The notes below the pieces were generated by a model, which saw nothing but the letters and a program-made list of their open reading frames with translations, ran no database searches and was not told the DNA's origin. Below are positions 1-64,000 of a stretch of 64,000 bases of DNA, piece by piece (within the stretch, counting starts at the first letter, position 1; the number at the start of each line of letters is the position of its first letter). The stretch spans positions 16,466 through 80,465 of the forward strand of contig JAFUXG010000035.1 in the NCBI GenBank assembly GCA_017470935.1, read 5' to 3'. Origin of the DNA: Lachnospiraceae bacterium. GTDB lineage: Bacteria; Bacillota; Clostridia; Lachnospirales; Lachnospiraceae. The position numbers and the translations under genes are program-made.

Positions 1-872
1 TTCTTCCAATAGGATTTATATTTTCCCGTGCTTAAAGCCTTCATCACAGAATATGGATTATAGACAGAATGTTGTTCTCCAACAGTATAGCCGTCATACC
101 ACTCTTTCATCTCGTCAAACTTTTGATTTCTGTCTTTACAAATCCGCTTCACTTCGTCTTCCGTAAATCCAACGTAGCTTGCAAACTGTTCAGGTTCTAG
201 TACGGAATACTCTATAAAGTCCGATATAGCCGATTGAGAACCATCCTTCTTAATGGGCAATATCCCCGTCATATATGCAGCCGCTACAGCTTCCGGGGTA
301 AAATTATTATTCTTAAACCATCCTCTTAAGAGATTGAAATAACTATCCTGAGCCTCTTCATCTTCCTTTGCTTCTCGTATCATTGAATCCCATTCATCAA
401 TTACAAATATGATCTTTGTGCCGGTTTTTCTTACAAGCTCCAACAGACACTCATTTAAATCTGTTATTTGATCTAATTCGGGATATATCCTTTGTGTTTC
501 AGACAAAAGTGCCGAATCAATTTTTTCAGGAATGTCTCTAAGCGGAATCCGCTTCTTTTTTGCATTTGAAATGAACCCTGTAATATCAAGACTTATCACA
601 TGATATTTATTCATATGCTTATCATAGGACTCATCATTTGATATTTCATACTTATCAAACAACTCATGCGAATCACAGGTTCTGTCATAATAAGCGCAGA
701 GCATCTGAGCAGCATAGGATTTTCCAAATCGACGAGGTCTGCTGATGCAGGTTAATTTCTTTTTTGTTCCAATGGTAGAATTAATTATACTTATCAAACC
801 TGTCTTGTCCACATAGTCTGATTTCAGTATCTCCGCAAACCCACTATTACCAGGATTTAAGTATGTTCCCAT
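1..872 (-). CDS. AAA-ATPase-like/PD-(D/E)XK nuclease family protein, 3' end cut by window edge
   Basis: About 290 residues are readable before the window edge. The start is the ATG at 872, preceded by GGAGG with good spacing. Visible motifs are a Walker A variant RPRRFGKS at residues 45-52 and a Walker B-like IIFVIDEWD at about 154-162. This is the usual head of the AAA-ATPase-like family (PF09820) whose members end in a DUF1703 PD-(D/E)XK nuclease-like domain; that tail would lie outside the window. These proteins are common, mobile accessory genes in Bacteroidetes and Clostridia and their cellular role is not settled. It is one of four orphan ATPases in this window. Family assignment is confident; function is not. 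Confidence 0.8.
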   Translation of the reverse strand, partial: MGTYLNPGNSGFAEILKSDYVDKTGLISIINSTIGTKKKLTCISRPRRFGKSYAAQMLCAYYDRTCDSHELFDKYEISNDESYDKHMNKYHVISLDITGFISNAKKKRIPLRDIPEKIDSALLSETQRIYPELDQITDLNECLLELVRKTGTKIIFVIDEWDSMIREAKEDEEAQDSYFNLLRGWFKNNNFTPEAVAAAYMTGILPIKKDGSQSAISDFIEYSVLEPEQFASYVGFTEDEVKRICKDRNQKFDEMKEWYDGYTVGEQHSVYNPYSVMKALSTGKYKSYWK

Positions 873-1175
873 CTGTCAGACCTCCTTTCCATCACCTTAT
901 CAATAAGACTATCACATATTTGATTTTGTTACAATGATTTTTGAGGATTTTCATTAACACATTTCATAAATGATATAGTATAAAAATACAACAAAAAAAA
1001 CAGAAGAACATCAACCTGTGATGGACGAAGATTGAAAGAAATCCATAACAGGAAGATGCCTCCCGCATTTGTTATTATATTACAATATTTGTAAAAAATC
1101 CAGTATTATTTACAAAAATTTGATTTTTTTTGCAAATTTTTCAAAAATCCCTTTATTTTCCTATGTTTCATAGCA
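873..1175. other. Gene-free AT-rich spacer
   Basis: The 303 bases between the ATPase start and the kinase stop hold no plausible open frame. The stretch is very AT-rich near 1080-1170. I saw only a short dyad (CATTT-ATG-AAATG type near 970) and no clear terminator. It probably holds the promoter of the minus-strand ATPase gene. Confidence 0.5.
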
Positions 1176-2690
1176 TTATTTTTTCATGACCGTAAGGTCT
1201 GCCCTCTTCTTAAGATAAGCAACATCCTCTTCATTCCTGCTGGTGTATAATACATACTGGTGCTTGCGATTGAACACAACAGAAAGCTTCTTGGTATACA
1301 GACCTTCCTCCTTAGATAATTCGTCAATAAAGAGGCTGGCACCACATTTACTCAGAATCTCATAGGTCTGCATCATACCAATTCCGCTGCCGCGGTCATC
1401 TGCATGAGTTGTGATCTGCTGTCTGCCATACTTCAACAGCACCTCTCTGTCAAAGGGAATACCGCTATCATAAACGTCTATAACGTACTCCTTCTTAGCC
1501 ATGCCAAAATTGACAAGAATGTCCTTTCCATCATTATAACCTGTTGCTATTATGGCATTCTCAATAATATCTGCCATCAATGTGGCAAGGTCCTCCTCAG
1601 AGATAAGCTTATCTGTGAGCTCCTTAAGGCTGCAATTCATATTAACACTCAAGGAACGTCCATCCTTCTGTGCCCGCTCATACATATATGACAAAATGTA
1701 GTCAACTCTCTTAACACCGGATGCATCTATCTTTCTTGAAGTGTCAGCACCTTCATTGTTGACAATGTCAGCCCACTCCTCATTCATTGTTTCCAACTGT
1801 TCAATGAGCTTGTTTCCCTCTTTGATATATTCTGCCATATCAATTCCCTTAGCCGCAGCAAGCTCAGTAAATGCAGGATTATCCGCACCTTCTTCAAATA
1901 ATGCGTTTATGCCATTAAGATAATGCATCACCGCTCCCTGCATTGCCGGCACAAGCTTATAATTCTTGTGGTTAAGCTTCTCCAGCTGCTTCTTGTCTGC
2001 CAGTATTGCTTCGATATACTTATTCTTCTCCATTAGCTCTGCATTCAGGGAATCGATATCGCGAATGCTCAATCTGTCTAGGTAGCGTTTGGTGATGGAG
2101 TATCTACAATATAGTAAAAGGAAGAGCGAAACACAAAGTAATATACTATATATAATAGCATAAAAACTATTTTCTGCTCTTTTATTAAGAAAAATAGAAC
2201 TTATAAAAATAATAATTCCTAATAATATAATAGGGTATACATAAATTGTATTATTTAGTAATTTTATTGCATTTTTTATTCTTTTCACTCTAAAAAGAAT
2301 GTAAATTAAAATTAATCGAATAACAGAACAAAACAGTAAACCATACTTTGTCAAAATGTCTAATGGGTACAAAACATAAAGGAAACCCATAATAAAAGCA
2401 GAAATCGTAAAAATAACATAAGTAATTGAAAAAGCAAAAAACATGTTAATGAACTTTTGATGATTACCACCACGCAAAACTATATTTATTATTACAGACA
2501 TCACTATAAATATTAAAGGTATTGCTACATATTCATTTTCAACATCAAAGAATGTAATAATTACTGCTACCATTACAGAAGAAATATAAATAACCATTGT
2601 CTTTGTAATATTTGTTTTCTTATTACATATTTTTAAATAAGAATAGATATAACATATAATAAAAGTTAAATTCTTAACATATACTTCCAT
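1176..2690 (-). CDS. GHKL-domain sensor histidine kinase (AgrC-like architecture)
   Basis: Predicted membrane sensor kinase of 504 residues. The N-terminal ~200 residues hold about six or seven hydrophobic segments with no large extracellular domain. A helical linker follows, then a GHKL ATPase domain with an N box (DIIENAI, with the asparagine) and a G box (DRGSGIGM). This polytopic sensor plus GHKL layout is typical of peptide-sensing kinases such as AgrC. A TTG further upstream (2702) is in frame, but the ATG at 2690 with GAGGGTG upstream is the better start. The gene diverges from an 18-codon peptide gene at 2829, with a Spo0A-like regulator gene beyond it, so I infer a peptide-responsive two-component unit. 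The ligand is inferred, not shown. Confidence 0.85.
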   Translation of the reverse strand: MEVYVKNLTFIICYIYSYLKICNKKTNITKTMVIYISSVMVAVIITFFDVENEYVAIPLIFIVMSVIINIVLRGGNHQKFINMFFAFSITYVIFTISAFIMGFLYVLYPLDILTKYGLLFCSVIRLILIYILFRVKRIKNAIKLLNNTIYVYPIILLGIIIFISSIFLNKRAENSFYAIIYSILLCVSLFLLLYCRYSITKRYLDRLSIRDIDSLNAELMEKNKYIEAILADKKQLEKLNHKNYKLVPAMQGAVMHYLNGINALFEEGADNPAFTELAAAKGIDMAEYIKEGNKLIEQLETMNEEWADIVNNEGADTSRKIDASGVKRVDYILSYMYERAQKDGRSLSVNMNCSLKELTDKLISEEDLATLMADIIENAIIATGYNDGKDILVNFGMAKKEYVIDVYDSGIPFDREVLLKYGRQQITTHADDRGSGIGMMQTYEILSKCGASLFIDELSKEEGLYTKKLSVVFNRKHQYVLYTSRNEEDVAYLKKRADLTVMKK

Positions 2691-2741
2691 AAACACCCTC
2701 AAACACTTCTAAATAATATTTCATAAACAAGCACACATAAC

Positions 2742-2755
2742 CCTACACAAACCAA
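2742..2755 (-). promoter_or_regulatory. Candidate operator shared with the response-regulator promoter
   Basis: Plus-strand sequence CCTACACAAACCAA lies in the divergent region between the kinase and the peptide gene. It differs at one base of 14 from CCTACGCAAACCAA at 3809-3822 upstream of the response regulator. The match and the placement suggest binding by the unit's own regulator. No sigma-A -35/-10 pair is clear on either side, as expected for activator-dependent promoters. Confidence 0.45.
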
Positions 2756-2828
2756 TATCCATAACAAATATCAAAATCGTCTAACAAAATGTATCCTTTC
2801 TTTATTAAAAGATAAGGAGGAGCTCATT

Positions 2829-2885
2829 ATGTGGGATAGATTTTGGGATATGGTTCAATATTTAATGACTGGTCGTCGTAAATAA
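2829..2885 (+). CDS. 18-residue amphipathic peptide, candidate signal for the adjacent GHKL kinase
   Basis: Reads MWDRFWDMVQYLMTGRRK. It is preceded by a near-perfect AAGGAGG eight bases from the ATG and followed within ten bases by a strong intrinsic terminator, so it looks like a complete one-gene transcription unit. W2, F5, W6, V9, L12 and M13 would line one face of a helix, and the C-terminus is basic (GRRK). There is no cysteine, so it is not an AgrD thiolactone precursor, and there is no leader or signal peptide. The position, divergent from a GHKL kinase and convergent with its likely regulator, suggests a signalling peptide. A small membrane-active or toxin peptide is the main alternative. 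Confidence 0.6.
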   Translation: MWDRFWDMVQYLMTGRRK

Positions 2886-2894
2886 AACATCAGC

Positions 2895-2926
2895 AATCCC
2901 GAACAACCATCTTGTTCGGGATTTTC
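2895..2926 (+). terminator. Intrinsic terminator of the peptide gene (likely bidirectional)
   Basis: A 12-bp perfect stem (AATCCCGAACAA with TTGTTCGGGATT), a five-base loop and a short T tract. It sits between the convergent ends of the peptide gene and the response regulator. Confidence 0.85.
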
Positions 2927-2937
2927 ATTTATTCACA

Positions 2938-3729
2938 TCAACCGTCAACTGCTTCACTAATCTTATTGGCATAATGATACACTAAGGCTGTGGTTGTTGG
3001 GGCACCTCTTCTCGGATCAACTCTGGGAGTATAATATTTCAGCAGATCGTCAGGATCAGTTACCTTCCATGCCCTATCAATTGCATGCTGCATTGCTCTT
3101 TCAACGCTTGAGCTTGTCTTCTTGAATATTTCACCAACGACTACAGGAAGTGATCTTTCTTCACCATTTATTACCGCATATATCGCTTCAGTCAGATACT
3201 TATAGCCCACCGCTTTGGGATTGATTCCTATGTAATCCAACTCCTTTGTTATCATAGCTCTTATAAGCTTCTCACGGGTCTTAACAGAATCAGTTATGTC
3301 ATAATTCTTATCAGCCTTCTTAAACATCTCCTGGATTTCGTCCTTCATGCTCTCAAGAAATTCCAGCACTTCCTTTTCTGAATAGCCCTTCTGGTGTTTG
3401 GAGAAAAAGAAGTCTATTCCCATAGATCTTACAATCTCCTTGGTCATCTGACTTGAATTATTGGTTGTCACAACAACAAATGGTCTATATGGCAGAGATA
3501 GTTTCTTCATGGATTTTAAAAAGTCAATACCGCTGCCCTTACCCTTGTCAAGCTCCAAGTCAAGAATAATAGCATCAGGAAGATACTCCTGTAATAATTC
3601 GATTGCTTTTTCTGAATCATTTACACATGCCACTATTGTAAGCTTGTCCGTTGCTGTAGCATAATTCCTATAGCATGCGCAAACCTCCTCATCATCTTCA
3701 ACTACTAGTACATTCAACTCTCTGTTCAT
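2938..3729 (-). CDS. Response regulator with Spo0A-like C-terminal DNA-binding domain
   Basis: 263 residues from the ATG at 3729, which has AGGAGGA six bases upstream; an upstream in-frame start lacks this. Residues 1-120 are a receiver domain with acidic residues E11-D12-D13 and the phosphoacceptor Asp57 in IILDLEL. Residues ~165-263 resemble the Spo0A_C/YcbB-type helix-turn-helix (conserved GYKYL..AI, SSSVERAMQHAI.RAW). True Spo0A normally stands alone, so this paralogue beside a GHKL kinase is probably a dedicated regulator. Its promoter carries the motif at 3809 that recurs before the kinase, suggesting autoregulation. The cognate kinase is very probably the one at 1176-2690. Confidence 0.85.
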   Translation of the reverse strand: MNRELNVLVVEDDEEVCACYRNYATATDKLTIVACVNDSEKAIELLQEYLPDAIILDLELDKGKGSGIDFLKSMKKLSLPYRPFVVVTTNNSSQMTKEIVRSMGIDFFFSKHQKGYSEKEVLEFLESMKDEIQEMFKKADKNYDITDSVKTREKLIRAMITKELDYIGINPKAVGYKYLTEAIYAVINGEERSLPVVVGEIFKKTSSSVERAMQHAIDRAWKVTDPDDLLKYYTPRVDPRRGAPTTTALVYHYANKISEAVDG

Positions 3730-3808
3730 ATACGTCCTCCTTTGTTCATGCTTCTTCAATTCTTGTCAGAAGCAAAAGTGCAAATTATCAACATTTTTTC
3801 ACACTTCA

Positions 3809-3869
3809 CCTACGCAAACCAACAAAAACCTACACTTTTCTACATAAATATGCAACATAAACCAACATA
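3809..3869 (-). promoter_or_regulatory. Repeated operator-like motifs upstream of the Spo0A-like regulator
   Basis: Three related blocks on the plus strand: CCTACGCAAACCAA (3809-3822), CCTACAC starting 20 bases after the first CCTAC, and ATAAACCAACATA near 3857-3869. A GATAAT -10-like hexamer lies downstream towards the gene. The 20-base period would place sites on one DNA face. The block also lies upstream of the rightward structured RNA candidate. Confidence 0.4.
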
Positions 3870-3899
3870 TTTTTACGGTTTATTGTGCTATCATGTATT

Positions 3900-4095
3900 T
3901 GTCTTGCTTAAAAGTTCCTTTTAAGAAGCAAAAAGGGATGGCTTATGTGCTTTGTCGGCCAAACAATTTCGCCATATAAGCCTGAGCGAGACAAGCCTAT
4001 AGAGATAGCTAGCTTTTCATTGCACTTTGCGTAGCTAACTCTTTTATAATCCAAGGGACCTATGTGTGTTCTGCCACGCATAGGTCTTTTTGTTT
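3900..4095 (+). ncRNA. Candidate structured noncoding RNA ending in an intrinsic terminator
   Basis: No usable frame exists here, yet a plus-strand terminator ends the stretch, so a rightward transcript is implied. Three hairpins precede the terminator: 3904-3931 (TTAAAAG/CTTTTAA core), 3940-3982 (GGCTTATGTG with CATATAAGCC, one G-U) and 4001-4042 (AGAGATAGCTA with TAGCTAACTCT). An extended -10 (TGCTATCAT) lies at 3886-3894. I do not recognise the family; it does not show tmRNA, SRP RNA or RNase P signatures. Confidence 0.45.
4057..4095 (+). terminator. Rightward intrinsic terminator
   Basis: GACCTATG-TG-TG pairs with CA-CG-CATAGGTC over about 12 positions, followed by TTTTTGTTTTT. The T tract is only on the plus strand. 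It lies five bases from the stop of the convergent MEMO/AMMECR1 gene. Confidence 0.8.
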
Positions 4096-4099
4096 TTCA

Positions 4100-5662
4100 T
4101 CACCTATGCCTGACAACCTCAAACCGCTGAAGCTTGACTGGCTCATCCTCTCCTATACCCGCCTTTCGTTTTGCTATTGCAATCTGTTCCTCTACTGTAT
4201 CTATTGTATCCAGGTTGGGAAGCAGTAGTCCTCTTCTTCCGCCATTAGTCACTATTACACCGTATCGTTTCACATCAAGCTGGGATGGTGAATCTATTGG
4301 TTCCGCTGGGCTTAGCACATCCACACTATATTCAAGGTAATTCAACTCCCTTACAGTCACAGGATCAAATCGGGGATCCCTTGTGGATGCCGATATGGCA
4401 TTCTCTATTATCTCCTCTGCAAGGGTGTCCCTTGCAGGTGATATGGTTCCTATACATCCTCTGAGCCGTCCATCCTTGTGCAGTGACACGAAGGCTCCTG
4501 CTCTTGTGGATATGAGCTGCTGATACTGCTCATCTGCAGCCTCTATTGACACACTATCAGCACTACCTTCATTTGTACCTGCCGCAGCTGCTTCACCTGA
4601 TTTTCCTTCTCCATCCAATATGGCTATGCCGTCCGACTTCTCCTTTGCCCGGTGATTTCTCTGAACTGCTGCTTTGTACGCTTCAACCAGCTCAGCACCT
4701 ACATCCGAAAAGCTTATCTCCTTTCGTTCCTTAATATATGTTTCCAGGGATTTTCTGGCAAGCCGGACAAGAAGATCCTCATTCTCCCGCTGCTTATATC
4801 TGCGCTCACTATCCTTACGTATATGGTCATCGAGGAAGCAACGTTTGCTTCCGTCTTCATCAGCACATACCTCATAGGTACACACTCCATATCCCACGCC
4901 AAATGGCCCCTCATGGGATAAGCTCTGCACCTTCACCGCAGTCCTATCCAGTGCTCCTGCCATCATAACAAAGGACCTGTGCCCGCACTCTGCAACCTTC
5001 TCCAGGAACAGCTCGTCAAAGTCGAACAGCTCCTCAAAGGCAGCCCGGCCCATTACATCCATTATCCTGTCCTCATACATGGGACCATCAGGAACAAAGC
5101 CATACGGTCCATCCTCCTTCAGCTTGTGGGAAAGGTCTCCGCTTGCGATATACACCACCCGCCTGTTAAGCTCTTCTGCTGCCTGTTTGATCAGCATTCC
5201 CAGCCTGTAATGCTCTGCTAGCGGAAGTCCTGAAAGTCCTATCCTTACAAGATTGAAATCAACATACTTCTGCGTCACAAAGTATAGTGGAATAAGAGTA
5301 CCATGATCCAGCTTCGGATCCTTCTCACCGCCTGTCCCTGCATCCACTCCGTTCTCTGCTGCGAGCATGCAAAGCTTTTTAACAAATGCCGTGTCATAAT
5401 CAGCACTTATACCCACCTCAGGCACACCAAAACGTGAAAATGATCCCTCTGCCGTTTCTCCGGGAGAAATATGAAAATAGTCGGAATACATCACGCTGTG
5501 AGGTGTGGATATAACAATGGTATCCGGCTTCATCTCAGCCACCATATCAGCTACCCTTTTATATGAATTAATGGTCGATGCTATCCCGCTTTCATCCCCT
5601 CTGCCAATCTCGGGTATTATAATGGGCGGGTGGGGTACCATAAATCCTCCAACAATTCCCAT
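4100..5662 (-). CDS. AmmeMemoRadiSam fusion: MEMO/LigB-like domain plus AMMECR1 domain
   Basis: 520 residues; the start has AAGGAGGAG upstream. Residues ~1-265 resemble the MEMO1/class III extradiol dioxygenase (LigB) fold, with histidines in PHPP, DHGTL and SGDLSHK. Residues ~380-520 are an AMMECR1 domain (ISTRAGAFVSLH, GCIGT, STRDPRFDPV). A poorly conserved Ala/Glu/Gly-rich linker joins them. In the AmmeMemoRadiSam system these domains occur with a radical SAM enzyme; the system's chemistry is unknown. No radical SAM partner is present in the window. Fusion of the A and B parts is a recurrent arrangement in Clostridia, so the family call is firm and the role open. Confidence 0.85.
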   Translation of the reverse strand: MGIVGGFMVPHPPIIIPEIGRGDESGIASTINSYKRVADMVAEMKPDTIVISTPHSVMYSDYFHISPGETAEGSFSRFGVPEVGISADYDTAFVKKLCMLAAENGVDAGTGGEKDPKLDHGTLIPLYFVTQKYVDFNLVRIGLSGLPLAEHYRLGMLIKQAAEELNRRVVYIASGDLSHKLKEDGPYGFVPDGPMYEDRIMDVMGRAAFEELFDFDELFLEKVAECGHRSFVMMAGALDRTAVKVQSLSHEGPFGVGYGVCTYEVCADEDGSKRCFLDDHIRKDSERRYKQRENEDLLVRLARKSLETYIKERKEISFSDVGAELVEAYKAAVQRNHRAKEKSDGIAILDGEGKSGEAAAAGTNEGSADSVSIEAADEQYQQLISTRAGAFVSLHKDGRLRGCIGTISPARDTLAEEIIENAISASTRDPRFDPVTVRELNYLEYSVDVLSPAEPIDSPSQLDVKRYGVIVTNGGRRGLLLPNLDTIDTVEEQIAIAKRKAGIGEDEPVKLQRFEVVRHR

Positions 5663-5915
5663 ATCGCTTCTCCTCCTTTTTTCATTATTATGATGTTTGT
5701 TTTCTCAAAACGTCAAGTGTTTTTTGGTAATTTTACCCTTTTCTTTTATAAATGATAACAAAAAGTATGCATTTTCTATCATGCAGCGAATATATCGGAT
5801 TAATATTCTATTATTTATGGATGCAACTAGATTTATATTACTTGTTTTTTTTCCTAATATAATATATCATGTCAATATATTGATGTTTTCTTGATACTGG
5901 AAAGGAGATGTTATC

Positions 5916-5987
5916 ATGCCATTACCGCAAAAACAGCTTTATACACATGATGATCTTATTATTAATTTTTCTGACTTCGAGCTTTAG
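5916..5987 (+). pseudogene. 23-codon ORF, possible remnant of a Uma2/DUF820 nuclease N-terminus
   Basis: AAAGGAG precedes an ATG opening MPLPQKQLYTHDD, which resembles the conserved beginning of Uma2-family (DUF820) proteins. The frame stops after 23 codons (ending INFSDFEL) and a terminator follows at once. No Uma2 core (LIDG, PD..V) is found downstream in any frame. It is either a decayed remnant that keeps a working start, or a short peptide gene in its own right. Confidence 0.4.
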
Positions 5988-5990
5988 ACA

Positions 5991-6047
5991 AAAAACCTCC
6001 GCTATGGAGCACCGGCATTGGTCAAGCCGCTCCACAACGGAGGTTTT
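5991..6047. terminator. Bidirectional terminator
   Basis: Nested stems: AAAACCTCCG/CGGAGGTTTT outside, TGGAGC/GCTCCA inside, then GGC/GCC. T tracts flank it on both strands (six T on the minus side). It serves the DUF6033 gene leftward and the small ORF at 5916 rightward. Confidence 0.85.
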
Positions 6048-6079
6048 ACTACATATTCACATGTATCCGATTCAGATCA

Positions 6080-7243
6080 TCAGCCCTTGAAATCGATGCT
6101 CTGTCCCACGGTCTTCTCCGCAGCGGTCTGAACACTTCCGAGAGACTGGGTGTATGCTGCACTTCTCACTGCACTTACAAGATCCTCTAGAGAACTGCTG
6201 CTAAACTCTGTGTAAGAACGGTGAGCACGGCTGCGTCCCCTGGCTTCTGTCACTCTCTCTGTCTCGTCTATTCCTTCAGTACTGTTGCTCTTATCAGCCT
6301 TGTGGCTGCGGACACCGTACTTAGCCTCAAGTCTATCTTCCTTGTTACTGCGAACATCATGCTTAGCCTCAAGCCTGTCTTCCTTGTCCTTTCGCTCAGC
6401 CCGCTTCTCTTCGGCCTTCTTGTCTGCTCTCTTCTTATCAAGCTTCCTTGCTTCCTCTTTCTTGTCAGCCCTCTTCTGCTCAAGCTTCTTAGCATCAGCC
6501 TTCTTAGCCTCTTTCCTTGCCTCTGCCTTCTCAGCACGCTTCTTCTCAATTCTCTCAGCCTGCTGCTTATTAGACTTCTCCATTACTGCAAAGTAATCTG
6601 TGGAGCCATCAGCATTTACACTCATTCCAAAGTTCTTGATGGCTGCACCACTGCTGGAAAGATCATTCTTCATAGATGCCAGCTGGTTCTGTGCCATGGA
6701 AATGATTCCCTCATACTTCTCCCGGAAATCCTTATCTGTAGCCATTCGTTCCAGCTTCTCATCATCAATCAAAACCACCGGCTTCTTTGCATTGCCATAC
6801 TTGGAAACGTTAGCCTGAACTGCCGCCTTCTGGTCCTTGCTCACAAGAACAAATTCCATCCCACCATACTTTGCCTTCAGCTTGTTGTAATAATCACTTG
6901 CTTCCTTTGAAAGGCTCACATCACCGATAACCACACCGTAATCCTTGTTGTAGCTTGGTACCGGCGCCTGGCTTACACCCTTATTAGACCACACAGAGGT
7001 CTTGACATTGTTGCCAGCTGTAACCTTCTCTGTACCTGCCGCTGCCGAGGTCTCTGCCGCAGACTGGCTCTTACCTGTGCTGTCAGTCTTGCCAGTCTCC
7101 TTGCCCTCTGCCTTGGCCAATCGTTCTTCTCTTCTTGCCTCTGCCGTCTTAGGGGTACCGGATTTGCCTCCCTTGTTCCACCATGAGTTTGTCTGCTGGT
7201 AAGCAGCAGCAGCGCCAAAGGCATTACCTGAAATATTACTCAT
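6080..7243 (-). CDS. DUF6033 family protein with charged coiled-coil
   Basis: 387 residues from the ATG at 7243 (AAGGAGG nine bases upstream; a second ATG two codons earlier sits too close to the ribosome site). No signal peptide is evident despite an Ala-rich start. Residues ~25-90 are Lys/Glu/Ala/Thr-rich, ~100-240 form a folded region (YGVVIGDVSLSKEASDYY, AVVLIDDEKL-like segments), ~240-330 are a long Lys/Glu/Arg/Ala coiled coil with repeats of (A/D)KK(A/E)E and KEDRLEAK, and the tail is Ser/Ala-rich. Matches what I recall of DUF6033, a Lachnospiraceae family of unknown function. It ends at a strong terminator and appears monocistronic. Confidence 0.7.
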   Translation of the reverse strand: MSNISGNAFGAAAAYQQTNSWWNKGGKSGTPKTAEARREERLAKAEGKETGKTDSTGKSQSAAETSAAAGTEKVTAGNNVKTSVWSNKGVSQAPVPSYNKDYGVVIGDVSLSKEASDYYNKLKAKYGGMEFVLVSKDQKAAVQANVSKYGNAKKPVVLIDDEKLERMATDKDFREKYEGIISMAQNQLASMKNDLSSSGAAIKNFGMSVNADGSTDYFAVMEKSNKQQAERIEKKRAEKAEARKEAKKADAKKLEQKRADKKEEARKLDKKRADKKAEEKRAERKDKEDRLEAKHDVRSNKEDRLEAKYGVRSHKADKSNSTEGIDETERVTEARGRSRAHRSYTEFSSSSLEDLVSAVRSAAYTQSLGSVQTAAEKTVGQSIDFKG

Positions 7244-7371
7244 AAGCATTCCTCCTTGAACTATTATAGTGTTGTAAATCCATTTACACCTGTTATTGTA
7301 CCACAAAGCAACCTACAGCACAAGAAATATCTGAAACTTACTTGAATTTTCTGAATTTTTTAACATAAATG

Positions 7372-8481
7372 TCAAGGAACCTTAATTCCGTTCTCTATAA
7401 GGATTTTCATATACCTTTCCGCTCTTGCATTCGCTTCTTCCGCTCTTGCAACTGCCTCATCCGCTCTTGCATCCGCTTCTTCCGCTCTTGCATCCGCTTC
7501 TTCCGCTCTTGCAACTGCCTCATCCGCTCTTGCATCCGCCTCATCCGCTCTTGCAGCTACTTCTTCTACTCTTGCTTCTGCTTCCTTCATTGCTGTGTTC
7601 AGCTTCGCGATCTTCTCCTCTGCTTCTTTCGCTTCTGTGTTCAGCTTCTCAATCTTCTCCTCTGCTTCTTCCGCTACTGTGTTCAACTTCTCGATCTTCT
7701 CCTCTGCCTCCCTCAGCCTGTCACTCGGCAGCTCTATGATCTCTCCGCCCATCGCCTTCACCACCTTGTCTTCTATATCATTGCCGTCTGTTATATGTCT
7801 CGCCACGACACGCATGCAGCTGCTCAAGTCCGCCAGCTCCACATCCGTAATCTCACGATCCTTTTTCCATTGTAACATTGCTTCATACAGAAATTCAAGG
7901 TCTTTGAGAACTTTTTCATAATTTTTCTCAGAAGTCAGTTCCTTCTCATAACGTATTATATAGAACGGCACATATACAAACAGCTTCTTCTCTACTATCT
8001 CCTCCTTGGTGATGTTCTCCAGAAAGATATTATTCTCTGTGTGGTCCACCCTCTGTCCGTCAGGAAATACATAGCTTACAGTGGTTGTCTTAGGCGTCTT
8101 CTTACTGCTTTTCAGATAAATGACAGAATAATGCGGGAAGCTCATCACCGCATGTCCCTGATCCCAAACCGCATTCTGCCTCGCTGCAAGAAATGAATAC
8201 TCCGCAATCCTCAATGCCATGTCACCATCATCATAGCTCTGGCATTCTATAAGATAATAATCTTTATCTATCCGTATGATAAAATCATTATCTCTCTCCT
8301 CAAGCTTCTCTTCATTGCTATCTAAGTTATTGACAATGAAGCCCTCAGAGGGAAGCACCTCTATGTCAGCATTAAGCGGGTAATCTTTATTGAATGCTTC
8401 ATTAATGCATGAGATAAAAAGCCTCTTATGTCTCAGCTTCAATGTCTTAAATGTATTATCATAATCCTTTGTTTTTTTCAT
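7372..8481 (-). CDS. Rpn-like PD-(D/E)XK nuclease-fold protein with repetitive coiled-coil tail
   Basis: About 369 residues. Start taken at 8481 (TAGGAG nine bases upstream); an ATG two codons earlier is possible. Residues ~1-240 fit the Rpn/transposase-associated PD-(D/E)XK family, with candidate acidic residues in NDFIIRIDKDYYLIECQS. The last ~115 residues are heptads (EEAEEKIEKLNT, then ARADEAVARAEEADARA), a long coiled coil. The DNA of the tail is a 21-bp tandem repeat, so copy number may vary between strains. Rpn proteins are recombination-promoting nucleases; this one's activity is inferred only from fold-level similarity. Confidence 0.65.
   Translation of the reverse strand: MKKTKDYDNTFKTLKLRHKRLFISCINEAFNKDYPLNADIEVLPSEGFIVNNLDSNEEKLEERDNDFIIRIDKDYYLIECQSYDDGDMALRIAEYSFLAARQNAVWDQGHAVMSFPHYSVIYLKSSKKTPKTTTVSYVFPDGQRVDHTENNIFLENITKEEIVEKKLFVYVPFYIIRYEKELTSEKNYEKVLKDLEFLYEAMLQWKKDREITDVELADLSSCMRVVARHITDGNDIEDKVVKAMGGEIIELPSDRLREAEEKIEKLNTVAEEAEEKIEKLNTEAKEAEEKIAKLNTAMKEAEARVEEVAARADEADARADEAVARAEEADARAEEADARADEAVARAEEANARAERYMKILIENGIKVP
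7420..7575 (-). repeat. Intragenic 21-bp tandem repeat encoding heptads
   Basis: About seven imperfect copies of a unit like CGCTCTTGCATCCGCTTCTTC (plus strand), each encoding a seven-residue Ala/Arg/Asp/Glu unit of the coiled-coil tail. Near-identical codons across copies suggest recent expansion or slippage. Confidence 0.85.
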
Positions 8482-8983
8482 AAGCATAAACTCCTACTTG
8501 TTATTTCGGATGCGCATCTGATACTGTAATTGTAGAGAAAAAAATTATGAACTTCAATGTAAATTCAATGAAAAATTATGAATATTTAATTTTTATTATG
8601 TATTTTTGATGTAAATTATGAAAAAATATTCATAAAGATGTAATTTCTATGTATTTTAATATTTTCACGTGAGCTCAACCAGGATGCCAACTGAGAATAA
8701 ACTCTATTATACTTACTCTAGTATTCGGAGAACGAAAAACTCCATGCTAGAAACAGACCCTTGCCCTAACAACAAAATGAGACTCTTACCAAAGAATAAG
8801 AGTCTCATTAAATACATTAAAAGTATCTTTATGAAATGGCAAAGCCTTATTTATATTTATATGAAATTCAAAGCACTATCCCCTTCCCACAAGGGGTGAT
8901 CACAGACATATACATGCAACCGTCACATGTGAGTTCTGCTATAACATCATCCGGCAGCTGTCACATATCAATATATTATCCGC
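8482..8983. other. Mostly gene-free spacer
   Basis: 502 bases. 8500-8650 is very AT-rich and probably holds the leftward promoter of the Rpn-like gene. A terminator hairpin lies at 8766-8809. An inverted repeat GAGTTCTG/CAGAACTC (about 8930 and 8985) straddles the end of the small ORF at 8984. Apparent frames here lack ribosome sites. Confidence 0.5.
8766..8809 (-). terminator. Leftward intrinsic terminator
   Basis: Perfect 13-bp stem AATGAGACTCTTA/TAAGAGTCTCATT (8776-8788, 8797-8809) followed on the minus strand by TTTTGTTGTT. It would end the aldolase transcript. Confidence 0.75.
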
Positions 8984-9163
8984 TCAGAACTCATCATCCC
9001 ATCGCCGATAGTCATCAAAGTCCGCCTTAATGCACCATTTATCCACAGCACTGCGGTAATTCTCCGTGGATGAAAGCATGGCAGCAACGACAGACTTTTC
9101 TGCCTTATCAGCATTCATACCGTCACGTCCAGCTATTTTAATACCAGACTTTTCCTCATTCAT
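8984..9163 (-). CDS. Small hypothetical protein in frame with the preceding aldolase gene
   Basis: 59 residues starting MNEEKSGIKIAG, with AAGGTGG four bases upstream of the ATG. The frame is the same as that of the aldolase gene and stays open from that gene's TGA stop (9223-9221) to here, with no further stop. The C-terminal half (ENYRSAVDKWCIKADFDDY) is acidic and aromatic. I do not recognise it. It may be an independent small gene, a former C-terminal extension cut off by a new TGA, or a readthrough product. Confidence 0.45.
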   Translation of the reverse strand: MNEEKSGIKIAGRDGMNADKAEKSVVAAMLSSTENYRSAVDKWCIKADFDDYRRWDDEF

Positions 9164-9220
9164 GCTGCCACCTTCAGCAGCATCACTCTGGCTATCCTGC
9201 CCATCTGTGACCTGTGCTCT

Positions 9221-10198
9221 TCAATCCTGAATTACTATCTCCTTGTAGAACTCGCAGTAATCCTCCCTGCCCTCGTTAGTAAATGCGATAGCAGTCCTTG
9301 GATGCTGGTTGAGGATTCCAGTCATGAGGTACTGGAGGTCATAGCCCCATTTAACCCCATCCTTGGCGAGAGGCTTCATGTAGTTCTCGATGAACTGAAG
9401 CACAGGATAAATGTTAAACTTAGGATTTCTAAGGAAGCCCAGCAGAAGCTCCATCTGGCAGTTGCCTGCGCCACGTCCCATTCCGGAGTATGTGGCATCA
9501 AGCCAGTTAACGCCATCACCAACAGCCTCAATTGTATTGGCAAAGGCAAGCTGCTGATTGTTGTGGGCATGCATACCCACCTGCTTTCCATACTTCTCAG
9601 CAAACTCCATGTAAATGTCGGCAATACGCGCGATCTGCTCAGGATACAGGGCTCCAAAGCTGTCTACAATATAGAAGGTCTTAACAGGTGACTGTCCAAG
9701 TACATCAAGGGCAACCTTCAGATCTCCCTCCTGGGCATTGGAGATGGCCATGATATTACAGGTCGTCTCGTATCCCTTATTAACAGCATCCTCGATCATA
9801 TCTACTGCCGCCGGAATCGTGTTGATATATGTGGCAACTCTTATCAGATCCACAGGGCTCTCTGACTTAGGCGCTATATCCTGCTTATAGTTGCAGCGTC
9901 CCACATCAGCCATCACCGCAAGCTTAAGACCTGTGTTCTCATTTTCTCCTATGACCTCACGGATCGCATCATCATCACAGAACTTCCACTTGCCAAACTT
10001 ATCCACGTCAAACATGGTCTTGTCGGCCTTATAACCAATCTCCATATAATCAACACCGGCTCTTATATTAGCCTGGTATAAATCCTTAACAAACTGGTCA
10101 GTGAAATAGAAATCATTCACCAATCCGCCATCTCTTAATGTTGCATCAACCACCTTAACCTCCGGGCGGAAGCCCATCAGCTTTGATAATTCCTTCAT
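9221..10198 (-). CDS. HMGL-type aldolase catalytic domain protein
   Basis: 325 residues. Opens with VVDATLRDGGLVNDFYF, the D-x-TLRDG metal-binding and catalytic motif of the DRE-TIM metallolyase (HMGL-like, PF00682) superfamily that includes 4-hydroxy-2-oxovalerate aldolase and isopropylmalate synthase. A second metal-site motif, GMHAHNNQQLAFAN, is in place near residues 205-215, and GMGRGAGNCQ follows. The regulatory and dimerisation domains of the synthases are absent. GGAGAG lies upstream of the ATG. Substrate cannot be assigned; it appears to be a standalone class of aldolase found in many Clostridia. Confidence 0.8.
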   Translation of the reverse strand: MKELSKLMGFRPEVKVVDATLRDGGLVNDFYFTDQFVKDLYQANIRAGVDYMEIGYKADKTMFDVDKFGKWKFCDDDAIREVIGENENTGLKLAVMADVGRCNYKQDIAPKSESPVDLIRVATYINTIPAAVDMIEDAVNKGYETTCNIMAISNAQEGDLKVALDVLGQSPVKTFYIVDSFGALYPEQIARIADIYMEFAEKYGKQVGMHAHNNQQLAFANTIEAVGDGVNWLDATYSGMGRGAGNCQMELLLGFLRNPKFNIYPVLQFIENYMKPLAKDGVKWGYDLQYLMTGILNQHPRTAIAFTNEGREDYCEFYKEIVIQD

Positions 10199-10440
10199 CC
10201 TTATCTCTCCTCTTCATAATTATTATATAAGGCTCCGTCACAGCACAGTATCCAGCTTATGTTGTGACAACGCCATGAATATTATTATTACAGCACATCT
10301 TCTTTAACACTTTAACGCGTAAAAGTGCCGGACTGTGTTGTACTATACCACGAATCAACATGATTGTAAAGGGGTATTTTAAATTATCAGAACAAATTAA
10401 AAGAATAGATAGAATTTTGTAAAGAACTATTAAATCAAGA

Positions 10441-10905
10441 TCATTTATCTTTATTAAAATAGTGCATCTTCTGATCCTCAAGATCAGATCCCCTGAAAAC
10501 AGCCTTTCTGGGCTTCTCCCCAACAGACTCCTTCATAGATTCACTTATTGTTTCAGAAAATTTCTTTGCGCAGTCCGGACATATCCGCCCAAAACGAATG
10601 GCACATCCGCACTTCTCACAGTGAAGAAAGAATTTGGAATTCTCCACCAGTTCGATTCTTCCCTCTTTCAGCAGCTCAACAACTATATGGTTTGCCACAC
10701 CTGTTGCAGCAACAATCTCCGGAGCCGGAGACGGCCCATTCTCATAGAGGAACTTCCGCACCTTGCCAAAATCGTCAAAATACTGCTCATGACAGTCCAT
10801 GCAGCGGTATTCACCGCCTCCAATATACTTCAGCTTACCTCCACACTCAGCACATATAACAGGTCGTTTTTGGATTATTTCTTTCGTCAATTCTTTGATC
10901 GTCAT
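10441..10905 (-). CDS. Zinc-ribbon protein (YvyF/flagellar-operon-like)
   Basis: 154 residues from the ATG at 10905 (GGGGGTGAG upstream). Two cysteine pairs near the N-terminus (CAEC..CMDC) form one zinc ribbon; a second cluster (CEKCGC..CPDC) lies near residues 100-115. Between them is a short winged-helix-like stretch (FLYENGPSPAPEIVAATGVANHIVVELLKEGRI). The layout resembles YvyF/TIGR03826 proteins, but no flagellar genes are in the window, so that link is weak. A DNA- or RNA-associated regulatory role is a guess. Confidence 0.65.
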   Translation of the reverse strand: MTIKELTKEIIQKRPVICAECGGKLKYIGGGEYRCMDCHEQYFDDFGKVRKFLYENGPSPAPEIVAATGVANHIVVELLKEGRIELVENSKFFLHCEKCGCAIRFGRICPDCAKKFSETISESMKESVGEKPRKAVFRGSDLEDQKMHYFNKDK

Positions 10906-11020
10906 AATCTCACCCCCGTTAACAAGCAAGGCACTTATAAAGTGCCCTGCTGCTTATTACAATCTCCAGTCTATCCCCGGCATACCTTTGATATGCATAT
11001 CATCACATAATTACCATGCC

Positions 11021-11163
11021 TTGCAGTCGGACTGCATATCTCTACATTTCATTATCTCTTGCAGTCAGACTGCATATCTCTACATTCCATTATCTCTTGC
11101 AGTCAGACTGCATATCTCTACATTCCATTATCCCTTGCAGCCAAACCACACATATGTATATAT
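11021..11163. repeat. 38-bp tandem repeat, each unit carrying a 15-bp palindrome
   Basis: Three near-identical units (11021, 11059, 11097; one or two differences) and a fourth decayed copy from 11135. Each contains TGCAGTC-N-GACTGCA, a perfect 7+1+7 palindrome. It fills the gap between the carbonic anhydrase stop and the zinc-ribbon gene on the minus strand. The end of the carbonic anhydrase gene (TAGACTGGCTGTAGG) resembles a degenerate unit. There are no unique spacers, so it is not CRISPR. Confidence 0.9.
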
Positions 11164-11164
11164 C

Positions 11165-11719
11165 CTACAGCCAGTCTACATGTCCGTCCTCAATATCATA
11201 GATTGCGCCAATAACATCAACCTTTGACAGATCCACCTCATGGCTGTCTGCAAGGCCATTCTCTATAATCTCAACGCCCTTCTTAACATTAAGGCCGCAA
11301 GCCTTGTACTCATCCTTTTCTCCACCTATCGCTTCGAGAATAGCATCTGTCAAGCATTTCACATGACCCTCTGCGCCACCTGCAAGAGTAGCCCCAACTG
11401 CTCCACAGTGCGTGTGCCCTAACACGATAATAACCTTGCTTCCAAGATGTCCTGCTGCATACTCAACACTGGCAAGCTGTGTCTCACCAACCACATTACC
11501 TGCAACACGGATAGTAAATATCTCACCGATTCCTGCCTGGAAAATGGCCTCAGGAATAACCCTGGAATCTGAACATGTGATCACGATAGTATCCGGATGC
11601 TGTCCGTTAACAGTAGTATCCTTTCTGATCTCAGGTGAAACATCACCATCATTGCCCTTAGCTGTAAGATACTTTTCATTACCCGCCTTTAACTTGTCTA
11701 CGATTGCCTGATTCTTCAT
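11165..11719 (-). CDS. Beta-class carbonic anhydrase
   Basis: 184 residues; interconverts CO2 and bicarbonate in the cytoplasm. Zinc ligands are visible: Cys49 and the Asp51-Arg53 dyad in ITCSDSRV, then His102 and Cys105 in GHTHCGA. The N-terminal helices and TIRVAGNVV strand fit the family, as does the length (compact bacterial type). AAAGGAG precedes the ATG. It appears monocistronic, followed by the palindromic tandem repeat. In anaerobes it usually supplies bicarbonate for carboxylations or pH control; the specific role here is not shown. Confidence 0.93.
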   Translation of the reverse strand: MKNQAIVDKLKAGNEKYLTAKGNDGDVSPEIRKDTTVNGQHPDTIVITCSDSRVIPEAIFQAGIGEIFTIRVAGNVVGETQLASVEYAAGHLGSKVIIVLGHTHCGAVGATLAGGAEGHVKCLTDAILEAIGGEKDEYKACGLNVKKGVEIIENGLADSHEVDLSKVDVIGAIYDIEDGHVDWL

Positions 11720-11877
11720 GTTTATTTCTCCTTTCTTTCATCCGCATATATGATATGTTGATTATAACAAAGATACTAATAAATGTAAAACAAAAGATAT
11801 CATCCCAATCCAAATACAATAGATTTTGAATAAATAGATTATTCATGAATATTAGTAATGAAAAAGTCAAGCATTGA

Positions 11878-11907
11878 TTGAAATGTCATAATTGTACATG
11901 ATATAAT
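11878..11907 (+). promoter_or_regulatory. Sigma-A promoter of the small toxin-like peptide gene
   Basis: TTGAAA (11878) and TATAAT (11902) with an 18-base spacer. The 5' leader then holds a short inverted repeat (GTTGTC ... GACAAC, about 11914-11936) ending just before the ribosome site. Confidence 0.7.
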
Positions 11908-11953
11908 ATATCCGTTGTCTACCCCACACTGACAACAGGAAGGGGGTGAACAA

Positions 11954-12052
11954 GTGCTTGGTTTGGTTCTTTCTTTTTTGATCTCTGTTATGGCAGGAAT
12001 ATTTTGTCACTATTTCTGCAAACGGCTAGACGGAGATGACCTAGACAACTAG
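11954..12052 (+). CDS. 32-residue single-pass membrane peptide, type I toxin-like
   Basis: Starts at GTG with AGGGGGTG upstream. Residues 1-20 are hydrophobic (LGLVLSFLISVMAGIF), then CHYFCKRLDGDDLDN, a charged tail. This one-helix plus charged tail design, with a strong promoter, structured leader and hairpin after the stop, matches the small hydrophobic peptides of type I toxin-antitoxin loci and related abundant Firmicutes peptides. I saw no clear antisense promoter, so toxin status is inference. It is isolated between minus-strand genes. Confidence 0.6.
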   Translation: MLGLVLSFLISVMAGIFCHYFCKRLDGDDLDN

Positions 12053-12080
12053 CCTCGGATGCACAACCGTAAAATGTGAA

Positions 12081-12112
12081 GAACTCCCATAAGCTGCAAC
12101 TTATGGGAGTTC
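12081..12112 (+). terminator. Hairpin after the small peptide gene
   Basis: Perfect 13-bp stem GAACTCCCATAAG/CTTATGGGAGTTC with a six-base loop. The downstream T content is modest (GGTTTGTG), so it may be a terminator or an mRNA-stabilising structure. Confidence 0.65.
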
Positions 12113-12172
12113 GGTTTGTGAACAAGTACTGTGTTCTTTCTTTCCTTGCCTAGGCACATTATAGCATATGCA

Positions 12173-13921
12173 TTATTTCGATGCAATATTCTTTTTAAAT
12201 TTACCATATTTCACAGCATAATCAAGCAGATAATCCTCCCCGCTTTCAAAAATAGCTGTTACTGCCTTCTCATCAAAGGGAACGATAACATCAATGGGCA
12301 CCTTGCCCACATGATCCACACCTGAATCTATCATTGGCGTACCTTCCGCATCCACGGCAGGCACTGCCGAGAAGGTAAATGACGCCCCATTAAGGGAAAC
12401 ACTTGTCACCGCCTGACATGAGCAGTTGGATTTGGTAAAGCCCATAATGGTCACATTGGGATATTCCGACATAAGGTTGGTCATATCATCTCCTGCACTG
12501 ACTGTCTCAGCATTAACGAGAATGATTATATTGCCATCTGCGAACAGATCCTCGCCATCATAGGAAAGCGCCTCACCCACAGGATATTTCCCGTCACCGT
12601 TGCGCTCATAAGACGCTGTCTTTTCATTGATGATGGAGCAGTAGGAATATATATGCTCACCCTCAGGTGCGAACAGGGATGCCACTCCCGTCACCATAAA
12701 TGGGCTTCCACCCCCATTTTGTCTGAGGTCAAAAATTATATTCTTCACTCCTCTTGCCTTCTCCTCTGACAGCTTGCTCCTCACCTCATCAGTCATCTTA
12801 CTGTAATCCGAGCCGGAATAGCTTGCCTGGTCATATGCCATCTCACTGATTCTTATGATTGCAGTATCTTCATTAATATCCTGCCACTCAAGATTGGTTA
12901 TATTAATTCCTTTATCTAAGATATTAATTGTCTCGTATAATCTTCCAAGATATGCGCCAAGTGCGGGTGCAGTAACGGTCTTTTCATTCCCCTCGTCATC
13001 AAGGTAGGATATAGAAACTGCATCCTCACTTCCCCCTGCCGCATACAGAGGACGATAAAACTCCTCGTTGTCCCTATCAGGGGTCTGGAAAATCTGTGGC
13101 GGAAGCTTTCCCTTGACATCCTCCATGTGTTCATCAATAGGCTTTCCATTCCATGCAGTTATGACAGTTCCGTTCTTAACACCTGCATTTTTCAGTGTAA
13201 GCTTATTAGCCTCTGCGTCATCCTTAATGTAATATTTAAGCTCTTCAAAATCCTTAATGTTGTCGAACACACTGTAACAGTTATCGTATCCTTCCACATT
13301 TACTGCCACATACCTTCCATCAGCAGCACGAAGCAGCGACAGACCATAGTCGTTACCGTAGTCCTCACACATCGCCTGCACAGCTATGCCACCATTGTTT
13401 ATGACATATGAAACATGACCATCATAGAATTCCCTGGTAAAACGCTGCCATGTGTTATAGTTGAGTATGGCATCACTATTCTTTGTTGCCTCTGCGAAAA
13501 CGGGCTTGTACTCATCATAGAGCTCATCCCAGTCAATGCCCTTCTCCTTATCAAGTATGTAATGCTCCTTCAGTATATCGAAGGCCTTATCAAAATCTGC
13601 TGCAAAATCCTGTTTGTGGTAGGCAGGACTTATAGCGCACAGGATCATTGTCACCACAATGATACACGCCGAAGCTACAGACATGGCTTTACGAATAGCC
13701 TTCTTATCAACTAACAGCTCTGCCATCATAATAAATGCAGCCACATACACACCAGTATAAAGCCAGTCCCATCCCACAAATGCCACCAAAAGCACTGCTA
13801 TGATCACAGGTCCCACATTAAGGAGCTTCCACTTATTGCTTGCGTATCTCTCCGATATCTTTGCTGTGGCAATCAGCCCTATGGCAAATATAAGTTCAAG
13901 TATTGCTAATGTATAGTCCAT
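12173..13921 (-). CDS. Membrane-anchored S41 family (C-terminal processing) peptidase
   Basis: 582 residues. The first ~120 hold about four transmembrane segments. A central PDZ-like region precedes the S41 core: IIFDLRQNGGGSPF, then NAETVSAGDDMTN with the probable nucleophile serine, and later GVDHVGKVPIDVIVPF. S41 proteases use a Ser-Lys dyad; the lysine is not obvious to me (KSNCSC follows the serine region). RBS AGAGGTG. The gene lies just downstream of two ABC permease genes on the same strand and may share their transcript. A role in processing or clearing an envelope peptide or protein is inferred. Confidence 0.8.
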   Translation of the reverse strand: MDYTLAILELIFAIGLIATAKISERYASNKWKLLNVGPVIIAVLLVAFVGWDWLYTGVYVAAFIMMAELLVDKKAIRKAMSVASACIIVVTMILCAISPAYHKQDFAADFDKAFDILKEHYILDKEKGIDWDELYDEYKPVFAEATKNSDAILNYNTWQRFTREFYDGHVSYVINNGGIAVQAMCEDYGNDYGLSLLRAADGRYVAVNVEGYDNCYSVFDNIKDFEELKYYIKDDAEANKLTLKNAGVKNGTVITAWNGKPIDEHMEDVKGKLPPQIFQTPDRDNEEFYRPLYAAGGSEDAVSISYLDDEGNEKTVTAPALGAYLGRLYETINILDKGINITNLEWQDINEDTAIIRISEMAYDQASYSGSDYSKMTDEVRSKLSEEKARGVKNIIFDLRQNGGGSPFMVTGVASLFAPEGEHIYSYCSIINEKTASYERNGDGKYPVGEALSYDGEDLFADGNIIILVNAETVSAGDDMTNLMSEYPNVTIMGFTKSNCSCQAVTSVSLNGASFTFSAVPAVDAEGTPMIDSGVDHVGKVPIDVIVPFDEKAVTAIFESGEDYLLDYAVKYGKFKKNIASK

Positions 13922-14057
13922 TATTACACCTCTTTTCCGTGTTATTGCCCTGCATATTATATAGTTTCAACGCAATCATCATTATCCTCTTATGGAATCT
14001 ACATAATATGCACAACCTCTATATTTTTGAGATAATACATAATCAATATAAATATCT

Positions 14058-14849
14058 TCACCCAAGATCGTCCCTGCGGAAAAAGGCATAGCCCGCAAGC
14101 ATGTATACGAAGATCATGAGCAGAGACACCACAATAGTTCCGATAATAAGCTCAGGTGTCACGGCACTTTTATATGCAGTGTATTCGATAACTCCTCCGT
14201 TACCGCTTACGTTATACAGGCTCCAGCCCGGGTAATCGGTAAGCAGATTGAGATTGAAGAGACTGATCAGATAATTTTTATTGTTGGTTATCATATCCGA
14301 CATAACCGCATGGGCATTGAACACCAGAAAGCCAAGTATCATTGTAACAAAATTACTTTTCACCATAAATGTTACGAACACGAAAAATGCCGCAAGCCTC
14401 ATAAATGGAAATACAAACAACAGCTGTCTTATTATTATATCTCCAACCGGAACGAGATCACCGGTATCAAAAATAATGCTTCCCGAAATCAGTGGCAAAA
14501 AGGCAAGCAAGGTTCCGCCAATTCCGGCCGCAAGGATTGCCGGAATACTTCTGCCAAGAAATATCTGAGCCCTGGAATGTCCCGACATGACCTCATAATT
14601 CTCGGTCTTATCCCTGAAATCCTCTCCGCAAAAAGCCGCCACAATAAAGCCTATTATAAATACCGAAAAGGTTGTGGGCAGGGTAGGATTACCCACTATA
14701 CATCCCTCTGCCGACCTAAACCCTTTATCATCATTAATAATATTGACCACTGTCACCAGTATCATAATAAAAATAAACAAAATATATATCCTGATGGTGG
14801 TTCCGGTTTTTCTTATACTGTATAATTCCGAACTGATTATATCCTTCAT
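14058..14849 (-). CDS. ABC-2 type exporter permease (second of two)
   Basis: 263 residues with about six transmembrane segments. Conserved ABC-2 features include the cytoplasmic segment FRDKTENYEVMSGHSRAQIFLGRSIPAI between helices 2 and 3. It is a diverged paralogue of the upstream permease, which has DAGDKTINYEFLSGHNRGSIYWARIIAGI at the same place. With the ATPase at 15821-16750 the two would form a BcrAB-like transporter. Ribosome site AAAGGT. Substrate unknown; the family often exports or detoxifies antimicrobial peptides. Confidence 0.8.
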   Translation of the reverse strand: MKDIISSELYSIRKTGTTIRIYILFIFIMILVTVVNIINDDKGFRSAEGCIVGNPTLPTTFSVFIIGFIVAAFCGEDFRDKTENYEVMSGHSRAQIFLGRSIPAILAAGIGGTLLAFLPLISGSIIFDTGDLVPVGDIIIRQLLFVFPFMRLAAFFVFVTFMVKSNFVTMILGFLVFNAHAVMSDMITNNKNYLISLFNLNLLTDYPGWSLYNVSGNGGVIEYTAYKSAVTPELIIGTIVVSLLMIFVYMLAGYAFFRRDDLG

Positions 14850-14935
14850 ACTGATCTACCTTTCTGTCCCTATAACCTGACTGCTCCTTTCTCGTTATCA
14901 TTCATATTGACCATGGTTAAATTCCTCCGGCCGGC

Positions 14936-15733
14936 TTAGTCTCTGTCCTTCTTCTTAAACTCCGCATATGCTATATATGTGTATATAAATGTGGCAGCCA
15001 CCGAAGCCACAATAGTTCCTATGGCCATCCCTGAAGGCAGTGCTGATTCAAACCTTGTAACTGTCTCACCATCTATTACTATATTCCTGCTGTTCTCAAA
15101 TGAAAGAAGATACATTACATTGCTAAATGCAAACTGCCATGTAATATTAAGATTTAACACATCCTGAAGTACTGAGATAAGAATCACCATCACCATGATA
15201 AAACCATACCCTAACGCTATGCCCTTTCCTGAGCTTCGCAGCACGCTTGCGGTCATCATGAAAAATGCCGATAGCCTTATGACAGGCAGCAGTGCAAGCA
15301 GCAGCCTTATGACTGCATATTTTAACTCAAGCTCCTGCCCCCATCCGTTAACTGCTGATAAGGCCACAATGGGAAGATAAAATAATGCCATTGTTAAGAT
15401 AACACTCCACATTATTCCTGCAATTATTCTTGCCCAGTATATGCTTCCCCTATTATGGCCTGACAGGAACTCATAATTGATGGTCTTGTCACCGGCATCC
15501 GAAGCACATATCCTGCAGGATATAACAAGTATCACAAACATCACTATAATGAAATTCTCACCAATCTGGGTAATATAATATACAGAACCCGTCATACCAC
15601 CATAACTTTCTCCCTCCAGCTGTCCCACAACAAACATCACAAAAAAGGGGAGCACAATAACGGTGATCAATGCAATAATTACAGCCATATCACGGCGGGC
15701 GTTGTAGTTAAGAGATCTTATAATATTATACAT
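14936..15733 (-). CDS. ABC-2 type exporter permease (first of two)
   Basis: 265 residues, about six transmembrane segments, RBS AAGGAGG. Paralogous to the next gene downstream, so the transporter is likely a heterodimer. It is 87 bp after the ATPase gene and transcribed with it. Confidence 0.8.
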   Translation of the reverse strand: MYNIIRSLNYNARRDMAVIIALITVIVLPFFVMFVVGQLEGESYGGMTGSVYYITQIGENFIIVMFVILVISCRICASDAGDKTINYEFLSGHNRGSIYWARIIAGIMWSVILTMALFYLPIVALSAVNGWGQELELKYAVIRLLLALLPVIRLSAFFMMTASVLRSSGKGIALGYGFIMVMVILISVLQDVLNLNITWQFAFSNVMYLLSFENSRNIVIDGETVTRFESALPSGMAIGTIVASVAATFIYTYIAYAEFKKKDRD

Positions 15734-15762
15734 CTGTTCCTCCTTCTTATATACTTAACACA

Positions 15763-15832
15763 AGATGTGCAGCAAGCTTGCACGCGGGTTATTTCTGAGC
15801 CCTCGAGATGTGCAAGCGAGTTATTTTGTGCC
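15763..15832. repeat. Imperfect direct repeat across the ATPase stop codon
   Basis: GATGTGCAGCAAGC..GGGTTATTTCTGAGCC and GATGTGCAAGCGAGTTATTTTGTGCC are two copies spaced about 44 bp. The second contains the ATPase stop. It looks like a local duplication of the gene end. Confidence 0.5.
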
Positions 15833-16750
15833 ATCCTGCACATCCTGTACCTTGTGCATATAATACTCCTCGAGATTGACTTCATTTCTTGCAAGCTCTA
15901 TAGGTATTACTCCGCCGTCATAAAGCGCCCTTGATATATCCCTTATCTCATCAAGCCCGTCAAATATCCTTATGCTGCCATCCTCCAATACCTCCAGCCT
16001 GTTAAGCTTACAGGTATTGGTCAGTATTGCAGCCGCCTTCTCATTATCATCTGTGTTGATGTGATAATATTCGCTGCATTCCTCCTTAAGCTCATCAGCG
16101 GTGAGCATTCCCTTGATCTGACCGCCATTTATAAAAATGTAATCCGTACACAGAAGTGACAGCTCGCTTAGAATATGCGATGAAATAACTATTGTAATAT
16201 TCTGATCCTTATTGAGACTTCTGAAAAGCTCCCTTATCTCCACGATACCCTCCGGATCCAGTCCGTTAATGGGCTCATCAAGCACCATAAGCTCCGGCTT
16301 CCCAAGAAGCGCATTGGCGATGCCAAGCCTCTGTCTCATGCCGAGAGAGAAATTCCTGACCTCCTTCTTCCCTGTATCGGTAAGCCTTACTATCTCTAGC
16401 ACCTCGTCAATTCTGCCCTTATCAGGAATTCCCTTTTGAAGACGCTGCTTCTCAAGGTTCTCTCTCGCCGTCATTTTCTCCTTCATGTAAGGAGTCTCGA
16501 TCATGAAGCTCATCCTGCTTCTTGCATGGTTAAGTCCCTTCTCATCTGTCTCCCCATAAAGGGAAAGCTCCCCTGATGTGGGAAGAATAAGCCCTCCCAT
16601 GGTCTTCATAATGGTGGTCTTTCCTGCACCGTTAGGCCCAATAAGTCCCACGATCTGTCCCTGTTTGATATTAAATGAGACATTATCAAGTGCCTTCTGC
16701 TTGCCGTACTGCTTTGTAAGCTTCTTAACCTCTACTATTACTTCTGACAT
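15821..16750 (-). CDS. ABC transporter ATP-binding protein (BcrA-like)
   Basis: 309 residues. Walker A GPNGAGKTT near residue 37, Q-loop region MSFMIETPYM, signature NFSLGMRQRLGIA, Walker B LMVLDEPINGLDP and switch histidine SSHILSEL are all intact. A C-terminal ~80-residue extension (DDNEKAAAILTNTC...) is typical of BcrA/NatA-type exporter ATPases. GGGAGG precedes the ATG. It powers the two permeases downstream. The response regulator/kinase pair at 18.6-20.5 kb on the same strand probably controls this exporter, as in antimicrobial-peptide resistance modules. Confidence 0.88.
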   Translation of the reverse strand: MSEVIVEVKKLTKQYGKQKALDNVSFNIKQGQIVGLIGPNGAGKTTIMKTMGGLILPTSGELSLYGETDEKGLNHARSRMSFMIETPYMKEKMTARENLEKQRLQKGIPDKGRIDEVLEIVRLTDTGKKEVRNFSLGMRQRLGIANALLGKPELMVLDEPINGLDPEGIVEIRELFRSLNKDQNITIVISSHILSELSLLCTDYIFINGGQIKGMLTADELKEECSEYYHINTDDNEKAAAILTNTCKLNRLEVLEDGSIRIFDGLDEIRDISRALYDGGVIPIELARNEVNLEEYYMHKVQDVQDGTK

Positions 16751-16876
16751 GGCTTCCTCCCTGATTATTGATGCTTTAATTAATCTGCTCTATATCTGAA
16801 ATGCGTATATACATTTCTTAAGTTACCTACACTATAAAATCAAATATTAAAGAATTTCTTAAATTTTTATATTTAA

Positions 16877-16955
16877 AAGACCACCCTGCTACTTTAATGA
16901 TATGACACCTCCCAAATAGGCAGGGAGCATATCATAACATGTGCCGGGTGGTCTT
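16877..16955 (-). terminator. Long nested hairpin downstream of the AAA/DUF234 gene
   Basis: Outer arms AAGACCACCC/GGGTGGTCTT (16877-16886, 16946-16955) enclose ATGATATG/CATATCAT and CTCCC/GGGAG. On the minus strand it is followed by TTTTAAAT, so it can end the ATPase transcript. At 79 bp it is larger than an ordinary terminator. Confidence 0.65.
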
Positions 16956-16974
16956 ATCATTCACATTAGGCAAG

Positions 16975-18411
16975 TCAATCGAACAGCTCCTCCATCGTAA
17001 TGACATTATCAAATGACCATTTATACTCATTATCCTTAATCCCATAGGTCGTTACAAGAGTATTATGAATAACACTCTTCTTCGGAAGCTTCTCATAAAG
17101 AATTGTCTGTCGGTTTCTAAGCAGCTTGTCATATGCTTTATCAACCTCGAACTCATCGCTATAGAATTTCATTTCACACATATTGGCCACATTATCCTTG
17201 CGTAAAATAAGCATATCTATCTGTGTTCCGCTCTCACCATCATTCATCTTGGTCCACGCTGATTCTGTTGAACTGATTCCACTAATTCCAAGAGCCTTTT
17301 TAATCTCCGGTATATGATTAAAGCATACATTTTCAAAAGCATAGCCTCTCCATGACACTATGGACTGCGAATCAATATTCTGCTGCCAGAAACCGTCAAT
17401 CATTGAGTTTTTATTCCAGACGAACTTGAGATAAAAAATACAAAATGGATCAACCAGCTTATAATGTGCTTCTCTTTTAGCACATCCAAAGGGTATATAT
17501 TTGATCACAAAATCGCTGGCTATCAGCGCAGTCAAGCTCTTTGAGAGACTGCCGCCATCCGGGTATCCAGACTCGCCAATTATCTCTTTCCTCGTATATC
17601 CCTTGCTTCTCTTACTCAGTACCTTAACAATCCCCTTGGTCATTTCAGGATTTGAGAAAACAGATGAGAATAGCCTGTCATACTCAAGAGACAGCTTTGC
17701 TCCCTTTGTAAAAAACAGTTCATCAACGTTTTGAGCAAGGCTTTTTCCCCTTATAAAGTAATTCATGTAAAACGGAATACCACCAAAGATCATATAGCTC
17801 TGTACAATATCATATCTGGAAAAGGAAATCCCTCTTTCTTTTAATAGCATTTCGCATTCTTTAAGTGAAAATGGAGAAAGCTTTATCTCATGTGTAACCC
17901 GTCCATATAATCCACCATGATTGTTGATCAGCTTATTTTCCATCCATGAATTGGCACTTCCCGATATGATCACCATTACATTTCTGTGACACGCCCAGCT
18001 ATTCCAAAAGGCTTCAAATCCTGTGATAAATCCCGACTTAGGAGTATCCATCCACGGCAGTTCATCCAAGAATATCAGTTGTCTTGAGCCATCATCAATA
18101 CTCTGCAGATGCATCTCTAACATAAAAAACGCTTCAAGCCAGTCCTTCGGACAATGATCCTTCTTCATTCCCTGTGCTATAAGTGAATAATAAAATGCCT
18201 GCAGTTGTTTTTTCAATGGCTGTCCGTTATATTGTTCATCTTCTTTTATCGGAGAAAGACCCGCATGTCTAAATGTTATTATGTCTTTAAAGGTTTCATC
18301 CACAAGATAGGTTTTCCCAACACGGCGCCTTCCGTATATCGCAACAAGCTCAGCGTTGTCTCTGTCGTATAATTCAAGTAGTTCTGTGGTTTCTTTTTTT
18401 CTGCCAACCAT
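16975..18411 (-). CDS. AAA ATPase with DUF234-type nuclease-like C-terminus
   Basis: 478 residues from the ATG at 18411 (GGGGGT six bases upstream). Walker A GRRRVGKT near residues 29-36 and Walker B LIFLDELPWMD. A winged-helix region lies near 260-320 (GYTRKEIIGESGYPDGGSLSKSLTAL), and the C-terminus (QIDMLILRKDNVANMCEMKFY) has the D...E-x-K pattern of a PD-(D/E)XK fold. This is the archaeal-type ATPase/DUF234 family. A paralogue is at 43114-44559. It interrupts the regulator-exporter module and has its own promoter within an inverted repeat. Function unknown; a DNA-related or toxin-like accessory role is possible. Confidence 0.8.
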   Translation of the reverse strand: MVGRKKETTELLELYDRDNAELVAIYGRRRVGKTYLVDETFKDIITFRHAGLSPIKEDEQYNGQPLKKQLQAFYYSLIAQGMKKDHCPKDWLEAFFMLEMHLQSIDDGSRQLIFLDELPWMDTPKSGFITGFEAFWNSWACHRNVMVIISGSANSWMENKLINNHGGLYGRVTHEIKLSPFSLKECEMLLKERGISFSRYDIVQSYMIFGGIPFYMNYFIRGKSLAQNVDELFFTKGAKLSLEYDRLFSSVFSNPEMTKGIVKVLSKRSKGYTRKEIIGESGYPDGGSLSKSLTALIASDFVIKYIPFGCAKREAHYKLVDPFCIFYLKFVWNKNSMIDGFWQQNIDSQSIVSWRGYAFENVCFNHIPEIKKALGISGISSTESAWTKMNDGESGTQIDMLILRKDNVANMCEMKFYSDEFEVDKAYDKLLRNRQTILYEKLPKKSVIHNTLVTTYGIKDNEYKWSFDNVITMEELFD

Positions 18412-18473
18412 ATCGATACCCCCGCACACAGTATTCAAACACAATAATGTAATAAGAAAAATTTATTAAATTT

Positions 18474-18537
18474 ATTATATTATACGGGATAATCAGCTGT
18501 CAATCATGATTTTTACCTCATTCCAGCTGATTATCCC
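18474..18537 (-). promoter_or_regulatory. Promoter embedded in a 14-bp inverted repeat
   Basis: On the minus strand TTGACA and TATAAT are 18 bases apart (18503-18498, 18479-18474). A perfect inverted repeat, GGGATAATCAGCTG (18486-18499) with CAGCTGATTATCCC (18524-18537), places one arm between -35 and -10 and overlaps the -35. This is what a repressor operator would look like for the ATPase gene at 16975-18411. Confidence 0.6.
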
Positions 18538-18630
18538 CCATTTTTATACTGATAACGAGCTGAAAAATAACATAAAATAACAAAAGCATATTTATTCCCT
18601 TACATTTTTATAATTTATCTTGTGCAAAAA

Positions 18631-19581
18631 TCATTTTTCAAAGCTCATACTAATTACCAGCATATCCTCCTTGATTTCCGCCGCCACCTGTGCCCCCTGC
18701 TTGTCTGCCAGAAGCTTCACTATATAAAGACCAAGTCCTGCGCCGCCGGAAGGGCGCGCCTTGTCACCACGATATGTCCTATCAAACAGCTGCGCCACAT
18801 CAAATGTGCTGTCTGCCGCAATATTGTTGGAAAACACTATGCTGACCCGGTAGTCTTTATCATTCATATCTGACGTTATATGAACCTTCTCCTGATCAAA
18901 CACCGGAGTGCATCGGAGTGCAACCTCAAACTCATCCTCAGCATACTTGAGCACATTGTTAAGAAGGTTATTGCACATCCTTCTAAGGAGCATTTCATCC
19001 GCTTTGATAAATATGCTCTTTTCCGGCAGATCTATCTTAGGAGTAAGTCCCCGATCCCTTATTACTGCCTCATTGTCTATAACGAACTGCATAAGAAATG
19101 CCGTGGCATCAATACGTTTCAAATCCACCGCTTCTGCATCACTTTCAAGCACAGACATCTCAAAGAAATCATCCACCATCTCCCGAAGGCTGTCTGTACG
19201 TTCCATGCTGATACGCAGATACTCCCTTCCCCGTTCTGACAAGGTCTCCTCCCTCTCTAACATCTGGAGATTGCCCTTCACCACTGTAAGGGGTGTCCTC
19301 AGATCATGGGCAATGTCAGAGATGGACTGTTTCAGATTATTCTTATTCTGTTCCGCCTCCAGCTTCATGGCCTTCTGATGATCCAGATTCCTGTTGATCT
19401 CTGCCGCCAGCTCATTTACATCCTTATCAAATAAGGCTATCTTCAATTGTCTGTTATAAGATGTTCTTCTTGTCTCCTTAAGCTCTGTCTTAATACCCCT
19501 TGCCTGTCTTCTCATGGCATAAATGTAGACAAGAAGTATAATACATATAATTACAAGGACAATGCACACAATTATTATCAT
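18631..19581 (-). CDS. Sensor histidine kinase (HisKA/HATPase_c)
   Basis: 316 residues. One N-terminal transmembrane segment, no extracellular sensor domain, H box SDIAHDLRTPL with the phosphoacceptor histidine near residue 92, N box NNLLNNVLKYA, G box GGAGLGLYIV. RBS GAGGAAAGAG. It lies 119 bp downstream of its OmpR-family regulator. Short kinases without a sensor domain often take their input from a partner ABC transporter, which fits the exporter genes further downstream. Confidence 0.88.
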   Translation of the reverse strand: MIIIVCIVLVIICIILLVYIYAMRRQARGIKTELKETRRTSYNRQLKIALFDKDVNELAAEINRNLDHQKAMKLEAEQNKNNLKQSISDIAHDLRTPLTVVKGNLQMLEREETLSERGREYLRISMERTDSLREMVDDFFEMSVLESDAEAVDLKRIDATAFLMQFVIDNEAVIRDRGLTPKIDLPEKSIFIKADEMLLRRMCNNLLNNVLKYAEDEFEVALRCTPVFDQEKVHITSDMNDKDYRVSIVFSNNIAADSTFDVAQLFDRTYRGDKARPSGGAGLGLYIVKLLADKQGAQVAAEIKEDMLVISMSFEK

Positions 19582-19700
19582 ATCACTCTTTCCTCATCTA
19601 CATACATTTCCGTTCCCGCTGGCAATTCTATCTCTCTTACTATTCTTGTTAATTCTGTAACATAATCAATATCATATATTTCCAAATATTCATGATCACT

Positions 19701-20516
19701 TCACATATCCCTTTCTTTCAATCGGTACCCAATACCCCACACCGTCTCTATATAATCATTTCCTGTCTGTTTTTTCAGCTTGCTCCTTAGATTGCTCATA
19801 TGCACATTGATGGTGTTGTCCTCGTAATAATAGGTATCATTCCACACCGTTTCATACAGGTTCACCTTGGTAAAGGTCTTAGTTGGGTATTGAAGAAACA
19901 GCTGCAGAAGTGCCAGCTCCTTGGCAGTAAGTGTCAGATTCCTGTCCTCATATGCAGCCCTGTTCTCATCAACATATATCACGAGCTTTCCGTCGGCCGA
20001 AGTAATCTTGACCGCAGTCAAATTATTGCCAGAACCACCACCTGAAGCTGCACCTTGTATACTGCCAGCTAATCCATTGTAGTCCTTTGTGTTTCCACTA
20101 ATCATCCCCTTAGATACACCTGCTGGCACTCCGTTATCCCCTGCCCCCGGTGCCCCGGTTCTTCTCAATACCACTTCTATCCTTACTAATACCTCATCAA
20201 GATCAAAGGGCTTAATAATATAATCATCTGCCCCGACCCTAAGCACCTCCAGCCTTGTCTCCATCATGGATTTTGCAGACAGAACAATAACAGGAGTATT
20301 AGAATACTCTCGAAGCTCCCTGATCAGATCATCTCCGCTTCTAAAGGGCAGCATAAGATCCATTAGTATAAGAGAGAACTGCTCCTCCCTCATGATCTTA
20401 CCTGCGCTGCTCCCGTCAGATGCGGTAACTATCTCGTATCCATTTTCATTTAGAAAGTCCGACAACAGAGCTCGTATCTCCCTGTCATCCTCCACTATCA
20501 AAATCCTGTCTGCCAT
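19701..20516 (-). CDS. OmpR/PhoB-family response regulator with long Gly-rich linker
   Basis: 271 residues. Receiver domain with the phosphoacceptor Asp in LILMDLMLPF and conserved Lys in IIKPFDLDE; C-terminal winged helix (KELALLQLFLQYPTKTFTK, VHMSNLRSKLKK, ETVWGIGYRLK). Between them is an unusually long Gly/Ser/Ala-rich linker, roughly residues 122-170 against 10-20 in typical members. It probably pairs with the kinase immediately downstream and regulates the ABC exporter genes. Confidence 0.88.
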   Translation of the reverse strand: MADRILIVEDDREIRALLSDFLNENGYEIVTASDGSSAGKIMREEQFSLILMDLMLPFRSGDDLIRELREYSNTPVIVLSAKSMMETRLEVLRVGADDYIIKPFDLDEVLVRIEVVLRRTGAPGAGDNGVPAGVSKGMISGNTKDYNGLAGSIQGAASGGGSGNNLTAVKITSADGKLVIYVDENRAAYEDRNLTLTAKELALLQLFLQYPTKTFTKVNLYETVWNDTYYYEDNTINVHMSNLRSKLKKQTGNDYIETVWGIGYRLKERDM

Positions 20517-20674
20517 TTCCCCATATCCCGTTTACTTATTCGATTAATGATTATAAAAAAATATGTCATTAATTATTAATAATACATAACCAAAATGATC
20601 TTGTGCTTATCATACAAGACTATATCTTTTCAATTACAATGTCAACTTTTTTACCCGCACAAGCCATATCATCT

Positions 20675-20703
20675 TTGACACTGAGGGATACAGGTATTAT
20701 AAT
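20675..20703 (+). promoter_or_regulatory. Consensus sigma-A promoter
   Basis: TTGACA, 17 bases, TATAAT: a perfect consensus match, 35 bases upstream of the ATG at 20738. Confidence 0.85.
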
Positions 20704-20737
20704 ACTTGATAATACTATAATATTAAGGGGGAAAACC

Positions 20738-21925
20738 ATGAACGATACATACAATCCGTTTGTCCAGATAGCTAAAGCCTATGAGGGCTTTGTACATTCT
20801 GATGTATACTACAAGCTGCGCCGCCAGTCAACCAAGAGCAAGATACTTTGCGCTATTATAGTGACTATCCTTGTGAACCTCATTTCCTTTGGTATCAGAA
20901 CGGCAAAGCTTGTAACCAACAAAAATCTTGCTGACACACTGAATGAAATGCCAGATTTCTCTTATGATGATGGTATTCTATCCCTTGACCAGAAGTATGA
21001 AAGTGCCACCTCTGACACCTACATTTCCATCGATACTGACGTGTCCTATTACTATAGTGGTACAGGCGGTGATGGCTATATTGATCCTGTAGATGTTGCA
21101 CCTCTCATAAGCAAGCTTAATCAGACTGGCAGCAGCATCCAGCAGGCTATGTTCGTCAGCCAGTCCAATTTCCTTATGGTCAATTACCTGACGGGACAGG
21201 TTCAGCAGATGAAATTCTCTGAGCTTTCCCAGATATTTAATATTAGATCCTTTTCAAAAGCAACAATACAGTCAGGCTACAAGGGCTTTATTGCTAAATG
21301 GGGCATCATCCTCGGCCTTTTGTATCTGCCTGTGAGGTTTGCACTGTTATTCCTGGTGGCACTTATTTTCACCCTTTTGGCACAGGTTGGCAAGTCCATT
21401 ACAAAATCAAATGATGATTTCAACACCATATACTGGATTGCCTTCTATATAAACATTGCCTTTGTCATCATCAAGGTGCTATTGACAAGCCTTCTTCCAA
21501 TTGGCGGCAGCATGCTCAACACCCTGTTCTTTGCACTGTTTATATTCATTATTCTTAAGACCTTGAAGGCTGGAGATCCTGACGCCAAGAACGCTTATGA
21601 TGCTACCATGAGAACCATTTCATATCCCGGCATGACAGCTGCTGGCACATTCTCAGGCGGTAATGATGCCTCCTCAGGCAGCAACGATGCTTTATCGGGC
21701 AGTAATGATGCCTTCTCAGGCGGCAACGATGCTTTCTCGGGCAGTAACGATGCCTTCTCAGGCAGCAACGATGCTTTCTCGGGCAGTAACGATGCCTTCT
21801 CAGGTGGCAATGATGCTTTCTCAAGCGGCAGTAACAGTTCTTTTGGAAGTGACACACCAAAACAGACTGTTGGCACAGTTATAGAGGATGATTTTGAAAG
21901 CTTTGAAAACAACAGTCCTTTATAA
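20738..21925 (+). CDS. Membrane protein with Ser-Gly-Asn-Asp repeat tail
   Basis: 395 residues; start ATG at 20738 after AAGGGGGAAAA. One hydrophobic segment near residue 50, then an extracytoplasmic-looking ~130-residue domain (YDDGILSLDQKYESATSDTY, DTDVSYYYSG), then three hydrophobic segments (~190-290). The tail is about eight heptads of SG(S/G)NDAF followed by an acidic end (VIEDDFESFENN). The central organisation resembles DUF1189-like membrane proteins, but I cannot assign it firmly. It has a consensus promoter, so expression may be high. Confidence 0.65.
   Translation: MNDTYNPFVQIAKAYEGFVHSDVYYKLRRQSTKSKILCAIIVTILVNLISFGIRTAKLVTNKNLADTLNEMPDFSYDDGILSLDQKYESATSDTYISIDTDVSYYYSGTGGDGYIDPVDVAPLISKLNQTGSSIQQAMFVSQSNFLMVNYLTGQVQQMKFSELSQIFNIRSFSKATIQSGYKGFIAKWGIILGLLYLPVRFALLFLVALIFTLLAQVGKSITKSNDDFNTIYWIAFYINIAFVIIKVLLTSLLPIGGSMLNTLFFALFIFIILKTLKAGDPDAKNAYDATMRTISYPGMTAAGTFSGGNDASSGSNDALSGSNDAFSGGNDAFSGSNDAFSGSNDAFSGSNDAFSGGNDAFSSGSNSSFGSDTPKQTVGTVIEDDFESFENNSPL
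21652..21834 (+). repeat. Intragenic 21/42-bp tandem repeat
   Basis: Heptad-encoding units alternate between two synonymous spellings (TCAGGC and TCGGGC; GATGCC and GATGCT), giving a higher-order 42-bp period. This suggests expansion by duplication of two-unit blocks. Confidence 0.85.
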
Positions 21926-22083
21926 ATATATTGGAACCTTTCATAGAATTTATGCATCATACTTATGGAGCCTTGCAGGCTAATCCTTCTAAAATACATA
22001 TTACTACGAAGCCAAGTATTGAGGGCTGCTTACAAGGCAATATTTTTTACATGATTCATTTAATCAAAGAAAGGAGATTCATT

Positions 22084-22851
22084 ATGAAACTAACCAAAAA
22101 AATGAAACTGACCATGGCAGGACTGCTTTCCTTGAGCCTGCTTGCCTCCATTGCACTGCCGATCAATGTTAATGCCGAGAGCACCGAAACCATTAATGTT
22201 GTCACCACCTTAACAGGTGATAATGACTACTCAGAAACCTATACCTACGACAGCAATGGTCTGATCACAAAGAAGGCTAACTCTTATGACGTAGTCAGCA
22301 AGTATACCTACAAGAAGGGCCTTCTTACAAAGATGACCACAAAGTCATCCGGCTATACTGATAAATACACCTACAAGTATGACAAGAAAAACCGCGTGAT
22401 CAAAATGTCAGGCAAAAGCTCTGACGGCTTCAAGACTACAAGTACCTACAAATATGGCAAGAAAAACCGCGTAGCAAAACAGGTTTACAAGGAGTCAGGT
22501 CCTGAGGCAATTGGAACGCCCCTTAACTACACCTACACCTATAACAAGAATGGTTATATTACAAAGGAAAAGCACAGCGGCTTCGACAAGAATTCAGTAA
22601 GCTATGCCTATGACGCCAACGGCAACATGACAAAGTCGAAGGACAAGAATACAGCCATAACCGTCGAAAACACATACGAGGATGGTAAGCTGGTCTCTCA
22701 AAAGATCACAACCAAGGCATATGGCGAGGTGACTACATCAACCAAAACATATACATACCAGGAGGTTACTGTTCCTAAGAAGTATGTTAATACGGTAAAG
22801 GCTCAGCAACGGGCAATACTTAATACCAGCATACCACGATTTGTATATTAA
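22084..22851 (+). CDS. Secreted YD-repeat-like protein
   Basis: 255 residues from the ATG at 22084 (AAAGGAG upstream). A signal peptide is clear: MKLTKKMKL, hydrophobic core LLSLSLLASIALPI, cleavage near VNAES. The mature part is made of Tyr-rich beta repeats of the type YTYDSNGLITKKA, YKYDKKNRVIKM, YAYDANGNMTKS, resembling RHS/YD repeats or DUF4595-like domains. There is no cell-wall anchor. A small secreted beta-solenoid-like protein of unknown role; it may be cotranscribed with the upstream gene. Confidence 0.75.
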   Translation: MKLTKKMKLTMAGLLSLSLLASIALPINVNAESTETINVVTTLTGDNDYSETYTYDSNGLITKKANSYDVVSKYTYKKGLLTKMTTKSSGYTDKYTYKYDKKNRVIKMSGKSSDGFKTTSTYKYGKKNRVAKQVYKESGPEAIGTPLNYTYTYNKNGYITKEKHSGFDKNSVSYAYDANGNMTKSKDKNTAITVENTYEDGKLVSQKITTKAYGEVTTSTKTYTYQEVTVPKKYVNTVKAQQRAILNTSIPRFVY

Positions 22852-22946
22852 TAACCTACTGTCAGGCAATTACCAGGCTAATGCCAACACTTTATTTGTT
22901 ATGAATATATAATATCAAATTAACATTAAATGGAGGAAGTAATAAG

Positions 22947-23480
22947 ATGGAACCGATCAAGAGACTGAAAAGAGAACTGCGGGCACAGGGCACAGTAATC
23001 GGATTATACAAGGATACTGTAGAAATAAATGGTACCACTGCCGAATGGGACTACATCCATCATGACGGAGCTGCCTGCGTTGTGGCAGTTAATAACAATG
23101 GCAAGCTTTTGATGGTCAGGCAGTATAGAAACGCTCTTGACCGGTTCACCTTAGAGCTTCCTGCCGGAAAGCTGGACTCACCGGATGAGCCTACTATAGA
23201 ATGTGCAACAAGAGAATTAGAGGAAGAGACCGGATACAAGGCAGGCAGCATGGAATATCTTCTCACAGTCAACACAACAGTTGCCTTCTGCAATGAAAGG
23301 GTGGATGTATATCTTGCCACAGATCTGGAAAAGACCGCACAGCACCTTGATCCCGAGGAAGAGATCAACGTTGAGGAGTGGGATATAGAGGATCTGAAAA
23401 AGCTCATTTACGAGGGTAAGATGACAGACGGGAAAACCATAGCTGGTATTATGACGTACGCTGCAAAGAAGCTTAGTTAA
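22947..23480 (+). CDS. NUDIX hydrolase, ADP-ribose pyrophosphatase-like
   Basis: 177 residues; GGAGGAAG precedes the ATG. The Nudix box is present (GKLDSPDEPTIECATRELEEETGY) with REL-x-EE-x-G intact and one extra residue in the first spacing, as in several ADP-ribose pyrophosphatases. The upstream strand-rich dimerisation half (VVAVNNNGKLLMVRQYRNAL, LELPAG) also fits the NudF/ADPRase group. It would hydrolyse ADP-ribose or similar nucleoside diphosphate sugars in the cytoplasm. It converges with uppP across a 32-bp gap. Confidence 0.9.
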   Translation: MEPIKRLKRELRAQGTVIGLYKDTVEINGTTAEWDYIHHDGAACVVAVNNNGKLLMVRQYRNALDRFTLELPAGKLDSPDEPTIECATRELEEETGYKAGSMEYLLTVNTTVAFCNERVDVYLATDLEKTAQHLDPEEEINVEEWDIEDLKKLIYEGKMTDGKTIAGIMTYAAKKLS

Positions 23481-23512
23481 GGTTATTAAAGAGCTTCGCA
23501 ATTAAGCACATA

Positions 23513-24409
23513 TTACCGAATAAGGAAAAAGTAGAGAAGCACCAGTACACCAAGTGCGATCCTGTACCAGCCGAAAACCTTGAAATCATGCTTCTTAATG
23601 TAGCCCATAAGGAACTTGATGGCAAATATTGATACTGCGAAGGCAACAAGCATTCCAACCAAAAGAACAGCAAGCTCCGTTCCGGTAAATGATAACCCGA
23701 ACTTCAAAAGCTTCACAAGGCTTGCTCCAAACATTACCGGGATGGCCAGGAAAAATGTGAATTCCGCCGCAATCTCACGGGATGCTCCAATAAGAATTCC
23801 ACCGATTATGGTTGAGCCGGAGCGGGAGGTTCCGGGAATTAAGGAAAGCACCTGGAAAAGTCCAATAAGAATAGCATCCTTAAAGCCTAAGGCTTCGAGA
23901 CTTGTAATCTTAGGCCTTCTATTTTCATTATAATTCTCAATAACAATAAATATCACACCATATACAATAAGTGCTATGGCAACAACTGTGGCATTATAGA
24001 AATGCTCATCCATCCAGTCGTCAAGTGCCAGCCCGAAAACCGCTGCCGGAACACACGCCACTGCAATCTTAAGCCACAGCACGATCTTATCCATGTGGCA
24101 GTAGTTATTACAGAAGCTCTGAAAGCCCTTCATAAACCCACTCTCAGCCTCATGCACAAACCAGCTCTCCTTAGGGGCATTTTTCCTTGTGTGGAAGGGC
24201 CACAATTTATCCCAGAAGATAACCACAACAGCAAGTATGGCACCAAGCTGGATTACCACATCAAACATCTCCATAAATGCGTCACTCTGCTCTAAGTGGA
24301 CGAACTCATTTACAAGAATAAGATGTCCTGTGCTGCTGATAGGCAGCCACTCAGTAATCCCCTCAACAACTCCCAATAAAATTACCTTCAACCATTCTAT
24401 AAATGCCAT
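23513..24409 (-). CDS. uppP: Undecaprenyl-diphosphate phosphatase
   Basis: 298 residues, polytopic membrane protein. Signature motifs are present: [17 protein letters not shown] at the N-terminus (first catalytic motif with the glutamates and serines) and [11 protein letters not shown] (second motif with the essential arginine). It dephosphorylates undecaprenyl pyrophosphate to recycle the lipid carrier for peptidoglycan; loss or overexpression alters bacitracin sensitivity in other bacteria. AGAGGA precedes the ATG. The length is slightly above the usual 265-280 because of a cytoplasmic insert around residues 70-90. Confidence 0.95.
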
Positions 24410-24657
24410 TATGTTATCCTCTCATATTCGTATATCTGAGACGTTTGCAAAACTAATATGCACATGAACCTTGTACAGTTCCAACGCAGCATACGTTATA
24501 TATGAGCTTTGCAAATGTCTGTCGTGTATTCATTCTATGCAATATATACTGCCTGATATTCCAACATTAGCAGCAGTAATTATTTTGTATCCATGCAATA
24601 CTATCACATAAATACCAACTTTGCAAATTGTTCAAGCCAGGCTGCAGACATAGATTT

Positions 24658-27636
24658 TCATTTTCTTCTCACACGTTCCAGCTTCTCAAGCATGGGCTCC
24701 GCAAGCAGCCACAGAAAAATAAATGTGGAGGCCGCGTGAATACAGTCAATAGGAAAACCCGGCACATAGCTTGCGATCAGCATTTCCCATGTAACATTTT
24801 CCTGATACATTAGAACTGAGGCAGGATTCATGATCCCGCCATATATGATAAGAACCGACAGAGCTCCGTATATACATATAACAAGTAACCGATTTTCGTT
24901 TTTCACATCAGGTTCTTCCTTGATCGTCTCCTTCGATTCCCTGTCTTCCCAAGCTCTCTTTCTATTTTCTCTGTTAAAGATCATACCTGCCAGAAAACCC
25001 AGAAGTCCCATGGCAAACATCTGCCAGGGTGTCCACGGTCCCTGGGAAAAGAAAATGTCCGACACAAGCATTGACAATGCTCCCACCACAAATCCCTGTA
25101 TTCCTCCCAGCCCGATTCCTGATATTATGGTCAGCGCCGCCATTGGCTTCACCGCAGGAGTCATATAGAACATGGCTCTGGAAAGTGCTGTGATGGCACT
25201 CATGACCGCAATCGTCATTATCTCCTTAAGCTTCGGTCTGCTGCCCTCGAAGCCTATTAACATTGTACCAACAGCCTCTAATATAAGAAGCACCGATATA
25301 AAATAATACTTTCTCTGATGCAGCACTCCATAACCAATGTATATCGTAACCGGCATAACTACAAGAAACACTATAAATGGAAGCACGGCAGAAATATGCT
25401 TCTTAATATTTTCTTTTCTTCTATCTGCAATTCCCTTGGATTCTGCATATTCTTCTGCATGTTTTTGTAATAATGCTTCGGATATATCATGCTTACTTTC
25501 TTCTTCCTTTGCACCTGTCTTGTCGCCGTCTTCGTCATCTTCGCAGGTCTCTGTTTCCACTAATACTCCCTGCCCGTCCACTGCACCTGTCTTGTTGACA
25601 CCTTCTCTTTCTTCGCAGGTCTCTGCTTTCCCTTCCGTTCCTTGCTCATCCACTTTACCAGTCATGCTGTCATCTTCGCAAATCCCGTTTTCCCCTGTAA
25701 TTCCTTGCTTATTCCTTGTACCAGCTGTGTCGCCTGCTTCTTCTCCCTCGTAACCCTCATCTTCGCCACTGCCTTTATCTTTCTCGGCATCTGCATTTAC
25801 ACCAAACAGCGCAAGCACATCCTCCACAGTCAGGGCATCAAGCATACCCCTGCACATCCTTCTTACTGAAGTTGTGTAGAATGAGTTTTGCAGGAAAAAT
25901 GTCCTTGTGTTATTAAGCGCAACAATATGGCCGTCAAAAAACATGCCACAATAGTCTGCATACTTAGCACAGAATTCTATGTCATGGCTCACCAGCAATA
26001 TAGTCTTGCCCTTACCGGCAAGATCTGTAAGATATGCACCAAGCTTCTCCTTAAATGCATAGTCCATTCCCTTTCCGGGCTCGTCCAAGAGAAAAATGTC
26101 ATAATCCATCAACACCATTTTCGCCAGCGCAAGCTTCTCCATCTCACCACCCGACAGATCAAATGGGTGCCTATAAAGACAGTGTGAAAGACCAAAATAC
26201 CGGATCACGTTATCCAGCCTATAATCTTCTATGTTTTCACCAGAACAATCAGCTCTGCCTTTGAGCTTCCTTATTTCTTCTGAGTATCTTCCCGGATTCA
26301 GCTCATCCCCCACTGTCTTTTCCGCAAACATAGCCTGTGGATTCTGTGGGAGAAGTCCTATGGTGCATTCATCAGTAATTTTCACTTTCCCAAGATATGG
26401 CTGTATATTGCCCATGATAACATGAAGCAGGGTGGACTTGCCTGCTCCATTTCCTCCAAGAATTGCTGTAATACTTCCTCTAGGGACATCAATACTGCAG
26501 GCCTTTAAAACATCCTCCCCATCCTTATCATATCTGAACCATGCCTCATCTATCTTAACCACAGCATTCTTCTTATTCCCTCTGCTGTCAGGCTTTTCTG
26601 CTCTTTGCTTGCCATCACCATTGCTACTAAGCCTTTCCCTGCTTTGCTTACTGTCAGCCCTGTCACTAAAGCTTTCTTTGCTCCTCTTTTCATCGACCCT
26701 GCTGCTAAGATTTTCTATTCTTTGCTTACCATAAACCTCATCGGCACCTTCTATGCCTTTTTTATTATTAAATCCGACACTATAACTTCCCCCATCATCA
26801 TCGAACAATTCCGCTATAAAGCTTCTACCCTCATTTACCGACAATGGCATCCCACTGCCCGAGGTCTCCAGACTGCAATATATTCTTGCTGCTGCAGGCA
26901 TAGAACGAAAAAGAGGAAGTCCTTTCTCATATAGGTATCTGCATATATCCCCGGGTGTACTCTCCTTAATAACCCGTCCCTTATCAAGCACAAGCACCTT
27001 ATCCGCCATGGGAAGAATATCTTCCAAGCGGTGCTCACTAATAATAATCGTTGTTCCAAGCTCTTCATGGATCTTCCTTATCATGTGAAAGAATTCCATA
27101 GCAGAATTGGGATCAAGCTGGCTGGTGGGCTCATCAAGTACAAGAATTTGCGGCTCCATTATCATAACTGCGCATAGATTGACCAGCTGCTTCTGTCCTC
27201 CTGACAGCTCCGACAGCTTCTTGTGGTATACTGATTCCAGCCCAAAAAAAGCCACCATTTCTGCAACCTTCTGCTGCATGTAGCTTTGCTCGCAACCCAT
27301 GCTCTCAAGTCCAAAGGCAATCTCATGCCACACCTTGTCAGTCACCTGTGCTTCATCCACCTGCTGCCCTACAAATCCAACTGTAAATGAGAGCTCCTCC
27401 TCAGAAAGGTCCTCGACGCTTCTCCCATTAATATATATACTGCTGTCAGCATTACGGCTTCCAACAGGTGTATGTGACGGCTTCAGATGTCTAAGCAGAG
27501 TTGTCTTTCCACATCCCGACTCTCCGATCACAAGCATTATCTCACCCATCCCCACATCAAAGGATACATTCTTTAATGCCGGTGTCTTGTCACCACTATA
27601 TGTAAATGTAAGCTTGTCAACTGATACTGCCTTCAT
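24658..27636 (-). CDS. ECF transporter fusion: two ATPase domains plus S component, cobalamin-type predicted
   Basis: 992 residues. First ABC domain (~1-235): Walker A GESGCGKTT, signature LSGGQKQ, Walker B ILVLDEPTSQLDP. A charged linker follows (~270-345). Second ABC domain (~350-580): GGNGAGKST, LSGGEMEK, IFLLDEPGKGMD. An acidic Gly/Glu/Thr-rich linker (~610-735) leads into five or six membrane helices (~745-985) of the ECF S-component type (IGLGGIQGFVVGALSMLVSDIFFSQGPWTPWQMFAMGLLGFLAG). A-A-S fusion in one chain is uncommon; normally these are separate proteins. The T component follows directly, and the operon starts with a cobalamin riboswitch, so cobalamin is the likely substrate. Confidence 0.85.
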   Translation of the reverse strand: MKAVSVDKLTFTYSGDKTPALKNVSFDVGMGEIMLVIGESGCGKTTLLRHLKPSHTPVGSRNADSSIYINGRSVEDLSEEELSFTVGFVGQQVDEAQVTDKVWHEIAFGLESMGCEQSYMQQKVAEMVAFFGLESVYHKKLSELSGGQKQLVNLCAVMIMEPQILVLDEPTSQLDPNSAMEFFHMIRKIHEELGTTIIISEHRLEDILPMADKVLVLDKGRVIKESTPGDICRYLYEKGLPLFRSMPAAARIYCSLETSGSGMPLSVNEGRSFIAELFDDDGGSYSVGFNNKKGIEGADEVYGKQRIENLSSRVDEKRSKESFSDRADSKQSRERLSSNGDGKQRAEKPDSRGNKKNAVVKIDEAWFRYDKDGEDVLKACSIDVPRGSITAILGGNGAGKSTLLHVIMGNIQPYLGKVKITDECTIGLLPQNPQAMFAEKTVGDELNPGRYSEEIRKLKGRADCSGENIEDYRLDNVIRYFGLSHCLYRHPFDLSGGEMEKLALAKMVLMDYDIFLLDEPGKGMDYAFKEKLGAYLTDLAGKGKTILLVSHDIEFCAKYADYCGMFFDGHIVALNNTRTFFLQNSFYTTSVRRMCRGMLDALTVEDVLALFGVNADAEKDKGSGEDEGYEGEEAGDTAGTRNKQGITGENGICEDDSMTGKVDEQGTEGKAETCEEREGVNKTGAVDGQGVLVETETCEDDEDGDKTGAKEEESKHDISEALLQKHAEEYAESKGIADRRKENIKKHISAVLPFIVFLVVMPVTIYIGYGVLHQRKYYFISVLLILEAVGTMLIGFEGSRPKLKEIMTIAVMSAITALSRAMFYMTPAVKPMAALTIISGIGLGGIQGFVVGALSMLVSDIFFSQGPWTPWQMFAMGLLGFLAGMIFNRENRKRAWEDRESKETIKEEPDVKNENRLLVICIYGALSVLIIYGGIMNPASVLMYQENVTWEMLIASYVPGFPIDCIHAASTFIFLWLLAEPMLEKLERVRRK

Positions 27637-27734
27637 ACGCTTCCCTAATTGCTTACCCTTCCTCTATGCTTACTTTTTATCTATATAATACATTCTTCTC
27701 GCCAAGCCTATAACACTCTGCCTGTATAATATCC

Positions 27735-28721
27735 TCAACCCGCAAGCTTCCGGCGCTTGAACTGAACATTTCTCAACAGCTCACCTGCCACCGGCTGTAC
27801 GCAAAGCAGCGAATAAGCGATATACACACTTACTGAATAAGCCTCAATCCCTGCCCCATATGTCACAGGGTAATAGTACCATGACAGTGCTCCCCGCGCA
27901 CTGCCTATTATCACATACCCTCCAACTAACAGAATAAATGCAAGCATTCTTGCGTCTCTCTTTGTAAAACGGTAGATGGTAAACTGTGTTCTTCCCGGAA
28001 GACCATAGCCTCTTCCCCTCATGCTCTTTCCCATTTCCACAGAATCCTCAAGCATCCATGTCACCAGGATGGAGAGGGTTTTTATGTAGTTCCTAACAAA
28101 CCCAATCCTGCGTATTATCAGGCTCTTTATATCACATCTTCCATTCACAGCATCTGAGGTCTTATGTATTCCACCTTTTCTCTTCTCTCCATTATTATCA
28201 ACATCACTTACTTCATTTCTTCCCAGAGATAGAATCCGCTGCTCCTGACCCCTGCACATTGTGATCTCCGCATAACGCCGCCTGACCTTTGGTATAAATC
28301 CCAGTATCATGGAAAGCAGCAAGCCCAGAACAGGAAATGTCCTTCCAAAAAGATACACAATTTTATCCGCAGTCAATATCTCACTTACGATACGGAACCA
28401 CAGCAGTGTTGCCCCCAGCATAAATGCTGCCCCTATCCCAAAGAATATCGATTCTAAGGTCAGCATATTTCCTCCCGGAAGCTCACACAGCTCTGTCACT
28501 CCCTGATGGCTGAAGGTAGGATTGATTAGTGCTGTCAGAAGCATTAGTATAAAAACACCAATAAAGCCCTTACATGCCCTTTTCGTTCCAAACATAATAA
28601 TTGTATACGCTGCCCCACAGGTGATACTAATAAGCAGACAAACAGGGTGCAGAAATATCATACTGCACCCGATCACAAGACCAAAATATATAAGATTGAT
28701 TATAGGATGATGCTGCTCCAT
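27735..28721 (-). CDS. ECF transporter T component
   Basis: 328 residues with about six to seven membrane helices (CbiQ/EcfT family). The coupling-helix motifs appear as M-C-R-G-Q (FIPKVRRRYAEITMCRGQEQ) and SMRGRGYGLPG; the second matches the A-R-G/R-R-G signature that couples to ATPases. A short polar insert (~170-200) lies between them. It would pair with the A-A-S fusion encoded next, 98 bp downstream. RBS GGGAG. Confidence 0.85.
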   Translation of the reverse strand: MEQHHPIINLIYFGLVIGCSMIFLHPVCLLISITCGAAYTIIMFGTKRACKGFIGVFILMLLTALINPTFSHQGVTELCELPGGNMLTLESIFFGIGAAFMLGATLLWFRIVSEILTADKIVYLFGRTFPVLGLLLSMILGFIPKVRRRYAEITMCRGQEQRILSLGRNEVSDVDNNGEKRKGGIHKTSDAVNGRCDIKSLIIRRIGFVRNYIKTLSILVTWMLEDSVEMGKSMRGRGYGLPGRTQFTIYRFTKRDARMLAFILLVGGYVIIGSARGALSWYYYPVTYGAGIEAYSVSVYIAYSLLCVQPVAGELLRNVQFKRRKLAG

Positions 28722-28837
28722 ACCTCTTATCTCCCAGTTACACTATCCTTCGCAAACATGATCTATCGTCATATTTTCGCAAATTTACATAGTTTCTAAC
28801 TATCTATCAGCCATCAGCATAATCTCCAGTCTTACTC

Positions 28838-29995
28838 TCATTCACTGACATAGCCTCCCACATCCTTACCAAAGCTGCAGGTATACACCCATTTAATACT
28901 GTCACCGTCACTGACCTTATAGCCCGAGCAGCCCACTCCGGGAAACGCGTCATTGACACTATACATCCATCCGGAAAGATTCCCCGCATCAAACTGATAC
29001 AGATTACCTATTCCTTCAATATAGTACGTCTTATAAGCCGGTGTATAATTGTACTCGAGATGCACCTTATTATCCCTTGCTGCCTTCTGCAGCACATCAA
29101 AAACAGTGGAGCCCTTTTTAATTTTAACCTCGGTCAAATTCAGTATGATTCCATCCTCTGGAATAATCTTCCTGGTGGAATCGCTAAGTTTATCCATATA
29201 ATTAAGCACACTGGCACAGGATATGTAAATGGTACATGTAATTATCTCCGCATTGTCATCTGTCTCGGAGGTCGATTCATTGCTATTGTTATCTTCGCTC
29301 TTGCTATCAGCTTTTCCACTGTTTGTATCATCATTTTTATTATCAGATTCCTTACTATTTTTATTAGTATCTATACTTTTATTATCAGCTGCTTTGCTGT
29401 TGTTTTCATCTTCATCTGCTGCATTCTTACTTTCAGTGCTTCCACCATTTGAACTGCTTGCGGAACTATTACTCTTCTTATTTTTCTCCGAATTATTATT
29501 TGAACTGCTGCTGCCAGCATTATTATCTGCCACAGCACTTTTTTTCTTCTTTGCCTTGTTGCTCTTATCAACTGCCTTGTTGGCATTCTTCTGGGCCTTC
29601 TTATTGATCTGAAGATTTCGTTTCTTATTCTTACTGCCCGATGAACTAAGCTTCTTGATCTTCATTACTATGCCGCTTAAGAAGCCTGTTTTTTTATCCT
29701 TCCCGGAATCCGAAAGCTTCTTAGAAGCTTCTGTTGTATTTCTGTTCCCTGCATTTTTTCCCACAGTCTTTTCGGTATCTTCCGAATTATCAGCAGCATC
29801 GCTTACATTTCCATCACTAACTTTATCAGCGTTTTTGCCTTCACTTCCATCACCGACAGTGTATGCGCTGTCATTTACATCATCAATTGAAAATCCCTGT
29901 AATCCCGGTGCATCACCGCCATACCAGAAGGAAAATACAAGCACCCCCAGAATCAGAAATATTCCAATTAGTTTTTTCCATTTATTCTGATTCAT
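28838..29995 (-). CDS. DUF4430 (transcobalamin beta-domain-like) surface protein
   Basis: 385 residues. An N-terminal membrane anchor (LIGIFLILGVLVFSFWY) is followed by a ~190-residue low-complexity Ser/Asn/Lys/Asp spacer that would bridge the wall. The C-terminal ~130 residues are a DUF4430 domain (GSTVFDVLQKAA, YYIEGIGNLYQFDAGNLSGWMYSVND, SDGDSIKWVYTCSFGKDVGG). DUF4430 is related to the C-terminal beta domain of transcobalamin and intrinsic factor. The neighbouring alpha-barrel protein supplies the other half of that fold. I infer a surface cobalamin-binding subunit. AAAGGAGG precedes the ATG. Confidence 0.8.
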   Translation of the reverse strand: MNQNKWKKLIGIFLILGVLVFSFWYGGDAPGLQGFSIDDVNDSAYTVGDGSEGKNADKVSDGNVSDAADNSEDTEKTVGKNAGNRNTTEASKKLSDSGKDKKTGFLSGIVMKIKKLSSSGSKNKKRNLQINKKAQKNANKAVDKSNKAKKKKSAVADNNAGSSSSNNNSEKNKKSNSSASSSNGGSTESKNAADEDENNSKAADNKSIDTNKNSKESDNKNDDTNSGKADSKSEDNNSNESTSETDDNAEIITCTIYISCASVLNYMDKLSDSTRKIIPEDGIILNLTEVKIKKGSTVFDVLQKAARDNKVHLEYNYTPAYKTYYIEGIGNLYQFDAGNLSGWMYSVNDAFPGVGCSGYKVSDGDSIKWVYTCSFGKDVGGYVSE

Positions 29996-30081
29996 GGGGA
30001 TGCCTCCTTTTCTTTATGTCAGTTATCACCTTGGATTGTATGTCACTTACTTATATAAAGACGAACATTCTTGTTATGACA

Positions 30082-32184
30082 TTACTTTTTCTTCTTATAT
30101 GTGAACTTAACCTTCTTAGCGCCTGACTTCTTAATAAGCTTGACCACCTTTTTATAGGTCTTCTTGTTCTTAGCATATATGGTGAACTTAGCATTCTTCT
30201 TAACATTCTTAAATGCATTCTTACCCACCTTGGTGAGCTTGTTACCATTTAGCTTAATATCCTTAAGCTTCTTGCAACCTGAAAATGCATTCTTATCAAT
30301 GGTCTGAAGCTTATTCTTGGACAAGTCTATGGATGTAAGTGCCTTGTCGCCACTGAATGCCGATTCACCTATAACTGCTATATTAGTACCTCTAAAGCTG
30401 ACAGTTTTGAGTTTTGCACAGTCCACAAATGCTTTTTTACCAATCTCCGTTATATTCTTCCCAATTGATACCTCAGTTACAACTTTATTATAATAAAATG
30501 CATTTTCCGCTATTTTTACAACTTTATATTCTTTGCCATTATTATAATCATCTTGAACTACATCAGGTATCAAAACCTTCGTCTCATATACAATCGGTTT
30601 ATCAAATTCTGCTGTTCCTGCTTCGTAATCCAAAACACTGCATCCAATATTAGCAAGCGGAGCCGGTCTGCCTATAGGTTCCGTCTTGCCTGTAGCAGGC
30701 ACATCCTTCTGAGCTTCCAATATCTCACCACATACGGAGCACTTCTTACCTGCTGTCTTACCTGCTGTCTCCTCTGTAGGAGCAACGGCTGGTATCTCTA
30801 CAGGAGTGTGTCCCTTAGCAGCGATTTCTTTACCCTTCTCAATTACTTCTTTACAATCATCGCATACCTTATCACCGGTATATCCCTTTTCGGTACATGT
30901 AGCTTCTTTAGTATTCTTCAGTGATGTTTTCCCAATATGATTATTGGAATTAATATTGCCATATTCTAATCCGCAGGCTATACATTCTGCTTTATTAACA
31001 CATGTTGCCACTCCGCCGGAATGACCCAAGGCATCTTTTCCTTTAGTTTCCGTACCAGGCTTAATCTCTCCACATACTTTACATCTAACTGCCTTTGTTT
31101 CATCTCTTAAACAATTTGCAGCCCAATATGTAACAGAAATTTCATCTCCCCAATCGTGTCCGTCCTTGCATGAATATATATCAAAAATAAATCTTTGATT
31201 TTTTAAATATCTATCATATGCCACAAGTGCATAGCCTGCTTGAACAGTATCAAATTGAAGATCAAGCTCCCCTGTCCATGAACTGATTACGCCTCCTGTT
31301 TTGTCATCAATAAAACTGCACAAACCATCTATGAGATTATTTCCATTCTTGATAAATCTGGTATCCTTTGTAGGATCAATTCCAACAGATACTAAAGCAC
31401 ATATCACCTGCGCTGTTGAACTAGCATTAGGATTACCATATGACATCACACGTCCATTTTCATCAACACAATTCTTACTTATAGTTGTAAGAGTATTATC
31501 TATTATTGATTTAATCTCTTCATCATAATTATAATAATACGATAATCCCTGAATAGCCTGGGAAGATGTATCCGGATCAGGGGTCCAAACCTTTGTGTTA
31601 TAGTCAGGACCTCCCCAACATTTATGATCCTTATCATAGTACTTTACAATGGAATCAATAAGTTTTTGTTTTGTTGTCTGTTTGTCACTTTCAATTGCTG
31701 TATTATTAAATACGGAATCATTTCTTAATCCAGTTCCCATCAAAATATATGCCATAGTAGGAACAGCATATATACCAAAATCAAGAGATGAAAAATCTGA
31801 AAGTTTTTCATATAAATTTACACCATTATAATTTTCCGGAGAAAAACCTAGAGCGTCAAGAGTTAATATTACTCTAGCCCATGCATTAGATTGCATTTCT
31901 GCAACTTTATCTTCGTTAGCAAGCTGAAGCTTCAATGATTCATCATATTTTTGTTTTATTTCAGAATTAACCCCCTCACCTCTTGCCTGTTGTATCAATG
32001 CCCATTCGTTGCCATACACCGGCTCAACATTATCATGCAGACATTTCGTAACTGCAGTTAATTTTGTTTGATAATCTGCATCCGCTGCCTTCACTGCCAA
32101 CGCGCTTCCCGGGGAAATCACACTGATTACCATTGCGAGAATCAGTACCCAGGAAAAAACTAGTTTCTTTCTTGTTTGTGTCAT
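30082..32184 (-). CDS. Secreted alpha/alpha-barrel (transcobalamin-like) protein with Cys-rich and LRR tail
   Basis: 700 residues with a signal peptide (core LVFSWVLILAMVISV, cleavage near VKAAD). Residues ~40-335 are helical repeats of the terpenoid-cyclase/transcobalamin alpha6-alpha6 barrel type (NAWARVILTLDALGF, SSQAIQGLSYY, STAQVICALVSVGIDP, TVQAGYALVAYDRY). Residues ~340-510 hold CxxC-containing repeats (CKVCG, CDDC, CSVCG), and ~540-700 are BspA-type leucine-rich repeats with a Lys-rich end. It starts in an ATGA overlap with the small gene upstream, within the cobalamin-riboswitch operon. I infer an extracellular cobalamin-capturing protein working with the DUF4430 protein downstream. 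Confidence 0.75.
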   Translation of the reverse strand: MTQTRKKLVFSWVLILAMVISVISPGSALAVKAADADYQTKLTAVTKCLHDNVEPVYGNEWALIQQARGEGVNSEIKQKYDESLKLQLANEDKVAEMQSNAWARVILTLDALGFSPENYNGVNLYEKLSDFSSLDFGIYAVPTMAYILMGTGLRNDSVFNNTAIESDKQTTKQKLIDSIVKYYDKDHKCWGGPDYNTKVWTPDPDTSSQAIQGLSYYYNYDEEIKSIIDNTLTTISKNCVDENGRVMSYGNPNASSTAQVICALVSVGIDPTKDTRFIKNGNNLIDGLCSFIDDKTGGVISSWTGELDLQFDTVQAGYALVAYDRYLKNQRFIFDIYSCKDGHDWGDEISVTYWAANCLRDETKAVRCKVCGEIKPGTETKGKDALGHSGGVATCVNKAECIACGLEYGNINSNNHIGKTSLKNTKEATCTEKGYTGDKVCDDCKEVIEKGKEIAAKGHTPVEIPAVAPTEETAGKTAGKKCSVCGEILEAQKDVPATGKTEPIGRPAPLANIGCSVLDYEAGTAEFDKPIVYETKVLIPDVVQDDYNNGKEYKVVKIAENAFYYNKVVTEVSIGKNITEIGKKAFVDCAKLKTVSFRGTNIAVIGESAFSGDKALTSIDLSKNKLQTIDKNAFSGCKKLKDIKLNGNKLTKVGKNAFKNVKKNAKFTIYAKNKKTYKKVVKLIKKSGAKKVKFTYKKKK

Positions 32185-32471
32185 TTTTCTTCCTTTCCTT
32201 TCTTCTCCGCCATACTTTGTTTTTTAATTATTTTTCGTTCAGCATTTCTTGCTCTCTTCTGTAAAATCCGTTTCTGTTCTCTTATCTGTTTCCTCGTGAC
32301 AGGCTTTGGCTCCTTGACTCCCGCTGCCTCTAAGGCTCTCGGCCAGGGACCTAGGAAGGATTTGATCCGTGCCACCTCCTGCTCCGAAAAATCTGATTTC
32401 TTGGGCAGTCTTCCAAGCTCATAATTTTTTCTCTGAAGCATGCTTATACATTTCTCTTTAGTAAGCACCAT
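32181..32471 (-). CDS. Small HNH-repeat/homing-endonuclease-associated repeat protein
   Basis: 96 residues, very basic. Residues ~15-50 (NYELGRLPKKSDFSEQEVARIKSFLGPWPRALEAAGV) match the helix-turn-helix-like repeat often found beside HNH endonucleases. The remainder is a Lys/Arg/Glu helix. No nuclease motif is present. Its stop overlaps the next gene's ATG by four bases, suggesting translational coupling. It is the first gene after the cobalamin riboswitch and terminator. DNA or RNA binding is likely; why it leads a B12 operon is unclear. Confidence 0.65.
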   Translation of the reverse strand: MVLTKEKCISMLQRKNYELGRLPKKSDFSEQEVARIKSFLGPWPRALEAAGVKEPKPVTRKQIREQKRILQKRARNAERKIIKKQSMAEKKGKEEK

Positions 32472-32604
32472 ACCAAAACCTTCCTTTTACCAAGCGCACT
32501 GCCAGTCCCTCATTCATAAGCAGCGTAAATGTATATTACAAAAATCGATAATATTTAAAAAATACATTTGCCGCCACCTTTCCTCAAAAAGAAAAGACAT
32601 ATGC

Positions 32605-32654
32605 AATTAAAAAATGCCAACACATTGCAATCAACAATTGCAATATTGGCATTT
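32605..32654 (-). terminator. Attenuator terminator of the cobalamin riboswitch
   Basis: Strong stem AAATGCCAA/TTGGCATTT extended by TTGCAAT/ATTGCAA, followed on the minus strand by a T-rich run (TTTTTTAATTG). It lies about 100 bases downstream of the aptamer and upstream of the first gene, where a transcriptional attenuator should be. Confidence 0.85.
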
Positions 32655-32750
32655 AAGCTTCCCATGAATAATACGGCTCACGCAAAGAAAACATTCCGAA
32701 TTCCTCGAAATGAACAATTCGCTTTTCCTTCACCCAAAAGCTAAAATGCC

Positions 32751-32942
32751 GGAATATGCGGGTAATCTGGCTTAAAGGAAGCATCTGATCCTTAACACAG
32801 TAATGGCGGTTGCACCGGATTCACACCGGGTTTCCCCCTAATCTGTTTTATGAGAATACAGCCGAACACATTAACATATACTCTCCGGCAGCAGGCATTA
32901 TTAATACAGCCAGTTCCCTTCTCACAAACAGAGCAATATTCC
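32751..32942 (-). promoter_or_regulatory. Cobalamin (AdoCbl) riboswitch
   Basis: On the minus strand the conserved core is easy to follow: GGGAAACCCGGTGTGAATCC, then GCAACCGCCATTACTGT, then the B12 box AAGCCAGATTACCCGC. Closing helix P1 pairs GGAATATTGC (5' side, plus 32933-32942) with GCATATTCC (plus 32751-32759). A promoter lies just upstream and a terminator downstream. The riboswitch family is established as cobalamin-responsive and turns genes off when B12 is plentiful. Confidence 0.92.
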
Positions 32943-32960
32943 TTTGAAATTACATGTCTT

Positions 32961-32989
32961 ATTGTACCCACAGGCTCCCACATTGTCAA
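32961..32989 (-). promoter_or_regulatory. Promoter of the cobalamin-riboswitch operon
   Basis: TTGACA (32989-32984), a 17-base spacer and TACAAT (32966-32961) on the minus strand, about 20 bases before helix P1 of the riboswitch. Confidence 0.85.
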
Positions 32990-32992
32990 CGC

Positions 32993-33040
32993 AAAAAGAA
33001 AGCTTTGCCATCATTTTTTACAATAACCTGCGAAAGCTTT
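32993..33040 (-). terminator. Intrinsic terminator upstream of the cobalamin promoter
   Basis: Arms AAAGCTTT (33033-33040 and 32999-33006) with CTTTTT on the minus strand. It would insulate the riboswitch operon from transcripts coming from the AbrB-like gene. Between it and 33127 there is one further hairpin (TAGGGAG/CTCCCTA, 33076-33109). Confidence 0.6.
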
Positions 33041-33126
33041 TAACTGTTGCGGCTTATTTCATTGCATTAACAAGTTAGGGAGCGGACAACCTAAGTCATC
33101 CACTCCCTATGATTTGCTCAATTGCT

Positions 33127-33207
33127 CATGTCGCCTGACGGCTCCATGTGGTAACTCGCAAAGGTGTTGATTTTTGTGCAAGCACAAAATCAACATCCTT
33201 TGTTCAT
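33127..33207. repeat. 81-bp intergenic hairpin element, copy 1
   Basis: Begins CATGTCGCCTGACG and contains a long hairpin with a GTGC-AA-GCAC tip (GTTGATTTT/AAAATCAAC arms). A second copy with the same ends, tip and length is at 63046-63126, and the arms differ in a base-pair-preserving way. It lies downstream of the AbrB-like gene. Confidence 0.75.
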
Positions 33208-33261
33208 CTTGTCAAATACCTTGTTCAATCTTCAGCTTACTTGAATGTATTCCTCCGATTC

Positions 33262-33513
33262 TTACAAACCGGCAAGCTCTACGAGCTCTTTAATACTGTC
33301 TTTGCTTACCATCTTCCCATGGTACTCTATAAGATCCTCCTTGCTACCTGTAAAAATATCACACGGAGCATATTTCTTGAGCATTATCGTGTCCCCTTCC
33401 ACAAAGATCTCAACAGGGTCTTTGATATCCAGGTCCAAATTACGGCGCAACTCAATCGGTAAAGTAACGCGACCGAGATTATCTAGGTTTCGGACAATTC
33501 CCGTTGTCTTCAT
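33262..33513 (-). CDS. AbrB/SpoVT-family transcriptional regulator
   Basis: 83 residues from the ATG at 33513 (AAAGGAGGAG upstream). MKTTGIVRNLDNLGRVTLPIELRRNLDL is the N-terminal SpoVT-AbrB swapped-hairpin DNA-binding domain, with the conserved G-R-V-(T/V)-(I/L)-P. A short strand region and helix follow (VEIFVEGDTIMLKKY, CDIFTG). The family acts as transition-state regulators and binds DNA as a dimer or tetramer. It diverges from spmA, whose promoter lies in the same 214-bp gap, so local regulation is possible. Confidence 0.9.
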   Translation of the reverse strand: MKTTGIVRNLDNLGRVTLPIELRRNLDLDIKDPVEIFVEGDTIMLKKYAPCDIFTGSKEDLIEYHGKMVSKDSIKELVELAGL

Positions 33514-33727
33514 AGAATCTCCTCCTTTCGCATACAGGTAAGTTACGCTTTTGTACAATTCTAAATGTAACATAAAAAAATCATAAAAACAACAAATAAA
33601 TGCATTATTTTACAAAAAGTTCATCTTTACAAAATTTGGATATTCCTTGATTTTAGGCATGTTTGCACATACTCATTCATAAAATATAGTAAGAATTACC
33701 AAGAAATAAATGAGGGAATATTCACTC

Positions 33728-34306
33728 ATGTTAAATTATGTATGGTCAATATTAATTTTGACAGGAATTGTCATTGCAGCAATCACCGGTAACATCGAAA
33801 ATATGAGTCAGGGCATACTCACATCTGCCAAAGATGCAGTAGACCTGCTCATATTGATGGCGGGTGTTATCAGCATGTGGAGTGGATTTCTTAAAATCGC
33901 CGAAGAATCAGGACTTACATCATATCTCTCTGAGAAAATGAAGCCGCTCCTGCACTTTCTCTTTCCAAATATACCACGAAACCATATTGCAAACGACTAC
34001 ATATGCGCCAACTTTATAGCCAACATATTAGGGCTTGGCTGGGCATGTACTCCGACAGGACTTCAGGCGATGAAGGCATTGAAGCAGCTTGAGTGTGAAC
34101 GGCAGGACACCGCCAGCGATGAAATGTGCACCTTTCTCATACTTAACATCTCCTCCCTGCAATTAATCCCCATGAACATGATAGCCTACCGCAGCCAGTA
34201 CGGAAGCCCTGCACCCATGGCAGTCATAGCACCGGGACTTATCACCACCGCCCTCACCACCATCATCGCTATAATCCTGTGCCGCATTATGTGTAAACGT
34301 TCATAG
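33728..34306 (+). CDS. spmA: Spore maturation protein A-like, nucleoside recognition domain
   Basis: 192 residues from the ATG at 33728; an in-frame ATG six codons earlier lacks a ribosome site. The protein has about four membrane helices and the conserved family segment CANFIANILGLGWACTPTGLQAMKAL. Adjacent spmB supports the assignment. SpmA and SpmB act in spore core dehydration in Bacillus and Clostridium, but homologues also persist in non-sporulating Firmicutes. Confidence 0.9.
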   Translation: MLNYVWSILILTGIVIAAITGNIENMSQGILTSAKDAVDLLILMAGVISMWSGFLKIAEESGLTSYLSEKMKPLLHFLFPNIPRNHIANDYICANFIANILGLGWACTPTGLQAMKALKQLECERQDTASDEMCTFLILNISSLQLIPMNMIAYRSQYGSPAPMAVIAPGLITTALTTIIAIILCRIMCKRS

Positions 34307-34335
34307 CTTACTGTTTAGTCCAGAAAGGAGCCCAC

Positions 34336-34866
34336 ATGAAATTAGTATCCTATCTTTCCATGTTCCTGATACCCCTTGTAATCTTCTACATCATAGTGTA
34401 TGCCCTTCTAATGAAAAAGCCGGTTTTCGAGCTGTTTCTTAAGGGGGCAAAGCAGGGACTTATAACTGTTGCAGAGATTGCTCCCTCCATCATCGGACTT
34501 CTTGTTGCGGTGGGAATCTTCAGAAGCTCAGGCGCCTTAGACCTTATATGCAAAGGACTTGCATCACTTAAGGGTATACTCCCCTTTCCAATCGAGGTAA
34601 TACCCCTAGCAATACTGAAAATGTTCTCTTCATCAGGTGCTAATGCACTGCTGTTTGACATTTACAGAAGCTATGGCACAGACTCCTACATTGGCTTTAC
34701 CGCATCCCTGCTGCTATGCTGCACGGAAACCCTTTTCTACACGATCTCCATTTACTTCACAAGCGTACAAATCAAAAAGACAAGGTGGGTTATTCCTGCC
34801 GGAATATTCCTCGCCCTTGTCTCTTTGATCTTAAGTGCATGGGTTGCACAAGTGTTTATTTCCTGA
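34336..34866 (+). CDS. spmB: Spore maturation protein B-like
   Basis: 176 residues, about four membrane helices, with family motifs KGAKQGLITVAEIAPSIIGLLVAVGIFR and SGANALLFDIYRSYGTDSYIG. AAAGGAG precedes the ATG, 29 bp after spmA. Its last 11 bases overlap the 3' end of the convergent DUF6273 gene, with no terminator between them. Confidence 0.9.
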   Translation: MKLVSYLSMFLIPLVIFYIIVYALLMKKPVFELFLKGAKQGLITVAEIAPSIIGLLVAVGIFRSSGALDLICKGLASLKGILPFPIEVIPLAILKMFSSSGANALLFDIYRSYGTDSYIGFTASLLLCCTETLFYTISIYFTSVQIKKTRWVIPAGIFLALVSLILSAWVAQVFIS

Positions 34867-37225
34867 CCTTCTTCACGGAACTCCATTTACCATATACTTT
34901 ATTACCATCTGTGCCCTGACTATAGGCTCTTACTCTCACATAATATGTTTTACCCTTCTTAAGTTTCGTAATGACATATTCCAGCTTGCCTGATGTGGCC
35001 TTTTTACTGTTTTGGGTAAACTTCTTGTTTGTAGCATACTGTATCTGGTAGCCCTTTGCATTCTTAACCTTTTTCCATTTAATAACGATCTTTTTTTTCT
35101 TGCTTTTCTTTGCAGAGCTAATGGATACTTTAGCTGGTTTAGTTATAGTCTGCTCTGTTGTTGCCACTACAGCAGATGCTTCGGTTGTTGCAGGTGTTGG
35201 CGACGCTGTTGTTGTAGTATTGTTCCCATTATTACTGGTGCTTTCGCTTCCACTACCTCCACTTACATTGTTATTTCCAGTGCTTTCGCTTCCACTACCT
35301 CCGCGTCCATTGTTATTTCCAGTGCCTCCATTTTCACCATCTCCATTTCCATTGTTATCATTCACGTCACTGCTTCCGCTATCATCCTTAGTCATTTCCT
35401 CATATTTACTTTCCGCAGCCTGTAACACATTGTAGTTTGTCACCAGTGACCGGGCATTCAACGGCAGTGCATCATAGGATTGTCTTGCTATAGAAATGGC
35501 AGTTTTACTGTCCTTACTTACTGTTCCAATGTCAGATATAAGCTGGATCACCTCATCCGCTTTTTCCTGTGCTTTTTTATTTTCAACTGCATCATACCAA
35601 TCTGATGATACAGTACCGACAGGTTTTACGTAATCAGATCTTAGATCCACATGCAAAACAGGTCTAACACCATAATACTCACCGCTATAACTTCCATTTG
35701 CATAGATCGAACCGCCTAAAATATTCGCCGTATCATCACTTTCCCGACCAACTGTTCGCAGCCACCAAGACCATCTTCCTGTATCCGAACCACTCATCCT
35801 GTCATTTATGTCTGCATAATCCGTAGTCATTGCAATCCTTGCTTTATTGTATTCACTGATATTCCCACCAAAACCATAAGAGCCGGCAGCCGCTTCATCC
35901 ACAGATAACAGGTATATCTTATCTGTCGTGTCATTACCGCCATCCGTACCGGTAACGGGATTATCTTTATTTACGACCGTTGTCTCTTTGATCGCCTGGA
36001 TCTCCTCAGCAGAAAATGCCGTTTTGATAAACGAATCGCTATCCTCCTCATCATTTAACCACTTACGAAGTGTACATTTATCCCAATTAACCGTTGACCA
36101 ATTTTCAACCGTCATATCGGCAACATTATATTTTTTATAGCCAATTATTCTATCGGCAAGAAGAAATGCATCATCTCCGTCTACAGAAAGAACTCTCCAT
36201 TCAATAGGTTGTTTATTGTCAAATGTTGCATTTTGATTATATTTTCCAAAATATATACAGTCCCAAGTCATCACTCCAGTGTCATCCTTCACCGGATCAG
36301 AAAGCTTAGTAACCTTGGTACCAACATTAGTAACATTGCCTTCTGAGTCCACCTTTCCGGCATAAGAGAAACAAGAGGAGGACTGCAGATTAATATGCAA
36401 AACCGGGCGGACAGCATACCGGTCCACATTAACATAGTTACCACTACTGTTCGCCATGCCATTAACTCCCACAGCTGCCGCGTGATCGCCGCCATCACCT
36501 GGAGAGCGCAGCCACCAATCAGTTTTCCCATTGTATATGGTAAGATGATCATGCGTTCTTTCTGCTCCATTAAGTATCGCATAATCTGACACTTCTGATT
36601 GTCTTGTTTTGTTATATTTATTAATTGGTCCTATTGTCAACTCTTCATCAAGACCATATGAACTATTCAACGCTTCTTCTAATGACAGCAAATACACCTT
36701 ATCCATTGTGTCATTACCACCATCTGTATCAGAAGCAGCATTATCATTATTCACAACATTTGTATAATTAATGGCCTCTTGTTCCTCAGGAGTAAATGCA
36801 GTGCTGATAAAGGATGCGCTATCCTCAGTATCATTTAACCATTCACGGAGTGTACATGTCTCCCATGTACATGAATAATCAGTATATAATTCTCCATCTT
36901 CATCCAGCCCGGTTATCTTCTTTGAGTTATATTGCTTGCAGTCAAGGGCAGTGTCAGCAAGAAGAAAGGCATCTGTTCCATCCTCACTGACCGAAAGTAT
37001 TCTCCATTTGATCAGTTCCTCGCTAAATTGCGCCTCCTGTGGATAATGTCCGAATGTTACCTTGTCCCACGTTACCGTTCCGTCCTCGGCAATTCTCGGA
37101 TCTGCTATCTCCACCTCTTCAGCTTGTACCGTTGCCGTACTTCCCATTACCCCACCTAATACCGACACAGCCATAATAAATGCTGACACATATGCAATGC
37201 CGGTTTTCAGAATTCTTTTTTTCAT
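34856..37225 (-). CDS. Secreted DUF6273 protein with FN3-like tail
   Basis: 789 residues with a signal peptide (core IAYVSAFIMAVSVLGGVMG, cleavage near VQAEE). Two DUF6273 domains (~45-290 and ~315-550) each carry the family hallmarks ITFGHYPQ-like strand, WRILSV, LLAD, LREWLND and WWLRSPG/WWLRTVG. A short helical region follows, then an Asn/Gly/Ser-rich linker with GSGSESTGNN repeats and a fibronectin type III domain (~700-785: IKWKKVKNAKGYQIQYATN, YYVRVRAYS). No LPXTG. RBS AGGAGG. A surface protein of unknown binding role. Its 3' end overlaps spmB by 11 bp. Confidence 0.85.
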   Translation of the reverse strand: MKKRILKTGIAYVSAFIMAVSVLGGVMGSTATVQAEEVEIADPRIAEDGTVTWDKVTFGHYPQEAQFSEELIKWRILSVSEDGTDAFLLADTALDCKQYNSKKITGLDEDGELYTDYSCTWETCTLREWLNDTEDSASFISTAFTPEEQEAINYTNVVNNDNAASDTDGGNDTMDKVYLLSLEEALNSSYGLDEELTIGPINKYNKTRQSEVSDYAILNGAERTHDHLTIYNGKTDWWLRSPGDGGDHAAAVGVNGMANSSGNYVNVDRYAVRPVLHINLQSSSCFSYAGKVDSEGNVTNVGTKVTKLSDPVKDDTGVMTWDCIYFGKYNQNATFDNKQPIEWRVLSVDGDDAFLLADRIIGYKKYNVADMTVENWSTVNWDKCTLRKWLNDEEDSDSFIKTAFSAEEIQAIKETTVVNKDNPVTGTDGGNDTTDKIYLLSVDEAAAGSYGFGGNISEYNKARIAMTTDYADINDRMSGSDTGRWSWWLRTVGRESDDTANILGGSIYANGSYSGEYYGVRPVLHVDLRSDYVKPVGTVSSDWYDAVENKKAQEKADEVIQLISDIGTVSKDSKTAISIARQSYDALPLNARSLVTNYNVLQAAESKYEEMTKDDSGSSDVNDNNGNGDGENGGTGNNNGRGGSGSESTGNNNVSGGSGSESTSNNGNNTTTTASPTPATTEASAVVATTEQTITKPAKVSISSAKKSKKKKIVIKWKKVKNAKGYQIQYATNKKFTQNSKKATSGKLEYVITKLKKGKTYYVRVRAYSQGTDGNKVYGKWSSVKKVRK

Positions 37226-37305
37226 TTTCTTTTCAGCCTCCTAACTCTTTCCATCTCACATACATCTAATGTTTTCCTCTTAGGATTATAGATAACATCA
37301 GCTAC

Positions 37306-40300
37306 TTATTTCTTCACCTTAGCCTTCTTACTTAAGCCTTTCTTTACCAGAAGCTTTTTATATGCAGATACCTTTTTCTTTGGCACCTTTACTGTCATTT
37401 TGCTTGATGTCTTTGAAAAAGCATTCTTTCCAACGCTTGAAGCTGTAAGCTTACTTGTATTTATTGTAAACTTGCTAATCTTCTTATCACCATAGAAAGC
37501 CTTCTTGCCTATTTTCTTAACACTCTTGCCTATGGTTACAGTATTAAGCTTCTTACAGTTTGCAAAAGCCTGTGCACCGATCGTTTCAACCTTTGCTCCG
37601 ATTTCCACCTTCTTAAGCTTGCTGCAATTGGCAAATGCACTGTTTCCAACACTGACAATATTGTCACTTATCTTAACTGTTTCTATTGTAGAATTATTTT
37701 TAAATGCATTATTTGCGATCGATGTGACCTGATACGTCACATTATCAATGGTTACCTGTTCAGGTATAACAACCGTCTTTTCTGTATTAGAAGATGACGT
37801 ATTGGAAGCTGCATTGTATTCCACAGTCTGCTTACCTGACGTATCCTCTGTAACATTATAGGTTGCCCCGTCTTCTTTACTAACTATCGTTTCGCCCTTA
37901 GAATGATTGATAGTCTCACCTGTTTCGGTGCTTCCACTTTGGTTGGTATTATCTCCCGTTCCGGTACTTCCACCTGTACTAGTATCATCTCCCGTTCCGG
38001 TACTTCCGCCCGGGTTAGTTCCATCTCCGGTTCCGGTACTTCCGCCTGGGTTAGTTCCATCTCCGGTTCCGGTACCTCCCGCATTGCCATTATCAGGAAT
38101 ATCCTCATATAACGCATACAATGTTATTCCACGTTCACCCATTGTGTATGTGATTTCTGCTTTGTCAGCTTCCTGGAGAGAAGCAGTACTGTTATTCGTC
38201 AGCTTACCATTCCATGCTTTGAATTGCTTTCCCTCCGCCGGGTCATTGGCACGAACCTTTATCATATCACCCGTTGCATAGAAGCCTGAATTTATTTCCT
38301 CCGTAATAGCGGCTCCGTTAACCTCAATGATCATACCATTTTCTACTTGAACCTTATATGCCTTAACATACTCTGCCACAATCTGGGTGTCTCTATCGGT
38401 GGTAGTAACCGTAGTTTCTATCTTAGTTGCATCCTCAATCTCAGCTTTTCCCGAAACCACTGTCCACTTGTCAAATCTTGTGTAATCATCTGCCGGGTCT
38501 GCCTTAATAGCAACCGTCTTTCCTGCCGCATAATAACCGCTAATACTTCCCTGAGAACTACTATCAGCAATTGTTCCTTTTTCAATCACAAGTGCATATG
38601 TAATCTCGGAAACAGTAACCGTAAATTCCTTCTTAACACCCAAATATTCAACAACAACCCGCTGCTCACCTGCTTTATATGGGTTGTAATTCGTATTCCC
38701 GCTGCCCGAAAGTGCCAAAGTAACAGGAGTCTCCCTGTCGGCAAACTTTATCTTAACGGACAGACCGGTCAGATCAAATGCTTCACCATATGCATACTCT
38801 GTCTTTACCGGATTGTCTGCGTCCTCAACAAACTCAACTGATTCAATATCACTTCCTGCCTGCCAGCATAATATTGGCGTCATCCCCTCGTCATTTTCAT
38901 CCACCATGAACCATATACCATTAAAGTCAAATCCACGGTAGGATGATCTCTTCGTCATACCTGCAGCGTCAATAGATTTACTTGTAGAAAGAGACTCCCC
39001 ATTCGGTGTTCCGGTAAGGGTATATGTAACATCGGCTCCGTCCTCACCTGCTCCCTTATCTGTCATCGTCATAGCTGCATATCGGCAATAAGCAACCGGA
39101 ACACTACCATTGGCAATTCCATATACATATCGCTTTTCCGAACCTGACTGGATTCCAATCTGTCCTGACAATGATCCCTTATTATAACAGTACATTATCG
39201 GTCCGGATGCTGTGGATGTGGAATATCCGACTATACCCGCTGCATAGCCGATAGCCTGTGAATTCACCGGTGCACTCAAAGTATATTCATCTAATAATGA
39301 CAACACCATAGTAACCAATCCCAAGTTATCTCCATATCCGGCAGGCAATGTCAGATGTGTTTCAGTGGTTGACCAGCTCTTAACATATCCTGTATTATAG
39401 CAATTCATAACAGCCGTACTCTTGTATAAGGTTCCTACAATACCGCCTGCCATGGTGTCAAAATGAGATGTGACATTAAGATCAAACAACGTATGTTCAT
39501 TGACCATAAGTGCTGCCACCTCTCCGGTATTACAGCATTGCTCCACTGTACCATTCTCCGCTGCAACACCCAATATACCACCAGCCACAACCACATCATC
39601 AGTTCCCTTTAATGCCATTTCAACAAAATCACCCTTTTTTGCAGTATTAAAAATACCTACAAAATTACGATATCCGCTTACAACACCATCATTACTGCAC
39701 TGTGATATTACTCCTCCGTTATTCAGATATCCTGCTATACCACCTATAAATCGCGAACAAGAGCTTGTGGGTGCTTCCTGAGCATTGGAAAGATAACATG
39801 TCTTTACATCGGCAAGCACCTTACATCCACTTACCTTTGCCTTTCCCACATAACCGATAACTCCTCCAATTGAAATATTATTTGTGGAAACTGCCTCATC
39901 AGCCGTCATGGCTGTCATGCCCGACTTTATGATTATGTCTGTAATTTCTGACATATCACCTGAAGCATTCTCATCCACATAACCTGCAAGAGAGCCAACC
40001 CTGACTGAATCGGTTCCTACTTCTATGTCAACATTTTCAAGTGTAAGGTTATTGATAACACCGCCTTTAACTCTGGCAAACAGTCCGATATCCTTATAAG
40101 CTGTATCTCCTTTGATGGATAGTCCGGAGATTGTATGTCCGTTACCATCAAATACTCCGGTAAAACTATCTGCTGAGTAATCTACTGTATCCTCAGCAAC
40201 AATCTTCTTAACACCAATTGGTATGAATCCCCACTCTCCAATATTAACTGCATCCGTTTCCTCGGTAAGACCTGACAGAACAATATCTGCAGTCAGTTTA

Positions 40301-42747
40301 TAACTGCCTGCAAGATCATTTCGTATCTTACTAAGATCGGCAGCACTTCCAATTTCAATAACCTCTTTCGGAGTATCATCATCTGCCTCCGGAACAATTG
40401 GCTCTCCGTCAACAGCCGTCGTCTCACTTCTCCACACCGCTTTCAGAGTAAGCTTTTTGTCTGTTCCCGAAAATACAGGCACATCATTTGTAGCGACAAC
40501 AGAAGCTGTTGTTCCATCGGTACTCCAGCCCACAAATATCTTTCCTTCCTCATTAATTACAGGAAGTGTTCCGTAAGGAAGACCAACATATATGCTCCGG
40601 CTTGCTACCGTAAGCCCCTCTATTCCTGTATCAAATGATATCTCACCCTGACCATCAACCGGCTCAAAGGAAAGAGTCACTGTTTTGGAATCACTATTTT
40701 TTAATGTCTTATTATTTAACTTTTCGTAAAATAGATATGCATTGCCGGAAGCCTTACCAACAATGGTAATTTCAGAAAGAGCCGTCTTATCCAGTGCTCC
40801 CTCATCTACCATAGCTGCCGTATCCGGTATATATATCTTTTCAAGCACCCTATTTCCGGAAATAATCTGTGAACCGATTGTTGTAAGTCCTTCATTGAGC
40901 GTAATAGTCTTCAAGCTGCATGCATTAGAAAACACTTGCTTCGGAAGCTCTTTAACCCCTGCGGGAATATCTATCGCCTGAACAGAAATACAGTCATCAA
41001 AACAGCTCTGACCTATCGTTTCCAAGCTCTCAGGCAATCTTATCTCCGTAAGATTTCTACATCTCTTGAATACATTCTTGTTAAGTGTCACAAGACCTTT
41101 CGGCAATGATACAGACCTAAGCCGCATTGTTTCATTATTTGCTGAACTAAATGCGCCCACACCAATCTCTGTAACTCCATCAGGAATTATTATAGATTCA
41201 AGCGCAAAGCAATCCAAGCACATACTCTGTGGAACAATCGTTACTCCCTTAGGGATATTAAGCTCCATCAAATTATTACATCCTTGGAAAGCACCCGTAT
41301 CTATAACAGTCACGCTATCAGGTATCACTATTTTTGTAATGAATGTCTTGTTCTTGAAACAGCTTGTACTGGCATCGATTTCTGTCACTCCATCGGGAAT
41401 TATCACCACCGACTCATTACCTGTATATTTCTTTAATACGCCCTTGGTAACAGTAAAGTCATTACTTTTTCCTGCATAGATCTCTTCTCCCGGCTCAGCA
41501 GCAGCATTCCACTTTGCATATAAGGTAACTGCGCCGGATTGTATTAAGGTCGTTGTCTTTACCTGCTTCTTTAATGCCTTGTCCGAATACCATCCCGCAA
41601 AATCATAACCTGCAAGCTTTGGAACCGGCATCCATCCGTATGTCTGACCCACAACGCCACTCTTAGTTCTTTCATCTTCCGCAAGAACACCTCCACACGC
41701 ATCAAATGTAATCACTGCATCATCCTTAATCTCAGTGTAAGTAATCGTATCTGTTACTGCTCCAATCTGTCCATAGGATTCCTCACTGGCATTTAACGCC
41801 TTTGTATATTCTTTTGCTATTGAATCTGTTTTTCCTTGTATCTCTTTTATGCCGCTTATTCTTTGAAGTCCCCTGTTATCAAAATATTCGACTGACGTAG
41901 GAATATATATACTTGTCAATGAACCCTTTGCAGGATTACTTCTATTCATTGTATCAAATGCCTGATTATGTATCATTTTCAATGTATCAGGAAGATAAAC
42001 CTTTTCAAGGTTATAATCTCCGCCAAATACATCATTTCCCAAAATAGTAACCCCGGCAGGTATTTTTATTACACTCATACCTATACAATAACTAAATGCT
42101 GAATCACCTATATAATCCAAAGAATCAGGTAGTTCTATAGTTGACAATGCATGGCAATTACGAAATGCCGCATATTGGATCTGTTTTACTCCCTCAGGAA
42201 TATTAATTCTTCCGAGACGCTCACACTCTCCAAAGCACTGCTGTCCCAGCATAGTAACCGTGTCAGGAAGTACCACACTGGTAAGATTAGAACATCCATA
42301 GAACACACTGTTGTCCACCAATGCTATTTTTGTAGCCGACAAATTCACCGACTGTAGATTGGTACAGCCTCTAAATGCATATGCACCTATTGTCTTAACC
42401 CTGTATGAAAAGGATACAGTTGTCAGACCGGTACAGCCATCAAACGCATTCTTATCAATATAGCACACAGAATCCGGCAGATTAATTCTTTCCACTGTTT
42501 CCTTTGTGCTCTTAAATGCGTTTGAGCCAATCTCACGCACCCCATAAGGCACATCTACAATAATATTATTTCCCTTGTAATCCGTGAGCACATCGTCCTC
42601 AATTACAAATCCATTCTCATCTGGTACTGCGGCAGCATTGACGGTCACGGCTTTTCCGTAGGGCGCCAATATGAGCAGCATAAAAACAGCTAACAAGCTA
42701 AGCCGCATAACCATCAGCCTGTCACACATATTTTTTCTTTTCTGCAT
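37306..42747 (-). CDS. Giant BspA-like leucine-rich repeat surface protein
   Basis: 1813 residues from the ATG at 42747 (AGGAGGA upstream). Signal peptide (LSLLAVFMLLILAPYGKAV). Domain order: LRR_5/BspA repeats (~50-320), an InlB B-repeat-like unit ending LYAKW (~350-430), a second LRR block (~440-690), another InlB-like unit (~700-790), a GLUG-type region (LSKIRNDLAGSYKLTADI, GVFDGNGHTISGLSI; ~800-1330), a Big_3-like Ig domain (~1360-1430), B-repeats, a Thr/Gly/Ser linker with tandem repeats (~1560-1640), and a C-terminal LRR with a Lys-rich end. No LPXTG or SLH is seen. The upstream region carries the shared LytTR-like site. Probably a host- or mucus-facing adhesin. Confidence 0.88.
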   Translation of the reverse strand: MQKRKNMCDRLMVMRLSLLAVFMLLILAPYGKAVTVNAAAVPDENGFVIEDDVLTDYKGNNIIVDVPYGVREIGSNAFKSTKETVERINLPDSVCYIDKNAFDGCTGLTTVSFSYRVKTIGAYAFRGCTNLQSVNLSATKIALVDNSVFYGCSNLTSVVLPDTVTMLGQQCFGECERLGRINIPEGVKQIQYAAFRNCHALSTIELPDSLDYIGDSAFSYCIGMSVIKIPAGVTILGNDVFGGDYNLEKVYLPDTLKMIHNQAFDTMNRSNPAKGSLTSIYIPTSVEYFDNRGLQRISGIKEIQGKTDSIAKEYTKALNASEESYGQIGAVTDTITYTEIKDDAVITFDACGGVLAEDERTKSGVVGQTYGWMPVPKLAGYDFAGWYSDKALKKQVKTTTLIQSGAVTLYAKWNAAAEPGEEIYAGKSNDFTVTKGVLKKYTGNESVVIIPDGVTEIDASTSCFKNKTFITKIVIPDSVTVIDTGAFQGCNNLMELNIPKGVTIVPQSMCLDCFALESIIIPDGVTEIGVGAFSSANNETMRLRSVSLPKGLVTLNKNVFKRCRNLTEIRLPESLETIGQSCFDDCISVQAIDIPAGVKELPKQVFSNACSLKTITLNEGLTTIGSQIISGNRVLEKIYIPDTAAMVDEGALDKTALSEITIVGKASGNAYLFYEKLNNKTLKNSDSKTVTLSFEPVDGQGEISFDTGIEGLTVASRSIYVGLPYGTLPVINEEGKIFVGWSTDGTTASVVATNDVPVFSGTDKKLTLKAVWRSETTAVDGEPIVPEADDDTPKEVIEIGSAADLSKIRNDLAGSYKLTADIVLSGLTEETDAVNIGEWGFIPIGVKKIVAEDTVDYSADSFTGVFDGNGHTISGLSIKGDTAYKDIGLFARVKGGVINNLTLENVDIEVGTDSVRVGSLAGYVDENASGDMSEITDIIIKSGMTAMTADEAVSTNNISIGGVIGYVGKAKVSGCKVLADVKTCYLSNAQEAPTSSCSRFIGGIAGYLNNGGVISQCSNDGVVSGYRNFVGIFNTAKKGDFVEMALKGTDDVVVAGGILGVAAENGTVEQCCNTGEVAALMVNEHTLFDLNVTSHFDTMAGGIVGTLYKSTAVMNCYNTGYVKSWSTTETHLTLPAGYGDNLGLVTMVLSLLDEYTLSAPVNSQAIGYAAGIVGYSTSTASGPIMYCYNKGSLSGQIGIQSGSEKRYVYGIANGSVPVAYCRYAAMTMTDKGAGEDGADVTYTLTGTPNGESLSTSKSIDAAGMTKRSSYRGFDFNGIWFMVDENDEGMTPILCWQAGSDIESVEFVEDADNPVKTEYAYGEAFDLTGLSVKIKFADRETPVTLALSGSGNTNYNPYKAGEQRVVVEYLGVKKEFTVTVSEITYALVIEKGTIADSSSQGSISGYYAAGKTVAIKADPADDYTRFDKWTVVSGKAEIEDATKIETTVTTTDRDTQIVAEYVKAYKVQVENGMIIEVNGAAITEEINSGFYATGDMIKVRANDPAEGKQFKAWNGKLTNNSTASLQEADKAEITYTMGERGITLYALYEDIPDNGNAGGTGTGDGTNPGGSTGTGDGTNPGGSTGTGDDTSTGGSTGTGDNTNQSGSTETGETINHSKGETIVSKEDGATYNVTEDTSGKQTVEYNAASNTSSSNTEKTVVIPEQVTIDNVTYQVTSIANNAFKNNSTIETVKISDNIVSVGNSAFANCSKLKKVEIGAKVETIGAQAFANCKKLNTVTIGKSVKKIGKKAFYGDKKISKFTINTSKLTASSVGKNAFSKTSSKMTVKVPKKKVSAYKKLLVKKGLSKKAKVKK
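37925..38080 (-). repeat. Intragenic ~39-bp repeat encoding the Gly/Thr/Ser linker
   Basis: Four to five copies encoding GTGDGTNPGGSTG-type units. The two central copies are almost identical, so linker length may vary between strains. Confidence 0.8.
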
Positions 42748-42844
42748 AAATATAATCCTCCTCTTCCTTATGATATGCGCAAAGCAATCATCAAAACTGC
42801 CTTTCTCATGGCGGTCATCATTGTAGCTCTGCACCAATATCTGA

Positions 42845-42906
42845 ATCATATCACAGGAAAAAATGCAATAAAATAGACTTGTAATTAATAACGCACACTT
42901 GTAATT
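42845..42906 (-). promoter_or_regulatory. LytTR-like direct repeat and -10 before the giant BspA-like gene
   Basis: On the minus strand AATTACAAGT occurs twice with a 20-base period (42906-42897 and 42886-42877), then exactly 26 bases, then TATGAT (42850-42845). No good -35 is present, as expected for an activated promoter. The same layout occurs at 48772 and 52302. Confidence 0.75.
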
Positions 42907-42969
42907 TTTGACATTTAATAATAGAAAATCTTCTCACCTATCCCATCCAAAACTAATATATGTCATACA

Positions 42970-43069
42970 CTTTTGGACTTAATTTTCGTTTTTTCTGTCC
43001 AAAAGCTTCATTAAATTTCAATTTTTGGATATTTTTAATGTTTATTTTTAGCCAAAAATATTATATAAT
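42970..43069 (+). promoter_or_regulatory. Promoter region with inverted repeats before the second AAA/DUF234 gene
   Basis: A 9-bp inverted repeat CTTTTGGAC/GTCCAAAAG (42970-42978, 42997-43005), a second one (ATTTTTGG near 43020 with CCAAAAAT at 43052) whose right arm lies just before TATAAT (43064-43069). The layout recalls the first AAA/DUF234 gene's promoter. Confidence 0.45.
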
Positions 43070-43113
43070 AACCATAGCATAAAACGATGTGCAAAAGCAT
43101 GGAGGGATCAGAT

Positions 43114-44559
43114 ATGAGCAAGACAAGCATTATTGGCAGAGCGAGTGAATATCGCAAGCTAGAGCGTTGCATGAAAAGTAATGAAGCAGAGCTTGTTGTC
43201 GTATACGGCAGACGTCGTGTTGGAAAGACATTTTTGATAAATTCTTTTTTTGATGAAACATTCAGCTTCTACCTGACAGGAGTATGTGGTCAGCCCCTTA
43301 ATATTCAGCTTTTTAATTTTATAGCCGAGCTTAACAACAAGACCCGTTCAGAACACGATGTCCCTAATAATTGGATGGAAGCATTTCTTCTACTTAGAGA
43401 GTATATCGAAGCTCTTCCCGACACTGAGAAGCAAGTATTCTTTTTTGACGAGATGCCATGGATGGATACCCCGCGTTCCGATTTTGTTGCAGCCTTTGAG
43501 TGGTTCTGGAATTCATGGGGCTGTCGCAGGAGTAATCTGATATTCATTGCGTGCGGCTCGGCAACTTCCTGGATGGTTGATAATATTGACCGCAACAAAG
43601 GCGGGCTATTTAACAGAGCCACCTTAAGATTATATCTTAGACCATTTAATCTTAATGAGACAGAGGAATTTCTTATATCCAAAGGAATTGAATGGTCTAA
43701 ATACACAATTGTTGAGTGCTACATGATAATGGGCGGAATACCATATTATCTTAAGCAGCTTAACCCTGAACTTACCTTCCACAGGAATATTGACAGCTTA
43801 TTCTTCACTGAAAAATCAGGCCTATGGGATGAGTTCAACCATCTCTATCAGACATTATTTACAAACAGCACACAGTATATTATGATAGTTGAGGCTTTGA
43901 GCAGCAAGAAGATTGGTCTTACAAGAAATGAGATAATTAAAGCGACAGGAATTCCAAGCAACGGCAATCTCACTACTATTCTAAATAACCTTGAGTATTC
44001 AGGTTTTATACGAATCTCTAATAATTTCGGTATGAAAAAGAATAATGTGATATACCAACTGTCAGACTACTATACTGCATTTTATTTTAACTTTATTCAT
44101 AACAAGCCAGGGATTGATCAGCATTATTGGTCAAATGCCTTAGACAATCCTTCAAAAAGAACATGGGGAGGTCTTACATTTGAACAGGTATGCTATGACC
44201 ATATCCCCCAGATAAAAATGAAACTAGGTATCTCCGGTGTATTGTCAGAAATCTCCACATGGAAGAAGAAGGGAACAAATTCAGAAAAAGGAGCCCAGAT
44301 AGACCTTGTTATAGACAGAAGGGATAATGTCATTAACCTATGCGAGATAAAGTACTCTATGAATGAATATACAATAACAAAGGATTACGACATGCTTCTA
44401 AGAAACAAAACCGAAGCCTTCCGAAGTGATACAAAAACCAAAAGCGCTCTTCATCCTACAATGATCACAACATACGGCATCAAGAAGAACAAATACAGCA
44501 GTTATATAGTAAAACAGATCACTTTGGAAGATCTGTTCAAGGAAGCAGAGGAAATGTAA
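43114..44559 (+). CDS. AAA ATPase with DUF234-type nuclease-like C-terminus (paralogue)
   Basis: 481 residues from the ATG at 43114 (GGAGGGA upstream). Walker A YGRRRVGKTFL, Walker B VFFFDEMPWMDTPRSDF, sensor region FIACGSATSWM. A winged-helix segment (IGLTRNEIIKATGIPSNGNLTTIL) precedes a C-terminal PD-(D/E)XK-like pattern (QIDLVIDRRDNVINLCEIKYSMNEY). Roughly half of its residues look identical to 16975-18411, including LFNRAT/LYGRVT and PWMDTP. It sits alone on the plus strand among minus-strand surface genes, as expected for an independently acquired gene. Function unknown. Confidence 0.82.
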   Translation: MSKTSIIGRASEYRKLERCMKSNEAELVVVYGRRRVGKTFLINSFFDETFSFYLTGVCGQPLNIQLFNFIAELNNKTRSEHDVPNNWMEAFLLLREYIEALPDTEKQVFFFDEMPWMDTPRSDFVAAFEWFWNSWGCRRSNLIFIACGSATSWMVDNIDRNKGGLFNRATLRLYLRPFNLNETEEFLISKGIEWSKYTIVECYMIMGGIPYYLKQLNPELTFHRNIDSLFFTEKSGLWDEFNHLYQTLFTNSTQYIMIVEALSSKKIGLTRNEIIKATGIPSNGNLTTILNNLEYSGFIRISNNFGMKKNNVIYQLSDYYTAFYFNFIHNKPGIDQHYWSNALDNPSKRTWGGLTFEQVCYDHIPQIKMKLGISGVLSEISTWKKKGTNSEKGAQIDLVIDRRDNVINLCEIKYSMNEYTITKDYDMLLRNKTEAFRSDTKTKSALHPTMITTYGIKKNKYSSYIVKQITLEDLFKEAEEM

Positions 44560-44689
44560 TCACAGAGGTTCGGAGTGTCCGTTGATATGTCATACCACAC
44601 CCTCAAACAATACCTTATCGCCTACATTTACACTCTCAACGCCTGATTTCTTATTCAGAATACATTTTTACAAAGAAATAAAGACAAGT

Positions 44690-44735
44690 GTGAGGAGATG
44701 ATTCCCACAGGAATCCTCCTCCTCCATTCTTCACA
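44690..44735. other. Intergenic hairpin between convergent genes
   Basis: GAGGAG..GATTCC pairs with GGAATC..CTCCTC around a short loop (44692-44722), with outer TGTGA/TCACA. No T run of note on either strand; a weak terminator at best. The rest of 44560-44784 shows nothing else. Confidence 0.4.
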
Positions 44736-44784
44736 TGTACTATAATGCTTGTAATTATTGATTTCTTTTAATTATCATTTAATA

Positions 44785-45747
44785 TCAGTATACCGATATT
44801 TCACTTATACACGTATCATCATATTTAGTTCCAGCAACCGCGCCTGTAATAGTTATTGTTATTTGATCTGTTGATATTGGTTCATTACATGTTATCTTGC
44901 AAAGACACTTTTCTTCTATATCCCCACTCTCCGATACATCATCCCCTTCATCTATATAAGACATATCATAGTCAAAAACCCTATCATTTCCAAAATCCAC
45001 CTTAACAGATGAAACCTTTCCGTTCTTATAATAGGTCTCCCAATCCTTTGTGTACCCATTAACAATATCAATACAATTAATCAATTTTTTCTCGCTGAAA
45101 TGTATTGTGATGGTTTCTCCAACACCGGTTCCCGAAACACCATCAGCCCATGCTGTGCTGTAATCACCATCTATCATATTATCTGCACTATAAGTTCCAT
45201 AATCATCGGTGAGATAAGATGATGCCTCAATACCGGAAGGATATATTCTCTTAATAATCTCTAATATTGTGTATTTATATGAATAGGTTCCGTCTCCTCC
45301 TTCAAATTCAAGAACAAACTCATCCCCTACTGTTTTATACATAGCCTTTCCAACATTCTCATCCAATTCCGCAGGTGATAACTCATAATCACACTGTTGA
45401 AATTCAAAAGTATCATATGCCACTTCAAAACTAGTTTCACCCATATCAGTCCAGTCCTGATTAGTCGCTCCCTTAATCATCTGCTGATAGGATACTCTGA
45501 TGGTATCTCCATAGTCCACATATATCGATTTTTCATAATTTTCCTGCGTTATCTCATCTTCCGTCATCTCGTCTTGCGTTTCTGATTCTTCGGTTCTCTC
45601 AGTGGTAATTTCCTCTCCTTCTGTTGTCATTTCTTCCTCCGATGATATACCACTGGCAGACCAGGAATCTGAGGAATCTTCTCCACAGCCTGCAAGACCT
45701 GCCACAGCCAATGTAGTTATCATCAGTCCAAACAATAATTTTTTCAT
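44785..45747 (-). CDS. Lipoprotein with discoidin-like (NADase-type glycan-binding) domain
   Basis: 320 residues. Lipobox LAGC with cysteine near residue 21, then a Glu/Thr/Ser-rich spacer to ~75. The middle (~75-165) is a strand-rich unassigned domain. The C-terminal ~150 residues match the discoidin-like glycan-binding domain (YPSGIEASSYLT, YSADNMIDGDYSTAWADG, GETITIHFSEKKLINCIDIVNGY). RBS AAGGAG. A surface lipoprotein that probably binds carbohydrate. It is 112 bp downstream of the large zinc-ribbon membrane protein gene and may share its transcript. Confidence 0.78.
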   Translation of the reverse strand: MKKLLFGLMITTLAVAGLAGCGEDSSDSWSASGISSEEEMTTEGEEITTERTEESETQDEMTEDEITQENYEKSIYVDYGDTIRVSYQQMIKGATNQDWTDMGETSFEVAYDTFEFQQCDYELSPAELDENVGKAMYKTVGDEFVLEFEGGDGTYSYKYTILEIIKRIYPSGIEASSYLTDDYGTYSADNMIDGDYSTAWADGVSGTGVGETITIHFSEKKLINCIDIVNGYTKDWETYYKNGKVSSVKVDFGNDRVFDYDMSYIDEGDDVSESGDIEEKCLCKITCNEPISTDQITITITGAVAGTKYDDTCISEISVY

Positions 45748-45859
45748 GATCTTATTCTCCTTATTTTATGTAGACGAAAGGCTCCATATGTTTTTCACAT
45801 CATAGAACTCCCTGCATACATTAATAACTCTCTGTATCCTTTAAATACTCTTGTAATTA

Positions 45860-48232
45860 TTACTCCTCACCAATAAGTGCATCATATGCTTCATACACAT
45901 CAGTGTAAGCGCCTTGAATAGGAATCCATACACCATTATCAAAGTTTCCGAAAGAGTCATAAAAGGATAGAAATTCTGACCGCGACACATCGTCACCATT
46001 TACAACAAAAGACATATCATCTCCATATTCCGAGTCTGAATAGCTATAGGATGAACAATCTCCCAAAATCTCACCCTTCCCATTTTCAAATGTAAAAAAC
46101 GAATATCCCGTAACATCCCCCGAAGGACTTTGGATAATTCTCCCGGTAGAAGTTGATTTTATAAATTGGACACTTTCCACAAAATACAATTCCTCATAAA
46201 AACTTACTATCTCTCCATTCTTATATGTCATTATCTCAAAATCACCATTTTCACTATTGTAGATACATTCAGGAATTTTATCATTATCTAAGTAAGCCAG
46301 ATTGCAGACTATCTCTGATTCAAGGTTTCCGATATACTCATCATATGCAGCTATTGCCTGACTGACATTTGCCGTCTCCGAGCCTTCCCTATACCACGTT
46401 CTTCCTTCCACCATCCTGCTTCCCCTATCAAGGTAGAAATATTCCAGCTCATCGCCATTCAATGTGTATATAAATGCATCATATCCTGTAAAAACATCAT
46501 ATTCTTCATATGCCTGACTGATATCGCCATGGTACGGGAATATGTATTTCAAAGTATCCTTTCCGTCATACAGGCATGTAAAATCACCGGAAAATATTGA
46601 CCGATCCTCTTTTGTGTCATATATAAGACCTCTATTAGAATCCAACTCCAATTCCAGAGTATCACCGCCATACACACCAACCCACTTACCTTGGAAGCTG
46701 TTAAGCACATCCTCAGAAATCCCGCTGTTGCTTTTTTTAAAAGAAAAATTCAATTCAGGTTCATCATTATAGCTTTTATAGACAACATCAATATTATCCT
46801 TATCCTTAATGTTAAATTGTATCCGGGACTCATCATTTAAAATACCTGTTCCCTCAATTTTCTTGTCACCAACATTCAAATCAAATGCGTCGGGGAAAAC
46901 CACATCTTCAAATGTGCTGTATATGACAAACTGATCTGAGCCCCTAAAATTATCAAATCCGATATACATTCCTGCACCATCTGCCTGCCAATAACCTGCA
47001 ATAGAAGAATTGTTATCTACAAGTCTTGCATAACTAAGCTCGGACTGTACATCCTCCGTTTTAACCTTTTCACCGCCGCTGCCCTTATCACCTGTTTTGT
47101 ACGACTCGTCTAATTTAGGATACATGACCCATTCATCCAGGTAATTGTCTGATGCAACGAATACATTTATAACATTTTGAGAAGCGTTTAGATATAATGC
47201 AAAATCCCGTCCACCGAATCTGGTATTATAAACCTCCGGTATCTCGCCCACCAGTTCCTTTATCTCATCCTGAAAACTTTGGGGGAGATTGGGAAGCTCA
47301 TCCCTAAGAACAAAATATACCCCGCCATATACATGCATAGCATCATATACCTTTTGGTTTGAAAGAGCCGTCTGTATTGCCGAAGCAATATGTGAGCCGT
47401 TTTCAGCATCCTTCCCTGCCGCCAAATTGATCATCAGATCCATGCCATCCGGCAGAATATACCATCTCCCGTCAACCTTATACATGAACATTTCCGTATT
47501 GTCAGACATTTTCACAAGACTGACATCCGAATATTTCATCTTAATACTCATATCCTCTAACAGAAGATCAAAATATTTTTTAAGCTTATCATCTCCGTGG
47601 TTCTTTTCCGCAATCTTAAGAGACTCAACGTCTTTTCCACTGAAAAATTCGTCCAGATGAGGCCCCAAATCGATACTGTTATTAGAAAGGTATTTTTCAA
47701 ATGCCTCCGTATCCGACTTAGGGATCATAAGTGAAACCACCTTATCTCTTGATCTATTGGTAAAGGCTTTGGCAAATCTGCTCCATATCTTTTCCTGATT
47801 TCCTACAGTAAAGGCAGATACGATCAATACTATTGCAACACATGCCACAAGTATCGACCCACAGACAATGACCTTTTTCTTATTAGCCTTAAGCTTATTA
47901 ACAAATTCATCTAACTTTGGCTTCATCTTTTCACCGGCAGCCCTGCTCTTTTCCTTTGCGTCCCCCGCCAGCTTTTTGCTTGTCTTTTTTGCCACCTCAG
48001 CAAATACCTTACTTTTCTCCTTCGTTATTCCTGCTAATTCCTTGCTCTTTTCCTTAGTTGACTCTGCTATCTGCTTACCTGTTTCCCTGGCACTTTCAAG
48101 CTTTTCCTGATATTGAATCTTTCTCTCGTCCCGTTTTCTTTTTTTGATAATTTCTTCGTCTACCTTTGAACCACAAAATTCACAAAAGACCGAATCATCA
48201 AGAATCTCTTTTCCACACACTTTACATATCAT
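45860..48232 (-). CDS. Zinc-ribbon, single-pass membrane protein with large extracellular region
   Basis: 790 residues. An N-terminal double CxxC zinc ribbon (CKVCG, CEFCG), a Lys/Glu/Ala coiled segment to ~110, one transmembrane helix (VIVCGSILVACVAIVLIVSAF), then ~640 extracytoplasmic residues. That part has a helical first portion and, in the second half, strand-rich segments (WVGVYGGDTLELELDSN, YIFPYHGD). No named family is recognised for it. The zinc-ribbon plus single-helix head recurs in Firmicutes envelope proteins next to Ser/Thr kinase systems. It is 45 bp downstream of the smaller zinc-ribbon gene and probably in its LytTR-controlled operon. Confidence 0.7.
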   Translation of the reverse strand: MICKVCGKEILDDSVFCEFCGSKVDEEIIKKRKRDERKIQYQEKLESARETGKQIAESTKEKSKELAGITKEKSKVFAEVAKKTSKKLAGDAKEKSRAAGEKMKPKLDEFVNKLKANKKKVIVCGSILVACVAIVLIVSAFTVGNQEKIWSRFAKAFTNRSRDKVVSLMIPKSDTEAFEKYLSNNSIDLGPHLDEFFSGKDVESLKIAEKNHGDDKLKKYFDLLLEDMSIKMKYSDVSLVKMSDNTEMFMYKVDGRWYILPDGMDLMINLAAGKDAENGSHIASAIQTALSNQKVYDAMHVYGGVYFVLRDELPNLPQSFQDEIKELVGEIPEVYNTRFGGRDFALYLNASQNVINVFVASDNYLDEWVMYPKLDESYKTGDKGSGGEKVKTEDVQSELSYARLVDNNSSIAGYWQADGAGMYIGFDNFRGSDQFVIYSTFEDVVFPDAFDLNVGDKKIEGTGILNDESRIQFNIKDKDNIDVVYKSYNDEPELNFSFKKSNSGISEDVLNSFQGKWVGVYGGDTLELELDSNRGLIYDTKEDRSIFSGDFTCLYDGKDTLKYIFPYHGDISQAYEEYDVFTGYDAFIYTLNGDELEYFYLDRGSRMVEGRTWYREGSETANVSQAIAAYDEYIGNLESEIVCNLAYLDNDKIPECIYNSENGDFEIMTYKNGEIVSFYEELYFVESVQFIKSTSTGRIIQSPSGDVTGYSFFTFENGKGEILGDCSSYSYSDSEYGDDMSFVVNGDDVSRSEFLSFYDSFGNFDNGVWIPIQGAYTDVYEAYDALIGEE

Positions 48233-48277
48233 ATTATTTCTCCTTTGAAATACCTATTCCCGCCAAATGCATAACAC

Positions 48278-48727
48278 TTAAGATCTGCTCTTTCCACAGT
48301 TTCCACATACTTGAGCAGACATATCCTCATTCGCAGTACCGCAAAACCTGCAATACCATACCTCTATATCTTTCTTTGTCTCTCTTTCCTTTTCATATTC
48401 GGCAGCTATCTTTGAAAGATCAAATTCCGGGTTTGAAAAATGCTGTGCCTTAGAAGTCAGTCCACTAGTTTGACGTGTAGCACCCGGGGCGACGGGCTTT
48501 CCTGTTTTCAAAGTCTCTCTAATATCCATCACATTATTACATAGTTCCACAAAAAGTCCGAAGAAGAATACCAGTAAAAGACCGACAACCAGAGCCAAAA
48601 GGAATATCAGCAAACCTACTCCTCCATCATCCAGTCCAATTCCGAAGGTAAGTCCAAGACCTATCGCCGCCAAGACAATCACTACCTCAAAAAATATTAA
48701 TACTCCCCTTGCCATTCTCGTAAACAT
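48278..48727 (-). CDS. Small two-helix membrane protein with C-terminal zinc ribbon
   Basis: 149 residues; start at 48727, eight bases from AAGGAGG (an ATG two codons earlier is too close). Two hydrophobic segments (~5-30 and ~38-60), a polar linker, and a C-terminal ribbon WYCRFCGTANEDMSAQVCGNCG. First gene of the operon behind the direct-repeat promoter at 48772. Function unknown; it shares the zinc-ribbon theme with the gene after it and with the FHA protein at 50516. Confidence 0.65.
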   Translation of the reverse strand: MFTRMARGVLIFFEVVIVLAAIGLGLTFGIGLDDGGVGLLIFLLALVVGLLLVFFFGLFVELCNNVMDIRETLKTGKPVAPGATRQTSGLTSKAQHFSNPEFDLSKIAAEYEKERETKKDIEVWYCRFCGTANEDMSAQVCGNCGKSRS

Positions 48728-48771
48728 ATTCATATCCTCCTTATTATGTGCACAACACATTTGCTATGCGC

Positions 48772-48833
48772 ATCATACCACAATGGAAAATATGTTAGAA
48801 TAGACTTGTAATTAATAACATGCACTTGTAATT
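48772..48833 (-). promoter_or_regulatory. LytTR-like direct repeat and -10 before the zinc-ribbon operon
   Basis: AATTACAAGT twice with a 20-base period (48833-48824, 48813-48804), 26 bases, then TATGAT (48777-48772), all on the minus strand. Almost identical to the site at 42845, including flanking TGTCAAAAATTACAAGTG. Confidence 0.75.
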
Positions 48834-48842
48834 TTTGACATT

Positions 48843-48886
48843 AAAACCCCTTTCATCAGACTTATCTATTGCCTGACAAAAGGGGC
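48843..48886 (-). terminator. Intrinsic terminator of the kinase operon
   Basis: CCCCTTT/AAAGGGG outer stem with CAG/CTG pairs inside, followed on the minus strand by TTTTAA; it begins a few bases after the kinase stop. Confidence 0.75.
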
Positions 48887-48893
48887 GTAGCTT

Positions 48894-50528
48894 CTATTCT
48901 ATATTCAAATGCTCTACCGAATCCTCCTCATGGATTTTGATTGACTCAGCAGTTGATCTTTCTATATTTTTCTTCTGCTTATTCACAGTGGTTTGTTCCT
49001 GTGTCGTTACCCTGGCAGCGTCTTTCGTATCCTCCGAATTTGCAGAACCTGTACCCGTCTTCTTCCCTGCTGTTGTATCACCCACATCATGAATTGTGGA
49101 TTGCTCTGTTGTACTCGTCGGTACAGAATCATTTCCCCTTGTATCTAAACCCTCCGCTGCATTCTCCTCAATATCATTACCCTGTATATTCGTTGTATTT
49201 CGCTCAATATCATCACTTTGTCCTTCTGACGCCTTATAAGCTCCTTCGGTCTTGGAAGAACTCTCCTCCATATCTTGCAAAGCTCCGTTCTGAACTTCAT
49301 CCTTCTGCTCTCTTTGCTCTGCGATCAGCACACCTACGATTGCCGAAAGAACCAGCACAAGCATAAGACTTACTGCTGCAAGCACCAGTGGCAATCTTCT
49401 TCGCAATGCGTTTGTCTGTATATGATTCTTTATCAGCTCTGTATCTCCCTCTGCAATTTGACTTCCCATTACAGTAACATCATGCTCAATCGACGGCGCA
49501 ACGGTCAGTGCCTCATAGAACTCCTCCATATTGGAATACCGTTCATCCACAGCAAGCGCAAGTCCTGTAAGTATCGCCTTTGCCTGCCATGGAAGAACAC
49601 GCTCAGATCCTGAGGATTCATTATAACTATTCAAGGGCTGTTCATTACTACTGCCTGTAAGCATTGCATATAATTCTTCCCCTGTTTGTTTCTCTCCACG
49701 CTGCAGGCGCTCAACCGTATCAATGGGCGCTCTGCCTGTTATTCCCATATACAGCGTTGCCGCAAGTCCATACACATCTGTCCATGCACCAAGCCTTCCA
49801 CCCTCAATATATTGCTCCGGCGGCGCGTAGCCCGTCTTGAGGATTACTGTTTTCCCGAAGTGACTGTCATATCTCTGCTCTTTTTCACAATTTTCAAGCG
49901 TTCCTTTACTTGATATTTCATGTGTTTCATATACTATACTGTCATCCCCGCTCTCAGCATTATTAAATATATTATTTCCATTAACAAGTCCCGCTGCCCC
50001 AAAGTCAATAAGCCTCGCCTTATTATCAAGCCCTATGATTATATTATCCGGGCTTATATCTCTGTGAATAACGCCATGTCTGTGAATCTGAATAAGCGCT
50101 CTCATAACAGGTGATATAAGAGACACCAGTTCATTATATGTAAGTACTCCCTGACCGTCCACATACTCCTTAAGAGTAATTCCCTCTATATATTCCATGA
50201 CAATATATGCTGTATCATTTTCTTCAAAGCACTCATATACTGACGCGATTCCGTCTAAATGCTGAAACTGCCTAAGCACCTCTGCCTCCTTGACAAATCT
50301 GCGCTTTCCCGTATCAAACTTATCCTTTGTCTCCGAAAAAATATGAAGCCTGCCCCTTTCACGCACAGCAAAAGAAGACGGAAAATACTCCTTAACTGCC
50401 ACAGTCCTTCCGTCTTTATTCCTTCCCATATATGTTATTCCAAAACCACCCTCGCCAAGCACCGACACTATCTCATATTGTCCGATAAGTACAGTACCCT
50501 GGGGCAGTGTTCTACTCATTTTTTCCAT
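48894..50528 (-). CDS. Ser/Thr protein kinase, membrane-anchored
   Basis: 544 residues. Kinase domain (~15-350): glycine loop LGEGGFGITYMG, ATP-binding Lys in VAVKEYFP, catalytic loop HRDISPDNII, LIDFGAAG in place of DFG+G, and PPEQY. A transmembrane helix (~378-402) is followed by a ~140-residue Thr/Ser/Glu/Asp-rich extracellular tail with no PASTA domains. The start may instead be the ATG at 50519, which overlaps the upstream stop as ATGA. It forms an operon with the FHA protein and the LytTR-FHA regulator and would supply the phosphothreonines their FHA domains read. Confidence 0.88.
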   Translation of the reverse strand: MEKMSRTLPQGTVLIGQYEIVSVLGEGGFGITYMGRNKDGRTVAVKEYFPSSFAVRERGRLHIFSETKDKFDTGKRRFVKEAEVLRQFQHLDGIASVYECFEENDTAYIVMEYIEGITLKEYVDGQGVLTYNELVSLISPVMRALIQIHRHGVIHRDISPDNIIIGLDNKARLIDFGAAGLVNGNNIFNNAESGDDSIVYETHEISSKGTLENCEKEQRYDSHFGKTVILKTGYAPPEQYIEGGRLGAWTDVYGLAATLYMGITGRAPIDTVERLQRGEKQTGEELYAMLTGSSNEQPLNSYNESSGSERVLPWQAKAILTGLALAVDERYSNMEEFYEALTVAPSIEHDVTVMGSQIAEGDTELIKNHIQTNALRRRLPLVLAAVSLMLVLVLSAIVGVLIAEQREQKDEVQNGALQDMEESSSKTEGAYKASEGQSDDIERNTTNIQGNDIEENAAEGLDTRGNDSVPTSTTEQSTIHDVGDTTAGKKTGTGSANSEDTKDAARVTTQEQTTVNKQKKNIERSTAESIKIHEEDSVEHLNIE

Positions 50529-51025
50529 ATACTGCCTGCCTCAATAAATGTAAGGCTGCATTCTCCAAGCCGAATCACGTCTCTGTCAGACAATTCCTTT
50601 GTACCGTCAATGAGTTCATCATTAAGAATAACCTGCTTTGTCCAGTCCATATGTTTAAGAACATATCTATCATCTGTATACTCTATGATCGCATGCTGCT
50701 TGCGTGATACGGTGGGCTCTGCCGTTAGTGCCACATCCATATTGGAGCTTCTTCCGATAGAATTGCTTCCCTCCTTAAGAAGAAATCCGGCACCTGTCAT
50801 CTCGCCCTCCGTTACCACCAGCATACCGACTGCCCTCTTCTTAATCGACGCTCCTACCTCTGCTCCTATTGCCAGCTCAGCAAGCGCTGTCTCCACATCC
50901 GACTGGTTTCTGCCAAAGGTATCTGACGGCTCCTGTCCCGCAAGATTAAGCTTTGAACAATGCGGGCAGCTTCGAAATTTCTCTGCATTATAGATATGTC
51001 CGCTTTCACATTTTGTAAGCTGCAT
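50516..51025 (-). CDS. FHA-domain protein with N-terminal zinc ribbon
   Basis: 169 residues; RBS AGAGGTAGG. A zinc-knuckle start (CESGHIYNAEKFRSCPHC) and a C-terminal FHA domain (~75-165) with the phosphothreonine-binding pattern SIGRSSNMDV, SRKQHAIIEY and the later VILNDELIDG. It lies directly upstream of, and overlaps, the kinase gene. This is the usual partner arrangement for kinase-FHA signalling. Confidence 0.85.
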   Translation of the reverse strand: MQLTKCESGHIYNAEKFRSCPHCSKLNLAGQEPSDTFGRNQSDVETALAELAIGAEVGASIKKRAVGMLVVTEGEMTGAGFLLKEGSNSIGRSSNMDVALTAEPTVSRKQHAIIEYTDDRYVLKHMDWTKQVILNDELIDGTKELSDRDVIRLGECSLTFIEAGSIWKK

Positions 51026-51124
51026 TATACCTACCTCTTTATAAACTCGTAGCTTCCACAGATATACGCTCTGTTTCCTAATTACTCTCTTATCACACCG
51101 ATATAATACTCATATCAACATGAA

Positions 51125-52213
51125 TCATCCCAGCTTATACACTACACTCTTATCACCAAACATCAGCATTGCACCCGGCTTGATAATATACGTCTTATCC
51201 CTCTCCAGCCTTACATCTCCATCAGTAAATGTACCATTAGAAGAACAATCCGTGACCTCGTATGTATTACTTTTCTCATGATAAATGACTATACAATGCT
51301 TTCTGCTTACAAGGGGAAGATTGACTATCATGTCTGCACTGCTTCCGTCCCGGCCCACAATAATCTCCTGCTCAGGCACAACCCTCACTATCCTTCCAAG
51401 GTATTCACCCCTGATACACACCAGCGCTCCCCTTGTGTCATACTGCTGAAACAATCCTGAAGTAAGATAGAAATGCTCATCCTCTCTCTTATCTGAAATC
51501 TCATCAACAGGCATATATTCGGTCTCTTCAAGTGCCGCTTTCACATTATCCTTATATCGTCTGCTGACCGGTATCGCATACTCTCCCACCTTGAGCATCT
51601 GTCCGTCATATACGGTTGTATGCTCCTTTGACACAAGATAGCTCTGATGACACCTGAAAAACCCTTGATTCTTTAGTGCCTCTGCCAGATTATCAAGTTT
51701 GTCATAATACTCGTATTCCTTGTTAAAAGTATGCACTATTATCTTACGATATTTGCTCTCAAGATACAAGATAGTATCTAAGGGAATTCTTGTGATTTCA
51801 CTGCGGTTTTTGATGTTGAGAAATTTGGGATTTAATCTGATCTCCTTAATATAACGGCTGATCTCACTTTCCAGATCGCGCTCCACCATGGGCTTTAATA
51901 TGTATGCAAATGCCCTCTGCTTAAAGCATTCAAAGACGTGCTCCCTAGACGCCGTTACAAATATGATATCCGTATCCACATTATGCTTATGCATAAATGC
52001 TGCAAGCTCCGGACCGGATTCATTTTTCTGATAAATATCCATAAAAAGCAGATTGCAGTTAAAGCTTCCATCCTTGATCGCCTGTATCACACTTCCGCTG
52101 TCCTCAAATATAACAGCCTCCCATCTGGCATATTCAAGCATAATCTCTTCAAGTATTTTCACAAGCCGATCCACAAACCCGCTATCCATATCACAAATGC
52201 CAATCCGAAACAT
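51125..52213 (-). CDS. REC-LytTR-FHA fusion response regulator
   Basis: 362 residues; GAGGAGA precedes the ATG. Receiver domain ~1-125 with Asp59 in LLFMDIY and Lys in YILKPM. LytTR DNA-binding domain ~145-240 (RIPLDTILYLESKYRKIIVHT, FFRCHQSYLVS, IPVSRRYKDNVKAAL). FHA domain ~275-355 (IIVGRDGSSADMIVN, VSRKHCIVIY, DCSSNGTFTDG). REC-LytTR is standard (AgrA type); a C-terminal FHA is unusual and implies docking to a phosphothreonine. It is first in the operon with the FHA protein and Ser/Thr kinase, and its own promoter carries the period-20 direct repeat, so it probably autoregulates. Confidence 0.9.
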   Translation of the reverse strand: MFRIGICDMDSGFVDRLVKILEEIMLEYARWEAVIFEDSGSVIQAIKDGSFNCNLLFMDIYQKNESGPELAAFMHKHNVDTDIIFVTASREHVFECFKQRAFAYILKPMVERDLESEISRYIKEIRLNPKFLNIKNRSEITRIPLDTILYLESKYRKIIVHTFNKEYEYYDKLDNLAEALKNQGFFRCHQSYLVSKEHTTVYDGQMLKVGEYAIPVSRRYKDNVKAALEETEYMPVDEISDKREDEHFYLTSGLFQQYDTRGALVCIRGEYLGRIVRVVPEQEIIVGRDGSSADMIVNLPLVSRKHCIVIYHEKSNTYEVTDCSSNGTFTDGDVRLERDKTYIIKPGAMLMFGDKSVVYKLG

Positions 52214-52301
52214 TCTTCTATCTCCTCAGTTCTTTTGTATTTGATAAATGTTAAGAGTTGGATAAATTAATAATCTACTCTTATTTGTCACTGTATTTCG
52301 T

Positions 52302-52363
52302 ATAATACCATAAATAATATAAATCTCCAAAGGACTTGTAATTATTAACATGCACTTGTCATA
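52302..52363 (-). promoter_or_regulatory. LytTR-like direct repeat and -10 before the REC-LytTR-FHA gene
   Basis: TATGACAAGT (52363-52354) and AATTACAAGT (52343-52334), period 20, then 26 bases, then TATTAT (52307-52302) on the minus strand. The upstream half is diverged; spacing to the -10 is identical to the other two sites. Confidence 0.7.
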
Positions 52364-52405
52364 ATTAACCAAATATTTCTCAAATTACTTCTACACATTA
52401 TCAAA

Positions 52406-52433
52406 AAGGAACACCCTATACAAAGTGTTCCTT
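52406..52433 (-). terminator. Intrinsic terminator of the BspA-like gene
   Basis: AAGGAACAC/GTGTTCCTT nine-base stem with TTTTTG on the minus strand, a few bases after the stop at 52440. Confidence 0.85.
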
Positions 52434-52439
52434 CGTGAT

Positions 52440-54518
52440 TTATCTGGCTTTTATTATAAGCCTTGTATATTTTGCCTTTTTTCCCTTGGGAACTGTAATA
52501 TCTACCCCCTTGGCGCCAAACCTTACGCCCTTGAACGCCTTTTTACCAATAGTCTTAAGCTTTGATGTTTTTATTGACATCTTCTTAAGCTTCTTACAGT
52601 TCATAAATGCCTTCGCACCAATTTTTTTCACATTCTTACCGATAGTAAGCTTTTTTAATTTTGTATACCCCTTCAATGCACCGCTTGATATTTCTGTAAC
52701 CTTATATGATGTACCTCCAAGCTTAACCGCTCCAGGAATTTTAACCGTAGTCAATTTCTTATTCCTTCCACCTGCATATGAAACAGTCGTAGATGTAATT
52801 ATCCTGTATTTATTGTCTCCTACCGTATATATTTCACCGACGATATATACTGCTTCATCCGTTCCGCTGCCTGCTGATACTGTATCCGTGTCGGTCGTTC
52901 CGGGATCTACTGGAATTATACCCTTATCCGTTTCGGTTGTTCCGTCTCCCGTTTCACCTCCTGTATTTCCCGATGTCGAAGCTTCTTTGCCGTCCCCTGT
53001 CTGTGGTGTCTTATCTTGTTCTGCCGGTTTATCAGTTAATGGATTATCTCCTTGAGTATCCTCTTCTGTTTTGGAATTTGTATATGTCACATAATTGTTG
53101 ACACTATTATCAATAAAATATTGAATAACTGACATATCCCCTTCATATACCTTGATCAACGCATCAGCATATACATTGATTCCAAGGGACTCAATACTGC
53201 TGATTCCTTCAGGCAGAACAATGGACAAAGCAACAGCAGCTTCAATACTTTCAATGCTTTTACCGGTATCCGCCCCCGAATTGCCAGTCCATATATAATT
53301 TGTCAATAAAGCCCTATCACCCAATGTTTTAATAGTTTTCGATAATTTAATCTCAGTTAGATTTCTACAAGCCATAAATGCTTCAACTCCTATAGAATCC
53401 ACTGATTCTGGCAATTCAACCTTACTGAGACTGGAGCAATTGTAAAATGCCACATCTCCTATACCGGTTAGCGTCGATGGAAATGCAATTGATACAATAG
53501 CACTGCAGTTTTTAAATGCCCCCTTGCCAATATCCGTTACCCCCTCTGGTATAACAACATTTTCAAGCTTTGTACATCCTAAGAACGCACCCTCTGTGAT
53601 CTCTTTAATCCCCTTACCGACTATAACACTTGTAACGGAAGTGCAATTGGCAAATGCACAATACCCCAGAGATGTTACCGTATCCGGTATAACAATGTTT
53701 TTCAATGCGGAACAATCAACAAATGCATACATTCCAATTTCAGTAAGACTGTCGCCAAAAACAACAGAAGAAAGACTGCTGCATGCTGCAAAAGCCTGTT
53801 CTCCTATGGATTCAACATTGTCAGGTATTATAACTGTTTTCAATGATGTGCATTCTTGAAATGCTTTCATTCCAATATTAATAACAGAATCGGGCAGTTC
53901 GATATTCTCAAGAGAGGAACACAGCAAAAAAGCACGGTCTCCTATATCCGTAATCCCATTTCCAAAACTCACCTTCGTAAGCTTTGTGCAGTTATTGAAG
54001 GCTCTTTCATGTATTGTGGTTACCGAGTTAGGAAGCCTTACCTCCGATATTGCAGCGTTAAAGAAACACATCGCCCCTATGGATGTTATACCCTCTGAAA
54101 CCACTACAATATTAACCCTGTCCACATCCTCGGTTTCATTTCCCTGCTCATCTGTTGCAATTCCCATCCCTTGAAATGCACCCTTTTTTTCCTTGTTATC
54201 CTCGGAAAACTCCACCTCATCCCTTCCAAGCTTTAGAATTCTGTAACCATCTACTATCGCCGGAATAGTTAAGGTTCTTTCATTGACACCTCCTGTCACA
54301 GGAATTTTCACTGTTCTGTTCATACTGACGATCATAGCTGTTTTTGCCGTCTCATCAAGCACCTGATAATACCAAAGCCCATCCTGACTGAGTGTACCAT
54401 CCGCAGACTCTTCTGCATATGAAACCACATGTCCATATAACAGCATTCCCATACATATCATCACCATAAAACTAATACACATCACTGTAGCCTTTTTAAC
54501 ACGCCTTATCCTGTTCAT
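52440..54518 (-). CDS. BspA-like leucine-rich repeat surface protein
   Basis: 692 residues from the ATG at 54518 (AGGTGGAG upstream; a GTG three codons earlier is possible). Signal peptide (TVMCISFMVMICMGMLLYG, cleavage near SYAEE). A short N-terminal domain, then about twelve LRR_5 repeats of the form AF..C..L..V.IPD.V..IG (~115-420), a Thr/Gly/Asp-rich linker (~490-570), and a C-terminal LRR ending IKTSKLKTIGKKAFKGV..GVDITVPKGKK. That C-terminal module recurs in the proteins at 37306 and 30082. It is located just upstream of the LytTR-FHA regulator operon. Confidence 0.87.
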   Translation of the reverse strand: MNRIRRVKKATVMCISFMVMICMGMLLYGHVVSYAEESADGTLSQDGLWYYQVLDETAKTAMIVSMNRTVKIPVTGGVNERTLTIPAIVDGYRILKLGRDEVEFSEDNKEKKGAFQGMGIATDEQGNETEDVDRVNIVVVSEGITSIGAMCFFNAAISEVRLPNSVTTIHERAFNNCTKLTKVSFGNGITDIGDRAFLLCSSLENIELPDSVINIGMKAFQECTSLKTVIIPDNVESIGEQAFAACSSLSSVVFGDSLTEIGMYAFVDCSALKNIVIPDTVTSLGYCAFANCTSVTSVIVGKGIKEITEGAFLGCTKLENVVIPEGVTDIGKGAFKNCSAIVSIAFPSTLTGIGDVAFYNCSSLSKVELPESVDSIGVEAFMACRNLTEIKLSKTIKTLGDRALLTNYIWTGNSGADTGKSIESIEAAVALSIVLPEGISSIESLGINVYADALIKVYEGDMSVIQYFIDNSVNNYVTYTNSKTEEDTQGDNPLTDKPAEQDKTPQTGDGKEASTSGNTGGETGDGTTETDKGIIPVDPGTTDTDTVSAGSGTDEAVYIVGEIYTVGDNKYRIITSTTVSYAGGRNKKLTTVKIPGAVKLGGTSYKVTEISSGALKGYTKLKKLTIGKNVKKIGAKAFMNCKKLKKMSIKTSKLKTIGKKAFKGVRFGAKGVDITVPKGKKAKYTRLIIKAR

Positions 54519-54705
54519 ATGCTCCACCTGTTCTCTTTCCCAAACGGTATTTTACTATAAAATAATTGTTATAGTCTTCCAATGCTTCATTCTACATTTC
54601 CAATATCCTAGCATGCGTCTGTCGTGCTATAATTACCTTAATTATACAAAAAGCAAAATATTTTCACAACAAATATTTTATTCACATTCACATTTCACAC
54701 ATTTA

Positions 54706-54780
54706 TTCTGGAATTTTCGTGATTATAATCACATGATTTCCAGAAAATATGTGTATTTTTATTTGTAGACGTGATATAAT
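54706..54780 (+). promoter_or_regulatory. 40-bp compound dyad and -10 before the DUF4143 ATPase
   Basis: TTCTGGAA, five bases, GTGATTATAATCAC (perfect 14-bp palindrome), five bases, TTCCAGAA: the whole 54706-54745 block is symmetric in arms and spacing. GTGATATAAT at 54771-54780 repeats a half of the central palindrome and contains the -10 TATAAT. Confidence 0.65.
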
Positions 54781-54818
54781 GAGTAAAGTAGTTATGTATT
54801 TTAAGGAGGATGCCTTCT

Positions 54819-56126
54819 ATGAAACGATATATATTAAATGATCTTGAAGCCTGGAAAACATCCAAAAGACGTAAGCCTCTCATCCTGCGCGGAGCCCGGC
54901 AGGTTGGGAAGACGTGGATTCTGAAGGAATTCGGAAAAACATATAAGAATGGTTATATTTACATCAATCTTGATCAGGAAGAAAACTACGTTCAATTATT
55001 TGAATCTACAAAGGATATTGACAGACTCGTTGACATGATATCCATGGCATCAGGCCATCAAATTACAACTGACACGTTATTGATAATCGATGAGATTCAG
55101 ACGTCTGGTGCAGCACTTAACTGTCTGAAATATTTCTGCGAGAACAGACCCGAATACCATGTGGCTGCCGCCGGTTCCTTACTTGGACTTCACCTTTCTG
55201 ATGGTTTTCCTGTAGGAAAGGTCAACTTTCTTGAAATGTATCCCATGACATTTTCAGAGTTTCTTATGGCATGTGGAGATGACAACCTGTTAGCATACAT
55301 GGACTCAATATCTGAGATTGCACCAATACCTGATGTATTTGGAAAACCCCTTATGGAAAAGCTTAAAATGTATTATGTTGTGGGCGGTATGCCTGAGGCT
55401 GTAAAGGAATGGAGCGAAGAAAAAAACTCCAACGAGGTAGATACCATATTAGATGAAATACTGCTCTCATATGAACACGACTTCGGAAAACATACTGACT
55501 CATTTGAAGCTCCTAAGCTCAAGCTTATCTGGGATTCCATACCCTCACAATTAGCAAGGGAAAATAAGAAATTCCTATATAGTGTCGTTAAAGAGGGCGC
55601 CCGGGCAAGAGAATACGAAAATGCACTTAACTGGATTGTAAATGCTGATATATTGAACAAGATATATGCCATCAGCAAACCGGGTCTACCCATAACTGCC
55701 TATGATGATCTGTCTGCATTCAAGATTTACATGAATGACGTGGGACTTTTGCGAAGAAAGTCAAGGCTCTCCACCTCTGCCGTTATAGAGGAAGACCGCC
55801 TATTTACAGAATTCAAGGGGGCTCTCACAGAAAATTATATTTTACAAAGCCTACTTACAAATCTAGATATGACTCCACGCTATTGGAAGGACACAAAAAA
55901 TGAAGTTGATTTCATTATCCAGATTGAAAATGATATCCTTCCAATAGAGGTCAAGGCAGGAAACAGTGTCAAGAAAAACAGCATCAAAAAGTATGAAGAA
56001 AAATATTCCGACAACACAAAGTACATGATAAGGTTCTCCCAAAAAAACCTGTCCTTTGACGGAAAGCTTCTTAATGTACCTTTGTTTTTGGCGGATCATT
56101 TGCTGCAGCTGGTAAAATGCTTATAA
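54819..56126 (+). CDS. AAA ATPase with DUF4143 C-terminal domain
   Basis: 435 residues from the ATG at 54819, nine bases after AAGGAGG. Walker A RGARQVGKTW near residue 25, Walker B TLLIIDEIQTSG, and the DUF4143 segment (KLIWDSIPSQLARENKKFLYS, FKIYMNDVGLLRR). The C-terminal ENYILQSLL..RYWKD..NEVDFII..ILPIEVKAG carries the (D)..(E)VK pattern of a PD-(D/E)XK nuclease fold. A widespread family of unclear function. It stands alone, convergent with rsmI, behind a large symmetric dyad. Confidence 0.87.
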   Translation: MKRYILNDLEAWKTSKRRKPLILRGARQVGKTWILKEFGKTYKNGYIYINLDQEENYVQLFESTKDIDRLVDMISMASGHQITTDTLLIIDEIQTSGAALNCLKYFCENRPEYHVAAAGSLLGLHLSDGFPVGKVNFLEMYPMTFSEFLMACGDDNLLAYMDSISEIAPIPDVFGKPLMEKLKMYYVVGGMPEAVKEWSEEKNSNEVDTILDEILLSYEHDFGKHTDSFEAPKLKLIWDSIPSQLARENKKFLYSVVKEGARAREYENALNWIVNADILNKIYAISKPGLPITAYDDLSAFKIYMNDVGLLRRKSRLSTSAVIEEDRLFTEFKGALTENYILQSLLTNLDMTPRYWKDTKNEVDFIIQIENDILPIEVKAGNSVKKNSIKKYEEKYSDNTKYMIRFSQKNLSFDGKLLNVPLFLADHLLQLVKCL

Positions 56127-56161
56127 GCTATGCACATACAAACCAAAGCTATTGAGACATG

Positions 56162-57016
56162 CTACTGCTCAAGCAACGCCTGGTATACCTCTCTCTTCCC
56201 TATGCCTCTATCCTTCGCGGCATGCTTCATGGCTTCCTTCTTATCAAGTCCCTGCTGCTCCATGTAATATGATACATGCTCCTTTATTGTCATGTCAAGA
56301 AGCTCCTTAAGCTCTTCCTCCTTAAGCTCCTCCCTGGACAATCCTTGTATCACCAGCACATATTCCCCTCTGGGTTCATTTTCCTTATAATATTCAAGAG
56401 CCTCTTCAATAGTTGTCCTGAAATTCTCCTCATGCTTTTTCGTAAGCTCCCGGCAAAGCGAAATCCTTCTGTTCCCCAGCACCTCGCTAAGCTCCTCCAG
56501 GGTTTTTATTAATCTGTGGGGTGCCTCATATAGTATTATTGTCCGCGTCTCCTTAGACAGCTCTTCAAGAATCGCCCGCCTTTCCTTCTTATCACTTTTC
56601 TCATTTGGCAGAAATGCTTCAAAACAGAACCGCCTTGTCTCCCTTCCTGATATGGTAAGTGCCGTTACAAATGCAGATGGCCCCGGAAGGGATGTAACCT
56701 GAATCCCTGCCTCATGGCACTGCTTCACCAGCTCCTCTCCAGGGTCGGAGATGGCAGGAGTACCTGCATCCGTGATCACAGCTACATTCTGCCCTGCCAG
56801 CATTTTCTCCACCAGAACCTTCGCCTTATCGTACTTATTGTACTCGTGATAGCTGGTCATAGGTGTCTTTATGTCAAAATGATTCAGAAGCTTTATGCTA
56901 TTCCTTGTATCCTCCGCCGCAATCAGATCTGCCTCCTTGAGGACACGGAGCGTACGCAGCGTAATATCCTCCAGATTCCCTATGGGCGTGGCACATATAT
57001 ATAACATTCCGGGCAT
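56162..57016 (-). CDS. rsmI: 16S rRNA (cytidine1402-2'-O)-methyltransferase
   Basis: 284 residues; SAM-dependent tetrapyrrole-methylase fold. Motifs LYICATPIGNLEDITLR, IAAEDTRNSIKLLNHF, VAVITDAGTPAISDPGEELV and LPGPSAFVTAL are diagnostic of RsmI (YraL/YabC), which modifies C1402 of 16S rRNA. GGGAGGG precedes the ATG. Last gene of the yaaO-to-rsmI block. Expected length for the family. Confidence 0.95.
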   Translation of the reverse strand: MPGMLYICATPIGNLEDITLRTLRVLKEADLIAAEDTRNSIKLLNHFDIKTPMTSYHEYNKYDKAKVLVEKMLAGQNVAVITDAGTPAISDPGEELVKQCHEAGIQVTSLPGPSAFVTALTISGRETRRFCFEAFLPNEKSDKKERRAILEELSKETRTIILYEAPHRLIKTLEELSEVLGNRRISLCRELTKKHEENFRTTIEEALEYYKENEPRGEYVLVIQGLSREELKEEELKELLDMTIKEHVSYYMEQQGLDKKEAMKHAAKDRGIGKREVYQALLEQ

Positions 57017-57044
57017 ATTCTTCCCTCCCTATTTTGCAATTTCC

Positions 57045-57785
57045 TTACTTTCCGTAGATCTCGTGGATCTCATCCGAATACACATTAGGCTCACTGTAAA
57101 TGACAAGAGGCGGCTCTATGGTAATCCTCTGACGGCCACCCTTAGTTCCCTGTATCATCACCATGGTGGGCTCCTTGTTGATATAAGGATGGATGAGCCG
57201 CATCCGCTTGGGCTCAATGTGGTACCTCTTCATTACATCAAATATCTCTGCAAGGCGAAAGGGCTTGTGTATCATAAAAAAGCTGCCGCTTTCCGGAAGC
57301 ACATAGCTGGCTAAGGCTATTACGTCCTCTAAGCAGAGCGCCACCTCATGCCTTGCTATGGTCTTCGGCTCATATATGTTCTTCAGTCCATGGTTATCTG
57401 TCATGTAGGGCGGATTAACTGTAACAACAGAAAAAGAAGCCGGTTCAAACAGCTCCTTTCCATCCTTTACGTCACCACAGACAATATCTATTCTATTCTC
57501 CAATTGGTTAAGAGCCACACTTCTGCCTGCCATATCGGCATACTCCTGCTGCAGCTCCAGACCCGTAAAATGTTCACCCTCTGTTTTTGCGGCAAGAAGA
57601 ATGGGAATAACGCCGCTGCCAGTACAAAGATCAAGCACCCTCTGTCCCGGCTTAACCCTTACAAAATCAGAGAGTAATACTGCGTCCACACCAAAACAGA
57701 AGCCCTGAGGCTTCTGTATCAGTTGATATCCTTTACATTGCAGATCGTCTATTCTCTCATCCTCATGTATATGATAATTACCCAT
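57045..57785 (-). CDS. TrmN6/YabB-like SAM-dependent methyltransferase
   Basis: 246 residues from the ATG at 57785; the frame is open further upstream, but residues before it do not resemble the family. Motif I VLDLCTGSGVIPILLAAK and the catalytic NPPY (VTVNPPYMTDNHG) mark an N6-adenine methyltransferase of the tRNA1(Val) A37 type (E. coli YfiC, B. subtilis YabB). It lies between ricT and rsmI, as yabB does in B. subtilis. Target tRNA inferred from homology. Confidence 0.88.
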   Translation of the reverse strand: MGNYHIHEDERIDDLQCKGYQLIQKPQGFCFGVDAVLLSDFVRVKPGQRVLDLCTGSGVIPILLAAKTEGEHFTGLELQQEYADMAGRSVALNQLENRIDIVCGDVKDGKELFEPASFSVVTVNPPYMTDNHGLKNIYEPKTIARHEVALCLEDVIALASYVLPESGSFFMIHKPFRLAEIFDVMKRYHIEPKRMRLIHPYINKEPTMVMIQGTKGGRQRITIEPPLVIYSEPNVYSDEIHEIYGK

Positions 57786-57907
57786 TATTATATCCTGCTT
57801 CTTATTATTTATTAAATGCACGATCGATAATACTTTCCTTGTCAAAAACAATTTATATTTACTTATGTTCAAAGGCTCTGTCACAATTCACGGATATCCA
57901 AATGAAT

Positions 57908-58810
57908 CTAATCTATCCTTGAGCCGCTTTCCTTCTTCTCCAATGCCTCTAACGCCTTAAGCTCAGCATCCACCTTCTCATTGTTGCGCTTCTTCTTAGG
58001 CTTGAACTTAAGCTCCTCCGCGTGATACTCCCGGATCTCCTTCTCATCATCAGGCAGATCAACAATAACCTTTACCTTCTGACGGATGACGCTGACGCTG
58101 CTAACCTCACCACGAAGTCCGTCTATTGTCTTAACGCGATCTCCTACACTCGGAAGTCTGTCATTAAGGTACTCATAGGTCTCCTGTTCATTCTTGAGGC
58201 AGCACATAAGCCTTCCACATACTCCTGAAATCTTTGTTGGATTAAGGGAAAGATTCTGCTCCTTTGCCATCTTGATAGACACAGGTACAAAGTCCGATAA
58301 ATGCTTATTGCAGCAGAGCTCTCTGCCACATATACCGATTCCGCCAAGAATCTTAGTCTCATCCCTGACACCGATCTGGCGAAGCTCAATCCTTGTACGG
58401 AACACTGCCGCAAGGTCCTTAACAAGCTCTCTGAAATCCACTCTTCCATCTGCAGTAAAATAGAATAACACCTTATTGTTATCAAATGTATATTCCACAT
58501 CTATGAGCTTCATTTCCAGGCCTCTGGCTGCAATCTTTTCCTTGCAGATGTCAAATGCCTTCTTGCATTTCTCCTTATTATTCTCATACTGCTTATCATC
58601 CTCCGGCGTAGCCTTACGTATCACCGGCTTTAGCTCACTGGTCATGCTGCTCTCGTCAATCTCCCGCCTTCCGAGAACCACCTTGCCATACTCCACACCG
58701 CGGATGGTCTCCACGATGGCAGCATCTCCTACCTCTATCTCAATATCCTTAGGCGCAAAGAAATATATCCTTCCGTTCTGCCTAAATCTTATTCCTATAA
58801 CCTCTGTCAT
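57908..58810 (-). CDS. ricT: PSP1-domain protein, RicT/YaaT
   Basis: 300 residues. PSP1 C-terminal domain with the cysteine-rich stretch CGRELCCNKHL and SGVCGRLMCCLKNE, conserved in RicT. In B. subtilis RicT (YaaT) works with RicA and RicF as an FeS-bearing complex that directs RNase Y processing and affects sporulation and competence. Length and position downstream of holB match. A Lys/Glu-rich C-terminal tail follows the domain. RBS GGAG. Confidence 0.93.
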   Translation of the reverse strand: MTEVIGIRFRQNGRIYFFAPKDIEIEVGDAAIVETIRGVEYGKVVLGRREIDESSMTSELKPVIRKATPEDDKQYENNKEKCKKAFDICKEKIAARGLEMKLIDVEYTFDNNKVLFYFTADGRVDFRELVKDLAAVFRTRIELRQIGVRDETKILGGIGICGRELCCNKHLSDFVPVSIKMAKEQNLSLNPTKISGVCGRLMCCLKNEQETYEYLNDRLPSVGDRVKTIDGLRGEVSSVSVIRQKVKVIVDLPDDEKEIREYHAEELKFKPKKKRNNEKVDAELKALEALEKKESGSRID

Positions 58811-58815
58811 TATGC

Positions 58816-58990
58816 TGTCTCCTCGTATTTGTATGATTGTCAGATATTATTATCTGTCGGATGACTGAATATGTAACACTCCTGCATGCAGTCGTTAACA
58901 TATTCATGTCTCCTCGTATCATACGATTATTATATATCGTCTATTGACTTAGTATGTAACATGCCTGCAAACAGCTGTTAACATATCCTC
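58816..58990. repeat. Duplicated ~85-90-bp intergenic element
   Basis: Two imperfect copies (58816-58906, 58907-58990) beginning TGTCTCCTCGTAT and ending GTTAACATAT. Each holds an inverted repeat around a CCTGCA-centred loop (ATATGTAAC ... GTTAACATAT; TATGTAAC ... GTTAACATA). It fills the holB-ricT gap and includes the ricT leader. Confidence 0.8.
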
Positions 58991-59109
58991 ATCATATTAT
59001 TGAACACCATGCTTATAAATTATAAGTAATGAGCCTGTAATTTGCAAGTGCCAAATTAATGAAGCTTACTGTAATAATCCTCCTATAGCAGCTGTCAGAT
59101 CATTAGTCT

Positions 59110-60105
59110 CTATCTCATATTATCCTTAATGGTCAGCATCAAAAGCTCCATTGCTATATCAAAATTAACATTAGCCTCTAATCTCACCTTAACCTTATTG
59201 AGCGCCCTGATAACCTCCTCAACACCCTCATAGGACATCATGCTGGCCTGCTTCTTTAACACAGAATACTCGTCCTTGAAAAGCAGCTTGTTAGGGGAGT
59301 TGGATATCTTCACCATCAATATATCCCTAAACCACATGGTCATAATATCCATGTAGTCCGTCACATCAAGCTTGTACTTTCCGAGATTCTTGACAGCGGC
59401 TATAACATCCTCCATCTCCATATCCTGAATTCTTCGAAGAATCCGCACACTGTCCTCAAGAAGCTCGTTGTATTCCGGTGATATGGCAAGTCTTATTGCC
59501 TTTCCCAGATTACCCTGGGCAAAATCGGTGCAGAATCTTGCCTTCCTCTGGTCAACATTTAACTGGTTAGTTAGATATTCAACCACGTGAAGTGGCTCCA
59601 CAGGCTTGAAATTAAGTATTATACATCGGCTTAACACTGTAGGAAGGAACTTACCGATACCATTGGCAAGCAGCAAAATGATAGCATACTCCGGCGGCTC
59701 CTCCAATGTCTTAAGAAGAGCATTCTGAGCCTGAGGATTCATAAGCTGTGAATCCGGTATGACATAGATCTTATACCTGCTGCTGTATGGCTTGAGATCC
59801 ACATCATTTACTACCTGCTCCCTGATCTCATCCACCGTAATAAGGTTAGGCTTCTCGTGCTTCACCCATATAATATCAGGCTGGTTATTAGACTCTGCCT
59901 GAAGACAGGAGCGGCACTTTCCACACGGATCGGGACCGCCCTCCTCACACTGCAGCGACTTGGCAACCACTGCTGCCATCGTTCTCTTACCTGAACCCTT
60001 TTCCCCATTTAATATATAAGCATGTGATACCTTGCCAAGCTCTATGCTGTTCTTAAAATGCCTGACTATATCCTCATGTCCTATAATATCACTATAATTC
60101 GCCAT
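59110..60105 (-). CDS. holB: DNA polymerase III delta-prime subunit
   Basis: 331 residues from the ATG at 60105 (GAGGATGAGG upstream). Clamp-loader AAA+ features: NGEKGSGKRTMAA (P-loop), zinc module CGKCRSC, DSQLMNPQAQNALLKTLEEPP and a sensor 1 region LSRC. The P-loop and SRC motif are kept as in Gram-positive HolB. Located between yaaR and ricT as in B. subtilis. Confidence 0.93.
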   Translation of the reverse strand: MANYSDIIGHEDIVRHFKNSIELGKVSHAYILNGEKGSGKRTMAAVVAKSLQCEEGGPDPCGKCRSCLQAESNNQPDIIWVKHEKPNLITVDEIREQVVNDVDLKPYSSRYKIYVIPDSQLMNPQAQNALLKTLEEPPEYAIILLLANGIGKFLPTVLSRCIILNFKPVEPLHVVEYLTNQLNVDQRKARFCTDFAQGNLGKAIRLAISPEYNELLEDSVRILRRIQDMEMEDVIAAVKNLGKYKLDVTDYMDIMTMWFRDILMVKISNSPNKLLFKDEYSVLKKQASMMSYEGVEEVIRALNKVKVRLEANVNFDIAMELLMLTIKDNMR

Positions 60106-60149
60106 ACACCTCATCCTCTCTGTATCTTTCCTTCTCTAAGCTTTCCTTA

Positions 60150-60590
60150 TCAGGTGGATATATCCATGAGCATTCCCCTGATGTCATCAATCTTTCCAAG
60201 AATTGCAAGATTATCCTTCTCATCCTTAAGAAGCTCCTGTGCCAGGTCATCCAGAGACTTGTCAACCTCCTTCACGATGCCGTACACACGGTGCCTGCCC
60301 CGCCTGTCCAAGAAGTTCTCCCTTGAAAACTCATGGGAGTTGGCAGTAACCTCATTCATGAACTCCTTAACAAGAGTGCGGTATCTCTTCATGTCCTTAA
60401 TGTCCATGTGCTTTGCGATCTTACTTCCCTGCTCCTCAATATCCTTCATAAGGTTGGAGAGCTTTTCTTTAAGTTCGCTATTTTCAATATGACTTACCAG
60501 GGTAAATCTAAAGCTGTCATCACCCTTTGGTGCCTGTGTCTGTGTCTCCACAGGAGCCTGGGGTGTCAGCTGGTTGATTCTCATATCCAT
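60150..60590 (-). CDS. YaaR family protein (DUF327)
   Basis: 146 residues from the ATG at 60590 (AAGGAGAG upstream; another ATG two codons earlier is too near). Matches DUF327/YaaR with [29 protein letters not shown] and [12 protein letters not shown], all helical. Conserved in Firmicutes between tmk and holB; function unknown. Confidence 0.85.
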
Positions 60591-60624
60591 AATCATCTCT
60601 CCTTCTTTTCTCTCATTTTCTTTT

Positions 60625-60753
60625 CTGTTCTATCTGAAGCTATCCTCTAATTCTTCTCCCTGTTCTATCTGAAGCTATCCTCTAATTCTTCTCCCTGCTC
60701 TATCCGTAACTATCCTGTCATTTTCTCTCTGTTCCATCTGTAACTAATCTCCC
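60625..60753. repeat. 35-bp intergenic tandem repeat
   Basis: Units at 60625, 60660, 60695 and 60730 (the last partial); the first two are identical, the later two diverge. Pyrimidine-rich on the plus strand with CTGTTCTATCTG and TATCCT blocks. It occupies the tmk-yaaR gap, where yaaQ lies in B. subtilis. Confidence 0.85.
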
Positions 60754-60808
60754 GACGACCTATAATAAGTAAAAGGTCATCAAGCAGCCGTTACATATTA
60801 ATGTCTTC

Positions 60809-61429
60809 TCAGAAGAATCTCTTCTCAACCTCATCAATAATCTTACTATGTATCTCCTCCACTGCAAGGGTGGCATCAATTGGAACTATCCTCTCGGGAT
60901 AAAGCTCCGCCAGCTTCCTGTACCCTTCTACGACTCTCCTATGAAACTCAATATCCTCCTGCTCCATACGGTCAAGGGTGGCCTGCTGCTTCTTTCTCTT
61001 AAGGCCGTCCTCAGCGTCAAGGTCCATGAAGATGGTGAGCTTTGGCTTGACCTCTCCTAACGCATAGTTGTTCACCTCATACACGGTGGCAACACCAAGG
61101 CCTCTGCCGATCCCCTGATACACTGCTGATGACTCCACAAATCTATCGCATATAACAGCCTTGCCCTCCTCCAGTGCAGGTCTTATTATCTGATTCACAA
61201 GCTGTGCTCTGGCCGCCGCATAGAGAAGCAGCTCCGTCATATAACTCATTTCCATATACTCCGGATTAAGTATAATCTCCCGAATTGCCTCGCTGATCTT
61301 AGTACCACCGGGCTCCCTTGTAACAACGCTGTCGTAGCCCTTCTTCTCAAGGTACTCCTTAAGGAGCTCAATCTGTGTCGACTTCCCAGCCCCATCCGGA
61401 CCCTCTATAGTAATGAAAATTCCTTCCAT
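60809..61429 (-). CDS. tmk: Thymidylate kinase
   Basis: 206 residues. P-loop EGPDGAGKSTQ, DR(Y/F) motif CDRFVESSAVYQG, and a LID region (GLKRKKQQATLDRMEQE). Phosphorylates dTMP to dTDP. The start at 61429 lies three bases after the yaaO stop, with the ribosome site inside that gene, so the two are coupled. Confidence 0.95.
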   Translation of the reverse strand: MEGIFITIEGPDGAGKSTQIELLKEYLEKKGYDSVVTREPGGTKISEAIREIILNPEYMEMSYMTELLLYAAARAQLVNQIIRPALEEGKAVICDRFVESSAVYQGIGRGLGVATVYEVNNYALGEVKPKLTIFMDLDAEDGLKRKKQQATLDRMEQEDIEFHRRVVEGYRKLAELYPERIVPIDATLAVEEIHSKIIDEVEKRFF

Positions 61430-61432
61430 ATC

Positions 61433-62974
61433 TCAAATCCTCTTCTTTCTCCTTGGAAGCCATCCGTTCCTTGCTTCCTTTACAACATACACATAGCCTT
61501 TACCCGGTCCTTCCGTTTCCACTCCCTTGATATTCCTGCCTTGCTCCAATGCCCTTCTGATCCCCCTTATTATATCCCTTGAAAGAATCTCTCCCGGTGT
61601 CACAATAGGTATTCCCGGAGGATAAATGTAGATAAAATCGCTGCTCACTCTGCCAACAGCATCATCAATGGGAACTCTGATCTCCATTCGGGATTTGGCA
61701 TCATATATCTCCATCCTCTTTTCGGGAGGAGTCTCATATATTAATGTATCGGCTTCCACCTCTAATTCCATTAACTGTTTATCAATAGTTTCCATGGCAA
61801 GATACAAGGCTTCAAAGGCTTCCTTTGTATCCGCTATGGTGGCAATGGCAACCACATAATTGTCTCCTGCCATCTCCATCACCTGGCCGTATTCCTTCTC
61901 TAGCATTTCAGAAAGCATCTGGCCGGTAACCCTGACGGTTCCTTCCTCTGTCTCTATTCCGCAGCTTTTGACTGAGAACACCAGTCTGGAATAATCATAA
62001 TCACTATTGCTATATTCCTTGAAATCATCTCCATTTACAAGATGGATGTGGTCAAGCTCCCCGAACCTTTTCCTGTATTCCATAACAAGCTGCTTGAATA
62101 CTATAAATCCACCGTCCCTCTCAAAATCCATCTTCTCAATACATGCCTCCATTGTTGCCATAAACACATAGGAGGGGGATGTGCTCTGATACAGCGACAC
62201 ATATTCGTCAAGCCGCTTCTCATTTACAAAGCCCTTCTTCATATGAAGTATGGCACACTGGGTCATGGCAGGCAGGGTCTTATGAAGACTTTCCACCACT
62301 ATATCCGCTCCAAGCCGTATTGCCGGCCGGGGTACATTCTTGTAATTAGTGGAGGATATGGTTTCATTTACATTAGACATGAATTCAAAATGTGCGCCGT
62401 GAGCCTCATCCACAATAAGCGGCAGCTTTTCCTTATGAACAAGCTTTGCAATCCTCTCCACATCAGCAACCACTCCCTCATAGGTGGGTGATACGATGAG
62501 CACCGCCTTTGCATGGGGATGCTCCTTAAGGGCCTTCTTCACCAGATCAGGTGACACGCCGCCAAACATGCACAGGTCATCATTCCACTCCGGCATCATA
62601 TACACTGCCTTGAGGCCAAGTAGCCGGATGGCACTATACACCGACTTGTGGCAGTTCCTGGAAATGATGATGGTGTCCCCATGGTCGCACACCGTGGATA
62701 TGGCCGCCATAATGCCGCAGGTGGCGCCATTCACAAGATAATAGCTCTTATCGGAGCCGTACACCTCAGCCGCCCGCTGCTGCGCACGAAGTATGACCCC
62801 CTTAGGGTCATGCAGCTCGTCAAGCTCCCCAACCTCCGTCACATCAATAGAAAATGGGTTATCCACCATGTCAGGAAAAATGGTATTAAGTCTCCTCTTA
62901 TGTCCCGGCATATGCCAGGGATAGGAGCCCTCTGTATTATATTGTATTAATCCGTTCAATATCGGTTGTTCCAT
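61433..62974 (-). CDS. Orn/Lys/Arg decarboxylase family PLP enzyme (YaaO-like)
   Basis: 513 residues, PLP fold-type I. Motifs: PWHMPGHKRR near the N-terminus, NGATCGIMAAI (phosphate binding), VDEAHGAHFEF (Asp for the pyridine N and His stacking) and SLHKTLPAMTQ with the Schiff-base lysine. C-terminal domain YIYPPGIPIVTPGE present. Adjacent to tmk as yaaO is in B. subtilis. Substrate (arginine, lysine or ornithine) cannot be read from the sequence. RBS GCAGG. Confidence 0.9.
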   Translation of the reverse strand: MEQPILNGLIQYNTEGSYPWHMPGHKRRLNTIFPDMVDNPFSIDVTEVGELDELHDPKGVILRAQQRAAEVYGSDKSYYLVNGATCGIMAAISTVCDHGDTIIISRNCHKSVYSAIRLLGLKAVYMMPEWNDDLCMFGGVSPDLVKKALKEHPHAKAVLIVSPTYEGVVADVERIAKLVHKEKLPLIVDEAHGAHFEFMSNVNETISSTNYKNVPRPAIRLGADIVVESLHKTLPAMTQCAILHMKKGFVNEKRLDEYVSLYQSTSPSYVFMATMEACIEKMDFERDGGFIVFKQLVMEYRKRFGELDHIHLVNGDDFKEYSNSDYDYSRLVFSVKSCGIETEEGTVRVTGQMLSEMLEKEYGQVMEMAGDNYVVAIATIADTKEAFEALYLAMETIDKQLMELEVEADTLIYETPPEKRMEIYDAKSRMEIRVPIDDAVGRVSSDFIYIYPPGIPIVTPGEILSRDIIRGIRRALEQGRNIKGVETEGPGKGYVYVVKEARNGWLPRRKKRI

Positions 62975-63045
62975 ATATATGTCCTGCTTTAATTATCGTT
63001 ACCTTAATTATTGCCATCTTAGACGCATCTATGCCTGTTATCCAT

Positions 63046-63126
63046 CATGTCGCCTGACGTCGACCTGTAGGCATTCGAAAAAGTGTTTTTCTTTCGTGCA
63101 AGCACGAGAAAAACACCTTTGCTCAT
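63046..63126. repeat. 81-bp intergenic hairpin element, copy 2
   Basis: Same start (CATGTCGCCTGACG), same GTGC-AA-GCAC hairpin tip and similar CCTTTG.TCAT end as 33127-33207, but different arm sequence (GTGTTTTTC with GAAAAACAC), so pairing is kept while bases change. Located in the 347-bp gap upstream of the yaaO-like gene. Confidence 0.75.
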
Positions 63127-63224
63127 TATATCACATGGGCATCAATATAGTAACGATATTGTAGTCGTCTTGTCAGACAAAAATGTATAATCTTAGCTAT
63201 TATACCAAAGTTCCATAAAAAATG

Positions 63225-63276
63225 CAAAAAGAAAACCATGTATGCTGTTCCTTATTGATGGTACCTCATACATGGC
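63225..63276 (-). terminator. Intrinsic terminator of the edge gene
   Basis: CCATGTATG/CATACATGG perfect nine-base stem, followed on the minus strand by TTTTCTTTTT. It ends the Rpn-like gene that begins outside the window. Confidence 0.85.
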
Positions 63277-63321
63277 TTCTACAAGTAACATTTTAAATAC
63301 TGTTAAAAAACTTTGTGATTT

Positions 63322-64000
63322 CTATACCGGTTTTTTCAAACCATATTGAATATACAAGCTCTCCCTAAACGGAATATCTGTTGTTACTCTTGGGATATCC
63401 TTATCCCTTCCAACAGAAAGCAGCTTATTAATTAATGCTGCAAGTAGATTTTCACCTTCTTGTCTGCCTTCTTGTCGTCCTTGCTGTCTTCCTTTTTCTC
63501 TCTCTTCAGCCTCAATCTGATCAAACGCCAAACACATATTGTAATTCACCTCTCTCTCATCACCATTAATATACTTCTCACGTTCCTCCCATAGCCTGGG
63601 GGTTGATGCCACGACTGACATCGTATATAAAGTCTCCTCTTTTACACTATTATAATCTGTGTCATTCTCAAGCAGCTGCCTCATAGCTTTACTGCTATCT
63701 CTGCATTTCATTAGCTTAAACAATTGCCTTAACTCCGTATGAAACACACTCATATCGTTAATATCATTAAGGCATATTACATTAAGCTTGTAATCTGAGA
63801 AATACCTTCTGAACTTATCATCCTCAGGGAAATTCATCATATCTGATAATGACTTTGGTCCGTCATATGGCTCTGTGCCATAATAAAACCATATGGTATA
63901 TGTAGGATTCAAATGGTCATCCCTTCTCATCCCAGAGAATAATTCAGATTTACTAAGCTTCTCCTTATTATTATCAACACCTGCTTTCAGGTGCTTCATC
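63322..64000 (-). CDS. Rpn-like/PD-(D/E)XK transposase-type protein, 5' end cut by window edge
   Basis: About 226 C-terminal residues are visible; the frame is open to the edge, so the methionine near the edge need not be the start. WFYYGTEPYDGPKSLSDMM, then RQLFKLMKCRDSSKAMRQLL, a charged helix EEREKGRQQGRQEGRQEGE and a short tail are typical of the C-terminal half of Rpn-family/PD-(D/E)XK proteins. The nuclease motif itself would lie outside the window. A second such gene is at 7372. Confidence 0.7.
   Translation of the reverse strand, partial: MKHLKAGVDNNKEKLSKSELFSGMRRDDHLNPTYTIWFYYGTEPYDGPKSLSDMMNFPEDDKFRRYFSDYKLNVICLNDINDMSVFHTELRQLFKLMKCRDSSKAMRQLLENDTDYNSVKEETLYTMSVVASTPRLWEEREKYINGDEREVNYNMCLAFDQIEAEEREKGRQQGRQEGRQEGENLLAALINKLLSVGRDKDIPRVTTDIPFRESLYIQYGLKKPV

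Follow-up and report, generated by a model that had tools for sequence, protein, structure and literature searches.

Tandem direct repeats at three promoters of a Lachnospiraceae locus and their putative REC-LytTR-FHA activator with a linked Ser/Thr kinase

Which regulator reads the direct repeat shared by three promoters of this locus, and which signal reaches that regulator? The window, i.e., the whole stretch of 64,000 nucleotides that was analysed, originates from a Lachnospiraceae bacterium of the gut, and one of the three promoters lies before the gene of a giant BspA-like protein. Gut bacteria commonly carry BspA-like LRR surface proteins, whose control is, to our knowledge, poorly understood. 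The REC-LytTR-FHA regulator encoded at 51125-52213 (P0001) probably binds the tandem repeats and activates its own and two other units, with threonine phosphorylation as its input.

In a preliminary description of this DNA, three repeats with a 20-base period were reported 26 bases from TATGAT, TATGAT, and TATTAT, and all three were recovered at the same positions. The pattern AATTACAAGT-N10-AATTACAAGT occurred on the minus strand exactly at 42877-42906 and 48804-48833 and with two mismatches at 52334-52363, while 100 shuffles contained no match. Counted by hand, the distance from the second repeat to the -10 box was exactly 26 bases at all three promoters, with the boxes TATGAT at 42850-42845, TATGAT at 48777-48772, and TATTAT at 52307-52302. 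The half-site is longer than described, covering about 16 bases of the 20-base period (GTTAW-N3-TTACA-AGT), and the distance to the -10 drifts between 23 and 26 bases among relatives. The sites, scored with a motif trained without the source genome, and the promoters are as follows.

42877..42912, minus strand: site 1, tandem half-sites GTCAAAAATTACAAGT/GTTATTAATTACAAGT, period 20, 29.8 bits
48804..48839, minus strand: site 2, tandem half-sites GTCAAAAATTACAAGT/GTTATTAATTACAAGT, period 20, 27.8 bits
52334..52369, minus strand: site 3, tandem half-sites GTTAATTATGACAAGT/GTTAATAATTACAAGT, period 20, putatively autoregulatory, 25.2 bits
42845..42853, minus strand: promoter 1, extended -10 TGATATGAT
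48772..48780, minus strand: promoter 2, extended -10 TGGTATGAT
52302..52310, minus strand: promoter 3, extended -10 TGGTATTAT

The TGN of an extended -10 was present at all three promoters. The -35 positions at a 17-base spacer read TTTTAT, TTCTAA, and TTGGAG by hand and are poor, as previously claimed. Only promoter 3 was listed by a sigma-70 scan (9/12, 16-base spacer), which did not list promoters 1 and 2 and returned 56 promoter-like sites in the region compared to 37 in shuffles. LytTR-type sites are pairs of direct repeats, about 20-22 bases from start to start, located just 5' of a weak -35. The period here was 20 bases in the source genome and 20 or 21 in relatives, and the repeats were placed just 5' of the weak -35, 23-26 bases from the -10. 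The published LytTR consensus is [TA][AC][CA]GTTN[AG][TG]; compared to it, site 3 has GTTAAT twice, sites 1 and 2 have GTCAAA/GTTATT, and the regulator promoters of three relatives (G003-G005) deviate.

Pfam assignments agreed with the preliminary description that the repeats precede the giant BspA-like protein, a zinc-ribbon operon, and the REC-LytTR-FHA regulator. The genes behind sites 1, 2, and 3 are listed in that order.

37306..42747, minus strand: giant BspA-like LRR_5 / List_Bact_rpt / Big_3 surface protein, 1813 aa (Pfam), start ATG 42747 with AGGAGG upstream
34856..37225, minus strand: DUF6273-fn3 protein (Pfam), 80 bases after the BspA-like gene
48278..48727, minus strand: 149-aa protein, hydrophobic N-terminal part (by eye), C-terminal CxxC..CxxC zinc-ribbon-like motif
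45860..48232, minus strand: 790-aa protein, N-terminal zinc ribbon (Pfam Zn_Ribbon_1) and hydrophobic stretch (by eye)
44785..45747, minus strand: 320-aa lipoprotein-like protein (by eye), NADase_transloc F5/8-type C domain (Pfam)
51125..52213, minus strand: regulator P0001, REC (25-118), LytTR (139-228, FFRCHQS motif), and FHA (284-353) (Pfam)
50516..51025, minus strand: FHA-domain protein with Cys-rich N-terminus (Pfam)
48894..50528, minus strand: Hanks-type Ser/Thr kinase (GEGGFG, VAVK, HRDISPDN, DFG; Pfam and sequence)

The BspA-like reading frame was listed from 42849 and must start lower, at ATG 42747, because 42849 falls inside the -10. The DUF6273-fn3 gene possibly shares its transcript. 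The first gene of the zinc-ribbon operon most likely starts at 48727, and its 149-aa product had a DUF7577 match below the Pfam cut-off. A single hydrophobic stretch was seen by eye in the kinase, whose tail is rich in Ser/Thr.

Sequence relatives of P0001 in the PDB were AgrA (3bs1) and an FHA protein (5yyx). The FHA core residues GR, S-R-x-H, and NG, which we take to be the phospho-peptide residues, were kept in 17 of 17 aligned regulators, and the REC acidic pocket varied across the same set (n=17). The REC phospho-acceptor Asp was kept in 16 of the 17, P0001 included, so a distant histidine kinase is conceivable. P0001 would then be an ordinary two-component response regulator with its histidine kinase elsewhere in the genome and the kinase and FHA proteins as bystanders, which we consider rather unlikely. 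The REC domain of P0001 keeps Asp59, Thr87, and Lys107 as such a regulator would, whereas its second pocket acid is Met (DMD), as in the regulator of the relative G019, where the acceptor itself is Glu. In addition, FHA is either part of the regulator itself or the product of an adjacent gene, the latter in Butyribacter intestini, where REC-LytTR and FHA genes adjoin each other amid three kinases. The operon of P0001 encodes the further FHA protein and the Hanks-type kinase, and a kinase was present at 20 of 26 named fusion loci.

A histidine kinase beside the regulator, as in two-component systems, was searched for as the GHKL type and found at none of 47 fusion loci, the window included (32 distinct places), and at none of 28 other FHA-linked loci. 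In contrast, it was found at 19 of 26 non-FHA LytTR loci, each of the 19 being matched by a query from another locus. The seven loci without a match were L182-L185, which have Ser/Thr kinase genes instead, L190, L205, and L206. These 26 loci supersede a narrower comparison in which 18 of 19 chosen non-FHA loci were matched and 10 of the 19 had supplied kinase queries. The kinase/FHA input is the less ordinary part of the system and was absent from the preliminary description.

AgrA, VirR, and SilA have histidine-kinase partners and are not known to carry an FHA domain. Nor is an FHA domain known in ComE, and the gene of its Hanks kinase is not known to lie in the comE operon. An FHA domain with conserved residues (17/17) and a linked kinase (20/26) are shared with EmbR-PknH of mycobacteria, where a DNA-binding regulator likewise carries a C-terminal FHA domain, which is required for phosphorylation by the Hanks kinase (PMC4601284). 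However, EmbR combines this domain with an OmpR-type (SARP-type) DNA-binding domain and a BTA domain (PMC4601284), while P0001 has REC-LytTR instead. For StkP-ComE of Streptococcus pneumoniae, PMC6010298 describes threonine phosphorylation by a Hanks kinase that raises DNA binding of a LytTR response regulator independently of its histidine kinase. ComE has a cognate histidine kinase (PMC6010298), unlike the P0001 locus with no GHKL match.

The source genome (G000) was searched as an assembly of 3.06 Mb in 75 contigs that is 78% complete; the missing part may hold another LytTR gene or additional targets. A whole-genome scan with up to three mismatches, a check proposed earlier, returned the three window sites and, in the rest of the assembly, a single poor match with three mismatches, with none for the reversed-pattern control. 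The stretch holding the fourth match (L259) contained no motif match above 18 bits. A looser 27-base pattern at up to three mismatches gave 30 matches in 26 genus genomes compared to 27 in the reversed control, which is noise level; in G000 it recovered the three window sites, with 1, 1, and 2 mismatches, alongside three control matches.

A gapped weight matrix was learned from the regulator promoters of eight other genomes, without G000, and run on fetched stretches. Its scores for the window sites, 25-30 bits, compare to a maximum of 19.3 bits in 24 million simulated positions, and leave-one-out scores ranged from 22 to 40 bits. In reversed sequence, two matches exceeded 20 bits over 707 kb (the better one at 24.9), and none did so over 281 kb and 294 kb, so a single match of 20-25 bits does not constitute proof. 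Weak single matches below 25 bits include one agrB site and a WXG100 site. WYL-type regulators were not accepted as targets (L045 22.1 bits, L044 14.9 bits; Pfam scan of the L045 product alone), and a copy of the G019 site that lies upstream of rpoB (L115:8809, 14.9 bits) was dropped as it lacked a properly placed -10. The matrix was preferred to a covariance model built from the regulator promoters (150 candidates per genome scored), which included the variable spacer and for that reason found the regulon poorly, with E 0.005 for site 2 and 0.34 for site 1.

Orthologues in eight other genomes of the genus carry a diverged tandem (period 20 or 21) 23-26 bases before the -10 of their own gene. 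On sequence grounds, the tandem site is a phylogenetic footprint of the REC-LytTR-FHA regulator. In G019, the orthologue cluster is organised in the same three parts, each preceded by a site variant peculiar to G019: the regulator, an operon whose last gene encodes a zinc-ribbon/NADase_transloc protein, and a BspA-like operon of three genes. Further motif matches precede BspA-like and other secreted proteins as well as two agrB genes. A contig search with a single protein query returned no relatives, and 80 of 202 relatives were kept from a search with an alignment query. Among the 26 named fusion loci, eight form the motif training set, five have another same-orientation site, and three have one on the opposite strand only; 10 of the 26 had no upstream site above 20 bits. 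Two of the five other same-orientation sites precede a LytTR-only gene located before the regulator. Upstream scores did not exceed 12.0 at 16 further loci, most of which encode REC-LytTR and FHA separately.

The sites could also belong to another LytTR regulator of G000, such as the fusion paralogue on C18 or one that the assembly lacks, with P0001 as a target and not the master; this is unlikely. G000 encodes 15 LytTR genes, the second REC-LytTR-FHA fusion on C18 being 35% identical to P0001, and G001 has a second site class unlike the site of its own regulator. G021 keeps a near-identical site, yet its regulator operon is missing and its best P0001 relative is 35% identical. Against this, a motif site was found at one of the 15 LytTR loci only, that of the REC-LytTR-FHA neighbour of the window sites, and the other 14 loci (2.5-3.3 kb each) had no site above 17 bits. 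Within this assembly, the sites are confined to the regulator promoter and its neighbours. The site is also kept before the P0001 orthologue itself across genomes, and site variants are closer within a genome (identity 0.78) than between genomes (0.61), as counted for 19 sites of seven genomes with a P0001 orthologue and at least two sites, the sites of other genomes and the rpoB copy being left out. The earlier proposal that the repeats are LytTR-type sites by which the regulator would activate itself and the other two units is supported by the orthologue promoters, the scores, and this restricted occurrence.

The likely direction of control is suggested by known LytTR sites. The LytTR regulators of S. 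mutans HdrRM and BrsRM act on their own operons via 9-base direct repeats 11-13 bases apart and 4-11 bases 5' of the -35, and TGN precedes the -10 in three of five S. mutans operons (PMC6193735, Table 2). These LytTR Regulatory Systems are two-gene operons of a membrane inhibitor and a REC-less regulator (PMC6193735), whereas here the regulator has REC and FHA domains and its partners are an FHA protein and a Ser/Thr kinase. AgrA, VirR, and SilA also act through direct repeats upstream of regulated promoters (PMC4227749, PMC2838878, PMC2766830); those of SilA are 10 bases long with an 11-base spacer, and the VirR boxes share one face of the helix directly 5' of the -35 (PMC2838878). The FhRhHRS motif is common to AgrA-type regulators and P0001 (FFRCHNS in AgrA, FFRCHQS in P0001), while the targets described there are toxins, bacteriocins, or agr and those here BspA-like LRR proteins (PMC4227749, PMC2838878, PMC2766830). 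That P0001 binds the repeats as a repressor or silently, with a negatively autoregulated regulon, is improbable, since repeats placed just 5' of a poor -35, at a promoter with an extended -10, are reminiscent of the arrangement described for activation in LytTR Regulatory Systems (PMC6193735) and by VirR (PMC2838878). Recent copying of one promoter, which would make a shared regulator unnecessary, is already disfavoured and very improbable: sites 1 and 2 are identical across both half-sites, but within G000 identity falls from 0.90 in the sites to 0.45 in the spacers and 0.30 upstream, so the promoters were not simply copied, the -10 distance is kept, and diverged versions are maintained in other genomes.

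Activation by P0001 is thus the preferred reading, in which we infer binding, activation, positive feedback, and the phospho-threonine input. Two LytTR domains would occupy the two half-sites, two helical turns apart and just upstream of the poor -35, and bring in RNA polymerase at a promoter otherwise dependent on its extended -10. The regulator would then turn on its own operon (regulator, FHA protein, and Ser/Thr kinase), the zinc-ribbon operon, and the giant BspA-like protein. As the most likely input, the Hanks kinase of the same operon would phosphorylate threonines that the FHA domains recognise, in place of a histidine kinase acting via REC.

A literature search with subscription papers mostly outside its scope found no paper joining LytTR direct repeats and FHA, BspA-like LRR and LytTR, or Lachnospiraceae LytTR and FHA, and a broader search found no such regulator in titles or abstract openings among the matches listed. 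It is an even prospect that Lachnospiraceae have a histidine-kinase-free class of LytTR signalling, in which a membrane Hanks kinase phosphorylates threonines, the fused FHA domain reads them and sets dimerisation on the two-turn repeat, with the switch locking on its own operon plus a set of BspA-like surface proteins particular to the lineage, in some species with a type VII secretion locus. Control appears to lie with an animal-like protein kinase instead of the usual bacterial sensor kinase. The locus would provide a concrete switch with defined sites for BspA-like surface-protein genes. It unites Hanks kinase/FHA and LytTR signalling in one polypeptide and one operon, and kinase-to-promoter signalling is therefore testable with three short promoters.

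Three repeat-bearing promoters were located in the window, with the following features:

42877-42906, minus strand, repeats of site 1, exact match to the pattern
48804-48833, minus strand, repeats of site 2, exact match to the pattern
52334-52363, minus strand, repeats of site 3, two mismatches to the pattern

The preliminary description had placed the same direct repeat exactly 26 bases before the -10 elements TATGAT (site 1), TATGAT (site 2), and TATTAT (site 3), which was borne out at all three, and none of 100 shuffled sequences contained a match to the pattern. A scan of the genome, an assembly of 3.06 Mb listed as 78% complete, returned these three sites and one poor match. The ten-base repeat it described is present, but the conserved unit is longer, with a half-site of approximately GTTAW-N3-TTACA-AGT covering 16 of the 20-base period. 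TGN precedes the -10 in all three promoters.

Judged by strand and spacing, promoter 3 would serve an operon of the REC-LytTR-FHA regulator P0001, an FHA protein, and a Hanks-type Ser/Thr kinase, and promoter 2 a zinc-ribbon protein operon ending with an NADase_transloc-domain protein. The gene downstream of promoter 1 encodes a BspA-like LRR protein. A small homing-endonuclease-associated-repeat protein (32181-32471) and an AAA_14/DUF4143 ATPase (54810-56126) are also encoded near LRR genes of the window.

Relatives of P0001 at E 1e-30 or better were found in 17 of 26 genomes of the genus, with 36 matches in total. The upstream 350 bases were inspected for 27 of these matches, and a diverged tandem with a period of 20 or 21 occurred upstream of nine, P0001 among them. 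These nine regulator-promoter tandems formed the training set of a weight matrix, with leave-one-out scores of 22-40 bits. The matrix gave 30 matches above 20 bits in 707 kb, compared to 0.7 in first-order simulations and two in reversed sequence. They comprise the nine training sites, one place found twice, and 20 further places, of which three (L117, L118, and L128) lie in stretches fetched via a site-pattern match, two are window sites 1 and 2, and 15 lie in stretches fetched purely as regulator neighbourhoods. With a matrix free of any sequence from the window's genome, the window sites scored 29.8, 27.8, and 25.2 bits, and the highest score among 24 million second-order simulated positions was 19.3 bits. 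Among the 15 LytTR genes of this genome, the P0001 locus alone exceeded 17 bits (36.5), the second-best reaching 16.8. This, together with the own-promoter tandems of the relatives, supports the assignment of the sites to the REC-LytTR-FHA regulator as previously proposed. At the sequence level, the predicted site assignment is well supported overall; the three repeats are very likely LytTR sites, and P0001 is with good probability their user.

Upstream sites were also scored at 25 named loci that had not contributed to the training. Nine of them (L142, L143, and L145-L151) carry a one-frame full fusion and, behind it, either an FHA gene or an early end of the contig. Three of the nine had a same-orientation site no more than 900 bases upstream (20.8, 28.3, and 47.2 bits), three had an opposite-strand site just upstream, and nothing exceeded 20 bits in L149 (only about 350 bases to score), L150, and L151 (16.0). 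The other 16 loci, in most of which REC-LytTR and FHA are encoded by separate genes, gave no upstream score above 12.0. In the related genome G021, decarboxylase, tmk, holB, PSP1, and methylase genes (76-95% identity) show synteny with the window. The NADase_transloc protein survives there as a remnant of 68 residues, and regulator, FHA, and kinase genes were not found at this place; a near-identical site of 34.5 bits still precedes a broken surface-protein gene on contig C8 of G021 (L117:8800-12100). Counted against the overall reading are this orphan site, the 10 of 26 named fusion loci from which a recognisable upstream site is absent, a second class of site carried by genome G001, and the incomplete assembly of the window's genome. 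A second REC-LytTR-FHA regulator of that genome (C18:37919-38977, L048) has a degraded REC pocket, adjoining kinase, FHA, and LRR genes, and no recognisable site.

BspA-like LRR genes lie downstream of non-training sites in the window, L128, L118 and L119 (both G001), and L143, and a three-gene BspA-like LRR operon follows site L115:821 in G019. Other genes after such sites encode secreted proteins with fn3, Big_2, GLUG, or PPC domains, a lipoprotein, and LytTR-only proteins, several of the latter standing ahead of a REC-LytTR-FHA gene. G019 mirrors the window layout. A site variant particular to this genome stands ahead of the regulator, of a lipoprotein operon in which the third gene encodes zinc-ribbon and NADase_transloc domains, and of the BspA-like operon. 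At L115:8809, upstream of a gene that by eye is rpoB-like, the G019 site recurs over 36 bases with no -10 at the usual distance, possibly as a stray copy. In G025, LytTR and REC-LytTR-FHA genes share one stretch (L046:305-11466) with an FHA-FtsK (EssC-like) gene and genes for BspA-like LRR proteins. A weak 24.9-bit site in this stretch stands before a WXG100 gene close to the FHA-FtsK gene, and a link of this circuit to type VII secretion is possible. Across 19 sites from seven genomes, site identity was 0.78 within and 0.61 between genomes, compared to 0.42 and 0.38 for spacers and 0.29 and 0.30 for upstream stretches. Recent copying of whole promoters would not account for conserved sites beside diverged spacers and upstream stretches, which shared selection on the site explains.

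The DNA-binding domain of P0001 matches Pfam LytTR (1.6e-19) and AgrA in the PDB (6.5e-6), with FFRCHQS where AgrA has FFRCHNS (PMC4227749). The motif also precedes two agrB genes, at 24.9 bits in L212 and 29.2 bits in L263, a stretch picked because R1, a covariance model of regulator promoters, had scored it. Related tandems occur at several non-FHA LytTR loci, with nine matches above 20 bits in 294 kb. Hence the motif class seems to be a general property of LytTR proteins, with single regulators varying in detail. At L203:7942, L204:8045, and L208:7804, tandem GACAAAAATGACA-type half-sites were seen at non-FHA LytTR/histidine kinase loci, each by eye approximating an inverted repeat TGTCA-N4-TGACA. 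The layout of the window promoters is that described for S. mutans LytTR systems, in which repeats of 9 bases lie 11-13 bases apart and the -35 follows 4-11 bases further on (PMC6193735), and for SilA, where changing the repeat spacing by one base in either direction abolished activity (PMC2766830).

A related kinase gene lies near the regulator in 20 of the 26 named fusion loci, and at two of the six without one (L147 and L150) the sequence stops no more than 600 bases from the regulator. Relatives of GHKL histidine kinases were found at none of 47 fusion loci (32 distinct, 15 being places fetched twice), none of 28 other FHA-linked or partial LytTR-FHA loci, and 19 of 26 non-FHA LytTR loci; the queries were GHKL kinases from ten of these 26, which divergent or other histidine kinases could escape. 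FHA core residues are conserved in 17 of 17 aligned regulators. The REC pocket is variable: Met replaces the second acid in both P0001 and G019, the acceptor position of G019 holds Glu, and the acidic pair is lost in L048, L049, and L053. Butyribacter intestini (L167) encodes REC-LytTR and FHA in two adjoining genes amid three kinases, of which one has PASTA, and these unfused neighbours of what is fused in P0001 offer a Rosetta-stone argument that the functions may be coupled. That stretch (L167:106-13092) also holds several FHA and zinc-ribbon proteins, as an unfused version of the window module. Precedents exist in StkP, whose phosphorylation of Thr128 in ComE increases DNA binding by ComE (PMC6010298), and in EmbR, whose FHA domain is required for phosphorylation by PknH (PMC4601284). 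The Ser/Thr kinase is a plausible, moderately favoured input to the regulator. Non-FHA REC-LytTR genes at L182, L183, L184, and L185 have a Ser/Thr kinase gene close by and no GHKL histidine kinase was found there, perhaps a third way in which LytTR and a Hanks kinase are combined. At L175:133-2271, a polyphosphate kinase gene precedes a split REC-LytTR/FHA pair and two Hanks kinases.

The regulator would probably activate transcription at the predicted sites. The site type and its logic are known already, and the REC-LytTR-FHA/kinase arrangement with its BspA-like regulon would be a new variant of them.
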